Shown: one piece after another, positions 1 to 64,000 of the stretch
Layout: each line of letters opens with the position of its first letter
Numbering within the stretch: the stretch's first letter is position 1
Assembly (NCBI GenBank): GCA_036346225.1
Contig: JARFIW010000831.1
Span: 2,046,001 to 2,110,000 of the forward strand
From: Platerodrilus igneus
Taxonomy: Eukaryota > Arthropoda > Insecta > Coleoptera > Lycidae
Direction of reading: 5' to 3'
DNA: 64,000 nt
Program-made: the position numbers and the translations under genes
The notes under the pieces: generated by a model
Databases searched by the model: none
Told to the model about the DNA's origin: nothing
What the model saw: the letters and a program-made list of their open reading frames with translations, nothing else

Positions 1-3000
1 AAAAGAAATTTCATCTGTTTAAATGTGAAACGAAAAGTAATTTGCAATTAGGTTATTTGATACGTTGTAACATTTTTTTTGACGACTGCAAATCACCTAA
101 AAGTTATTTGTTAAATACGTCATTTTGTCTATTCGATTAAACAAGTAAATATCGTCATTTAAATAAATATTCGTATTGGGATCGTGTAGCCCAATCATAA
201 TGCAGAGATTATTATCTCGTGCTAGTTTGGTTGCTAACAACAGGCGTTGGTTGTTTGAATAAATACCTCAATGTCAAGCGACTTTGAAACACTATGCGCA
301 GTGTGCCGGCCATCAGCTGGCATGGGCATTTGATAAGAATACATGATGCAGAAGGGTAGTGTTCTAGCCAGCAATTTGCGTGTGGCCTTACGCCTAGATG
401 TTTAATTCAAGTGCAACATGCACTTAAATAAGTGTTTTTAATAATGGTAAGCACAGATTTAATTCATAAAACAAACTAAATAAATTTGTTATAGCGCTCT
501 TCAATGTAATCGTAATATTTTTGATTTAATAGGAATGTTCTTCAATTTAATCGCAATTCTTTTGATTTAATCTAAACGTCTTTCAATTAGCAGTAATTAT
601 TTACAATATGACGTAATTTTCTTCGGTTTACATAATTTATTCAAGTTTAAGATAATCCTTTATTTGCGATGATGTTTTATTCGAAAGAAAATGCTAGGCA
701 AATGTCCGGTATTTACAAGTAATAAAGTGGATAATTACGGTCGACATAATTGTTTTGTAACGAATGAAATGCCGTAAAAGAAGGAAGCAAAGCGTTTTTT
801 GATAGCTGTTGGATTGGATTTTAGTTTGTTTCATTTTTGCAAGGAAGAAATACACTTCAAGTTCGTATAATTGTGTACAAAGAGGCGTACAGTTGGTTGG
901 CTACGTCACAACATGTGGACAGTCGATGTCATTTGTTTGTCGAGGCACAGTATGTAAGCACATCTGGTTTATACAAGGTAATACTGTTACATAAACAAGA
1001 ACCTGGCTATGCAAGGTAAGCCTTTTTATTATTTTCACATGACGTCTGCATTTGGGCCAGTATTGGTACAAGGCAACATATTAAGCATAACAGTGTAATG
1101 AGCTACGATTATTATTTTGCTTAACAAACTGTAAAGAACTTTTGATGTTTTGTATTTATCAAGATTTAAATCCAGGGTTGTACCTGTTATTACTACAAAT
1201 GAACTTAAACACCTTAATTGAGTTCTGATTAAAGTTTTCATTTATGTGTAATTATATTTAAAGCAAATATGAAAGTTAAATTATTAGATTTTTGAAATTT
1301 CTATATATACCTGTAAACCTAATAACTGATCTGATATTTTGGGTATTGATTTGAGATAGTTTTGTAACAAAAAGAAATGCTTAACATATTTGATATTTTA
1401 TTTGATTTTATTATTCTGCATCTGCGTAGAAGAAATTGAAGTACAATTTTGATGTATATATTTTGTACATACAACCTTTTATCATAAAGCAACATTTGAT
1501 TAAAGAATCATCATTTAATTCATTTAATTAATTGTTTTATTTTGAACAAGTGAGTTCAAGAATAGGGTAATTGAATCAAGGAGTAAAAGGCATAAATACC
1601 TTCAACATAATAATATTTCTAGCTCCCAATTGACGAAGGAGCACTGATAGCACTTTCAAAATTTGATGCCTAATATTTGTGTCTATAAAAGTGTGTGCAT
1701 AAGTGATATTTATAACTTTTCTTTCTATGAGGTAGCAAGAGTACACTTCTTGTGTCCTCCTTTGTTAATTTAATTCAATTTTCTTGACAGATCCTGCTTA
1801 AGCAGTAAAGGATATATTCCTCTATAAGGACTCCCAAGTCCCCCTTAAGGAAACTCTGTGTTTAAAACTTAATAACTTGGTGGCGCCTTCCCCATACCCC
1901 TATTTTGGTATAAGTTGAGTCAGTAAGTAAACAATGTTTTGTAAAAAGAACCACGACCAATCCTCATAAGCTCTACCCGAGGAATAAGACCTCTAGCATA
2001 GTCGGAAGATAGTTGAGTGAGTTCCATCATTTTAAGGAAATCCTTCCTTAAAGTGCACTGGTTTCATCAAACAATATTAAAGAACCCAGGAATTACTTTA
2101 CTTATTTACTTAACCAATTAAATAAAGTAGTATAGGTAAGAACGTAACCTAACAGACGTGTATTTTATTCATAAAAATAGGTAAATTGGTAAAAATAATA
2201 TTGTGAGACACAATGTGTTTCTATTATCTGACGAATTTCTGTGGTTTCGGCACCACGATAATTTTGTGTTTGTATAGCTCTAGACGTTTATAGCTTAGGA
2301 TCCATATTTCTGTGGTTACCATTATCGGCTCCAAGGTTTTTGAATCTTTCTTCGTATGTTTTGGGTTTATTTAGCTCACTTGTAAGATTCGATGTCATCC
2401 ATTTTTACCTTACAAAAGAACAAAATCCGTAACGTCTAACAGCACTTACATGTGACGACGCTGTTAGGCTACGAACACTAATTTCCCAATTATTTGAAGA
2501 TTAACAATCACATGGAGTAAACTTTAAACATTTTTCACCAAACTGTTAAATTCCTATATTTTCAATAAATACAGCTCGACCTCTGCATTGGCTGTTACGA
2601 ATTTATTAAAATTGAAATTTGTTTGAAGTAATTTTAAAGTTGATTAATTGTATTCTCCTGTCAGTGATTTTACGGGGTTCTGCTTTCATATAGAAAATTT
2701 TCGTGCAAATAAGCAATGTTTAAAAATGGAGCTAACCACATTCAACACGTAACATTTCGCAATGGTATTTTTTTATTTATAAATCCAAATCTTTTAGCTC
2801 TATAAAATTTCTTTTAATTATCGTTTAATATTACTCTGCGTGCCTGTCAATCACAATTTAATAGAAACACGCCCCAAATAAATACAAATTAGAAACAAAG
2901 GATTCATTTAACCGTAATACTTTTTGAACTAGACTGAATGTACAAGAATCCCATAAAAAGCACCGCCCTCACTTTACAAATTTCTAGTACTGCACATACA

Positions 3001-5146
3001 TAATTTAAAGCGTTTAGGTAGATCAAGTTGAAGGAGTTACTGCAAAGGCCATGCTCCCGTCGGTCGCGACAGAGGCTAAGAACAGCAACCGATGTCAGTG
3101 ACTTGCCGGCATCTGCGAGTCCAACTCGCGATAATTGGAGCAACCCCTTGTCTCATACAACCAAGATTTAAGCCTAACCTTTACCGCGTAATAAATTACA
3201 AAACCGCCCCAATTTACGCATATTACGTTTAACCCGGAAGTGATTTTTCATGTACGGGAACGTGAGATTTGTCGGAAACGTCACTTAATGCCATAACCAG
3301 TATGAGCGAAGTTCCGCGAAATGGTCTGCTTATGTTTTATATAAGTGTATGTGCTTGCTTTGTCCTAAGGTGTTTTGTGAATAGTGTTAATTAATAACAT
3401 TTACATCCTGGTAAGGCAATAATTATTTAACCGTTTAATTTTAATGACATTCACATGCTTAACGTCTCGAGATGGTGTACAAGTACACACAAAATGTAAT
3501 GTAAACAAACACGAGTACCTTAGAGGTTTCTCAAGATAACCTGTAAGTTAACATTCCTTTATGAAGTTCTCGTTTTAATAATAGACATCAGACAAGCCAT
3601 CTAAAAGTACACAGAACAGAAGCTTAAGTATAAATAAATAAAGAGTAAATCTCGGAAATGATGGTATTTTGACAGTAAATTGTTAGGTCTCTCGAAGTGG
3701 GCGAAGTTCACATCCGTAGGTAAAAATTCCTGAATTATTTTAGCACAGCAGCGCAACAATATGAAATACCATCAGTTGTTTAAAATTAATACTGTTTGCT
3801 GTCATTTAGTGATAGATGAATGGATGTTATTTATGGATCATGTATATTTTTAAGTAATTAATTAAGGTACGCTGGCCCCATCGTACAATATCAAAGCATG
3901 ATTTGTGTTTGCACCAACAGAAATTTCGTAAGAACTGAAAATTGATGGTTTTTATGTACAGTCGTTGTTGTACATAAAACCATCATTGAAGCTTGTGTGT
4001 GGTCTCGTGTTCCACAACATTTTACGATTGATTATGTGTTGCCAATGGTGTATGACAACGATCTATATGGGGGTGTCCCACGATGATCTAGCTACGAAGT
4101 ATCTCGTAAATTATCCATATTATGTGACCGGAATTTAGGGAATGAATAGGAATGACCTTTTTGCGTCTCTCAGAGCGCGAATCTCGAGTCCTTTGTTTGT
4201 CACGTGACAATAAGTTTGGAAATTTAAATAGGCACCCAATGCATTTCTACCTTTCCTCAAAGCCACTTTCGTGATACCACACTTATTAAAATGAAACACT
4301 GCAGTTTTTGTTTTATTATTTAGTTATCAACTACAAAGTAAAAATACAAAAAAAATGTGAGGGTGGCTCACTTACGAATATTCTTAAATTGACCTGAAAT
4401 GCGTGGTAGATTCTTGAAAATCACTCAACTCGCATAAGTTATCTAACGCACAGGAATCTCGTCACAGGCCTTGGTAACGTTTCAGATTTAAGTTGTAGTA
4501 ATCCCTAATAAAAATGTTGTCCATCCTTTTAAGTATTATATCTAAATTGTTTCCTTTTCTTCTAAAAATACTCTTCTGCATACCCAAGTACTTGAATTAT
4601 ATATGCCGGAGTCTTAGTATCTGCTTTAAAATTCTTTTTAATTTTATTTATTGCTTCTACTATTTATAAATCTAATAGTGAAAGTAACAAAACGCATCTC
4701 TGTCTGATACCATTTCTATTTCCTCATTATCTACTGTAATTATAGCATTTTGCTGCTTAGACTTGACCCTGCCGCTGTAAATATCCTAAATAGGTTATTT
4801 CAATCAACCGTATCATAAGCTTTTATCAGATCATTAAGCATGTATGGAATATTTCCTATAGCTTGCCTTTTTTTTCTAAAATTTCTGGCATAATTAATAT
4901 TACATCCCGAATGACATCGTCTTTAAAACTAAATTGCTCATCTGTCAATTTCTCTTTGTCTTCTTATATGTATTATTTTGGTTTAATTTTTAATAAATGA
5001 AAATAAACAAATGACTCAACACTGACGGACCTTCTGAGAAAGTACTACACTCAATGCTAAATGAGAAAGTTGGTCAACGGAAACTAATAAGTTTCCCGCT
5101 AAATAGTAATGAATAATTTTGTCTGGCAATGGGAAAGTAATTCAAG
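1..5146. other. AT-rich DNA without recognised genes
   Basis: No open frame here resembles a known protein; the longest (2904-3143, minus strand) has no recognisable motif and ordinary base composition. The stretch is AT-rich throughout, with scattered poly-A/T runs. The only structure I can support is the hairpin at 3944-3984, listed separately. Promoters or short exons of a distant gene could be hidden here and would not be visible without transcripts. Confidence 0.6.
3944..3984. repeat. 16-17 bp inverted repeat (hairpin)
   Basis: The left arm (3944-3960, GATGGTTTTTATGTACA) and right arm (3969-3984) are reverse complements apart from one extra T, separated by an 8-base loop. Shortly after it, 3992-4006 reads CTTGTGTGTGGTCTC, which recurs exactly at 18186-18200; there it also follows a GGTTTTATG-type sequence. 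This suggests a dispersed repeat, perhaps the terminal region of a DNA transposon. I cannot assign the family. Confidence 0.6.
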
Positions 5147-6735
5147 CATCATCATCATCATTAGGTCTTCAGTCCTGAAACTGGTTAGACGCGTACCATC
5201 ATTGTTTCCTATTCTGAACTAACATACAGGTTTCCCTGAAATTTGCACAGTCTGCATCTATCACTATCTGATCTAGGTCTGCATCTATCTCTTTTTTCCT
5301 ATCTCTACTTGTAATATACCCCATACTATTCCTCAAAAATGCCTTAGAACGTATTCTGCCCTTTTATTTCTCCTATTTTTTTTCACAGATATCCTTTTTT
5401 CCCAACTATTTCTACAACCTATTTGTTATTAACGTTGTCTGTCTATCCTCATACATCCGAAGCATGGCATTTCAAAAGGCTGCTACCGTTTTTCTGTCTG
5501 CGTTTCAGACTGCCCGTATTTCATAGGCATACTGTGCTGTGCTCCACACATATGCTTTCAACAATTTTCTTCTTGTTCTGTTTGTTGTTTTTCATCATAG
5601 GCGCTGTTCTTTCTTGTTAGATGCAGTTCGGTCCCCTTCTATTGTTTTACAATTATATAGCCTATTCCGCTGACATTCAGTGGCTGTGAAGGGGGGCAAG
5701 CAGCCTGTGGCTGCCAAGTTCCCCCAGCACTTAAACATTTACCGATTTAATATTATTCCAATATATTTTTTCGCACAGTCAACATTAGTTGCAGATATTT
5801 CACAACAAACACCAGTAGTTGTTTATAATAATCATCAGATTTATCTGCGTTTATTTTTTCGTCACTAGGTTTTCTGTCTCAAACCTGGTTAGACACGTAC
5901 CTGCGTTTATTTATATTCTGAATTAGCCTACACAGTGCCCCGAAATTCTCACACAGCATGTATACAGCTCAGTTCCCCTTCTATTGTTTTCTAATTTTAT
6001 GTCCTATTTCACCGAGATTCAGTGAAGAAGGTTAAGCAGCCTGTGGCTGCCAAGATCTCCCAACACTTAGACATTTGCCGAAATAATAGTTTTCCAGTAA
6101 ATCGAGAATATTGCCCAACTAATACTTGTAGTTGCTTATAATAATCATCATGTTTAAATACAGTTATTTTCTTCTTCATTAATTTATCCATCTTGGTACT
6201 GGTTGCATGCCTACCTCCATCGATTTCTATTCTGAGCCAGCCTACACATTTCCCTGAAACTCCTACAGCCTACATCTTTCACTATCTGTCTAACCTAGGT
6301 CTACCTCTTCTTCTGTTTTTTTATCTCTGCTTCTAATATATTCTGCACTATTCCCTCATGCTGTAGTAGGTGGTCTATCATCCTATCTCTCTTATTTTTT
6401 ACCGTTTTCCACATATTTCTTTCTTCCCCTACCATTTTTAGTACCTCTTTGTTCTTAATTTTGTCTGACCATGATATCTTCATCATACGTTTGTAGCAGC
6501 ACAATTCAAAGGCTTCTACCTTTTTCTTGTCCGCTTCTCCTACTGCCCACAACAGCCTATATACAGCTCGATTCCCTTCTATTGTTTTCTAATTATATGC
6601 TCCATTTCACCGAGATTCAGTGGTGTGTGAAGACGTTTGCCGTATTAATAGTTTTCCAGTAAATCTTTTCGCACAGTTAACAATAGTTGAGAGTATTGCA
6701 AAACCAATATCTGTAGTTGTTTATAATAATCACCA
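5147..6735 (-). repeat. Repeated 3'-end modules of the RTE-like LINE
   Basis: Downstream (on the coding strand) of the main copy lie further truncated 3' ends. The motif that marks the end of the coding region, an ACTGGTT..R.GCGTACC box on the plus strand, occurs at about 5163, 5868, 6178 and 6765. A second marker, CAGCCTGTGGCTGCCAAG, occurs at about 5700 and 6036. A C-terminal coding piece is present again at 6552-6301 (FELCCYKRMMKISW). The order of modules is matched in copy B, except that copy A has one more module. Confidence 0.75.
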
Positions 6736-6738
6736 TGT

Positions 6739-7410
6739 TTAAGTACAGTTATTATTTTTATCACTAGTTTTTCCATCTTGCGACTGGTTGGAAGCGTACC
6801 TCCATTGATTTCTATTCTGAGCTAGCCTACACATTTCCCTGAAATTCTCAAAGCCTACATCTTTCACTATTTGTGTGCAGTAGTCTAACCTAGGTCTACC
6901 TCTACTTCTCTTTTTTCCTATCTCTGCTTCTAATATATTCCACACTATTTCCTCATGTCTTAGTATGTGGCCTATCAACCTATTTCTCCTATGTTTTACT
7001 GTTTTCCACATATTTCTTTCTTCCGCTATCATTTCTAGTACCTCTTTGTCCGTAACTTTGCCTGTCCATGATATCTTCATCACACGTCTGTAGCACCACA
7101 TTTCAAAGGCTTCTACCTTTTTCTTGTCTGCTTCTCCTACTGCCCAGGCTTCACAGCCGTACAGTGCTGTGCTCCACACATATGTTTTAAGCAATTTTTT
7201 CCTTGTTTCTATGTTTGTTGTCTTTGAACGCAGTAGTTGCTTTTTCTTGTTAAATGTAGCACGACTTTGTGCTAATTTTTGTTTTATATCTTTTGTGCTT
7301 TTCCTATCCTGCGTTGTTTGGCTTCCTAGGTAGCAGAAATCCTTAACCTCTTGTACGTTCCTGTTACATATTTGTATTCTTGTTTGTGATTGATTTTCCC
7401 TTGTTTGCAT
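6739..7410 (-). pseudogene. LINE ORF2 C-terminal region (copy A)
   Basis: A 223-residue open frame, the longest intact piece of this copy. It begins with the region after the reverse transcriptase palm (VKDFCYLGSQ) and continues with the thumb-like family signature (TYVWSTALYGCEAW, FEMWCYRRVMKISW) and ends with the basic segment GRPRLDYCTQIVKDVG and NFREMCRLAQNRNQWR. The K/R-rich GRPR segment with a W-R ending is shared with RTE/BovB-like elements. It overlaps the reverse transcriptase piece by 85 bases in another frame, so a frameshift separates them. The same region is present, partly duplicated, at 6301-6552. Confidence 0.85.
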
Positions 7411-8494
7411 ACTAGTACCTTAGTTTTAGTTTTGTTAATTTTCATACCGGATTTCTCTGTTAGAACTGTTTCCATTTCATTAAGAGCAGCTTCTAACTCT
7501 TCCTTGCTAGATGCTAATACCGCTATATCATCTGCAAACCTAAGCATATCAATTTTTTGTCTCTGCATAGTAATTCCAAATGTCTTCCTGCATTTGACAG
7601 TATTCATTGCCTCTTCAATGTACGAGTTAAAAATTACTGGGGATAGGGCACATACCTGTCTCACCCCTTTCCTAATGTTTACTTTCCTACATTCCTGCTC
7701 TAATTCTATTACTGCTGTATGCTCTTTGTATAAGCTATGTACTATTCGTCTATCCCTATAACTCATTCCAATCTTTTTGAGTATTTCGAACATTTTTTTT
7801 CCATTTTACATTGTCGATTGCTTTTTCAAGATCTACAAACACTAATATACACGCTTTCTCCTTTTTCTATTGTTTTCTCCATTATCACTCTCAGATCTAA
7901 AATAGCCTCTCGTGTTCCCCTGTTTCGCCTAAACGCAAATTGGTCTTCTAGTATTTCTTCAGCCCATTTTTCCATTCGTCTTTGTACAATTTTAGTTATT
8001 ATTTTTGACACGTGTGCTGTCAAACTTAATGTTCAAAAATTTTCACATCTATCCGCGCCTTTCTTTTTTGGTATAGTTACTATGATGTTACGTTTGTAAT
8101 CTTTGGGTATCTCGCCTGTCTCATACATATAGCTTACAAGTTAGAAGAGACGTTCTGTTACTGCTTGTTCAGCGGTTTTTAGAGTTTCTGCTTGCACTTT
8201 ATCTGTACCCGGCGCCTTACCATTTTTCAGAACCTTTAATGCTAATTCAAACTCTCTCTCTCTCAGTATAGGATATCCCAAGTCATCATTTTCAATGTCC
8301 GGTTCCTGTTCTAATGCAGTTAGTTCCTCTCCTGCATATAAATTCCCTATATATTCTTGCCATCTACCCACTTTCTCTACATTTTCTATAATGACGTTTC
8401 CTTCCGTATCCCTTATATTATTGCTATACGGTTTTATATCCCTAAAATTCATTTTAATTAGTTTGTATGCTTCATCTGTCTTTCCTACTTCCAT
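7326..8494 (-). pseudogene. LINE reverse transcriptase (copy A), broken
   Basis: Three open pieces (8494-8141, 8023-7826, 7793-7326) together cover the fingers and palm of a non-LTR reverse transcriptase. Visible landmarks are NGKAPGTDKVQAETLK (family motif before RT domain 1), the region around FAFRRNRGTREAI, KGVRQVCALSPVIFN (normally RQGC.LSP..FN; here G is V), and the catalytic box FADDIAVLAS. It is separated into pieces by frameshifts and stops, including one that breaks the first catalytic aspartate motif near 7826. In an intact element this enzyme copies the LINE RNA at the nicked target. Confidence 0.85.
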
Positions 8495-8818
8495 CTTAGT
8501 CTGTACCTCTTTGCACTTTTTATCAATCCATTGTTCTTTAGCTTTCCTGCATTTGCGAATAATTTCCCATTTTATGGTTTTGTATCTCTGTTTTCCTGTT
8601 TCGTCTGATTAATTTTTGTATTTTCGTCTTCTATTAAATTCAGGATATCTTTTGTTATCCATGGTTTCTTATTTTCTTTTTGTGTATACCCTAGAATATC
8701 TCTGGTCGCCATGTCTAGGTTGGATCTAATGTTATTCCATTCTGTTTCCCGATATCGTTGAGCAATTCATTTGACTCTTTTTCGAATCTTTCTTGAATAT
8801 CTTTATCTTTTAGTTTCT

Positions 8819-9539
8819 CTAAGTCCAAGTGCCTTTTTCCATTTCTTTTTTCAAATTTTTATTTTTAAGTGCGGCCTTCATAATTACGATGTGGTCAGTG
8901 TCTATATCTGCTTCTGGGTAGCTTTTACAGTCTTTTACTTGATTCCTAAACCGTTGTCTAACAAGAATGTTATCAATTTGATATATTCCTATATCCCTTG
9001 GCATCTTCCACGTGTATCGTCTTCTAGCATGATGTTGAAATAATGTGTTTATGAAGGTTAAATTGTTTTTGTCGCAAAATTCTACCAACCTATTTCCCCT
9101 GTCGTTTCTCGTGCCTAATCCAAATAAACCTACTACCACTTCTTCCCTACCCTCACGTACCACTGCATTAAAATCCCCCGTAATTATTAAATTTTCATGT
9201 CTTTTTACGTTTCTTAATATGTCTTCAATATCTTTGTAGATCACTTCTACCTCTTCGTCACTGTAGCTAGAGGTGGGCACGTATACTTGTATTATTACTC
9301 TGTTTACCAGTTTATATTCTAATCTAACCATGAGTACTCTTTCGTTCTTTTGTCAGTAATTTTCTACACAGTATCCAATCTTTTTCCGTATAACTATCCC
9401 CATACCCCAAATTTCCTTCCTCTGCTCCTGTATGAATTAGCCTGAAGTCCCCACTCCAAAAATCCCTTGCCTTTGGCCACCGAACTTCGCTGATCCCTAC
9501 TATGTTTAGTGACAACCTATTCATTTCGATTTTTAACAT
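8819..9539 (-). pseudogene. LINE apurinic-type endonuclease domain (copy A)
   Basis: Two frames join around 9325-9331 to give the N-terminal endonuclease of the LINE, which nicks target DNA to prime reverse transcription. The upstream piece has a family-type opening (NIVGISEVRWP). The downstream 170-residue piece has GDFN, the conserved region RNDRGNRLVEFC, a YTWKMP box, QIDNILV, and near its end DTDHIVI, which stands for the SDH catalytic box with S replaced by T. The frame change and the missing start show it is inactive. It lies directly upstream of the reverse transcriptase in the same direction, as expected for one long ORF2-type protein. Confidence 0.8.
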
Positions 9540-9971
9540 TCTACGCTCCGACTCGCAAAATGTTCCCGACTTTAATTCTTAACTTTCCGATCGCAGCCTC
9601 CGAAGTAGTCCCCTCCCAGAGATCCGAATGGGGGACTATTTTATCTCCGGAATCTTTTACCCCAGAGAATGTGTCATCATTTTATCATATTTTAGGTGCG
9701 CTGTGTACTTGGGAGGTGATGTGGTGGTTTCCCGTTGCCTTCCACATCGCGGTTGTGTCTTAGACTGCCATACCGACTCCTATAGTCTCTGCCAATCTAA
9801 GTACCGAAAGAGCCGCTGCACTTTTTCGGGGACCTGTCTTAGTCTGGTTTTTCACTAACGACCCTACTACTTTGGACCTGTACTTCGACTATTTAGCTAA
9901 TTAGAGCACGCAAGCCATTTTACCTGTTCTAGTAATCTAGAACTTCGGCAAGGTGCAGGTTCATTCGAAAT

Positions 9972-10313
9972 GGAATTCGAGTACAGTGAAGGAAAATTAA
10001 TTTAAATTGTTGGTTATTTTCATTTTCATCTTATACTATATATACTATATACTATATACTATCATGCCGGAGACTTGTAAAAGTCACTGATAGTTAGTTG
10101 TTTTCATTCGAGTATAGCGGGTGCATGAAAAATATTTTGTACTCATCAATACACCGTGATTTGTATGTAATTCAGGAACTGGAATGATTGTTTTGCAGAG
10201 GGAAATGTGCCAGTCTGACGAGCTGCGGCAACACCGAAACCGGTCATTGGTTTTTTTCTTTGCAAAATAACCAACAATTTACATTAATTTTCGTTTACTA
10301 TACTCGACTTACT
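9972..10313. repeat. About 340-bp sequence with 48-bp inverted ends
   Basis: The left end (9972-10020) contains AAATTGTTGGTTATTTT preceded by GAAAATTAAT. The right end (about 10262-10313) is its reverse complement with a few changes (CGAGTATAG in place of CGAGTACAG). The interior has no coding potential and contains ACCGAAACCGGTCATTGG near 10232. It could be a small non-autonomous DNA transposon or the 3' end of a retroelement with an inverted terminal part. No target duplication was identified. Confidence 0.5.
10032..10063. repeat. TATAC-type microsatellite
   Basis: A short run of imperfect ACTATAT units (ACTATATATACTATATACT and onward) inside the interior of the 340-bp inverted-repeat sequence. 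Confidence 0.7.
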
Positions 10314-13300
10314 TTCCCAATGTGAGACAGAATTGTTTATTATTAATTTTTGCTATATGGAATAATGTGCTGATATCTCTGAACGATGCACATCCGTCAG
10401 CATCTTTTCTTTTGTATCATAGCTATCCGCTTTTCTAAAAATTACTAGATTGTCACGTTTTGTTTTTCCTCTCCAACAGTAACGCATATAAATTCTGTAT
10501 TGTGTTACAAAAATTTTAAGTTCCCTTTTTAATTCAATACAATTCGTATATCTAAAACTTATACATAATTAAAAGAAAGTTTTCATAATTTTGAAACACT
10601 ATTTATTATCATTTCATTCTATTTTATCTAGTAAATAAATTCATCGTTATATGTACTCCAGTTTTGTGTTTAACGTTATGCTACAACTCGTACATGCTAG
10701 TTAGAATTTCCATAAATTATATTCAAAGTGATGTAATTTAGTGCGATTGCGCGCACCTGTTGTTTTGAATACTCAAGTGTTGAGACCTCGTTTGTTCACG
10801 GAGTACGAGAGTCGACCTTTTATCGTCCTGGTGACAAGATGCAGAAGTTAATATTATAGGCGACTTGCGACTAGCAATTCATTTCGTGCGATAAATCGAT
10901 CCAAATGTGTTAGACAGTTCATCATGCGCAACACTGAAGTTTTTGGTTAACACTGAAGTTTTGAGTCAACACGGAAGTTTTTGGTTTACACTGAAGTTTT
11001 GGCTTAAGAATGGCTATGCGTAACAACTAATTTTTAGCGTATAAAATGTATACGAATGGAAACCTGCAGTAATGGCATTCCACCCTTTAATTTTATGGTT
11101 CTTGATCTTCAGGATATTGCCGTAACAAAATGGACAACAAGTTTTTGCTGTCATTATGCAATATTAAAGGCGCGTATATGCTTCGAGTTTATCTATTAAA
11201 TGGTTTGTAACAATTTGCACTCTACGTTCGAGGTCGGTAAGTCGATTTTCCATTGTTATGAAAATCATCTGTTTGACGTACAACGTTTAGTGGTTATTTT
11301 TTCTCTAATTAGAAGATATCCAAGGTTAAGCGGTAATCTTTGTAGTTTAAACTATTGAAAATTAATATCTTAATAATCATATTCAAAATTTTGATCTTTG
11401 AACATTACACTAAATTAAACTCTTGCTATATAGGATTGTTTACCAAAACGATCTGTTCAAGAACTTACATTGTGAATCATACTAAATGGATGTCTTTATT
11501 AGAATTTACTTATTTACGTTGATTTTTTTAATACAGTTGAGTAGTTTCTTACACATGATACTTTTTTAACATTACTAATTAAAAGATATCATTACATAAG
11601 TAATTCACTAAAAATGTACGTCGTTTGATCAGTACTGGAAAAATGACAAAAGCTAATAATTTTGGTAATGAAATATATAATGCCTATTTACGTTAAAAGC
11701 TTTGATATGATCAAGTTTATTACAGAAATAGAAATGGTTAAATAAACACTTACAAAATTTATGGTAGATTCCTGTTAGTTTGAAACAACAGTAATTTTAG
11801 TTAATAGATGTCTTGGTTTCTAACAAGTCTAATTTTTTTATTTATAAGTGGTTGATCACACCTCATACATATTTTTGGATTGTATAAATCTTATATGACC
11901 CAAGGGTGTATAAAATTAATAAGTAGAGTGTCCATGCACCATTGACCAGTAGCAAATTCTATAAGTGCATATTACTTGTGTGATTTATTGATTTTAGTAT
12001 TTCGAGACGCAAACTGCTGTTTCCAATGTATTTTTATGTACTTTATTTTATTTCAGGATATACGTTTATACCACCTACGAATACAAAATCTTGTATTCCA
12101 ATAACTGACCCATCCGTATTTATTTAACGACCCCCCTGATAGTCTCTAAAAACCGCTGAAGGTAGAGGGCAGAGCTAGTACGGAAGTCTACAAAAGTCAG
12201 TTTATGTTAATACGGATAAATCAACATCTTCTACACGACTTTTGTTAGAAATATGTTTCTCTGTCGCTACATAATGTGGCTTGACAACAAACAGAGAAAA
12301 TAAAATTGTTTCAAGATATGTTACGTTTATTTTTCAGCATAAATTAAATACCCTTTTTCCCTGGTTAAGTCATTACCCGCTCGAATAAATTCCATTTCCA
12401 TTCTTAAATTCTCCAACAATAGCCTATATAGTATACCTGTTCAGAATAAGCACGCTTTAACATAAATTTAACTCAAATCCATTTTGCTTTTAAAACGAAA
12501 ATCTATTCGATAAATTACATATTCAATACCTTGTTTTAGGTATCCGTTAATTTGTTAAACATTCCGATAACGTATAATTGCTATCTCTTGTGTTTCCCAT
12601 CTACAGACTTATCGAAGTATGGATCCTACTATTACTTGATAGCGTGCTTTCCAGTTTGCTAATCGCGCTTTGATAACGCGAGGATTGCAGTTCAAACTCG
12701 TGTTATTTGAACTAATTTTTAATTTGATTCTGCAGCTTGTACTTCAAGAGCGATGCACGTTTTTTTGTTCGACAAGTAGGAGGTTTCTTGCGTGTATCGG
12801 CAAGTTTTTTCGCGCTTACCCATCCTAATCAGATTCTCTTTTTAGCTCTTAGCTGGAGGCCAAATTGGTTCTTTTCTATGTAGGCCCAACTGTTCTTTGC
12901 CACAGATCAACTGCCGTTGCTTGTAGATCGCTAGTGCCGTTATGGTAACAGGGTAAATAGATCCCGACGATTGTGGCAATGTGGTGCTGATTCTCTCCCG
13001 GTGGCGTGTAAGCTAAGTATTCCAAAACTTGCAGGTATACAACTTGTTTTCTTTTGTGTATATCAAGAGAATATTCCATATCTGCGTTTGGTGTAGTTAC
13101 GTGATAAGAAACGTAGCACTGTAGGACTATTGTTTGTTGCTGCGAATCGATATTATCGATCTACGGGTGTGATGTACCATTGTTAAAAATGTTTCATAAA
13201 AGCTGTCACACGCTTAATCTTTTCTACTGATTAGTTTATTTTACAAAAGTATTATGTACAATTTAAAAGAATGTTTGACAAAAGCTCTCACACGTTAATT

Positions 13301-13908
13301 CTTTTTTACTGATTAGTTTTATTTTGTATAAAATACGAGATGCGCACTTCGTATCTAAAGTACTAAATTGTTCGTATCACATAATTACTTGCTTTGAAAT
13401 AGTAACGCTTAATTTATTTCTTTTGCTGGTTTGTACAGAATTTTTTATTTATTCTTATTGTTAATAGATAATCGTGGGCGATGTGTTGTTTTTTTTGGTA
13501 TTTAGGTGAATCCCCCTACTCTCCGCGTTTGGTAGTTAGCCTAGTATTTACGTTTCTTTCGGCTACGTCTAGGTACGTAGCAGATAGCTGTAGTGTTTCG
13601 TATATGAGGTTGATTTACTTATTTACAACTTACCGATGTTTTCGTTTTGAAACCTTTCTGTTGTTTTAAAACCTTTGTTTAGATTATAGCTATCAAAATG
13701 TAACCTTAATATATTATTTCCTCCTTCCATATTGTGCAGCTCTTGTACTAGGTCTAGTGGACAAACGGGTTTTTCTGCTTTTGAAATCCCGTGTACGAGC
13801 ATAAAAATAGTGCATTTCAATGCTTTGTTCATTAATTACTAAAGTTACTACTCTATAGGCAATAAAAATATAAAACGTTTGTTATAGAACGCACACTCGC
13901 TCAATCCC
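10314..13908. other. Unassigned AT-rich DNA
   Basis: No frame of useful length resembles a protein family. A minus-strand frame of 67 codons at 12876-13079 has no known motif and is not supported. The only structured part is the 19-bp array at 10931-11006. Nothing else was recognised in this stretch. Confidence 0.5.
10931..11006. repeat. 19-bp tandem repeat, four units
   Basis: The string ACAC(T/G)GAAGTTTT starts at 10931, 10950, 10969 and 10988, an exact spacing of 19 bases each time. Units differ at a few positions in their second half (TGGTTA, GAGTCA, TGGTTT, GGCTTA). A period kept through four diverged units suggests an old array without length changes. Confidence 0.85.
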
Positions 13909-14106
13909 TTACACACACGCACTTACGCACGCACAGATGCACACACGCACACACGCAAACACGCACACACGAACGCACGACACACCCACACACATACATG
14001 CAACCACGCACGCACATACGCATACACGCTCCCACGCACGCACGCACGCTCTCACGCTCACATGCGCACGCACGCTCACATGCGCACGCACGCACACAAA
14101 CACACA
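13909..14106. repeat. ACGC/ACAC-rich microsatellite
   Basis: About 200 bases of mixed ACAC and ACGC tetranucleotides (plus strand), with a higher-order unit CGCTCACATGCGCACGCA seen twice near its end. Long open frames on both strands across this array are a product of the repeat, not genes. Confidence 0.95.
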
Positions 14107-17060
14107 TTGCAGTGACAATCTCTGTTAATAGGAGCGCTACTAATTAATGTTGACTTAGGTACAGTATACTATATTAATGAGAATATAATAGAAAACTATG
14201 ACATTGTTGTCTTACCTTCCTGTTTTTTCTTTGCCTGGCTAGCTCCACTAAAATTATACTGGAGAATTTACGAAGATGAAATGAAGCAAAGAAACTTAAG
14301 ATACATTTATGCATTCAAAAACATTTTGCCTTCATACAAAAGATTCTCTTAAATTATAAAACAGTTTACAGCATCAAAGTATTTTTAAACGTTACTTAAA
14401 AAATCTTTGTTAACAGATACAAAATTCTTTTTTATATAGATAATTTACCGATCCTGTACTACCACGCTTGTGAGTATAATTGGCCAATGATGCTTCACAG
14501 ATTAATTAGTAAAGATCAAAATACTTTTAACTCTGACCTTACAATTATTTCTGGAAATTATCCCTAACACAAATAAATTAAGAACACAAATAAATTAAGA
14601 ACTTATTCTACCTTAAGTGCTAGCATTATATTATCTTTATAGGTTACAACAAAATTGGCAAGTTATACTTGCTGGTATTATTGCCAAATGACGCATCAAA
14701 CCTCATCTCCATCGGAATTAACGGCATTCAATGTTTCTTAGTTCCATTCCACATCTCAAAAACATCAGTTCGCAAAGTGAATTTTATTTTAAATAAATTG
14801 TGCGTATTCTTTTGTATATGGATTATCTGTGTTGAAGATTGTTCAATTCTCGTAGTGTTTTACAAAATAATTATGTTTCATTTTCATGCAAAGTTCTACA
14901 TAACTTATTGCATGCCATAAAATGAATTATAATTGCTCGAACTTAAACGTTCAAATCTTTATTCAAAGTTACATATTGTTTGGCTTAAGTTTTTATTATA
15001 TATATTAGTATTTTATGAATATCAAATTTACACTTACAATAACTAAAAGAAAGCCATATTTTTAACAAGGACACTCGTTATCTATTACTAGCTTCAAACA
15101 CTTATCACTGTTAGCAACCTCATTTTATTCACATTAACACATATATAATAATAATACAAACAGTTTACTTGATGCCTGATTTGAATCTTCTGAAAGATGC
15201 CTTTAACTTCACTTAGTTCCTCAAGCAGCTTCTTATACACATGGCAATGAAAATTTTGTTGTCTGCTATGTTCAACATTTAAACTTTAAATTGTTCTACA
15301 ATTAAATTCCATTGGAACCAATTAAGAATTTACCCCCTTTTTATCTAACGCTTTCCTACATGAATGAGAAAAACGAAATTGACCCAGATTTGTACAATGA
15401 CAAAAAAATTATATACACTTTACAGCTTGATAATATGATTCACTATTCGACAAAATAAATCCCTTAATCAAAGTAATAATGATATCCATTTGCTTATCCC
15501 CAAAATTATAGCTCCTTTTAGTCAGTTTAAAGTCAGCAAAAATGACACTGTATACTATTGGAAATACTCTTGAACGTTCAATGACCTCATTTCACGTAAA
15601 TTTTCACGTATAAAAAGAATTTTGATGACCCTTTACATAAATATTCTGGTATAATAAAATAAAAGCAAATGTTCAATAAAAAACAAAATAATGCCTTATG
15701 CTATTAGATAACATTCTGACCTGCAGTTTTCCTTGCGTGTCTTTTTGTTCTCCCTATTATTGGATCTGCTGCTGCGTGTTGTTGACCAGTACTCTTGGAT
15801 TGTGTTCCGATGCGTAAATGCAAACCAATGTTTTTATGCAAATTTAGATCGATGTATATTTAAATTCGGATTTATTTGCAAATTTAGATTTTTATACCAA
15901 TCTAGATTTATGTGCTAATTTAGATTTTTACCTAGATTTTTTACTTAGATTTTTCCCAGATTTGTACTTAGATTTTTCCCAGAGCCCTAAATTATAAATA
16001 TTAAAATTATGTTTAATTAATAAGCTTTCACTTACGTTTTTCAGTTAAGGGCAAAACTTCCCTCGTATATTTTTACTATTATTTTAAAAAACATTTCTAT
16101 CACGACTTCCACGAAATATAATTATTTAATTTTTCTGTTCACCTTACGTAAATTTTTAATTTGAACTGCTATGAAGCGTGCTCTTGTTGAAGGAAAACTG
16201 ATTGTTTATCATATTTGTGTGGTATTTACAACAACGCCTCCATCTAACATCATTGGTTATCCGCGTCCTTCGGTCAAAGTTTAAGGCATGTTATAGGTTA
16301 TTGTCCAAGCGTTGGACTTTTCTCCGGTATGAATTTGATAATAGCTTGTCGATGTCTCGATCACGTAGCATTCAGGTTCTATATAGTGGATTCCTATAGC
16401 CCGTGTAGTTTTACCCGTCTTGTTTTGTTTTATTGTAGGAAATTTTAAGTTGATCTCTCACGTAGACAAACTTATGGCTTTATTTTTGTCAAGATAATCT
16501 TTTGGGTTTTAAATTTACTGCATGTTAAAAATCACGTATGCGAAATTTCTATAATGATGTAAATTGAAATGCGTTTATTTAGATCCTGCGTTTCTGAGAC
16601 GTTTTTGTTTTGAAAGGTGTTTCTATTGCGAGAATGCTTTGTTATTTCCTTGCACTATTGCGTCTTTATTTTAACAGAATTCGTATCATGATTTTCTAGA
16701 TTTCGATGTTCTTAATGCGTATTTGTTTAGAATTTATGAATGCTTTTCTGGTTTAAAGTGAATTTGATTACGTACAGAGTTATTTCTCGTACTGCATGTG
16801 GTTGTATTATTGAAGGATGAGCTTCCCTGCATTAATTTAAGTTAAGTGTGATCTTTATATAGTGTGTTAGATGTTTGTTTTTTGCATAATTTGCGTATTA
16901 CGTAGTTTTCATGATAAAATTGTTTAGTTTTCTAGCTTTTTGTACTATGTACACGTAATGTGCGACTCTTCTGACTCTATATATTCTTAAATAACCTTAT
17001 TATCATAGCAATATATATGGTTATATTATATTGTTATTAAGTTATGTAAAGTTTGTGGTT
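14107..17060. other. Unassigned AT-rich DNA
   Basis: No protein-like frame. At about 15841-15985 there is a degenerate tandem array built on TTTAGATTTTT, ending in two copies of ACTTAGATTTTTCCCAGA. Otherwise nothing recognised. Confidence 0.5.
15841..15985. repeat. Degenerate TTTAGATTTTT tandem array
   Basis: Around nine copies of AATTTAGAT/CTTAGATTT occur in 145 bases with irregular spacing of 12 to 25 bases. The last two units (ACTTAGATTTTTCCCAGA) are nearly identical. Confidence 0.7.
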
Positions 17061-17108
17061 TCTGGGTTGATGCGAACTAGGGTCAAGAACCCTTAATTTA
17101 TTGATGTC

Positions 17109-17237
17109 AAAGAAATGTGTGGTTATCGCGCTTAGCCAATGAGAAACATTTTTATGGCGGGGACAACGACGAGTTCAAGCGAAAGGCGCGTTTTAAACAG
17201 GACTTTACCGTTAACTACCGCACGATATCGACGTATT
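17109..17237 (+). repeat. LTR-like repeat, arm 1 of an inverted pair
   Basis: This sequence (AAAGAAATGTGTGGTTATCG onward) reappears as the reverse complement at 20441-20577 with about four in five bases the same, including TTTTTATGG.GGGGACAA and TTAACTACCGC.. / TCAACTACCGC... Both lie beside LTR-retrotransposon material: a primer-binding-site-like motif 290 bases downstream here, and BEL/Pao pol starting just after the other copy. They may be two LTR fragments of one family in opposite orientation. This is an inference from position. Confidence 0.55.
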
Positions 17238-17529
17238 AAAAACAAAGACGCTTTAATTGCCGAAAAACCTTTATCTATCTCCTATCTAACCACAAGTATA
17301 TGTCTAAAAGTGTAGGTTCAACACACATCATTGCAAGAATCTGTACAAAACATACGAAACGCACCTCCTTGCAACCTGATCTATATGAAGACGTCAGTGG
17401 ATTTTCGACTGGACAACGAGCGGAGACATGTCTTGGTTATAGTAATTTATCTAAGTGAGCCTTTTGCTTATTTTTTAATTGCTTTCTTGGATGTAAATCT
17501 GTAAGCGGCAACATTTGGGGCGTTATAAT

Positions 17530-17544
17530 TGACGCCCAATCTGG
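17530..17544 (+). promoter_or_regulatory. Possible retroviral-type primer binding site
   Basis: TGACGCCCAATCTGG resembles the TGGCGCCCAAC... primer binding site complementary to a lysine tRNA that follows the 5' LTR in many LTR retrotransposons. The same motif, longer, occurs at 35530-35552. It follows the LTR-like arm at 17109-17237 in the direction expected. The match is imperfect (A for G at position 3), so this is a suggestion only. Confidence 0.3.
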
Positions 17545-18868
17545 TAACGTAATAAGCTCTACTTTTCTACAGTTACAGTTCGCTGATCCAAAGTCGGCAA
17601 AGGAAGATGCCATTGCACCTTGGCCTCCACTTCACTGAGCCGCCTCTCTGAGCACCTGAAGAATGTCACTCGGTATACATGTTACATTTTTCAGGGTTCT
17701 GTTGCGTTTTTCAGTATCAGAATATCAAATCATTAGCAGAAGTAATAAAACACTTTTCTACGATTATTAATCCTAAAGCTAGATTCCATTTAATTATTGT
17801 TTTAACGTGCTTTCACTTATGTGGATAAAATATAGTGCAATACATGCAATTGAACAAACGGGCTACACTTCAATTGAATTTTTTCGTAGGCGTTGAGATC
17901 CCAAGCATATCTATTTAAAATATACTTCTATATATGGCATTAATAATAATTAATTACTAAAAAGAATTAAAATATTACCTGTCAAACTGTGATTTATCAA
18001 CTCACGTTTTTTATCTACGTAGCATGTAATTAAAACTAATTTATGGTTGTTGATTGCTTTCTTAAATTTAATAAAGACATTACTCTGCAATTTCCAATCT
18101 GCGATTAATATGAGGTCGCTAAAAATTTTGAGAGAACGAAAATTAATGGTTTTATGCATACTGATTGATGCTTCATTACAGTTTACTTGTGTGTGGTCTC
18201 CTTAAGGTCCGCAACTTCATATGTATAATCATGATACACCGCAAGTCCAGTACGACAAGCCGCTCTATATAAGCGTGAAATGTGTAAATTACGGTATAAT
18301 TTCTTTAATGATAATTCAGAAATACCTCATGAGATGAGAGAATTATTAGCATGAGGAAAAGTAGAAATTCGTCGAAACATCAGTGTATAGTAGATACAGA
18401 CAGAGTTGCTGTCAGTTTTTTTGAAGCTAGTTCTTGTTGAGTGTAAGAATCAAAAAAGTCATTTATTTAGTGATGATTTATTGTTCTCGAAAGTAATTTA
18501 TTAACAATAAGCCTTCGTTCGGTTCACGTTCGCTTTTGGGTTCAAAAACTTCATGTACTCTTCCAGAGATCAAATCAATTGCCTCTTAGGGTATGGTTAA
18601 CAATTTTTGAATTTTTGAAATACTGATAATATGAGGTTGTATATGATTAAAAGGTTTTAAATTAAGTCGAGTACAATCTTGGCCAATTATTTTTTTTAAA
18701 CAATTATATCTTATTATCTAACGCTTTCCTGGAATTTGAGATATTATATTTTCTAATTAAACGCAAGGTTCGCCAAGCAAACAGGAGATTTTAAAGCACG
18801 TGCTATAAAAGTGTTGCAGACGGTAGAAGATGTTTCTATCTGATTTTATATTGGCAGAATTATGCCTT

Positions 18869-19148
18869 ACATTTGATTTTGATTTTCCAATACTCCACCC
18901 GAAGGTACTACATTTGGAAATTTTGAATTCTGCCGAACCTTTTCTATTTCAAGCAAGGAGGGTTCTTTAACGTGCGTGACAACACACACACACACACACA
19001 GGGCCTTGAGTTTATCTTTCATTCGAACGAGAGCGTCTTGTTGTGAAAAATGCTCGCTAACATTTTTCAATCGGACCGTATCGGGATTCGAACCGAGGAC
19101 CTTAGAATCCGCAGTCATACGCAAACCTATCTTATGCTCGAAGTCGCC
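18869..19148 (-). mobile_element. tRNA-derived SINE, copy 1
   Basis: Read on the minus strand: a tRNA-like head (19148-19080) with a clear box B (GGTTCGAATCC), a middle with CACGTTAAAGAACCC, and a tail with a hairpin sequence and AAATGTA ending. The head differs from copies 4-6 (GGCGACTTCGAGCATAAG start), making this a second subfamily together with copies 2 and 3. A (CA)n run at 18981-19000 has grown out of the CACTCACAC part of the body. No target duplication is obvious, so it is old. Confidence 0.85.
18981..19000. repeat. (CA)n microsatellite in SINE copy 1
   Basis: Nine to ten CA units replacing the CACTCACAC present in other copies of the SINE. Confidence 0.9.
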
Positions 19149-19414
19149 TCGAAATTATTTCACTCAGTGTTGCATGATCAGTCGCCAAGAGCAATGAAAC
19201 GGTGCATAGCGTACACCTGCGATCAAAGCGTTTTTCAAAAATAATGGACAGTTACAAAGCCTCAAGGTGCAGGTTTTTGTAGATATTTCATTATCGGACA
19301 GCGTGAATTTGTGCCTAACTCACAGCGATAAAGTTATAGACTACAAATTTTGAGGCCTCAAGATCACTTATGAAGAGAAAGCTACCGGATGGATGAGAAA
19401 GGTATTCCAGAGAA

Positions 19415-19710
19415 GACGACTGCGTGAATCAGACAGCTTCACGTATGCCTGCTGATCCCATGGTTTCTAGATTCCTCACACGAACCGCTTGAATAATGTC
19501 AGGCGAGCATTTTTCAAAAAAATACGCCCTTGATTGGATGAGAGTAAAATAGAGGTTTCGCATGTGAGTGTTGTCACTTACGCTAAAGATCCCCACCTTG
19601 CTTGGAATAACAAGGGTGCGGCAAAATTCAAAATTTCCAGGTAAAAGAAACTCGCATTCCTGGACAATGTAGTATCTTCGGCTGGAGCATTGCAAAATCA
19701 AATGGATAGA
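19415..19710 (+). mobile_element. tRNA-derived SINE, copy 2
   Basis: Plus-strand copy with a strongly decayed head and box B, and a well preserved body (GCGAGCATTTTTCA, TAAAGATCCCCACCTTGCTTG) and tail (AATGTAGTATCTTCGG, GGAGCATTG). It is flanked by TATTCCAGAGAA at 19403-19414 and again at 19711-19722, a 12-bp target duplication, which fixes both ends. Confidence 0.85.
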
Positions 19711-20440
19711 TATTCCAGAGAACCGTTACTATCTCAGTGTTGCATTTTAGTGAAGTACAAGACGTTCTTTTAAAGGTCACTGCAATGGCACTAGAAATGT
19801 TTCAAACTAATGTAGGTAGAAGTTTGCGCATTGATTTACATTCACACTAGTATAAAAGTCAAATTTGGAAAAGTTGCAGTCATTGGATCTGGAAAATCGC
19901 GCTGACTTTACTCAAGAGGGTCTGTTACATTTAGATGAAAATTAAGAGTTTGACAACGCGGTATGGATGACTGACGCATTTTCCGTTGAATGGCTTTGTA
20001 AACCATCTAAATCGTCACGATTGGTCGTCTGAACATCCGAAAGAATGAACGAATAACCTCTTACTACGCCTTATTACGTTTTCCGTTTCGTGTTAATTAT
20101 TACGTTAACCCCGACCGTAATTTATGACGCATCAAATGTTGTCGCAAATTATTGCCGTCAAACGGTACAAGAAAGAAATTAAAAAATATGCAAAAGGCTT
20201 ATCTTGCTTAATAGCTGTAGCTAAGGCATCGTCCGCTCTTGCTTTCAGCCGAGTCACCGCTGACGTTTTCGGGTAGACCAAGGGTTCGTGAAGGTCCGTT
20301 TCTTATGTTTGGTCCAGATTCTCACAGCGAAAGGCGTTGAACCAACATTCTTGAGAAACACCAGGTGTTATTAAGGTAAATTGACAGGTATGAGAGAATG
20401 CAAAGGTATACTGCGCTGCACGTAATGCGTACTCACGTTT

Positions 20441-20577
20441 AATACGACGATATCACGCGGTAGTTGACGGTCAAGTACTTGTTTAAAACGATCTTTCGCG
20501 CGAACTCATTGTCCCCACCATAAAAACGCTTCTCATTTGCTAAACGCGATAGCCACACATTTCTTTGGCTTGGAAAA
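20441..20577 (-). repeat. LTR-like repeat, arm 2 of an inverted pair
   Basis: Reverse complement of 17109-17237; see that entry. It ends about 40-60 bases before the BEL/Pao coding remnant, but in the orientation opposite to that gene, so it is not simply its own 5' LTR. Confidence 0.55.
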
Positions 20578-20619
20578 TATGCGTGCTTAACGAATACATA
20601 CGATAAAATTGTAGGTTAT

Positions 20620-22460
20620 TCTCTTCCAATACGTGAGAACTGGAAACTGCAAAACTACAAAGATTCCCTCTCGCAATTGTCTGGAATCAATATACCTAGA
20701 TGTTTAAGACCTTCCGCATTTTCTCTTTGTCAACTTCACGAATTTTGCGATGCCTCGGTACTAGGCTATTCCACAGTTGTATATTTTAGATTAGTAGATC
20801 AGGAAGGAAAAGTATCTATATTCTTTATTATATCCACGTCTAAGGTCACACCACCCATACGAATCTCTATTCCTCGATTAAAGTTATGTGCGACAATATT
20901 ACTTTCAGACTTAGTAGATTTTATTTTACAAACTTGTCAACATACTGTACATATTGCCGAAATCTTTGCATGAAGTGATTCCACAGTCGCCATATCATGG
21001 ATTTGTTCTTCGCCACACAGGAGGAAAACATACATAGCTAACAGGATCACTCACATTCAGGAAAGAGTTTCCCCGGGTTGTTGGCATCATTATCGTTCAG
21101 TTGATAACCCAGCAGATCCAGCTTCTAGAGTCTTATTACCTCAAGAGTTTATCGCATGCTCTTTATAGTAGGCGGGGCCGTCGTGACTTTAATTGTCGTC
21201 CGATGTATCGTTCTACAACATTTTTAGTTTCTTCATCTAGGGGCACCACAGGGGAAGAAAGAATTTTAACATTTGTTTCAGAAGTGTTACTGTCAATCAT
21301 TGATTCGCTTTTCAACCAATTTTCTTCACTGGGCAAAATTAAACGCATTTTAACATGTTGTCCTCGTTTTAAAAATAATATTCGCAAAACGCCTAAATTT
21401 TCAGGTGGTTTTGTGGAATTTGAATTATATCAAGTTTTATTATTCATTGTCAAAGATGTTCAATCTTCCGTATTTAAGGCCGAAATAGAATACATCAAGT
21501 TCCAAACCTTTTCGAAAACTTTCTCCACTTTTAGACATGGATGGGATACTTTGGTTTGGTGGTCGTTTGTCGCATTCATCCTTACTACTCGACACCAAAC
21601 ATCCTGCAAGCACCCAGCAAGCATCATTTATCGGAACTTATGAGTCTCAAAATTCACCAGAATCATTTATATGGCGGAGTTAATACTACCACGTATTTAC
21701 TCAAAAGGCCTACATATTTTTTTGTTTGCCTTGCAACCAAGGCCCTTCATATTGAAGTAGCTTCGGATTTATTTATTTATCAATGACAATGGCACTAACT
21801 TTGTTGGAACCTAGAAAGAACTCATTTCACATATGCAAAAAGCCGTGGCGGGTGAAGCTTTCACCCACTCTTCCGCACCTCATTTCGCTGGATTAGCATA
21901 GAGCGGTATCAAGGTCGTTAAAAGGCACTTTCGTAGGGATATAGGCATACAAATCCTTACCTACGAGGAATTCAATACTGTTTGCATACAGGTCGAGGAA
22001 TTACTCAACTTGCGTCTACTTTGTAGATTGTAGCATATCAACGGACCCTAATGATCTAAGTGTTCTTTCACCTGGACATTTTTTTAACGCCCGAGCAGTT
22101 GTCCGCACTTCCGCATGCAGATTTGAATCACTTGCAAATTTCTGGATTGTCTACATGGCAATTAATTCAGCGGTTTCATCATAGTTTTTGGAAGCGTTGG
22201 CACAATGAATACCTCTATAATTTATAGCAACGTAGCCGGTGCAATAAAACGCGCGCTCTCGAATCCTTAACTATGGGCACCTTTGTTCTCATAAAGGAGG
22301 ACAATACTCCCTCGTTACATTGGAAACTGGGTAGAATTGTCGCTCTACATCCGAGTCGTGATAACATTGCACGTGTTGCGACAGTTCACATTACTCCCGG
22401 CCAATACAAAAGGCCAATGGTAAAGCTTATGTTTATAATCCGTATGTTTTCAAACAAAAA
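20620..22460 (+). pseudogene. BEL/Pao-type LTR retrotransposon pol (RNase H and integrase), broken
   Basis: Several frames on the plus strand form the last third of a BEL/Pao pol. 20677-20973 has the RNase H-like opening (LHEFCDASVLGYSTVVYFRL) and SIPRLKLCA. Next comes the VDNPADPASRVLLP linker near 21098-21142 that precedes the integrase in this superfamily. 21300-21540 holds the region before the integrase core. 21541-21786 has the core start (VNTTTYLLKRP, FVCLATKALHIEVASD). Further decayed core sequence runs to about 22080, and 22273-22420 holds the C-terminal GTFVLIKEDNTP..HWKLGRIV segment. Many stops and frameshifts make it non-functional. Gag, protease and most of the reverse transcriptase are missing. 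Confidence 0.85.
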
Positions 22461-22539
22461 TAGTAAATTAAACCAGTATGTAGGCAATACAATTTATCAG
22501 TGGCTGGTTTAGTCTGTTCTAATTTACTTGCGAATACTT

Positions 22540-24073
22540 CTTGTGTCATCCTTTTAAGGCGTGTTCGTGTGGGAATATAAGCTCCAACTTAGAAATGACT
22601 CGAAATATGAATGTGTGTGGTATTTAGTTTTTGTAGCCATGGAACGGACGTCTGTACATTCCTGCTCTCCGAGACTGGTGCTTGTATAGTCAGACAGTCT
22701 AGTCGGCTTGACTTTCAGGCACGGTTTCATAAAACGTTTTAGACGAGAAATTTCTGAGTCCAAAATAAATGAAATACGGTAAACTAAATTTTGTGTATTG
22801 TTTATTTCGTCGACTTTGTTGTGCTCCGGGAGTTTTCACGCCTTACCTTGAGATAATATCTTATGCTCGGTTATTTAACTAGATGCGGTGGCGTTATCCT
22901 TTTTGTTTTCTTAGGCTCGCGACTGTCTCATGTTCCCGCGAAGTTTAATCATTCGTGTGGCTGTCATCTCGGAAGTTTCCTTTTTTCTAAAAGGCTTCTA
23001 TCACCACTCTTTTACTCTGAGTTTTTTAATATCCACACGAAATTCTCATAAAATTTTTGGAGTTAATTTTCTAGCCGTTTCCCCTTTGCTTATTTTTTTA
23101 TTTGTACAAGTTTTTAGATTTAGTCACTATTACTTTGATGGGACAGCCATTTTCTTCTTATCCTGTAAACTCTTCGTTGAACTTTGTTTACTTTTTCGTG
23201 CAAGCCATGAGCTTTGTGTTCAGTAAAATCTTTTCACTTCACATCTTCATCAAAGTCGTCGGTAATTAACTCTTCAGGTCTACGTGCAATTATGATTTCG
23301 CAGCCAGGAAACCTAAAATCTAGTCTTGTGGGCACTGGATACCGCAGTTCAGAAGGTAATTCATCAGCATATTCACCCAACAAAAAATATCAAACCCCGA
23401 TACAATTGCAATTCACAGTTTCTAACAGTCTCTCCATATATGCACAGAGTAACCAATAGCGTTGGTAAAATCTTGCAAAAACAACATTTAAACCATTTAC
23501 AAGCCCACCACTAAAATAGCACAAATACTACAATCTCAGACTCTCATCGCTCTCCTTCACATTAGTTTACTGTGCAATTAAGATTTGACAGCCAGAACAC
23601 CCTGTTAAAGAACTTATCTTTCTAATGTTTAGTCTTATGGACAATGGATGCCGCAGTGCTGACTACCAGAGAATAATTGAGCAGCATTTTCTACCAACAC
23701 AAAATATCAAATTACATCGCTTATCTACACTTGGAACCAAACTTCGAAAAAATTTGGATGCTACCGACCAGCACAGTGGTGCTATATGATTCAATGTAGG
23801 TGTTAGTTGGTCCGAATGGGACAATTGGACTAACTTTTTGCGAAAACATGTGAATGTGAGCCAAGTATACACGAGACAAGTAGGTGCGATAACAATAAAA
23901 AGATGATGTGTTTAAATTTACATTCGTGAATTTTAGTTTAGGTTAGGTTAAGTATAGTTCTTGACCTAAGGCGAGTAAATGATTCGATTTGATTCAGTTT
24001 TTTATGCATCCACCTGTATAAAGAGCGACCCCAGTTGTCTTTGAACCTTCTTGTTTCGCGGCAAGTTACTTTG
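22540..24073. other. Unassigned AT-rich DNA
   Basis: Follows the BEL/Pao remnant. Short frames here (22863-23051, 22930-23226, 23214-23459) show no recognised motif. Some could be LTR or untranslated sequence of the same element, but I found no matching second LTR. Confidence 0.45.
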
Positions 24074-24365
24074 GGCGACTGTAGATCAGATGGGTTCGCG
24101 TATGACTACTGATCCCAAGGTCCCGAGTTCGATTCCCGAAACCGAACGCTTGAAAAATTTTAGGCTAGCATTTTTCACAAAAGCATGCCCTTGTTCAGAT
24201 GAGAGGTAAAATGTAGGTCCCGTGTGTGAGTGTTTTCGCGCATGCTAAAGATCCCTATCTTGCTTAGAATAGCAAGGGTTCGACAAAATTCGGAATTTCC
24301 AGATAAAAAGCTCGCTTTTAGGTCAATGTAGTATCTTCGGGTAGAGCATTGGAAAATTAAATGTA
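24074..24365 (+). mobile_element. tRNA-derived SINE, copy 3
   Basis: Plus strand. Head GGCGACTGTAGATCAGATGG with box B-like GAGTTCGATTCCC, body GCTAGCATTTTTCACAAAAG, CATGCTAAAGATCCCTA, and tail TCAATGTAGTATCTTCGGG.. GAGCATTGGAAAATTAAATGTA split over the end. The first base of the hairpin arm (C to T) has decayed. Same head subfamily as copy 1. Flanking duplication not seen. Confidence 0.85.
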
Positions 24366-26567
24366 GGGACCAGTTACTGCTGAATCCCGTCAGTGGCGTC
24401 TGATCGGTTGCACAGTTGCGATTCAAAATACAAAATCTTTCAACTGAACTTAACTAAACAATTAGAAGGTCTAAAAGGCCTTAACACCCATTTTTTGTTA
24501 CAAGTAAGTGTTATATACAAAAGCAAACAACTTGATGGTTAAGAGATCAAGGTGTTCACGCCAATTAGATTTGGGCGAAGGTACCCTGTGAAGTATATCA
24601 GGATAATGTCCTACGCTATGCATTCATTGTAGGGCTTCAATTTCTAGATTGCAGTTTTTCTCATAAAACGTTATTAAATTTTTTGTTGTCCTCTCTCTAC
24701 TTCCCTGGCTTTACCACTGGTAATTTATATATAGATTTCTAAAATTTTTTTTGGTAATTGATTTTGTAGCAATAACGTACTGCAGAAATTTTGGAAGTAA
24801 GATATTGCATTGAATGTTAGTTGATCGACAACAAAATCCGAATATAAGTATGAAGATAGGGGAAACAGTTTGTAACAAAGACTTATCGTAGTATCCAACT
24901 GCTGTCGTAAACGGTAGCAAAATAAAATCCTTCACTTTTGCCCGATCCAGTTCGAGGGTTCTGCTTTTACTCTTTAATGTTCAAACATCAAATCCCCCAT
25001 ACCTGCGAATATTGTTCATTTGGTTTCTCCGCGCGTGCGCTCACGCTTCATTTAATTAAATGATAATTCCGAGTAAATGAAATATTCGACAATGTAGTCA
25101 TGTGCGAAAATAGCACTGTTAACTCCTAATGTATTCAGTTCAAGTGTAATGGTAAACGTGTATACAGCTAGTTGCATGTATAGAAGTTTATTTACAATTT
25201 TTATTAGAGATTGGCATCAACAAATTGCGTAACACATTAACGGTAAAAGTTTATGCAGTTCATAACCTTTCACGAAGTTTAATGCATCTTAATTAAAGCG
25301 CATGTGTTGATAGTCCTAACATTATAGCTGAACTAATGTATACACTTCGTGGTGCAATGTACTTGAGGACAGCGTGCAGCGTGCAACATTGACTGTATGG
25401 AAACTGCTTATGTCAGGGCGATGCCGCAGAAGCTCTTGTGGTTGCAACCCAACTACAAACTCAGAGGATCACTGAAACGTCCTGAAGGAAGATAGTGGTC
25501 TAGCCGAAAATACGGTTAGTGCTGGAAACCTCTCAGATGAGTGGAATCCACCTTGGAAACTCGATGCAGTCAGTGACTTCAGATGCCGTGAATGTTGACG
25601 GACTATTGCTGAAGTTTTAGGCGGGCGATTGCTCTCTGCTTGATAACTAATGAAGTGCCGTGTTAGGACTTCTGCATAAAAGATGCTATACGTAGGTGTT
25701 GTAGTTCTGCGTTACTTCAAAACATGGGCGACTCGCAAAACAATGGTAGAAGAATAACGTAATTACTCTTAGCATTTGAAAACGCTCTTCGATAGTAACT
25801 TGTTTCACTACAATCTCCTGCCCTGGTGAAAAGTAACTGTAGAGAAATAATTAATTTTCTCCTTTTTACATCTATTTATAAAGGTATTTTGGAAATAGGT
25901 TTAATTGGTTATAAAATTACTATAAAAATTCTCATTTGTTAATAATGTTGCTACGTAGACGCTACTAATAGAGTAAATTTTTTGTTGTTCTGCCTACTGG
26001 ATATGTAGATATGATTTGCTTTGATACTGTTTTGATATACGAGTAGCATTATAAATGTGGAGTTTTACTTTTTCATCGGAAAGATGATGCATAATTAATT
26101 TAGCTGCTTATTCATGGAGATCGTATACGAATAAAATTTCTTTATATTTTCCGACTGTAGTAGTAGTGTTTTACAGGCAATCTATGACCGCTTTCGGTAC
26201 GTATGTCGTATGTCAGAAAGGTATTTTTGCAGATTAATTTACAGTTAACAAATCCAATAAAAATGTAAATGTACTCTTCGGGAAAATATTGTAACAATAA
26301 TGCCAAACAATCTAGAATCGAACGAGATAAAGTCATTAGGCGAACAATGGTATGATTGACAGCTAGAAATGTGTATTTAAAGAACCCAATTTAAAGCATA
26401 CAAAAGCGAAGAATCAAAGAAGGGTCTCTAGTAATAAGTGGAATCTTTACAATTAGGTATATAAACCGTACAACTCGGTAGGGAGCTCAATTTCAACCGA
26501 AGTATTAATCCATAAGTATTATGAAATAAATTATATGATCAATTGCTAAAATAAATACCTTGATGTC
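24366..26567. other. Unassigned DNA
   Basis: No protein-like frame. A GC-richer part at about 25370-25690 contains CCTGAAGGAAGATAGTGG and AGCCGAAAATACGG, a retroelement-type 3' motif discussed in the findings; it may be a repeat of unknown type. Confidence 0.45.
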
Positions 26568-26578
26568 TATATAAATTA
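26568..26578 (+). repeat. Target-site duplication (left) of foldback-like element
   Basis: TATATAAATTA directly before the element; the identical 11 bases follow it at 28702-28712. Confidence 0.85.
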
Positions 26579-28701
26579 CACGCGTCAAAGTTAGCCCCAA
26601 CTTTTGAAAAAATAACTTTCTATAGCTCATTCGTTTGCACATTGTTTGCACATGTATGCACATCCGGTATTTTTGTTTGCACACTTTTCGTTTAAAAATT
26701 ATTCAAGAAATAATTTAGGAAGACCAACTTCACACTGGCCCCCCGGCTTTCAGGAAATTTATTTTAAACCGGCGGAATTAATACATCATCGTTTGCACAT
26801 GTATGCACATCCACTATTTTTGTTTGCAAACCTTTCGTTTAAAAGTTATTAAAGAAACCATTGTGGCGGATCAACTTCGCACTAGCCCCCTCGACATTCA
26901 GCAAATTCATTTTAAACCGACGAAATTGATAGATCTTCATTTGCACATGTATGCACATCTATTATTTTCGTTTGCACACTTCCAGTTTAAAAGTAATTTA
27001 ACATTCAGCTTTCAACTTTTTGTTTGCACACCACTGTAAGTCAAAAAATTTTTAAATTTAATCACGGATGCTAACTTCACACATGCATTTTTGTGCAATT
27101 CTAACATGTGATGGCGAAAATCAAAGTATCTTCGTTTGAACATCATGAATCAAGTAGCTTTTTCGTTTGCACACGTTTAGTTTAAAACTAATTTAACATT
27201 TACTTTCGTAGTACCCGCTATACGAGAGCTATTGTTCAAAATGTGCAAAAATGGATTACAATGAGACTAATTGATACCTTTTGGTTTGCACATTATGAAA
27301 CACATCAACTTTTTGTTTGCACACCACTGTAAGTCACAAAATTTTTTAATTTAATCAGGAGGGTTAACTTCACACATGTCTAATATCGCATTTTTGAGAA
27401 ATTCTAACATGTGATGACGGAAATCAAAGTAGCTTCTTTTGCACATCATGCATCAAGTCGATTTTTCGTTTGCACACTTTAACTTCAAAACTTATTTAAC
27501 ATTTACTTTCGTATTACCCGCTATACGATAGCTACTGTTCAAAATGTGCAAAAATGGATTGCAATAAGACTAATTGATATCTTTTCGTTTGCACATTACC
27601 AGACATACACATATACCTATACCGTTGATAGAGAATATTTTAATCAACACATTTACTAAAATATTGTTTTCAAATGTATATAGTCCAATGTATGTACATT
27701 ATTATAAAGCGCCACAAGATGTCGCTTGTTTGATAATTCCGTTTTCAAGCATCTCGTATGAATACTAGACAACAGGAGGTATGTGCTTCCCCTCTAGCAA
27801 AACTTCTGTTGTATTTTTGACTATTAATTTGCAGTTAGATGCACCCGCTTGAGTTGATGCTAGTGGCAGTTAGATAATTAAACAGTATTAGAGGTTTTTA
27901 CAACATTTTATAAATAACGGCATTCGTACCGGTTGTTTAAAACAGCATCGGTAGCTATCGTATAACGGTGACTACGAAAGTAAATGTTAAATAAGTTTTG
28001 AACTAAAGGTGTGCAAACGAAAAAGCGACTTGATTCATGATGTGTAAACGAAGATACTTTGATTTCCATCATCACATGTTAGAATTGCACAAAAAGCGAT
28101 ATTGGACATGTGTGAAATTAGCATCCGTGATTAAATTTAAAAAAATTTTTGACTTACAGTAGTGCGCAAACAAAAAGTTGATGTGTATTGTAATGTGCAA
28201 ACGAAAAGGTATCAATTGGGTTCATTGTAACAATGTTTTTACGTTTTCAACAGTAGCTAACGTATAGCGAGGACTATGAAGCTGAATGTTAAATTACTTT
28301 TAAACTGGAAGTGTGCAAACGAAAATAATAGATGTGCATACATGTGCAAACGAAGATCTATCAATTTCGTCGGTTTAAAATGAATTTGCTGAATGTCGAG
28401 GGGGCTAGTGCGAAGTTGACCCGTCACAATGGTTCTTTAATAACTTTTAAACGAAAGGTGTGCAAACAAAAATAGTGGATGTGCATACATGTGCAAACGA
28501 TGATATATTAATTCCGCCGGTTTAAAGTAAATTTCCTGAAAGTCGGGGGGCCAGTGTGAAGTTGGCCCCCCTAAACTGTTTCTTGAATAATTTTTAAACG
28601 AAAAGTGTGCAAACAAAAATACTGGATGTGCGTACATGTGCAAACGAATGAACTATAGAAAGTTATTTTTTTCAAAAGTTGGGGGGCTAACTTCACGCGT
28701 G
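26579..28701. mobile_element. Foldback-like DNA transposon with long repeat-built inverted ends
   Basis: A 2,123-bp element that begins CACGCGTCAAAGTTAGCCCC and ends with its reverse complement (one base fewer). The left arm runs to about 27600 and the right arm starts at about 27950, leaving a unique centre of some 350 bases with no coding capacity. The arms are built from repeats of TTCGTTTGCACA, which comes in pairs about 30 bases apart; pairs recur every 145-154 bases over most of the arm. In the left arm a unit of about 293 bases is duplicated in tandem (27015-27307 and 27308-27600); the right arm has one copy. The exact 11-bp flanking duplication shows it moved as a unit. Known foldback elements have this architecture and Mutator-type elements make 8-11 bp duplications; which superfamily this is cannot be decided without a transposase. 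Confidence 0.85.
27015..27600 (+). repeat. 293-bp tandem duplication inside the left arm
   Basis: Both units start ACTTTTTGTTTGCACACCAC and contain TTTAATCA, AATTCTAACATGTGATG, TTAACATTTACTTTCGTA, ACCCGCTATACGA and AAAATGTGCAAAAATGGATT. They differ at scattered positions, so the duplication is not recent. Confidence 0.85.
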
Positions 28702-28712
28702 TATATAAATTA
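28702..28712 (+). repeat. Target-site duplication (right) of foldback-like element
   Basis: TATATAAATTA, identical to 26568-26578 and in the same orientation. Confidence 0.85.
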
Positions 28713-29690
28713 AGATAGTATAATGAGTACTTGTGTAAATAAATTAACGCTTGTAGATAAATTATGTAGTCGAATTTAGTACTTAATATAGTTTAATCGT
28801 CGTGTTAAGAAATAAATTAGTGCAAGAAACATTGTAGCAATTATCATCAGTGGTATACGGTGCGGTATTTAAGAAGTGACGGATTCTCTGTAAATAATCG
28901 TGAATAATCAGGTTTAATTTGGACCAAATAAAGAACAGTAAATTGAAGTTCGTTGCAATATAATTTTTACAAAGTCTACGCCCAACTGTTCGTTTTAAAT
29001 GTTTTAATTACAGTCATTTTGATTTCAAATATATTAATTGTGACTGCAGTGAACCGCGTACTACTAGCAGTAATTTATTCTTGTTCGTTTTATAACTTGA
29101 AGGTCTTGCAATTTCTAACCGTTTACAAATCACATATACATACGTAGTATATAAATAAGTGATAAATGTCAAGTTCTTTAATTTAAGATGCATCGATAAC
29201 GTAACACCTCCACAAAGTAATCTGAAATGCTAATCATAAGCATCGTAACATGAATAATGAAATCGTACCATCACTTGGAATGTTCTAACACTTTCAAAGT
29301 CACAACACTCCTACCAATGAATGCATGGTCGGCCTGGTGCGACTTGTTTCTCTACAAATGCCAAAATAGCAATGACGCAACCGGATAACTACGTTGCTGA
29401 GCATGTCTAGGACTGGTTTGCCAAGCTACTGGGCCGGCTTTGTTAAAAGAATAGTAATGTATTTAATAACTGCATACTCCAATGGTACCAAAATAAAATT
29501 CGTTTAATATACTATATTATTGTCTAGGAGTATTAATTAGTACTTGGTTAATTAGGTTTTTAGTCAAATATGCACATTTAGATATACCAAGGACTCCTAA
29601 GTCTCCTTGGAATTTTAAACTTTTATTTAAAAAACAAATGAACACAAATTTAAGAAAAAAGCTTAGTAGCAGGGGTATATACTGAAGTTA
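28713..29690. other. Unassigned DNA
   Basis: AT-rich, with short frames only and nothing recognised. Confidence 0.5.
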
Positions 29691-30220
29691 CTATTGTATC
29701 AATTAAACCTATATGTGCGCCATGGGTTGCACGAAGTACGCCAAGACTATAATCGATTTCCCGCGATGTCTGCTGTCACGCAGTCTTGTCAATGATCGCA
29801 ATGGCATAAGTGATTTTTTACTCCAGGTTAGTAATGTCCCATATCTTTGTCCGTTACCCAGAAACAAATCTATGCGCGTGACATCAGACGAATCAAGTGG
29901 TTAGAAAATACAACCAACTCTTCCAATCCACTGATTTACTCCAGGCACCAACGAACATGTAGGACTGAATATGCTTGTACCCCATCTTGGTGGTAACAAA
30001 CAGTTCGCTGAAGGTCATTCAGTTGTGATGTCATGTATTCAGTTAAAACGTTAACGTAGCAACTGCAATAATTATTTTCGCGGCAAAAAATTAGATCGAT
30101 GAGTCGATTTAACCCCACCCCACACCACAAAGTCATCTTTGGATTATCTCGATCAAATTTCATAGTCGCATGGGTATTTTTCTGAGTTGCCAAATTTTCG
30201 TTTTATGAATATTAAGTTTT
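29690..30220 (-). pseudogene. Tc1/mariner-type transposase fragment
   Basis: The minus-strand frame 30193-29936 carries the middle of a transposase of the IS630/Tc1/mariner group: NPKMTLWCGVGLNRLIDLIF (catalytic-domain strand region) and, near its end, YHQDGVQAYSV, where families of this type have FQQDGA.PH. A further decayed stretch down to about 29720 keeps QWIGRVG and SDVTRIDLFLG, corresponding to WIGRRG..WPPRSPDLTPLDFFLWG. Histidine of the DGA.PH box is replaced and the frame is broken. N-terminal DNA-binding part not seen. Confidence 0.75.
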
Positions 30221-31715
30221 CCTGAAACATATATAATTGATCTTCACTAAAACGAACTCCGTGGAGGAGCGTTACATTCATAGATATTCGTTGCAGCATG
30301 TTCATTGCACATGTTTGTCGTTTTGGTTTATGCTTTGTTTGGAGTGTTTGTAAGAGTAGAATTGAACTTTATAAGCGTACAATAGCGTTTCTGTGAAGAA
30401 TCATGTGACTTTACACTTCCTGCCGTTCCTTTTTGGTCATGCTCCTCCTTTTGCAATTTTCTCCTGCGTCTCTATATCTTTTTCTGTCGTATACGTCTCC
30501 TAGACTCTTTTTATTTAGGTCTTACGGAAAACCTTGTCCCAATCTCTGTTGTTCGAGTTTATTAATTTGTTTACGTGTCTTTCTATTTCATAATTTTTTG
30601 CAGTTTTATTTTTGTTTTTTATTCACGGATTCCAGCTAGAGTTTGTGTACTTTGGATGATCTTTGCGGTTAAAGGCCGAATCATAATCTCTGTTTCATCA
30701 CGATCAAGCTAGTTGACATCTTTCTGTGTTTTCTGAAATATTTAGGTGTATGTCTTTCGTTCTTGGTTTTAAGCCAGGTGTTTGTTCGAAAAAAGTTGAC
30801 CTCAACGCTAAAATCTACGACTATTCAATGCCAACTACTAACATTAATCTGCCTTCATTATCAGGTTGCCTTCTTCATTACTTAACAAATAATTTGAAAT
30901 ATTTATAAAATATTATTCAATCTTAGTTGCAGACACGCATAACTTTACTACTATAGCACATAGTAAGTTCTAGCTGAGAGCTATGCGCAGATTGTTACTA
31001 TGATATTTATGATCGTTTGCTATGCGTCGATGCATCTCTACCCTTATTTCTACATACGTAATTACAAGAAACATTTTACTCCATTTTAAACGCTCCCCTA
31101 CAACTTCTATTACTTTATTATACTCAGTTTTTTTTTTGGGTTCTACACTGTTAGTACTGTTCAGATGATTTTTTGCATGGCAGTTTTTTTCTAGAAAAGG
31201 TGCAGACTTTTGAAAATTTAAATTTACGAATAACATACATGTTATTTCCATAAAAGGTTTGTTGAGGTACGCATCAAATTTGAAGTCAGTTTTCAATTAG
31301 ATGGATGCATGCTTTGTCTGAACCAGTACTTCAATGTTTGGTTTTGTTTTGGCCAATACAACCTTCATGTTATTTGCCGCATCTTGTCTGTTTCCGGATA
31401 TTGATGTTTTTGATAGCAAAACAGTGGGAAAAGACTGTTTTAAAATCATAAGTGTTTGCAAACGGAATCGGCATTCTTAAACGTCATTTTAGCAACAGCA
31501 AGATAGGACTGCACCTTTTAAAACTAAAATTCACAACAAGACACGTCACAGAAACACGTTTTGCCGTTCAGTTACGTTTGGCAGTATTGTCAAGCATATC
31601 TGACTTGTCAGATATCGTTAAAAATAATAAATACCACACATAATTGAAGGTTAGGATGATGTATGGGCGTGTACACGATTTAGATGTGTCTAACTTTTTA
31701 ATTGAACTGACTAGT

Positions 31716-31788
31716 GTTGATGGCTCTATTGGTTAGCGCGTCGACGATCAAGGCTGAAGGTTACGGGTTCCAATTCTGTTTGAGACTT
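31716..31788 (+). pseudogene. tRNA-like sequence (pseudogene or SINE head)
   Basis: GTTGATGGCTCTATTGGTTA contains a good box A (TGGCTCTATTGG, 10 of 12 positions of the consensus) and about 40 bases on, ACGGGTTCCAATTCTG stands for box B with one changed key base (GGTTCGA to GGTTCCA). The acceptor ends do not pair (GTTGATG against TTTGAGAC), so it is not a working tRNA. The anticodon cannot be read reliably. It is different from the heads of the SINE family in this window. Confidence 0.55.
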
Positions 31789-33117
31789 TATATTTTCCAT
31801 CTTTCGATTACTAGCTAGATTTGAAATAATCATGTGGGCTTTGCATAAATAATTTGTTTTATTAATATATTGTTGTGATACTGTGGCAATACACCCCTAT
31901 GCGCCCTGTTATGCATTTTATAGCATTTTTGTGACATATGATTACTTCATATTATTCTGGTTTGATATTTACATTATCAAACTTACTTTTCTGTTATCGC
32001 CTATCCTATAACATACAAATTTGGATATTGGAAGGAGTGCGCGCGAGTGTTCGTGTACACAATTCAAGACGCGCATCGGACAGAGCATTATTAACTTGGC
32101 AACGGGAGAGACCGTAAGATTCAGTTTGGTGTGCTTGACCATGAAGTTTTCTATGGTAAAAACTCCTTAAGAATAGTGAACCATCGTTTATGCAGTTTAC
32201 GGCGATCATGCAGATGCAGAATTACAGTCCACTACATTTTTCATACCAGCGCAATTGGCAACCATTACAGGTTAGTTTTTTTTAATTGATTAGCTGTTTT
32301 AAAATGCCGTTGTCGGATGAAAACACACAGACACGCCCTTTTTATGAATTAAAAGGTATAAAATTTTAATTTGTCAATTTTTGATTTTTATTATATAATT
32401 TTGATTGCGCCGGCTAACTCAGTTTTTGTATTACGCATGGAGCTTGCGACATTACAACAAACAAAGATTTAAACCTACCATCTGCTCTCCTGCCTGTTCT
32501 AATCTTTAAACCAAAACACCATAAAGCACAAATTATTATAATGTTCTCAAAAAATATTTACAACGTATGAAAAAGGTTAAAAATTGTTTAACTGGAATTT
32601 TTTCTAATTGAATCAATAAATTTATATAATTATTATTACCAAAGATGATCAAAAGGTCAGCAAAATCACTAGTACTCTTAATTATTAACTGAAGCCTATG
32701 AACGTTCATTTAACCTCATTTATTGATGTAATTTTACAACGTATAACCAAAATTAAATCCTGCCGACCCCTCACATAAATTATCATGAAAGCAATTTTAA
32801 AGTATTTAAAATTTGTAATATTTAGTTAAATGTTAAATCTTAAGTTATTCCAGATTAGAAAAGTGTAAAGAAATATTCACAAATAAAATAATCAAATAAT
32901 AATAAACATTCGGATTGGCTAACCTGTTGTTTTGCATCCACTTAAATTCCGTCACTGGTTCAAGCGTTGTGTGCATCCCTCATCTAGCGCCTGAGATATA
33001 CTGCATCAAACTCCTTCACCATAAATCAACTCTTTTGGTTCCATTAATAATTGCGTCAGCATTGAGTTAACCTTGTTCTCATATTTATATCTGTCTCTGG
33101 TAATTGTTTGGGGCTTC

Positions 33118-33215
33118 TGTAAGTATTCTTTGGGGTTTCTTTAGGATTCTTTAGAGGTTCTCTAGAGATTCTGTAGGGGCTCTTTAGAGTTTCTGTATGG
33201 GTTCTTTAGAGTCCT
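33118..33215 (+). repeat. Degenerate TTCTTTAGAG tandem array
   Basis: Units such as TTCTTTAGAGGTTCTCTAGAG and CTCTTTAGAGTTTCTGTATG repeat about six times with a period near 16 bases and many changes. Confidence 0.65.
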
Positions 33216-35469
33216 TTTTATAAAGGTTAAAATTAGAATTTATAGTAAAACAACTTTCAGTTACTTACGTTTTTCTCTCTAGGACAAAACGACAAACTAT
33301 AAATTTTCCATATTTCATGTGGAATTATTTCACACTTCACAATAACTTATTTCGCGTGTACATTTTTGTCTTCAGAGACATGAACTGTACGTTACTTCAT
33401 GGTCAACTGATTTGTTTACAAATCCGGTCATATTTAAATTCACCGACTATCTATAGACAAGCGCAAAGTTCGCTGTTTGTATAAACGAGGTTTTCGGATA
33501 TTCCATGGTGTTATGCTTGTATATTAATATCAATGCGTTTATTCTGTCACGTACGATTTCAAGTTAATAGCATTGATTTGCCTGGATTTTCATACTTTTC
33601 GATAAATAAATCGTTGTTTGTTTAAATAAATTTGGTGAACTTTGATTTTCAATAAACATGCTTTGTTTGTTTCCAATAAATCAGGTGTCGTTTTAATTCT
33701 CTAGTCACGTAGACAAATTACAATGTATGGATTAAATTATCGGCGTTTTCTACCCTACGCATTATTAAATCTGCTTGTATTAATTAGGATTCTTGATGCG
33801 TTATCTACGCGTGTCGCGTTTCTACTTGCATAAGAGCATGTAAAATCAATAAATCCAATGCGAATAGCTTTCGTTGTAACAAACAAATATATCGGTTGGG
33901 GTTGAATACCATGAAAAGAAACTCCAAGAACTATTATTTTAAACGATCGTTAAATGAACACCTGCATGTTTTGAAAGATCGACTTCTATGTATTTTGGAG
34001 CATAACAAGACAAGTTCAAAGAATATTGTTCAACCGACTGTCGCGAAGCACGTACTCATCCACGTGGACGCGGGCAGCTATATCGATTTTCTACCACTCA
34101 AGCAAGCTTAAAACGCGACATCAAATATGCATAAGACGGGAATAGAGATATCACAGGTGGGGTTTTAAGACGCCACTGAAATGTATGATTGGTCGGAATA
34201 GTTAGTTTGAGAATAGACGAGCACGCGACAGGTGAATGTGTGAATTTGTTAAGATAGCGTGTTGACGCGAGCATATTGCTAGAAGTTTAAAACGGTTAGA
34301 CAAAATTTGGAGAAATGTTACTTCAATTATGTATTTCGTGTAAAGTTTGGCCAAAAAGGGGGCCTAGCTTTATGATAAATACTCTAACAAAATTAATAGG
34401 GCTCTCTTTATTCTTGACTCTTGCATCGCATAACGACATACAAAAAGCAACTGACGAAGCTTGTAAGTATTAAAATTTGTAAAGTTTAGTATTAGATTGT
34501 TGTGACCTTATAGTTTGAGATGCGTATAGTGTCGAGTTTATTTAAATTTAACTACGGTCCAACGAATACTTTAACAAGCTCGTAAATTAATAACGCGACA
34601 ATAAACAAGTGTAATATACATGGATTTGGATATTCAAATGGATATTGAAAGGGTAGCACGAAGCAGCTTAGATTGTGGTCATCTTTAAAACACCTTGTGA
34701 AGCGCACGCAAAAACCAATTGGCCGAGGGGTTCAGGAACATAATACATCGTCAACGGAGATGGAATCTTCAAGTTTTTCCAGGTAACGCATTTGAATTTG
34801 CTGTTTTTTTAACTGTTAAAATTGTAATGTGTGAGAGTGAACTTTAATGGGTATTTTACGGTATTTTATGTATTGAAAAGGATACATAGCTGACTATTAA
34901 TATGGTATTTTGAATATAAAACAAAAGGTCTATTGAATTGCTTGATGAATTTAAATTTAATTGTTAAGAGTACATGGGTTTTTTTTTTAAGTTTGTAGTA
35001 ATAGTATGCAAAGTGGAAAGCATACATTGATAAACTGGGTTATTTTGAGCTCACCATACTCCAGCGTAGTAATAAACAAAGAGAATGTATTATTTGGGGC
35101 CCATTTACTCCTGTTGCATTAAATGTGTTAAAATTTCAATTTTAAAAACAAGGACTTAACAAAAATAGCTTTTATTGAGGTGTAACTTGAGCACCGAACT
35201 GTAAATAACTATGAATATTATTATTTGTAAATAGTGGTAAATAAATATTGTATGATTGTTGTATTATTTTGTGATTTTATTTGAATGGTGTGTGAACGGA
35301 AAAGAGAATGAGAGTAAATTTAGGTATACGAGAAGAAGCCCAGCTGAGCTAGCCAGTGAAGCTACTGAAGTAATTAATTGGATAGAGCAGAAAGCGGGTA
35401 AGAAAAATGTTGTGAATTTTTAGATTTGTAAATTGATTTTTTTTGTGTAACTGGCAAGTACCAGAGCAT

Positions 35470-35605
35470 GAGCTCGAATGTTTTTTTAGGAAGTTCCAGA
35501 GACTGACCAGAAGGTTCCACGGCAATTTATGACGCCCAATCTGTGGGGCTCGAATGTTTTTTAGGAAGTACGGAGCACAAAAAGGGTCTACGGCAATATA
35601 TATAA
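35470..35605 (+). repeat. Imperfect tandem duplication with primer-site-like motif
   Basis: GCTCGAATGTTTTTTTAGG at 35472 and GCTCGAATGTTTTTTAGG at 35548 begin two similar units of about 75 bases; both go on to AGGAAGT.C.GAG and end ACGGCAAT.TAT. Between them lies TGACGCCCAATCTGTGG followed by GGCTCG (35530-35552), which resembles a lysine-tRNA primer binding site with its usual downstream GGGGCTCGAA. This may be a decayed LTR/leader junction. Confidence 0.5.
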
Positions 35606-35777
35606 ATGATATTAAAATAATTGCGTTTAGCAAATTTAATAAATAAAACAGTATATACGATGTATAAATAAACACCCACTTTACGAAGGATCGAGGGTTT
35701 TTAACTATACAAAGCAAGCTAGTATTTACATAGCCATAAATGAAAGAATTTGTTTGTTTCATAAAGGGAATAAACAT

Positions 35778-35818
35778 TCATCGACTAGTTTCGATCTCTC
35801 TAGATCTCATCAGGATGA
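35778..35818 (-). ncRNA. Type I hammerhead ribozyme
   Basis: On the minus strand the order is: helix I TCATC (35818-35814), core CTGATGA (35813-35807), helix II GATCT with loop AGAG and AGATC (35806-35793), core GAAA (35792-35789), helix III with ACTAGT (last A of GAAA to 35784), cleavage base C (35783), helix I closing GATGA (35782-35778). All conserved core bases are present, helix I pairs 5 of 5, helix II 5 of 5, and helix III is a two-pair stem that is also a palindrome. The cut would be after the C at 35783. Minimal type I hammerheads with short helix III are known from Penelope-like elements and small retrozymes; those are thought to work best as dimers. No Penelope reverse transcriptase is visible beside it. 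Confidence 0.85.
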
Positions 35819-35928
35819 GATACATCATTGCGATTTGTAAATTCTATTCTTTACATGCCTAATCATTTCAAGTGTTTCCTTTTGTAAATAGTTTAGAACG
35901 GATAGCAATTTGGTGATCAACATAAGGT

Positions 35929-35941
35929 AATCAAACCCAAC
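35929..35941 (+). repeat. Target-site duplication (left) of SINE copy 4
   Basis: AATCAAACCCAAC, repeated exactly at 36239-36251. Confidence 0.9.
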
Positions 35942-36238
35942 TTTACATGTGATTTTCCAATGCTCCATCCGAAGGTACTACATTGGCCAGGAAGAGAGTT
36001 GTTTTTACCTGGAAAATTTGGAATTTTGCCGAATTCTTGCTGTTTCAAGCAAGGTAGGGATGTTTGACGTGCGTGACAACACTCACACACGGGACCTGCA
36101 TTTTACCTCTCATCCGAACGAAAGTGTATTTTTGTGAAAAATGCTCGCCTAACATTTTTCAAGCGGACCGTATCGGGATTCGAACCCGGTACCTTGGGCG
36201 TAGTAGTCACACACATACCACTACGCCACGAAGCCGCC
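35942..36238 (-). mobile_element. tRNA-derived SINE, copy 4
   Basis: Minus strand: head GGCGGCTTCGTGGCGTAGTG with box A TGGCGTAGTGGT and box B GGGTTCGAATCC (reading through 36238-36165, one base altered), body with GCGAGCATTTTTCACAAAAA, CACGTCAAACATCCCTACC, and tail CCAATGTAGTACCTTCGGAT.. GGAGCATTGG, then AAAATCACATGTA. The 13-bp exact duplication defines both ends and shows there is no poly-A tail. The host sequence is that which carries the hammerhead ribozyme 120 bases away. Confidence 0.95.
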
Positions 36239-36251
36239 AATCAAACCCAAC
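36239..36251 (+). repeat. Target-site duplication (right) of SINE copy 4
   Basis: AATCAAACCCAAC, identical to 35929-35941. Confidence 0.9.
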
Positions 36252-38940
36252 CACGTGCTGGACCCTGATGAAGTTTCGAGATTGTTGCAGGCGAATTCCT
36301 CGTAACGACATTTCTGTATTATTTTTGCGAATTTCTAGGCGATAATTCAATTTTCGTAGATCTAACTCTATTTACAAGTATGATTGGATAATTAGGAAAT
36401 GTTGCATTGGTCTTGCGTGGTAATTTAAATGTTTAAATGTTATTGGTTGATTCGAATATAATGTATAATCAATTTAATTAAATATCTAGAGCGCAGTATC
36501 AGTTCAAGTTAACATTTGTTTTCTGCTTTTCCGATATACTTCGATCCTGGTTGTTGCTTTATGCGGTTTAGCCGTTCACCATTTTTGGGATTTGTGACTC
36601 CAGGACTGTTTGAGGCAATCTATTTGGTGATACTTTGTTATGGTTGCTCAATAAACTCATTTAAGAGGATTTACATATCGAAGTTGAAGGTGCCATATGT
36701 TTCTGTTCGTATTGATCATCTGCTGATCGATGTATATGTTATCGTAGTTCATTGCCCGTTGTACGGGTTTTAGATTTTAGATTTTAGATTTCGGAATTCA
36801 GATTTCAGATTTTAGGCTTTAAGTCTTTAACTTAAGAGTTTTAATTGTGAAGCGTGAAACCCGATAAGCTTCAAGTTCAATTGTTATCCTGCGACGCTTG
36901 GCAGTTGTTGGGAATTCCGTCATTGCAACCTCCTGAGTCGACCTTGGATGGGTATCGTTATGCATGATTTTTATTATAAGTTTATTGAATGCAAATTTAA
37001 TAACGTTAATGCATGAACCTTTTAATGATATTTGTGTACATTTTATGATGAAATATTTCAGTAGTTACAATTTGAACCATCACATTAATTATTCATTTTA
37101 CAATAATCAATAACAATCAACGCTTATTTATATTTACAAGTGCACCACTGTATATAATTTATTGTGCTAATTTGAACCTTGTGTAACTGATATCGGTGCA
37201 CCAATATCCCCTTTACATACAGTGCACAATTAATATTAAGTATTCCGTCATTTCACATACATAAAATAATAGGTAAATAATTTACGTAAACTTGATTCAA
37301 TAAGGTATATGTATTGATGCTGTAGATTGTTTAGAAATTTAGTAAATATTGTGATAGTGTACTGGTATTTATTTGGGTATGTTCCGTAGTTGTATGTGTG
37401 ATTTAAGTATCATTTTATGGTAGGATATTTGAGTATCTTTTCGACGGGAGAACGTCCCAATTGGGTTCGCGGAAATTCAGGTTATGTCAATTGGGTGGCG
37501 CTCATTAATTTTCGATCTCAGATCTTTCTTTTGGGATGGTTTCGTGAGACCCTCCTCCTCCACTGATCTAGTTACGGCAAACGTTCCTAGTATTTTCCGC
37601 TGTTCAGTTATACCTATTCGTCCTCGTTATTGTATGTATATTTATTTTTAGGCGTTAGCGCCTGGCGGTCTTTATCTAGCCAACGTTTCTTTTTATAAAT
37701 GTTACGATTGGTAACAGTGGGACAATCGTGTAGCAAGATACACCTCACGTAATATGATATTACCTAAATTGTGCATGTAAATTTAACTTAGACAGCAATT
37801 GCATCACTCGGCAAAACGTGATCTGTAGATGTTATAACAATGGCATTAGAGCCGCGCAAGTGTGAAAATAGCGCGTAAATAATTAGTGAATTTAATAAGG
37901 ACGTATAAATTGAACTTCGTTTAGTACGTTACAGTCCAAACTTGCTTTTTTCACCAACTATTTAAAAGTTCATGGGTAAATTTATCATTTGCTTTTAATA
38001 TACTTTTTATGTTGTATATGATGAAATAGTTATTAAAGAATTTAATTTGTTTGCTTTAACTCTGTAATTGCATAACTGTTTTATGCTCAAGTTATTTAAA
38101 TGCAAATAAATTATATGGCATCTGCATAAAAGTGTTTTAATGTATCTACTTAAAGGACATTAAAACAAACATTACTAATTGCAGGCATACAAAGTTTTAA
38201 AAATATGTTACAAAATATCGCTGATTAAAAAACAAAATTGCTACTTTTATACAAACTTTTTTATTTTCATGGTATCTAATGAGCGTCATACCGTACGACA
38301 GAATTTAGAATAACCATTACTTACTTGTTTATTTGTATATTTTTTATTGGTCTATTTTTGCCGCTTTGACTAATCATTGATACCAGCCGGGCGAGTACAA
38401 CCACATCTGGAAGAGTATACGTGTTTTCTTTAAAATAACTGACTTGGATAATAATGACGCTGATTGTGATTCGATTAGATAGATGAAATCAGCATGCTTA
38501 ATCTACAACTGCATTAAAATATTTTAACACTGCGGTTCCCAAACTGTGCGACCAATTCTTCTTGAACAGAGAGGGGAAGGGAGATAAAGTTTACATGGGG
38601 GCGTCAAATTAATAAACGTTTACATTTTTGTTTCAAATTTAAAGTTGAAAGTATATTATCACAGGAAATATTTATAATTAACATTAAAATAAAACATATT
38701 TAAGGCATAGATCTGCATAGACATGCTTTTTAGGTATCGTTTTACTATATAAAACACAACTAGTACAATTTTTTCAACGTTTTTTATTTTTATAAGAAAC
38801 CCGTGCATGTATTTTAGTTAACTTTTCAACATCACCAACATTAAGGCACTTCTCATATCGCACAAACCAGCTTCTAAATTTCATCCTCATAGAAATTTAG
38901 TGCCTAATATGCCAGCCACTGCAGCACGGTCATTAAATAT
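36252..38940. other. Unassigned AT-rich DNA
   Basis: No protein-like frame. A short TTTTAGA array sits at 36768-36815. A GC-richer part at about 37440-37620 shows nothing recognisable. Confidence 0.5.
36768..36815 (+). repeat. TTTTAGA short tandem array
   Basis: Five units of TTTTAGA/TTTCAGA in a row with small variants, near a second cluster of TTTAGGCTTTAAG. Confidence 0.75.
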
Positions 38941-38949
38941 CCTCATAGT

Positions 38950-39720
38950 TGTATCACTAACCACCTAAATACTCTTATAAGTAGAAGAACAAGTGGTGTT
39001 CCTGGACGTCAGATCAAAGCTTTACGGGGGGTGATTAAATTATTTCCAGCCATATGCTTCGATGATATTTTGGGTTTGACATGCCACGTGGGGACAGGCA
39101 TTGTCATACAGCAAAATAGTTAGTTTCCTAAGCACGTAACATCTTTTGTTTCGGATTGTACAACGCAATTTAATTAAGCTGTCACAACTATCTCTCGGAA
39201 TTTATTGTGTCATTCACAGCCAGAAAATCCACAAGCAATGCCCCAGTCTATCTCAAAAACGCAATGCATATGGTTTTGCGTGTTGAATTTGTTTACTTCA
39301 ACTTCGGTCTTTTGGATTATATTGAACGTTCTTATTCTATGGATTACTGTTTTGAATCCAATGTCGCACAAGTCATACATGTTTTGTCGCCATTAACAAT
39401 TTGTCTTAAAACTCATCATCTTGTTCGTAGTACCGACCAAGGAAATTCAAAGCACTAGCTACACTGCATGATCGGTTTTCTTGATTTTCGGTGCCCCGTG
39501 TGAGCACAACTTTCGATAACTTAAGCGTCTGTTTTCCTAAACTAACAGATTAGCTTTTTGCTAACGACACTTTAAATACTTCACTGTACGTACCACTCGA
39601 TTGGACATGATGTTCTATCCGTACACTTCACTAACATGGCGATTGATTTCGCCAGCTTTCAAGACTTTTGCAGCCAGAAAACAAATCACAGAGTAATTTC
39701 ACAATCTGCTAGATTTTCAA
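38950..39720 (-). pseudogene. Mariner-type transposase, decayed
   Basis: Read on the minus strand over several frames. Near 39710-39640 an N-terminal helix-turn-helix piece of the family type is suggested (AIEIHRQ-like and VYG). At about 39450-39390 comes LNFLGRYYEQDDEF, the linker before the first catalytic aspartate (family form G.DEF...IVTGDET). At 39115-39073 LLYDNACPHVACQTQ stands for the second catalytic box HDNARPH. It ends with AYGWK and a decayed HPPYSPDL. Frameshifts and stops are frequent, so it is inactive. The terminal inverted repeats were not identified. Confidence 0.8.
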
Positions 39721-42700
39721 TTGATTGAGGCACCTTAAATTCGCTGTTTTTAAATACCGTCTGTGCAAGTTTGAGTTTTATATTTGAAGTTTGTTTCCAT
39801 ATTTCTTTCGACCTTAAAGCAACTACAGCGAAAAAAAATACAATTACGAACGAGTAAGATGTAGGAAACGGTAACAGTATCCAAAATATTTTTGCTTCAA
39901 CATTTATCTATTTATAACTGTAAGAAGAAGAACAATTGAATCTTGCTAAAGTACAGCAGAAAAATTAAATTTTGTTATTGCTTTTTACAAATTTTTGTAA
40001 TGAATTGCTTCGTAACCATTACCTTACCTTACCATTACCTTGCAGTTATAAATGGATAAATGTACTTTCAAATTGATTTGTTACCTAACTCCAGTCACGC
40101 AATTTAATATAATCTTCTGCGAAAAGGTATTTGCTGAAAGTAGAGCACCAGTTTTCTAAATAACGTTCCACCTGTTTTCCTTTGATTTGTTATTCCTTAA
40201 CTTGTTACGCCGCTTTAGCTCCACGAAGTTTTACCGTAATATTAGGTATAGGGGATTCGTTTAATTCAAAAAGGGAATGCTTTATTTCCCATTGTTATTG
40301 TAGTATAAATTAGGTTATGACGCATAAAATTGCGGTTTCTAAGTTCTCATGCACTACAGTTCAAGAAACTACAGTTTATGGTATGTGATCACATAAATAA
40401 ACATTTTCAAACGCCTTGAAGTATGTTGGTTTACACCTTAATCAATGAAAACGTTGGACGGCGGGTGGGACAACGATTAACTTTGAAAGAATGCGCGAAT
40501 TTTGGCGAACTACCTTGTGGTGGGCGTTTTTAGTGCGTGTTGAAGAATGCATTGAAGTTTACGTGTGAATGTCTCTACTGTCCTTTAATTACCTTAATAT
40601 CTTTTGCGGTCCCCAAAGTTGTAGGTTCTACAACTCCACTGTGGAATTTGAAAAAAAAACAGTGTCCGAACATCTCGAAGAACCAGCTGTGCGCTTAGAC
40701 GCCAGAATAAATGCTACACCTACCTTAAACTACGACTATTAATTAAAAATAAGCTGTTCGTTACTTTGTAGTGTATTACATTGCATTACATTGTATTAAA
40801 ATTTGTACAACGCGGGCTCTCTGCTGAACCACATGTAACATTATTTTGAAATGTTAACTAATAAACAAATTCATTGATTAATTAAATTTCAATAACTTGT
40901 ATAACTTATAGGCAAGAATTCCATAATAAATTACTTTTATATTTTACTTAGCATCCCGTATAATAAAGACCAGGTTTAGAAATAGCTTAAGGCTTCAATA
41001 TTGTAAATTCCAGCGGCAGTCATCATAATTTAATGGTCCCACCTTGCAAATCCGAATGCAAAACCCTTTTAAAGCTTATGTCGATTATAGATTGACAAAT
41101 ATGATAAAATTAAATGGCATAGTACCTTTTAACGTAAACAAAGACAAGCAATTTTCAGTGGTAAAACTTAATCTTCTTAATATTTTCGTTGATTGACAGC
41201 GGGTTATAGAAAACGAAACATTATAAATAGCCAAACTATTTCCAATTTGATTTGTTCACAGATTGCAAGTAATTTTAAGTAGTCTGGAGACATCCATTGT
41301 ATTTAATTCATTTTGGCTCAAGTAGGTTAACCGGTCTTTTGTTAATGGCAGACCACTGTCGCCAATGGGTATGGTCCACATTTCAATAATTAAAATTTCA
41401 AGAAGATACAACATAGTTATACCATTAGAAAAATAATTGCTTCCGTGACCCTCATCTCCAAAAGGGTTGGATTTGGTTTCTGAAATCTTGTTTTTGGGAG
41501 GTTCTGTTAATAGTCATTGGATAACAGAAATATGACGTAAATAATGGTTAGAGTAGGAATTAATCTATATAACTTAAAGCTTTAGGCAAAAGAGGGAGAT
41601 TCCAATGGGGTTGTTTGTTGTAAAAAGGTAGAAAGTCAGCGAAGTTCGCGGGTAGCGTTCTCCGGCAACACAGATATGATATTGCACTTAGTATCACGAT
41701 AGTGAAATTGGAAAGGAGTAATTAACTCTTCCAGTTCGCAGGGGTAACGCCCGTGTGTTCGCGGATTTATCAGTGATATAAAGTAAAGAATAAGAAGCTT
41801 GTATGCGTGTGACGCACAAGTTAAGTTAAATTATCAACAAAATCCTGTCGGGTTTGTGTGCCATTCAATTATTTTATAATTGCAAGAAACAAGAGCAACA
41901 AGCGAGATTGTCTCCCCCAATTTAAGAGCTGTTCTGCGTTTGGAGGCAAGCAATGGACGATTTTTAGTAAGTAAGTTTTTTTAGTTAAGTTAGCATGACT
42001 AATTTTTAGTTAATTTATTTGTTAGGACTTTTGGCCATAAACCGTAGGATTATTTTAGTGTACAATTTATAAGATAAGTTTCTTCCATATAAAGTGTTTG
42101 GGAATTACTTATGTACGCAAAATTATCATAATTCCATATTCACTTATTCAATTAAATTTCTAAATTAAAATCAATGAATGTAAGAGGTTCACGTTTATTG
42201 CTCTGTTAATTAAATAGTTTTTGTTTGCCGTTGATTAAGTCGATAGTTTTTTTTATTTTTTATCATGAAAGTTGCATAAGTAGTCAAAAGGAAAGAATTG
42301 ATTAAAAGAAACAATTGTCGTCTTTGGGATGACAAGTCTCTCAAAGTTTTGCATGAACATTTGGACATTCTCGACTTGTCTGGCGCCCTTGGTAATTGTT
42401 ATTAAGCCACAATATTTATGAAAGGTAAGTGCCAAATTTTTTTGTAGTATATTATATATTAATTTAGCCCTTTCTGCAAAATTTTATGATCCACGACCTT
42501 CCGCTAGCTAGTGCCGGTGACCCCTCTTTAATTTTTGTTTTACAGGCCGCCCCATTTTATAATTTTACTGAAAAATATATACTTAGTAGCTTTTCCGCCT
42601 GTAACACACACTTGGTACTGTGTTAATCTTTAACTGTCATTTCTCTATAATAAATTGTATTTTTTTACAAGGAGTGTTAATTTTTTCACTTGAATCGCTT

Positions 42701-42779
42701 ATATTTGTAGTCTAGTCTCTCTGAAGTTGAAGTTTAGGTGAATTAGCTTGTTCAAATATATTTACTTAGTAGGAGAGCT
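39721..42779. other. Unassigned AT-rich DNA
   Basis: Three kilobases with no protein-like frame. Moderately GC-richer patches at 40440-40720 and 41620-41780 could be LTR or untranslated parts of old retroelements but show no defining motif. Confidence 0.45.
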
Positions 42780-43640
42780 ACATTACAAATAAATTGTCGT
42801 AGAGTTCTTCCGCTTACTTATGGACCTCGGTGACCAAGAATATGGTAGACACTCTTAAACACTTTACCGCGTGATACCTTGCTAGAGAAAATGATATATG
42901 TTTAGCTGCTAAATTTACATGAAGAGCAGCGAAAATTCTTGTTTTTATAGGTCTGGCTTTTATACAATTAGCCAATAAATAAGTACTATCACAAGTTGTG
43001 ATATTCAGCCCAGAGCTTGGCGATTTTTACCTTATGGTTTTAGATGAATTATGCAATGTATCCAGACTTCCCATGAGATTTCTTCTTCACAGGTGTTTGT
43101 AAACTGTTATATCTACTAGACATGGCTTCCAACGTAATCCCTCCACTGATAGTTTGTGCTGACGATAGCATCATTTGTACTTCTGAACAGTTCAGCTCCT
43201 TGTATAGACTTGCAAAATGTAAGTCTTCAACTATTTCTGCACCCTAACAGAATCTGGTATAGCAAATGAAATGATAATTATTAGCAGCTATCTGTTGCTT
43301 CGTCAAGTTGTATGGCAAATAAGTTTCTTACTAACGCAGATTCAAGCTGTTGCCGACCGTCCAGAAATATAACATTAAATCTTCAATAAATTTTATTGTT
43401 TAGCATAGTTTTTACCTACTCATTATTGTTTCTAGACGACGGATACAAGGAGTTGCCATTCGGTCTTACGTGGCTTTTTGCATTTGGCTATTCTGTGTAT
43501 TATAATCGAACTTATCTACATATTCGTAGTGTAGAGTTTCTAAATGCTTTAGCAGTTTATCGGGTTTCATTCTATCTACAGCCATCTTGAGATAAGCAAT
43601 ACCCTGAGATTTTTTTACACCACTTAGTTCACTCCGACGT
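42780..43640 (-). pseudogene. hAT-type transposase (ZBED5/Buster-like), decayed
   Basis: Read on the minus strand: MAVDRMKPDKLLKHLETLHY with following YVDK (43600-43520) is the end of the BED zinc finger with its H..H pair; around 43350-43250 decayed sequence corresponds to the NLDESTD region; EDLHFASLYKEL and further FCKSIQGAELFRSTND with YQWRDYVG (43240-43130) are the RNase H-like catalytic region; TRIFAALHVNLAAKHISFSL (about 42990-42900) is the family segment NTRIFA.LCE..GA.H..LL followed by the H.EVRWLSRGK-like stretch. Frame changes and stops occur throughout. This type is a common source of domesticated genes, but this copy is clearly broken. Confidence 0.75.
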
Positions 43641-44164
43641 TTAAGTATATTTGATCATATTTAGTGTTTTTTAATTTATAACAGGATTGGTACTGGTACT
43701 GGGCATTACTGATGCCCTAGAAGCTTCTTCAATTGAATTGAATTGGGAAAGGTGGTAAACGGCACACGCACTTAGACCTCTAAGTGGACCCATTGTGCTG
43801 CCTTCCTAGCTTTAATTTAGTCCTTCATCACTTATCCACTTGATTGTGCAGGTGAGTTTGAGGATGTCGGACCAGTGCATGTCTCCCATTCTGTCCTTAT
43901 CAGGCCAGAAATCTCTTAGCATGATCCTCGAAGTCGGTCGAGTGCCGAACATGTGAATAAAATGTACACCGAAGTCTCGTCTTTTTGCTGACATCCGCGA
44001 CAGGTGGGGGTCAGCCGACAGACCCATCCTGTGCAGATACTTCTTTAGTTTGCACTGCCCAGTCAGAATACCGAACAACAACCGTTATTTCCGTCTTGGC
44101 AAGCATATGACAAATTTTTCTAATTTAATCATGAAAGACCTAGTAGAAAGTTTTGCCTGTCAGC

Positions 44165-44177
44165 TGTCTGTCGTACA
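44165..44177 (+). repeat. Target-site duplication (left) of SINE copy 5
   Basis: TGTCTGTCGTACA, repeated exactly at 44477-44489. Confidence 0.95.
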
Positions 44178-44476
44178 TGGGCGGCTTCGTGGCGTAGTGG
44201 TATGTGTGTGACTACTACGTCCAAGGTCCCGGGTTCGAATCCCGACACGGTCCGCTTGAAAAACGTTAGGCGAGCATTTTTCACAAAAATACACCTTCGT
44301 TCGGATGAGAGGTAAAATAGAGGTCCCGTGTGTGAGTGTTGTCACGCACGTTAAAGATCTCTACCTTGCTTGAAACAGCAAGGGTTCGGCAAAATTCCAA
44401 ATTTTCCAGGTAAAAAAAAACTCGTTTCTTGGCCAATGTAGTACCTTGGAGTGGAGCATTGGAAAATCAAATGTAA
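44178..44476 (+). mobile_element. tRNA-derived SINE, copy 5
   Basis: The best-preserved copy. Head GGCGGCTTCGTGGCGTAGTG with box A at 44190-44201 (TGGCGTAGTGGT) and box B GGTTCGAATCC (44231-44241, exact). These are the internal RNA polymerase III promoter. The body has GCGAGCATTTTTCACAAAAA, GAGGTAAAATAGAGGTCCCG, CACGTTAAAGATCTCTACC and CAAGGGTTCGGCAAAATTCC. The tail holds CCAATG (44433-44438) and CATTGG (44457-44462) around an inner stem, and ends AAAATCAAATGTA without poly-A. The 13-bp exact target duplication fixes the ends at 299 bases. It lies inside the I/Jockey-like remnant and therefore is younger. Confidence 0.95.
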
Positions 44477-44489
44477 TGTCTGTCGTACA
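44477..44489 (+). repeat. Target-site duplication (right) of SINE copy 5
   Basis: TGTCTGTCGTACA, identical to 44165-44177. Confidence 0.95.
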
Positions 44490-45829
44490 AGCCCGCCTGT
44501 CTTTATGACGGCGGAGGGTTGTTTGCCTTATCATGAAGATGGCGGTATAAGAACCGATAGCCTGGGGTCCGCTATGCTCTGAACCGAGCCCTTTCTCGCC
44601 AGAGTTCTGCCTGTTCATTGCCTGTTGACCCAAACTAGCTCCATGATGTTAGTATTAGAAGCGAGTTCAAGGATACTATGGTGTTGTAGTATCACCCCTG
44701 AAAGGAGCTTCTGCTTATCTAGGATCAGAGGAGCTACTCTAGCATCACTCATAATGCGCATAGTTTTATAATGGACTCTACGTTTCAGAATGGCGCTAAC
44801 ACCGTACATGATGGCTGACCTCTGCTTGGAATACAATAGTCGGTTTGCACAGTCTGACACTTCCATGATGGCCTAGCTAATCTGCCAAGATGCCTGCTCC
44901 AGTACCTTCATTTGTTTTAGAACCATCTATGTAGATGAATCTCTCGGTTGGGGACGCGTCTTTAGTTCTGAGACAAACCCCCCGCAGCGTTTTCTGAAAA
45001 TCATTGTGGGTGCGATTGAATTCATCACTCTTCTCAGAAGAGGCATGTTGCATACCACCTTCCCTAGCATGTTGTGGTGTCTACTCCCGCCGTCCTAATC
45101 TATTTATATATCTTTGAACCACAGCCTACGTGCCGCCTTCAGAGCCATTTCCCTCACATGCAGGTCCTACGGAGTGGGGCCTAGAATGACATCCAAGACT
45201 GCCGTGGATGTGGATCACATTGCGACCGTGATCCTTAGACAGGCCAATCTTTCGATATGTCAGCTTTTTAGCTACATGGGCTAGCTTGATCCTGGGCCAC
45301 CAGACTAGAGCTCCATAGCAAAGCGTTGATCCAACTACTCCAGTGTATAGCCACAGTACAGCCTTTGATGGAAACCTCAAAATATACCTGTGGTACGTAT
45401 ATACTGCCAGAAGAGTAAGTTGGCCATCATAGTTTTGGCTTGTAGATGTTTGGCCCAATTCAGCCTCTTATCAAGGATAATACCCAGGTACTTGACCTCT
45501 CCGAAAAAAGCATAGGGGTTTGGAAGAGTTTTGGCAATCTAGTTACCATTAACTTCCTTTTATTAGAAAAAGCCCCAGTCTCGTTTTATTGAGGTTGATG
45601 GCTAGAGAGATATCGGAACACCAGTGCTCCATAATCTTATTGCTGCTTGCTCCAAACTACATAGAAGGTTCTTGGTTCCTAAGCGTAAATCTACCTCCAA
45701 TTAAAAATCTAACCATATTTACTTGTGTTTGCGTAAATATAATTTAAAGAAATCTAATTTTTTCTTAGTTTGATCTTCGACTGACAAAATCTCTTGCGTA
45801 ACGGAGCGCCACAACACATCGCGTGAACT

Positions 45830-46600
45830 ATCTGAAACTCATCCTTGTTCTGGTACCAATTCGATTAAAGAACACATTGCAGTTGTTCGTGTGCTAATTG
45901 AATGGTATCGACACTTCGCAAAGATTGAAATTTTGGAATAATATGGTATCGGCTATTTAAATATCTAAACAGCAGCAAAAGGCAGTTGCGTTCAGCAATA
46001 TCTTATGTCGTTAGGTTTCAATGCTGCTAAATTACGATCAAAAAGCTGCACGTATAAGGAATTTCTGAATTACTTCAAACTCGGCTTGAAGGAAAATGGT
46101 TAGTTCTATTGGACATAAAATCACCACCCACGACGAATCAAAACGTAGAAGCATGAAGTGCGAAAGAAAATCGAAGGAAACCCAGTGAAAGCCAAAACTC
46201 CAACATGTGCCTGAAAAGAGTTAACTACGATTTTTTGACACTAGAAAGGGATTTTATTGCTCGTTTTCTTCTACTGATATCAGATCATCAATGTAACCTA
46301 CCACTGTGACGTGTGCATCGACGCCAAAGACACGATTCGCAGCGTGTTGCTTCATGACAATGTCAGGCCCCACACAGCGGACGAAACCTAGCAAAAACTG
46401 GTAGCAATATGTTGAGAAACGTTTGGTTATCCATCTTACAGCTTAGACTTAGCAATTTTATATGTTGAAATCCTAGAGAACGCACTTTGAAGGAGTACGA
46501 AACCAACGGTTAAATGGAAATTATTCTACGCAAGTGGTTCTATACGCGCCTACTTTATTATGCAAGATAGTAACAAAAGATGGCCCAAAACCTTAGGAAA
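45830..46600 (+). pseudogene. Mariner-type transposase, decayed
   Basis: Plus strand. EWYRHFAK near 45899-45925 is the form of the N-terminal YEWF.RF box. HDNVRPHTADET at 46353-46388 is the second catalytic box with its D, N and H in place. GYPSYSLDLA near 46428-46457 corresponds to HPPYSPDLAPSD. Further on, EIILRKWFYTR and a WPKTL.KV stretch fit the family C terminus (GI..LV.RW.KC). The reading frame is broken many times. The terminal repeats were not identified. Confidence 0.75.
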
Positions 46601-47951
46601 AGTGTATCATAAAAGGAGGAGAATGTGTAGACGAATAATTTGCAGAAACGCAAGTTTCTTATACGATAAATTGTGTTTATACAAAAGGCTTGTTTGATTT
46701 TTCTTCCTATCGATCAGGTCTGTTAATTGGACAATACGACACATGCTCAATTTGTTGTGCGTTGCTAATCTGAGCAGCTGATTTTTCATCTTCCAAATTT
46801 TGAATCTAGATAAAACTATTATACAATGAAAATCTAATACTCTTTACGTACCATTTCAACGCAAGAAATGAAACGAGTCATCTTCAATCTAATCACTGCG
46901 TACAAGATGTCTTGGATTTGTCTAGTGATCTCACCCAATAATCCAAATTGAGCCATGCACCCAAACAACTAACGTATTGACCCAGGGTTTCAATTAACTA
47001 AACCAAAATTACCACACGTTTTCGACAAGGATGTCTGGATGGCTAATAAACGCATCCTATGAGAGTGGTTCATAATAGAACTTGTTGCAAGCACTGAAAT
47101 ATTTTCAAGAAAAGTTATTAGACTCCATTTGTGCACGCAAGACTGTCAAGAGCAACCATTTATAATATTTTAACTTTATTTAATCAAGAGTTAGCAACAT
47201 AAATTTTGCTTGGTGTAAATTGTATGATCAAAAAGTAGTCTCTAAGTATGAGTTACAAACGCCCAAAAAGTGTTGAACTGCTTGATATACAAAATTTTTT
47301 GCTTTCTAGAAAGCTCACAAAATTATTATTTTTAATATTATGGGAAAATGTTTTCTTAAGAAAATTTTTAATGGCAAGTTTGATTTGTTACACGCTGTAA
47401 ATTTATTAACTACAAATTTTCTTATTCTCGTCATCTAAATGAACGAAGTAAATAGTCGAAATGATGAAATTTGTTTAGGATATAAATGTGATCAATTTCA
47501 AACAGTGAGTTTGTGGATAATTTGGAAAAGTATGTTAACGTGAATCAATGATTCCATATGGGGGGAATGTTGAGTCGGCGATTTAATTTGGGCTAACGGC
47601 TCAACTCGGATAAACGGATCAACGGAATCTTTGGCGAACGAAGGTTGGCGCCTGCCCTCCACTTAGATCACTGGGTCCGGGGTCTATCCTGAGCAAGTGA
47701 TTTGAGATGAATATGCACAAACGCATACATTGATATTCTTGACTCTTCGAAATCTTTAGGTATGCGGGTTGAAAGCGAAATGTATACAACGACCGGTTAT
47801 ATTTCCATTCGTTTTGAATATATTGTAGCGATTTCTAACCTAAATTATCATCTTAGTTTATTGACATTTGTTTTTAAGTTATCTATGATAGATTTTTACG
47901 AAAACAATAAACGCCCGTTACATTTTTGCTTTTATTTGTGCGATCTAAAAT
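46601..47951. other. Unassigned AT-rich DNA
   Basis: No protein-like frame; nothing recognised. Confidence 0.5.
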
Positions 47952-48182
47952 TTGGCGAATGAATTGAATCAATTGATATTAGTTAATCTTTTTGAATATA
48001 TGCAGCAAGTGCTAAGACGCCGCCACCAAAATCGAGGAAATCCTTTGGATGATTTATCAGAAACACTATTTATTAAACTGTTTCGCCTTTCTAAGGAGTT
48101 AGTACGTTTGTTATGTATCCAAAATTACTTGAAGATTATGATCAATTTAATTGTCCTACTTAGCAAACAATTTGAAATATAG
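47952..48182 (+). pseudogene. PIF/Harbinger-type transposase fragment
   Basis: A 76-residue open frame whose central part reads QQVLRRRHQNRGNPLDDLSE followed by LFIKLFRLSKELVRLLC. Harbinger-type nucleases (HARBI1-like) have this N-terminal segment: basic RRR..R.NPLD.L.D followed by F..LFRLSK....L. The catalytic domain downstream is not recognisable, apart from a possible trace at 48270-48310. Whether it is a remnant or a very old exon cannot be told; I favour remnant because the frame ends after 76 codons. Confidence 0.65.
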
Positions 48183-48469
48183 TGCAACTTGTAGAAACTT
48201 GAAGCGTTAGAATTAGCAATCGTTCAATTAAAAATATTTGCTGTTGTAATTGAAAGAAAGTGTGAGCGAAGTTCTCTAGAATTGCCAATTCCTCGGTGTT
48301 TAATATGACTCTGTTTGGCGCATTTTGTGTCAGTACTTACACCTACACCTGTATAAAATTCAATTAACCTAGGAACTGACGCTCAAAGACTATAGACAGT
48401 AAAGAATTTACACAGATTGTCTTTTAGAGCAGCAAGAAGTTGATATTGATTTTTCTAAGAGTCTTTTTC

Positions 48470-48753
48470 TCCGACGAGTATGTTAACACAAAATTGCCGC
48501 ATGTGGAATGTGAAAAAATCTTCGTACGATTCGCCAAGCACCACTGCATGATCATAAAGTGACTATTTGATGCACACTATAGTCAAGCGATGTCATTGGA
48601 TCTTGCTTTTTGAAAACGATGAGGTCGGAATGCAATAGTCAATGGTGAGCTGTATACCCGCACTGATAATTGATTATTTTTAGATATTGATGTGGAAAAC
48701 GTGTGGTTCCACATCGAGTACAAAATTGGACGTTTTGCGCGAAATGTTCCCAT
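48470..48753 (+). pseudogene. Tc1/mariner-type transposase, part 1 (split by LINE)
   Basis: The plus-strand sequence carries family pieces: SPSTT and a HDHKVT segment (form AP.HD.KVTVWCAL), FENDEVGMQ, an aspartate-containing VENVWFHIEY where the second catalytic box would be (DVDNMWFQQDGA.CH), and FAR.VP (form LLREKFPGR). Catalytic residues are lost. It stops exactly at the duplicated ATGTTCCCAT where the RTE-like LINE entered and continues at 51328. Confidence 0.7.
48744..48753 (+). repeat. Target-site duplication (left) of LINE copy B
   Basis: ATGTTCCCAT, repeated exactly at 51328-51337. Confidence 0.85.
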
Positions 48754-49618
48754 CATCATCATCATTAGGTCTTCAGTCCGGGAATTGGTTCGACGAGTAC
48801 CCTCATTGTTTTCTATTCTGAACTAATCTACACATTTCCCTGAAATTTGCACAGTCCGCATCTATCACTATCTGATCTAGGTCTACATCTACCTCCTTTT
48901 TCCTATCTGTGCTTGTAATATATTCCATACTATTCCCCCAAAAATGCATTAGAACGTGTGCTGCCTTTTATTTCTTCTGTTTTTTTACACAGATGTTCTT
49001 GTTTCCCTACTATTTCTATAACCTATTTGTTATTAAGTTTGTCTGTCCATGCTAACATCTTCATACATCTGAAGCACAGCATTCCAAAAGGCTGCTACCG
49101 TTTTTCTGCCTACTTTCCTAATGCCCGTATTTCATAGGCATATTGTGCATTGCTCCACATATATGCTTTTAACAATTTTCTTCTTGTTTCTATGTGTGTT
49201 GTCTTTGATCATAGGCGCTGTTCTTACTTGTTAGATGCAGTTCGGTCCCTTTCTATTGTTTTACAATTATATACCCTATTTCTCCGACATTCAGTGGTTG
49301 TGAAGGGGAATAAGCAGACTGTGGCTACCAAGTTCCCCCAGCACTTGAACATTTGCCGATTTAACATTTTTTCCAATATATCTTTTCGCACGGTCATCAT
49401 TAGTTGCAGATATTTCACAACCAACACCTGTAGTTGTTTATAGTAATCATCAGATTTATCGGCGCTTATTTTTTCGTCATTTGGTTTTCCGTCTCAAAAC
49501 TGGTTGGACACGTATATGCTGAGCTACCCTACACACTTCCCTAAAATTCCCACACAGCCTATATACAGCTCGGTTCCATTGTTTTCTAATTATATGCCCT
49601 ATTTCACCGAGATTCAGT

Positions 49619-49630
49619 GGTATGTAAAGG
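49619..49630 (+). repeat. Target-site duplication (left) of SINE copy 6
   Basis: GGTATGTAAAGG; the partner at 49930-49941 is GGTATGTGAAGG, one difference. Confidence 0.8.
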
Positions 49631-49929
49631 TTAGGCGGCTACGTGGCGTAGTGGTATGTGTGTTACTACTACGCCCAAGGTCCCGGATTCGAATCCCGAC
49701 ACGGTCCGCTTGAAAAATGTTAGACGAGCATTTTTCACAAAAATACACCCTCGTTTGGATGAGAGGTAAAATGGAGGTCCCATGTGTGAGTGTTGTCATG
49801 CACGTTAAAGATCCCTACCTTGCTTGGAACAGCAAGAGTTCGGCAAAATTCCAAATTTTCCAGGTAAAAAAAGCTCGCTTCCTGGCCAATGTAGTATCTT
49901 TGGGTGGAACATTGGAAAATCAGATGTAA
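49631..49929 (+). mobile_element. tRNA-derived SINE, copy 6
   Basis: Head GGCGGCTACGTGGCGTAGTG, box A TGGCGTAGTGGT, box B with one insertion-like change (GGATTCGAATCC), body as in copy 5 (CACGTTAAAGATCCCTACCT), tail CCAATG (49886-49891) to CATTGG (49910-49915), ending AAAATCAGATGTA. It splits one of the 3' modules of LINE copy B; the module continues after 49941 with GGGTTAAGCAGTCTGTGGCT. The same site in copy A (about 6018-6034) is empty. Confidence 0.95.
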
Positions 49930-49941
49930 GGTATGTGAAGG
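49930..49941 (+). repeat. Target-site duplication (right) of SINE copy 6
   Basis: GGTATGTGAAGG, partner of 49619-49630. Confidence 0.8.
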
Positions 49942-50099
49942 GGGTTAAGCAGTCTGTGGCTGCCAAGATCCCCCAACACTTGGACATTTGCCGAATTAAT
50001 AGTTTTCCCGTAAATCCTTTCACACAATTAACATTATTCAAGAATATTGCCCAACCAATACTTGTAGTTGCTTATAATAATCATCATGTTTAAGTACGG

Positions 50100-50459
50100 T
50101 TATTTTTTTGTCATTAGTTTATCCATCTTGGGACTGGTTGGATGCGTACCTCCATTTCTATTCTGAGCTAGCCTACACATTTCCCTGAAATTCCTACAGC
50201 CTACATTTTTTACTATCTGTGTACTGTAGTCTAACCTAGGTCTACCTCTACTTCTCTTTTTTCCTATCTCTGCTTGTAATACATTCCGCACTATTCCCTC
50301 ATGCCGTAGTAGTGGCTTATCATTCTATCTCATCTATTTTTTTTACCGTTTTTCACATATTTCTCTCTTCCCTTACCATTTTTAGTACCTCTTTATTCTT
50401 AACTTTGTCTGTTCATGATATCTTCATCATACGTCTGTAGTACCACATTTCAAAGGCTT
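50100..50459 (-). pseudogene. LINE ORF2 C-terminal end (copy B)
   Basis: Continuation of the reverse transcriptase of copy B after a frameshift. The frame 50291-50100 holds GKKRSRGRPRLDYSTQIVKN and NFREMCRLAQNRNGG, matching copy A. The stretch 50459-50292 holds the decayed WCYRR..KIS part. Confidence 0.8.
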
Positions 50460-51315
50460 CTACCTTTTCTTGTTCGCTTCTCCTACTGTCCAGCCTTTAC
50501 AGCCGTACAATGCTGTGTTCCACACATATGTTTTAACCAATCTTTTCCGTGTTTTTATATTTGTTGTCTTTGAACACAGTAGTTGCTTTTTCTTGTTAAA
50601 TGTAGCACGACCTTGTGCTAATCTTTGTTTTATATCTTTTGTGCTTTTCCCATCTTGCGTTATTTGGCTTCCTAGGTTGCAGAAATCCTTAACCTCTTGT
50701 AAGTTAGTGTTACCTATTTGCATTCTTCTTTTTGATTTATTTTCCCCTCCTTTGCATACTAGTACTTTAGTTTTATTTTTGTTAGTTTTCATACCGTATC
50801 TCTCTGTTAGAACTGTTTCCATTTCATTGAGAGCAGCTTCTAACACTTCCTTGCTAGATGCTAATACCCCTATTTCATCTGTAAATCTAAGCATATCAAT
50901 TTTTTGTCCCTGCATAGTAATTCCAAATGTCTTCCCACATTTGACAGTATTCATTGCCTCTTGAATGTACAAATTAAAAATTAATGGGGATAGGGCACAT
51001 CCCTGTCTCACCCCTTTCTTAATGTTTACTTCTCTACGTTCCTGCTCTAATTCTATTACTGCTGTTTGCTCTTTGTATAAGCTATGTACTATTCGTCCAT
51101 CCCTATAACTCATTCCAATCTTTTTGAGTATTTCGAACATTTTTTTCCATTTTACATTGTCGAATGCTTTTTCTAGATCTACAAATCCTATATACACGCT
51201 TTCCCCTTTTTCTATTGTTTTCTCCATTATGATTCTCAGAGCTAAAATAGCCTCCCGTGTTTCGCCTAAACCCAAATTTTTCTTCTCCTAGTATTTCTTC
51301 AGCTCGTTTTTTCAT
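50460..51315 (-). pseudogene. LINE reverse transcriptase (copy B), truncated
   Basis: A 271-residue frame (51275-50460) plus a short frame upstream (51315-51103) cover the reverse transcriptase palm and thumb. Visible are SVYIGFVDLEKAFDNVKWKK (first catalytic aspartate), GVRQGCALSPLIFNLYIQEA, a second box LRFTDEIGVLASSKE where FADD has become FTDE, so the enzyme is dead, and KDFCNLGSQITQDGKSTKD. The N-terminal endonuclease and the first reverse transcriptase motifs are absent because of 5' truncation. The frame is otherwise better kept than in copy A. Confidence 0.9.
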
Positions 51316-51327
51316 TCGTCTTTATAC

Positions 51328-51337
51328 ATGTTCCCAT
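51328..51337 (+). repeat. Target-site duplication (right) of LINE copy B
   Basis: ATGTTCCCAT, identical to 48744-48753. Confidence 0.85.
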
Positions 51338-51510
51338 GTCGCATTATTTCACCTCAACTAGCTTCCAAAATTTTTCTGTGGGATTACGTTAAGAACCATG
51401 TCTACTCCAACAAACTCATAAGACGTAACCTTAGGGCACCTAAAAATCCACTTCCTACAAATTATAACCGAGATGTCACTCATAATGTAATCGAAAATTG
51501 TCTCTAAACG
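51328..51510 (+). pseudogene. Tc1/mariner-type transposase, part 2
   Basis: Continuation of 48470-48753 after the LINE. It reads IISP..LASKIFLWDYVKNH with VYSNKL, which is the family segment VISR...WPPRSCDLTPLDFFLWGYVK..VY..KP, then a decayed C terminus (NYNRDVTHNVIENCL). The two halves keep the order expected for one gene. Confidence 0.75.
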
Positions 51511-54500
51511 ATCGACTGCTTGCAGAAGGTTCAGGGATGGCCAATTAAGCGATATAATTTTTCATAACGAATTTTAAAAATTAGAGCATTTCCTTATATT
51601 TATTTTCTTTTTTTAAAAAAAAAACCGTTAAATTATTGGGCTATTCTTTAAGATCAATCATCCCCTAAGCAACTACCAAGCTTAGTTTTCAAGAATTTCA
51701 ACAACTTTTTGATCAATGAAAATATAATCATTTTTTCAATGTGTTTTAATTTGCTTATTATCTATTTGGTGTGTATATCGACGATTTATTTGAAGGTATT
51801 GAATTGACATTAAACGTTTACAGTGCCTCATTCTAACACAATTTAAACTAATTCAAATACACACAAGCTAAGAAATTTAATAGTCCAACTAGATTAAATA
51901 AATTGTTGATGCAATAGAACCCTCGCATTTTGGTAAGGGTCAAATATATTTACAAACTCAAATTATTTATTCACTTGGGACATTTATTTGACCTTTAAAC
52001 CCGTGTCTCATATATTATCATGATATTAATTTATGCTTGTAGAAACGAATTAAATAATTTAAGCTTATATCATAGGGGAGTTAATTGTTAAATAAGTGCT
52101 TGTGTTGCTCTAATTTGCAAAGAACTCCACCCAATATTTTAAAAGACGGTTGAATGTTTCGAGTTCTGAGAAATTGTCTGTATGTAGACAGGCTAAATAC
52201 TGCGAGCAAATATTTGTTGACTGGAGGTTAATTTGTACGTGGAGATCGTGCTTATATGTAGGCTATAATCATATACTTATTTGATTACTCACTGCGAAAT
52301 TATAACACTGGTAAACAAAATTAAACCTTTTCTAGACTTTTTTAGGCTGCGAGCGAAATGATCTGATCCTAGGGAAACGTTTCATGCTGAATTCAAATAT
52401 ATAAGCAGTTTTCTCTATCGCTCACGGTTTATTTGTAACACATATTGTGAGAGAAATGCTGTATATTTACATACATACATGATACTATTGGACTTGCTTA
52501 AAATGTAGAGGTTGTTGATTCTTTCGATATTTGGCATCAGGAACATTCCTCTTAGGTGTCGAGCGGTAACTAGCAAGCATTTATGTACTCCAATTTCCAT
52601 AGTACCGCTTTTCTAAAGGAGAAATGCCTTGGTTGAAACATTCCTCTTGGTCGTCACTTACGGCGAGACTATTGCAAGAAAAGAAATTCAGGTGGGAGTC
52701 CAAAGAAGACCATTTTAAGGACAAATACGCTCAATACCTTTGCATGACCGCAACCGTTTATTTAGAATGTCATGGTAGTTTGGGGCTTTATGATTTGCTA
52801 AAAATTTTTGGAGAACACTTGAAAAACCTCCATGATGTTTCTTCAACTTGGTTTAACATCTGCAAACTCTTTATCTCTAACTAAAGCAATTATTTGGGAG
52901 CTGCATGAAAATTTCTCCTTTTATTTTTAAATCGCTTACAGAAGGAAATATTTCTTGAAGTAAAGAAACAAAGCAACATTTTCATCCATCGCTTAAACAA
53001 AATTTTTGGAAACGTTAATTTAATTGATGGGATGGTAAGAGAATTATATCAAAGTTGATCGGTGACGGATGCAAAACGTTTTCTGTGCGGGCGTATGTGG
53101 TTCTCGTTTCGACCATTCCTTCATGATGTAACGATTTTTCTTGTCGGTGCTATTTTATTCATAAAAAAGCAACAAAATTTAGTATAGCTTTAAACCTATT
53201 AACAACGCAACAATTTTTAAATCGCAACATATTGTGTACCAAAACTTGCCACATTGAAGTTTTTCTAACAGGATTTTCATGTTTTCTACATGTTGGTTAC
53301 AGAAACTAACCGCGCATAAGGAAATTTGGTCCCATTACGCAAAGGACAATATTCAAACTGATTTTAGAATAGCTAAGGAATATTCTTCATTCTGTTGTTT
53401 CATGTTAATGATCAAACGCATCCATCAAAGCGCAAATATTTTTGTAATACACTAAATTACTTTAGTGTCCCTCTGAAGGAGATCCCAACCTTTCAGTCTA
53501 AAGCCTAAAAGTTAGGCCGGACACTTGGATAATTTCAAGTGCGAACAATGTCGTTTAATTCGCCTTAAGTTAAAAGATAACGTTCGTATGAGACTGCATT
53601 AGCTTCAAAAATTGGATCATTAACTCATCGTGTTGAACATGGTTATGTTTCACATCTTCCAAATGATCTTCTACACTTAGATCTGTTGGAGGATGTTTTA
53701 CGGGTAAGTATGATACTGGTCGCACTGCAGATGACAAATTTGGTCACGTCGCCATATGCTAACTAACAGTCGAATGAATGATATTTAGGTTCACGCCACA
53801 TCATGGGTATGGCAAAACTTATGTGCATAGAACCACAAGCCCGATCCGTCAGACACTTCACATGTTGATCAGCAGATATGAGGAGCTCAGTTTTATCTTG
53901 ATCTTCCCTGCTTTACATCCAAAATACAGATCATAACATTTTTAACTAGGGGAGTCAGACTTCTCCGTTGATTTTTAAATGTGAAATCTCCACGTACCAA
54001 AGTTATCCCGATGATTAACACAATTCCTTGGCATTTTAACTAATTTATCAAACACAGATAGAACAGAATGCAACCTTACTAGGTACGTACACAGTGAGTG
54101 TCTGTGAAATACATTGCGTTTATACAACACCACTCGTTGAGATGTAGCAAATGGGGCCCGCCATGTCGCGACGCAGTTCCAGCTGAATACACTATGCTAT
54201 TCAATGCCTGTTGATAAACACATAGACGCCTACATAAAATAGCATAGTGTTTGTATGCCCCTACTATATGCAGATAAATATAATCAAGTAAACCATCCAA
54301 AATATTATTTTACATACATCAGCTACTCTTCATTAAATCCTTAATAATTGCATAAAGCAATAGTTAGAAAATGGCATTGTTCAAAAACTGTGGATGAGAG
54401 AAAAGTCGTGATTACAGATTTGAATTCAGCGTGCAAAATTACGATAGAAACACGGTACAAATTTCATGCGATAATTGAGGATCTAGAATTAGATTTAGAT

Positions 54501-54718
54501 TGCACATTCATCGAGTTACCATGTTGGAAAGTGTCAAAAAATTCTTTATTTTTTGGGAATTGATTTGGGCGTAATAACAAGACGTTTCTGTTGTTCAATA
54601 AAATTTGTCATTTAAAATTTCTTTGATGATAGTAGAATTGTAAATAGGCACTTACATGATCAAAAACATTCAGTGGGGATTGCGTTTGCTATCGACAAAA
54701 AAGGCGAATCGTATCCTG
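51511..54718. other. Unassigned AT-rich DNA
   Basis: Three kilobases with no recognised protein. An 86-codon plus frame at 52624-52884 (starts MPWLKHSSWSSLTARLLQ) and a 71-codon frame at 54348-54563 have protein-like composition but match no family I know; neither has supporting context, so I do not call them genes. Confidence 0.45.
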
Positions 54719-54826
54719 TACATTTGATTTTCCAATGCTTCACCCGATGCCGAACCTTCGCTATTTTAATGAAGGTAGGGTTCTTTAACGTGCGTGACAA
54801 CACTCACATACGGGACCTACATTTTA
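54719..54826 (-). mobile_element. tRNA-derived SINE, copy 7, 3' part
   Basis: The tail and part of the body of a SINE on the minus strand: AAAATCAAATGTA end, TCCAATGCTTCACCCGATG on the plus strand (hairpin region partly lost, the CCAATGTAGTACC arm deleted), then GTTCTTTAACGTGCGTGACA, the body CACGTTAAAGAACCC. It stops at the 13-bp duplication where the R1-type LINE entered and continues at 59752. Confidence 0.85.
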
Positions 54827-54839
54827 CCTCCTAATGACA
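54827..54839 (+). repeat. Target-site duplication (left) of R1-type LINE
   Basis: CCTCCTAATGACA, repeated exactly at 59739-59751. Confidence 0.9.
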
Positions 54840-54880
54840 TTATAATTTGAATAAGGGCCGCTATACTTGCGGCCACGTCC

Positions 54881-54910
54881 CCAATGCTCCACCCGGAGGT
54901 ACTACATTGG
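54881..54910 (-). other. 3' hairpin shared by LINE and SINE
   Basis: On the coding (minus) strand: CCAATG, TAGTAC bulge, CTCC, loop GGGT, GGAG, CATTGG. Outer stem six pairs, inner stem four pairs. The SINE copies carry the same 30 bases at their 3' end (44433-44462, 49886-49915, minus strand about 35957-35986). In LINE/SINE pairs of the stringent type the 3' hairpin is what the reverse transcriptase recognises. Confidence 0.85.
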
Positions 54911-54985
54911 GTTTAAACGCGAAAATAATCGTGCTTCTAATTTATTCTAACTTCATAGTTAATCCACCCTAAACAAAAAAACTAA

Positions 54986-55070
54986 ATAAAAATCTAACAA
55001 ACCTAAAAATCTAACAAACCTAACAAACTGTAACAATCTAACAAACCTAAAAATCTGACAAACTGAAACA
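54986..55070 (+). repeat. AATCTAACAAACCTAA tandem array
   Basis: Five imperfect units of about 16 bases inside the 3' untranslated region of the R1-type LINE (plus-strand reading). Confidence 0.8.
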
Positions 55071-55541
55071 AAAACTAAAAACAGGGTTTAAATAATGGTA
55101 TCCCTAGCGCTGACTTTGAAGTGTGCCCGATCAACAAGACACAAAAAATGAGAGAGGGAGGGATCCGTAATACCGGATAGCAGACGCCGGCTCTGCTTAC
55201 CAGTGCGACCTGAAGGGTCGTCTTAAAACTATCCAAATCTAGCTAACTAATTTAAATCCATCCCTAGCTTTCCCTATCATTCCCTAACTGATTTATATTA
55301 TGATTACAATCTTCACAAATCTACTCTTCCTTCCCAAATATATACTGCAACCAAGATGGCGACAGAACGTCAAACAAAACAAATATGCCACAAAATACTA
55401 CAATACATGCTAATAAATATAAAGTGTAAATATAAAATATATATAAATATAATTATATAAATATATAAATAAATGTCTAATAAGCGTTAAGCATATAGCA
55501 GTCCACAAAATAGCAAAAGCATCACCCTATTTATCAGGTGC

Positions 55542-55643
55542 ACTCGCACAAGCATTATGTCGGCTAGCGCCATTACGCACAAAACGTGCTTGTTAAATTA
55601 TTTCAAAAACTACTGATTAATGTAAATCAATGCTTGTGCGAGT
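55542..55643. repeat. 15-bp perfect inverted repeat with 72-bp spacer
   Basis: ACTCGCACAAGCATT at 55542-55556 and its exact complement at 55629-55643, inside the LINE 3' untranslated region. Confidence 0.85.
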
Positions 55644-56163
55644 ACAGCCGCCACAATTTAAGTCTTACCTCGATGATAAAATTCTCCAGCATTCGAAGAT
55701 CTGGTCGTCTGCCTACATCTAACTGTAACTTACTTTTAAGGAGAAGATGGGGTGCACTGCTAAAGTCCTGGTGGGTATGCACTAAATGTTCTGGGGGGGA
55801 ATACAATCACTATCACTATCACTTCACTTTCAAGTCCTGGGGGAATGCGCGGTTTCACTCTATTTTATTATCTTTGTTTATTTTATTGATTTAATTTAAT
55901 GAGGATTTCTGATTTATTTGTTATTGTTTATTTGTTATTATTTATTCCCGATTTCTCGATTTTCCGCACATAATTATGAAGATAGGTAGTGATTGTATTA
56001 ATGGTGTGGGGGTTTCTCGTGCATATTGGACATTTGGGTATAATTATCATGTGTTTTTTTTTAAATATCAGGTTTTGGTTATACTCGTATCCTTACTCAC
56101 GCCAAGTCAATCTAAAATTTTTCAATCCTCCCACCAACCCCACCGAATTTTTACACGCGGTTG

Positions 56164-58090
56164 TCATTGATTGTCTAATCTCGCGACCCTTCCCGCGAAT
56201 TCTTTTAAGGCTGTCCAGAACGCCCTCTGGTTAACCACTTCCCCGACTTCCTCTAGGCTCTTTGGCCATGCCAGACCTAGAATAGCTAGTTTGCTATCAG
56301 CCAACCCTCAATTTCCCGCCTCAAGCGGGCAGTCGTAGAGCACGTGCTCTGCGCTTTCCGCGCCCTCACCGCATACGCAGCGGTCGCTGTTGGTTAGTCC
56401 GAACCTTTGTAAATACGCCTTTACGGCGCCGTGCCCTGTTATCAACTGCACCATTTTGTGATCGAGCTTGACCTCGATCCTACCTCTAGCTTCTATGCTC
56501 GGTAAGAATTTGTGGGTCAACCTGCCCGTGGCAGCGTTGTTCCACCTCTCTTCCCATTGTCGAATTGATTTTTCGCGCAGCTTTCTTTTGATTAAAGACC
56601 TCGGTATCGACGAATGTGATATTCGAAAGTCGCCCGTCGCAGCCTCTTTAGCTAATTCGTCAGCCCTATCGTTTCCTACGTTACCATTGTGCGACCTGAC
56701 CCAACAGAACTTTAAACGTCGAAACTCGAGCGCCGTACGCGCTATCCTCCAGACGTCCGCTTGGAGATCTGTCGAGGTGTTCATGTTTGTTAAAGCCGTT
56801 AGCGCCGATTTACTATCACTGATTATATAATACTCGTCTCTGCCCGTATGGTTTATTACGTAATCGATAGCCTCTCGTATGGCTACCAATTCGCACTGGA
56901 AGATAGTGCACCAGTTCGCGAGTTTGGTTTGAAACCGAAACACCTCCCTTTCCTGCTTATACACGACAAACGCCGCGCCTACTTGCCCATCGTCCATACG
57001 TGAACCGTCGGTATAAATTCTGATACCCATCGCGTCCTCATCACCTTCGACAAACTCGATTCCTCTAATATCAGCCGGGTGCCCCAACTCAGATACAACG
57101 ATCTTTCTTGCAATTTCCCTATTACCAAGATTAAGATCTTCGATAATTTCGCGCCCTTTTCCTATATTTATTAATCGTCTATCTCGAATCTCCCTAACGA
57201 CATATTCGATAGGGAGAGTCCTACTGATCACCAGGACAGCCTCTGTGGAGGTGGTCCTGTACGCCCTCGCCGCTTTTACCGCGGTTATGCGTTGTACGCT
57301 CGTCAATTGACGCATCTCCCGGACTTTACAACCTTCTGCCCATACAGAAGCTGCGTACAGTATTGCCGGCTCAATTGCTCGGGCATAAACCGTCCTCAGC
57401 GATTCGCCCCTGAAACCCCACTTTATTTTAGCCGCCGCCATCATTTTATTTGATATTTCGCCGCCCTTACTTTTTAGGTATTGTACGTGCGCTTTCCAAT
57501 TTAATTTATTGTCGATCTTGACGCCGAGGTAGGTAATACAATCTTTAAACGGATTTTCTCCTCCTAGCTCTAACCTAGGAGGTCTCTGTCCTGGTTTCGT
57601 GCCGAAATAAAGCGCCTCTGACTTCGCCGTGTTAAATTTTAATTTTACCGCCTGCGACCATTCGTGTAATTTATTAAGCGCCTCGTTCGGTTTTGTGCGC
57701 ATATCCATTAACAATCTCGATCTTACAATTAAAAGTGTGTCATCTGCAAACCCAACGATTGAGCATCCTGCACCCTAAAGATGCTCTCATACAACAACTT
57801 CCAAAATGTGGGACCAGAACATGACCCTTGCGGGCATCCCCTTTCCACCTCACGCGACAGAACTTCACCCGGAATTTCAACCTGTGCCAATTGCCCCGAG
57901 AAATAGCTCTTGACCAAAGACATCAAGTTTCGCGGACAACCCCTACGATCTAACTCGCAAACGATTAATGGCCACCAGGCAGCATCAAATGCTCCTGAAA
58001 TGTCCAAAGCAACAACGACACAGTACTCTTAATTTCCCCGACAACGAACTCTAACGCGTCCTTCCGCGGCATCGGTACCTCCTGGCTCCT
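56164..58090 (-). pseudogene. ORF2 (reverse transcriptase, RNase H) of R1-type LINE
   Basis: Begins after the deletion with RKDALEFVVGEIKST (reverse transcriptase before the first catalytic box), changes frame at about 58020, then ALDISGAFDAAWWP (first aspartate), RGCPQGSCSGPTFWKLLYE, a frameshift near 57770, and FADD at 57739-57750. The 468-codon frame 57714-56308 continues with YLGVKIDNKLNWKAHVQYLK (thumb), YTDGSRMDDG (about residue 235, RNase H first D), FQCELVAI (E), IISDSKSALTAL (D) and ADELAKEA (last D); all four RNase H acidic positions are present. It ends LITGHGAVKAYLQRFGL and CVCGEGAESAEHVLYDCP, the CCHC-like R1-clade tail. A TGA at about 56306 interrupts it; the same frame runs on 46 codons to a second stop at 56164, the likely true end. 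Confidence 0.9.
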
Positions 58091-58099
58091 GGAACACTG

Positions 58100-58676
58100 C
58101 TGCCCTACAACAGGAGTAACCACCGCTGGACTTCCCCCGACAACATCAGCTCTCCCAGAATCACTAACCACAAGCCGCTGCGCCCTAACCATACCTATAA
58201 GTTGATTCGACGCGTCGAGGAAATCATCCACGGCGTAGCGAATCCTCTTTCTGTCTTCCACGACGATAGTGGCGGAGGTCGTCGGCACCCTCGCGGAGAT
58301 GACCGAGTGCGCCTTCCTCACTCTCAATCTCAGGAGGTCCAGCTCATCGAGGTCGCTAGCAGCAACGCTAATGTCGCTGCTAGTCGACATCTTTCGCTGA
58401 AGTTGAGGGCGATTCAGGCGCCGCAGCCACCCCAGGGGGCCCCGACTCCCCCGACACGACCGCCGCAGACACAGGCTCCTCTACCTCCTATACCTCCTCC
58501 TGAATCCCTAACATTACATCCTCTAACACTACCTTCAGCTGTTTCCCCCCAACAGCGCCCTCAGCCTCCGACCTATCTCCCCTCTTCTTCCTGGGCAACG
58601 GGTCTTCGTCGCGGTGGACCACCATGCTGACAAAACAAACGACAAAAAAGACACCTAAAACGCAGCTCAAAACCAC
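58100..58676 (-). pseudogene. ORF1 (gag-like) N-terminal part of R1-type LINE
   Basis: Two frames make up the start of ORF1, which coats the LINE RNA. The first (58676-58488) begins with a hydrophobic stretch or, more likely, at MVVHRDEDPLPRKKRG (58622), a basic start typical of LINE ORF1; it stops at a TAG (58488 end), continues in the same frame with EVEEPVSAAVVSGESG, and shifts into the second frame at about 58390 (MSTSSDISVAASDLDELD). The latter has an LRLRVRKAHSVI amphipathic stretch. The zinc-knuckle C terminus is absent: the sequence ends in the deletion junction near 58090. Confidence 0.7.
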
Positions 58677-59738
58677 TTGACCGTTACGACGCTAAAAGAA
58701 CGACGCTAGAAGAACGCAAAACGTTGGTCCAATAAAAATGTTTTGTTTAAAGGTGACCCGTAAGCAACCTTGTATTTATTTAAACTTCGAACCGCCCAAT
58801 TAAATATTAAATTTTTAACAAAAATACAACAAGCCGAAGCGTCAAAATAACAACTAGAATCAAATAAATTCCCTAACGCAATTCGATGCAAAATGTACCG
58901 CGAAGAACACTATTTATTTATTTTAAATTTTTAAAACCGCCAAATCAAATTTAAATAAACTAATTACTTCAAAATATTAAAATATCTAATTTATAAACAA
59001 CAACACTTTATTTTTAAACGTGTAATTAAGAAAATAAGGTCGAGCGCAATCGGAATGAGGTAACCGGAAATGACCTTTCACTTAATCACTTGGTAACTGT
59101 AACTGCTACACCGCTTAATTACACCAAAATCGTTCTTAAAGGAACTTATAAGTACGCGTGTACTTAAATTACGGAAAATTTATATTAAAATTGTTTTAAA
59201 ATTTATAGCTTTTGAGATATTTATTTGATTTGAAAAGGCTTAGATTTTTGTTTTTTTGGTTATTGTTTGATTATACGCGCACTATAAAAATTTCACACAC
59301 TTTTTGGTTGTTTTACCCGGTTTTTTACTCGATTTACGCGGTTTTTATTTTAAATTTATTATTAAAAATGCCTTTTTAAGTTATTTCGAAATTATTTTTG
59401 AATATTAGTTTAGTAGACCTTTGTTTTATTAACCTGAAATTTATTTAGTTTATTTTAATTTATTTTAAAACGCGGATTTGGTTTAAATTACAAAGAAAAC
59501 GCGATTTATTTAGTTTTTATTTAGTTTAAATTCTGTTTTAAAATTTTATTTTACTGCCCTGTATTTAAAATTTGATGGCACACAATTATAAAAATAAAAC
59601 ACAATAAAAAGCAAAGCTTCAAATAAAATAATTCAACAATAAATAATAAAACCCTAGATAAAAACTTACTGTTATTGCTAAAGCGGGAGCTCGGCAAAAA
59701 CACGTCCGCTCGCTTCAAGCGGCAACTAGAAAGTAATC

Positions 59739-59751
59739 CCTCCTAATGACA
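59739..59751 (+). repeat. Target-site duplication (right) of R1-type LINE
   Basis: CCTCCTAATGACA, identical to 54827-54839. Confidence 0.9.
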
Positions 59752-59840
59752 GCTGGCTTAACATTTTTCAAACGGGCCGTTTCCGGAATCGAACCCGGGA
59801 CCTTGGGCTTAGTAATTACACTCAAATCGACTAGGCGACC
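59752..59840 (-). mobile_element. tRNA-derived SINE, copy 7, 5' part
   Basis: The tRNA-like head of the SINE split by the LINE, minus strand: GGTCGCCTAGTCGATTTGAG start, AAGCCCAAGGTCCCGGG, box B GGTTCGATTCC (exact GGTTCGANTCC), AAACGGCCCGTTTGAAAAAT. Head differs from both subfamilies named under copies 1 and 4. About 40 bases of the body near the junction are missing. Confidence 0.85.
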
Positions 59841-62800
59841 TTCAAAGCGTATTACAGAAAGCTCAGGTTTCGTTTTGTAAAGACTTCTGTTACAAGTAAA
59901 ATGAGCGGTATGTTACAAATTTAAATTTTCCTGAAGAGGCGGGAACCTTGTATTAATTTTAAGAGTACGCCAGCTAACTACAGTGGTACAGAGTAGGTTC
60001 TAAGGAAAAAATAATAAAAAATAAACATTTGAAATGGCTGAAATACAAAAACTACACTATTGCCTATAACCACTTACCTTGAAAGGCTTTTTCTATTATC
60101 ATAATTAAGGGATGCCAAACAGTCTTGCCTCAGCAATCTTTTTCGGTATTTTTCCTAAACGGAAGACTGTTGCGCCGAATAAGTCTCCTTTGCTTTTGGT
60201 TTCCTAAATTTATCACACTATACTTAACCTCGTTCGACAACACCTTAAAAACAGTCTTTAAATTTTGGAATTAAAAAAAAAGTAAAATAAAGAGGCCTCT
60301 CCCCAAATACGACTACATCACAGAGGTAAAACGGCGAAATATTTATTCGCAATGAGGGGATACCAGAGTCATCACTGGGGTAGCTAGATATCATTATACA
60401 AATTTGTCTGTTTACCTAGTTTATAAATAAGTCCAAGTCAAATTTCACCTACACATAACATTTATTGACATTAAATAATTACCATAGAATGCAGATATCT
60501 TCCTAACAAAAAACTTACTTCTTAACATCAAATTGGCCATGTATACTAAAAAAGAAAATCTTAAAGAATTAATACTTATCAAATCGATTTTCCTAAGTTT
60601 TGTGAATATTTGTAGTTACACTCTAAATCCTATTTCAGGGTATATCAACTTAGCAATAAACAAAAACGTCGATCAATACAGCTTTTCATGTCCGCATTCC
60701 ATAGTCTCTTAAAATTGTCAACTTATTAACTTCTTAACTGGCACAACAGCACATGCAGAACCTACCTTAAAAATTACCATGCACATACTTTTAAAAAACT
60801 TCCAATTCCAACTTTCCACACTAGCATACTTAAAATTAAACAAGCTCCAGTTCTGGGGTACTTGAATTAGCCCTTCACTATTCAAATAATCCAACAAAAC
60901 AATCGTTTTAGCATTATGCCAACGTCCTATAAACGAACAGAAACCATCTATAAGTCGCATCTTAATTTGACATTAACTCATTTCTACATTGTTTAAAAAG
61001 GTTTATTTACTCAAAGTTTATTTTATAGCTTCTGAAGAAGAACATCCGAAACATCAATGGTTCATATTCCTATTAAGTCACCAATTCACATAAAAAGATA
61101 TCAAATTCCCATTCCTGGACGGGTGAAAAACTCGCACGTTGCAATCCTTTCTTATATTTACGATCCTATAATTACGTTATAGATTTTTATTCCACCGACG
61201 CGACAGTAAAATCGACGAATACACTAAGGCCGTACTGGACACACTTTCAATCCCGCGTGGCCTATATCTTGTCGTGTTTACATTTCGATTTCTACTTTTG
61301 AACTTAGCTTCTGTACTTTTCCAGGCTTTGTCATTATATAACTATCTTCCTTCTTCTGGTATTCCTTATTAATGCGGTCAGAATCCAATAACACAATGTA
61401 ACATATTTTACCTATGCTGAATAAAAGGTTATTTTCACGTTAATTGCGTAAAAGTCTGTACGTTGTATATAATTGTATTATTGTTGTAGTATGATATTAT
61501 TATAATGTGCTTGATGGTTGCGACGGTGACAACTCCCATATTGTAAATGATCTTTTTATGAGAAGCACATACGTAGCGTCTTATAATAATAAGATATGTT
61601 ACTTTGCGGTTTTGAAATAAATCATCGTCCTGGATCATTACGTTTACAATGTATTTAAAACAAATAATGTTATACCTTATTATCTGAATTAACGCAAAGC
61701 GTTACACTTCATTAGAAGATTAACCGTTCTCATCTTGGTTTATCATTGTTTTCATAATTTGCTTTAATTCGAAACAAACAGAACAAGCACATGTACAGTT
61801 CATCTAAGCACTTAGTTTTTTATTGGGTGTAAAAGTTATTTCGAAATTGCACATTATACAGATCTGTAGATAGACAGCTGCCTTTATCATTGTTTTGCTT
61901 ACTCTCTAGATGGGAGATGACGTGCATCAAGCAGTTTCTGCCAGAAGCACAATGTTGCACAAGTGTAGTTATCAACAGTCTTCACAGCAAGACTATAATG
62001 AATATAAGTGCACATAGTAAAATTGATATTTAAATAATTGTGTATTTAAATAAAGTCGCTCTAAACCTGATTAAATTAAAAATGCTAAATACCTGTTCTA
62101 CTTTCGCTTATTAATAAAATTAACATTATAATCAGAGTTAAATAAATCATTCATTTACAGCAGTTTAAAACGATGAATGGTTGAGTTTTTTGTAGTTTAT
62201 GCCCAATAGATCCATCAACCCAAACGTTATTATATTTTAATTCTTATTGGCAAATTTACATAATTTATTTTTTGTTTGAAAGTAATAATTAAAAGGTTAT
62301 TGCTCTTATTTACAAATAGATCTTATAAAATTTGAAATTGAAAATTATGTATCTAGGATTAATTAATAAATAATTTTTTTGGCAATCGACTCATAAGTAC
62401 GTAAGCAGCATGCAGATGTTAATAAAATACAAACACTTCTTGGGAAATATAGAATCGCTTACCTTGGTTGTGTTGAAATTGACATCGTATCGGTTTTTGC
62501 AACGATTGGCACGTCAGCGATGCGGCTCAATTGTTTCTTTCAAAGCCAGAATGTTATCAAAAAATTGGAAGTTAGGTTTATCAACCTTCAATTAACAAAC
62601 AAATAAGAAATTTGTGGCAATATAGCTTAAAAACCATTCTATCAACAAATGGTACTTTTTAAAGTCAATTACTATGCGATTTTTTTAAAGTTTATTAGTT
62701 TAAAACTTATTAACGTATGTTCTAATTTTATTATTTCTCTGGCAATGGAAAAGAGAGTCGAGCTGGATCATCGTATTGCGGATGCTGTCAAAATTTATGA

Positions 62801-63655
62801 CATCTGATTCAACGACGCCAAGACACAAGATTTGTGATTGTATTACATCCTACCAATTGATTATATTTGATTAACAACTAACTCTCTGTTACCACATCTG
62901 TTTTAACAAGACCTCCATGAGTGCGAAACGCGTTGATCAGAATATGCTTGTGGCCGTTTTTTAGTCGCTTCCCATAAACATTTCTTGCTTATTCATATAT
63001 ATTTTTGTATACCACCCCCTCAATTTTTACTTTATTTTTGTGTCGCCGCGCGCCCCTTCTTATAAATTTCAATGCTTTTTTGTATAATGTGCAAACACCT
63101 ATTGCACGCCACGTACTTTTGCAACGTTTGGTTGGTTATCTAATCAAAATGTTTATTACTATGCCTCGACTATATGAACTCTTTTCTCAGGGTGTCCACC
63201 TACTTACCGTGGGTTCGGTGGTAAGTAGATGTGCAATGCCCAACCAAACTGCACCATCTTTTGTTTTACTACTTTTATATAAATTTACAACGGTATATGC
63301 CAAAATTTAATGATCAACGTAGCCTTGTGCCAAATGAATTAATAATACACAATTTCTGACTTTGACGTTTTAAGATATTTCACAGCACTCACCTGGATTA
63401 TACTTCGTTGCTGGCCTTTTTTTACTGCTGGCTCAAGATCTTTGTCGCCGTATGCGTCTTTACATGGATTCACTATCGTTGGAAACTTTCGTATCGCCTC
63501 CAGGTATCTTAGTATAATTTTGTTGACCCCAAATCTGAAATAAATAACCCGAATTTTAGAATTTTGAATAACCGTTTTGTTTACTTCCCCTGCGCTAATT
63601 CTTCCGTATTACTTTCTTCGTAGCCTTTAACTCTTCCAATTGCCGCTCTCAAATC
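59841..63655. other. Unassigned AT-rich DNA
   Basis: Close to four kilobases without protein-like frames. A frame of 101 codons at 63005-63310 is hydrophobic, has no known motif and no context, so it is not called. Retroelement-type 3' motifs (CCGAAACATCAATGG at 61047, GCGAAACGCGTTGATCAG at 62919) are discussed in the findings. Confidence 0.5.
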
Positions 63656-63761
63656 GCTCAATCCAAATCTATTCTCGTGCCGCTCAATCCAAATCTACTT
63701 TCCGTTCAGCTCAATCCAAACCTATTCTTCTTTCAGCTCAATCCAAATCTATTCACGTTCC
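63656..63761 (+). repeat. 26-27-bp tandem array, four units
   Basis: GCTCAATCCAAA(T/C)CTA(T/C)T starts at 63656, 63682, 63709 and 63736. A looser continuation with AAATCAATCCAA runs to about 63875. Nothing else is seen up to the end of the window. Confidence 0.85.
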
Positions 63762-64000
63762 TTATCTTAAAAACCACTCAATGACCCGCTATACATAAAT
63801 CTCTATCCAAATCAATCCAATCAATGCCCCATTAACCATAAACCCGTAACCAAATCAATCCAAACCTTATTCACGCTTACAATTCCTCACCGATGCCTTC
63901 TGCCTTTATCAAATCCGTTCCTAAACAATCTTACTTTTCGCCGCTTCGCTATCTCACTAATACCAATCTTCACTACAATTCGTCGTCGCTATTCATTAAC

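Follow-up and report, generated by a model that had tools for sequence, protein, structure and literature searches.

A loop-less minimal hammerhead ribozyme in Platerodrilus igneus and a putative small retroelement mobilized by Penelope-like elements

The hammerhead motif on the minus strand of the window (the whole 64,000-nucleotide stretch of DNA analyzed here) is best explained, with a probability of roughly 70%, as the ribozyme of a small non-autonomous retroelement (a "retrozyme") that has a unit of about 522 bp, lacks coding capacity, and is mobilized by Penelope-like elements (PLEs). On the best reading, the one copy of this retrozyme-type element in the window is little diverged, truncated at the 5' end, and single-armed. 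We base this on the motif itself, the repeat family to which it belongs, covariation between hammerhead families, clustered insertion ends, TA targets, head-to-head order, and the same architecture in the PLEs of this genome, all of which were observed directly. The coordinates of the features are collected in Table 1.

Table 1 Features of the window, with the strand and the evidence for each
Feature	Position	Strand	Evidence
Minimal type I hammerhead ribozyme	35778..35818	-	Core scan, Rfam, recurrence in genome copies
5'-truncated single-arm copy (unit positions 1-224) of the ~522-bp non-coding tandem/dispersed repeat	35601..35818	-	Genome copies; 3' end adjoins a short TA run
Second loop-less minimal hammerhead, CCAGT/ATTGG, ACCGGT	10210..10250	+	Covariance model from the first site
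Small element around the second hammerhead	9962..10322	+	59-nt inverted arms 9962-10020 / 10264-10322, 85%
Decayed copy of the 297-bp hammerhead tandem-repeat family	62421..62974	+	Two pieces, 62-65% identical
tRNA-derived SINE beside the hammerhead	35942-36238	-	13-bp target duplication 35929-35941 / 36239-36251
Further copies of the tRNA-derived SINE family	44177-44479, 49634-49932, 24074-24366, 19470-19709
Broken LINE copies, one family, internal duplications	5147-9331, 48751-51275	-	RT domain in the second
Other LINE piece	56308-58390	-	RNase H domain

Results

Structure and significance of the hammerhead motif

Read from 35818 to 35778, the minus strand gives TCATC / CTGATGA / GATCT-AGAG-AGATC / GAA / ACTAGT / C / GATGA. 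Hence, all core residues, the 5/5 pairs of helix I (TCATC/GATGA), the 5/5 pairs of helix II (GATCT-AGAG-AGATC), and the palindromic helix III of the original prediction can be read directly from the sequence. The type I features are a CUGANGA/GAAA core, a UH cleavage site, and three helices with an open helix I, helix III being available only between two molecules. The prediction had recognized ACTAGT as a self-complementary hexamer, which is correct, and here we add one correction: because the loop is absent (zero nucleotides), this helix cannot close within one molecule and forms only between two copies. Cleavage is predicted after C 35783, between 35783 and 35782. A single-strand fold of the window copy favors other pairings (-8.0 vs -6.5 kcal/mol for helices I + II only), and no second hammerhead lies beside it. 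The window copy of the element looks inert.

With the Rfam type I model RF00163, the site scored 22.9 bits (E = 0.0049, 601 bases scanned), which is below the gathering score of 34. Rfam scans of the full 64-kb window did not report it, presumably through scan filters, and a 5-kb scan reported it as HH9 (19.5 bits, E 0.33). In our structural scan of the window, it was the sole site. Among 300 dinucleotide shuffles, helix I reached at least four pairs in one hit and five pairs in none. An order-4 Markov simulation of 2000 Mb produced six perfect type I motifs over all the loop sizes tried, one of the six with a zero loop. The recurrence of the motif in genome copies of the same repeat is decisive and excludes a chance origin.

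The repeat family that carries the motif

We searched the 2.71-Gb assembly (1723 contigs) with window positions 35640-35942; 40 of 1596 candidates were scored and 52 matches listed, the window included. Among those listed, the 51 matches besides the window are 82-96% identical (48/51 at 88-95%), and in 42 of them the match starts at position 35818 of the window, where helix I, and with it the hammerhead, begins. Thirty loci of the family were fetched, and in some of these a tandem period of 522-524 bp is seen. The second copy in tandem or at a fixed distance that had been proposed as a check is therefore found at this spacing in some genome copies, and none lies beside the window copy. The same spacing qualifies the proposal that the motif marks the end of a retroelement. 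It is the 5' edge in the window because the copy there is 5'-truncated, and it recurs every ~522 bp in tandem copies. The body of the element was rightly sought in the flank: it lies downstream on the minus strand, from 35777 to about 35601, and does not extend across 35349-35777. The other flank that had been considered, from 35819 upward, has no match to the family.

The one 522-bp unit that was examined has a G+C content of 0.33 and a longest frame of 66 aa. The unit is thus a non-coding tandem repeat with a type I hammerhead and a G+C content below 50%, as retrozymes are, the window copy itself not being tandem; its size lies outside the published 150-450 bp. A Pfam search of 10 nearby window ORFs found neither a reverse transcriptase nor a GIY-YIG endonuclease, so that, with no frame above 66 aa in the unit, nothing like the ORF of a PLE (reverse transcriptase plus GIY-YIG endonuclease) is seen, and the earlier statement that no reverse transcriptase is visible stands. 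A PLE protein encoded beside the motif was rejected on the same search, the 10 ORFs being drawn from 59 frames of at least 55 aa between 28.5 and 43 kb. Three weak Pfam matches (E 0.035-0.24), all below the curated cut-off, were taken as chance; one of them is the match to TAS2R (E 0.035) of a 142-aa ORF in the 35349-35777 flank. The earlier proposal, a small non-autonomous retroelement whose ribozyme is of the dimer type, is supported by this non-coding repeat family and its copies in the genome.

Against the column majority among 43 copies, the window copy differs by 2.7%. Comparison of 46 ribozyme regions, one of them from the window, gave 31 sequence variants, every one 41 nt long. Variability within the family is 0.035 in the ribozyme, 0.046 in the flank, and 0.041 at the 12 core positions; extra conservation of the ribozyme over the flank within the 522-bp family was not shown by this comparison (0.035 vs 0.046). 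Variation inside the family looks like decay. One locus (L081) overlaps another (L080) and was omitted from the end counts and from the variant and variability tallies.

Two further observations concern the junctions and targets. At four loci (L061, L062, L075, and L079), several copies start at AAGGGTTATAAACCACT (about u505-522 of the unit), and some head-to-head junctions of the element are palindromes of AAGGGTTATAAACCACT, resembling palindromes reported at PLE inverted junctions. At two others (L063 and L076), the TA-repeat targets have common outer flanks (like GTGGATTTAAAGGGTTAAA), which suggests that the element goes into the TA-rich center of a palindromic repeat.

Among the neighboring repeats, the tRNA-derived SINE at 35942-36238 does not contain the hammerhead. 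A SINE with a built-in ribozyme was rejected: this SINE copy is flanked by a target duplication of its own, and no hammerhead occurs in the four further copies that were aligned. The window also holds a symmetric 2.1-kb inverted-repeat element at 26592-28697, the arms of which are 147-bp tandem repeats.

Further hammerheads and covariation

A covariance model built from the single sequence 35818-35778 and run without filters gave 10210-10250 as the next best match (19.8 bits, E 0.0027). This site reads CCAGT CTGACGA GCTG CGGCAA CACC GAA ACCGGT C ATTGG and is 41 nt long like the first one. Rfam alone leaves it unsupported (HH9, 15.8 bits, E 0.64, cut-off 52). Helix II has 3/4 pairs, and because of its one C.C mismatch this hammerhead is probably decayed. 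Under a relaxed zero-loop definition, which was set after 10210-10250 was known, the window holds 2 sites vs 27 in 1500 Mb of simulated sequence. The surrounding element (9962..10322) reads as a head-to-head insertion; its fold has a z-score of -7.4, a value that the arms alone may explain. A 49-nt inverted match (78%) was also noticed between 5101-5149, in the 3' flank of a LINE, and 10300-10348, at the right arm of the element around the second hammerhead. No third hammerhead was found in the window by covariance model R2, which gave nothing better than E 1.1.

The genome search with RF00163, in which 74 of 337018 candidates were scored, listed at least 60 matches, most of which lie in tandem arrays with a period of about 297 bp. 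The ribozyme of this family is also loop-less, with helix III ACGCGT (ACGTGT in some), and reaches 40.2 bits with RF00163. The type I model that had been proposed for a search left the window site below the cut-off and brought out this other family. Its unit falls within the published 150-450 bp of retrozymes, and arrays of tens of units exist. The decayed copy in the window consists of an inverted piece (62421-62620, minus strand) and a forward piece (62679-62974, plus strand), and the hammerhead relic at about 62898-62940 retains GCGAAACGCGT.

When the three hammerhead families were aligned with one ribozyme each, 35/36 cells paired (97.2%), and both sides had changed in 9/12 pairs. In 500 shuffles, none was as high on four measures and one on the fifth, while slid structures paired in only 21-44% of cells. 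The comparison rests on three sequences, which is few, and on an alignment fixed by the shared core. The three loop-less ribozymes (35778, 10210, and the 297-bp family) covary. The compensating helix II changes that were expected among other copies thus exist between the three families and not within the 522-bp family.

Candidates outside the genome were set aside. The pattern CTGATGAN{8,24}GAAACTAGTC occurred at 22 loci of viral contigs, most of which look like chance by eye; two of the contigs (L011 6710-6742 and L013 2966-2998) carry CTGATGA, a perfect 6-bp helix II, and GAAACTAGTC with no helix I. A query of 401 bases found no match in phage records.

Insertion ends, targets, and arm order

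In 29 loci of the 522-bp family, 37/43 3' ends fall at u185-191 (10) or u216-226 (27), and six lie elsewhere. Twelve 5' ends are at u1, where the unit was cut, and the other 31 are spread over 28 positions. Rotating the unit leaves 33/49 3' ends in these clusters and shifts the majority of the u1 5' ends to u497-510. The two 3' end sites are 32-39 nt apart, which agrees with the optional 3' tail of ~30-40 nt known from PLEs. In the 297-bp family, eight of twelve 3' ends are at u98-103 (3) or u136 (5), and the remaining four are at u39, u70, u73, and u285.

The 3' ends adjoin TA repeats. For the 522-bp family, (TA)5 or longer was found at 31/42 3' ends vs 3/42 5' ends, and for the 297-bp family at 11/12 vs 0/12; random 40-mers of the window gave 0/5000. 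The families therefore have the AT-rich targets of PLEs. The window copy, whose 3' end adjoins no more than a short TA run, was excluded from the flank count.

Adjacent arms of the 522-bp family, counted by eye in the 29 loci, are ordered (-,+) in 15 cases and (+,-) in one. A second method, which also catches short palindromic matches, gave 18 (-,+), 3 (+,-), and 1 (+,+). In the 297-bp family, (-,+) arms occur in 5/6 loci. The 522-bp family thus shows the head-to-head order of PLEs, and the window copy is single-armed.

The end counts leave out pieces that come within 20 or 45 bases of the end of a locus. For the 297-bp family, 6 of 30 loci were used (L023, L024, L026, L028, L030, and L031), the omitted ones being same-place neighbors and a long array. 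The 522-bp loci were picked by similarity to the window copy (unit positions 1-185), so that 3' ends short of u185 are under-represented. This selection bias does not explain the two sharp 3' ends or the TA flanks of the family.

Penelope-like elements of the same genome

A genome search with the GIY-YIG model (150 of 6529 candidates scored) gave at least 149 matches. Among those listed, neighbors within 6 kb form eleven pairs by eye: ten (-,+), one (+,+), and none (+,-). In the three of the ten (-,+) pairs that were fetched (L103, L104, and L105), the arms are 96-99% identical inverted repeats with outward ORFs, and a TA repeat is present at 5/6 outer ends. Reverse-transcriptase motifs were recognized by eye in L103 and L104. 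Of four PLE arms, three share an end point and the fourth stops 35 nt short of it.

A hammerhead-like motif, CTGAYGA...GAAACTAGT, lies within 1.5 kb in only 2 of the 20 GIY-YIG loci scanned (L095 and L096). Its first helix II pair is wrong, and the model gave 12.7-13.0 bits (E 0.49-0.60); a match in L098 scored higher (14.1 bits) and was set aside, as it has no helix II. The motif recurs in pairs L103 (the L096 locus) and L104 with E 0.1-1.8 and is absent from pair L105. In L095, L096, L103, and L104, it stands 112-148 nt before the TA repeat, its score not being significant alone, and the string CGAAACTAGT is common to these four and the 522-bp element.

The 3' segment of one PLE sequence resembles those of the 522- and 297-bp elements no more than by chance (78 and 81 of 500 shuffles were as good). 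The sequence of the 522-bp element is not convincingly present in the PLE loci fetched (20 + 3, one place in both); short matches in seven of the 20 GIY-YIG loci reach 65-79% over 34-99 nt.

Discussion

Proposed cycle

Starting from transcription, the cycle may run as follows. Tandem genomic copies would be transcribed, two loop-less helix III hexamers would pair, and the hammerheads would then cleave as a dimer and release unit-length RNA. Judging from the shape of the insertions, a PLE reverse transcriptase with GIY-YIG endonuclease may cut both strands at a TA repeat, and reverse transcription may start at an internal position of the RNA, either 185 or about 217-224 nt from the hammerhead start, the two sites being separated by 32-39 nt. 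Copying toward the 5' end from both strands would yield copies in head-to-head order, with their outer 3' ends fixed and their inner 5' truncations at scattered positions. Transcription, cleavage, and the PLE protein as the mover of the RNA are the steps that we infer.

Such a course is in line with published work. In the parts of PMC11167929 drawn on here, the PLE protein cleaves and extends both strands, and reverse transcription starts inside the RNA at two adjacent sites. According to the relevant passages of PMC3846280, Penelope elements have inverted pLTRs, most often head-to-head, with an optional 31-bp tail and AT-rich targets, and pLTR sequences suffice to carry other DNA in trans. 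The tail is given as 31 bp or 30-40 bp across the corresponding passages of the two sources. The passages of PMC3846280 also report no cross-mobilization between two PLE types in a rotifer, which counts against our explanation. The role of cleavage is the weakest step of the cycle. In vitro, insertion is normal with hammerhead mutants of a PLE, and none of the reads ended at its cleavage site (PMC11167929, same parts); cleavage may therefore be dispensable for insertion.

Alternative explanations

The motif could be explained without a retrozyme lineage of its own. The 522-bp repeat might be an internal-deletion derivative of one autonomous PLE family, in which the hammerhead-plus-tail segment of 185-240 nt is a pLTR and the other ~280 nt replace the ORF, so that it would be mobilized by PLEs without being an independent lineage. 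The segment length (185 nt without and 217-226 nt with the tail) is close to the published pLTRs of 181-218 bp plus a 31-bp tail (passages of PMC3846280). Complete or partial AAGGGTTATAAACCACT opens several copies, whose starts lie near u497-510, palindromes stand at some head-to-head junctions as reported for PLEs, and CGAAACTAGT is common to L095, L096, L103, and L104. However, since no fetched PLE locus convincingly carries the element, the short matches at 65-79% being all that was seen, we regard this derivation as tentative and rather unlikely, albeit the most serious competitor. Distinctly less probable is a retrozyme or satellite that is moved by another retrotransposon, e.g., the LINEs of which fragments occur in the window, or that spreads by recombination, for which the tandem arrays of tens of units in the 297-bp family could be quoted. 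Against both speak the two clustered 3' ends, the TA targets, and the head-to-head arms, which are common to the PLEs of this genome and belong to the published PLE traits.

Two further readings carry hardly any weight. Retention of the window copy as a functional host ribozyme agrees with its intact core residues and is still very improbable, as the copy is 5'-truncated and 2.7% away from the majority, has a competing fold, and lacks a second loop-less helix III of identical sequence elsewhere in the window with which to pair; host genes near the motif were looked for by Pfam on the 10 ORFs. A chance motif in unique sequence might be argued from the one window copy, the Rfam score below the cut-off, and the palindromic AT-rich surroundings. 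Its probability is practically nil given one zero-loop motif per 2000 Mb simulated, a repeat family that carries the motif, and families that covary, and the genome copies already refute it. Mobilization of a small retrozyme by PLEs therefore remains the preferred reading.

Implications and comparison with known systems

PLEs have long been suspected as the mobilizer of animal retrozymes, and they are proposed in passages of PMC7229834, as a strong candidate, and of PMC7761336, on the grounds that retrozymes and PLEs coexist, are arranged in tandem, and have type I hammerheads in common. The PMC7229834 passages contain no insertion-end evidence for this, and a literature search, with subscription journals mostly outside its scope, found no published description of animal retrozyme insertion ends in the parts of the sources covered. 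In P. igneus, two hammerhead repeat families bear the structural signature of PLE insertion, and the PLEs examined in the same genome display the same one. As the two families and the PLEs share one signature, the proposal becomes testable in any genome from insertion ends. The loop-less helix III of three families offers a clean case for testing dimer-only cleavage. In general terms, we would put at about even odds that PLEs have their SINEs in animal retrozymes of the present type: hammerhead RNAs would be inserted in trans by GIY-YIG PLE proteins, which would prime on two strands at TA repeats and use internal start sites, the mobilizer would be recognizable from genomic ends, and a loop-less palindromic helix III would allow cleavage only in tandem, dimeric transcripts.

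Minimal hammerheads of PLEs and dispersed copies were reportedly described by Cervera and de la Pena in 2014 and by Lunse et al. in 2017. The P. igneus motifs share with them a type I core without a helix III loop and the proposed dimers. They differ in that they sit in a non-coding repeat unit and form three families in one genome. Dispersed minimal hammerheads are described in the accessible part of PMC7761336, and the likeness drawn here follows it together with passages of PMC6155905 and PMC6466107.

Compared with GIY-YIG PLEs, as far as the passages of PMC3846280 and PMC11167929 describe them, the families have the same head-to-head arms, an optional 3' tail of ~31-40 nt, AT-rich targets, and a hammerhead near the pLTR. 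Unlike PLEs, the element has no ORF, and no sequence similarity was found to the 3' ends of the PLEs fetched from this genome.

The non-LTR retrozymes of animals are likewise close (Cervera and de la Pena 2020, PMC7229834); the relevant passages describe them as non-coding, low-G+C tandem repeats with type I hammerheads and units of 150-450 bp. Both systems also coexist with PLEs and point to dimer-type cleavage when helix III is weak, and the 297-bp family falls within the published size. The 522-bp unit, the helix III without a loop, and the PLE-type insertion ends set the present families apart. The hammerheads of newt and axolotl satellites differ in their 330-350 bp units and, for HHR_Amex1, in a one-pair stem with a palindromic tetraloop, whereas they resemble the motif described here in having a palindromic helix III and in being active as dimers (same source, in the passages on these satellites).
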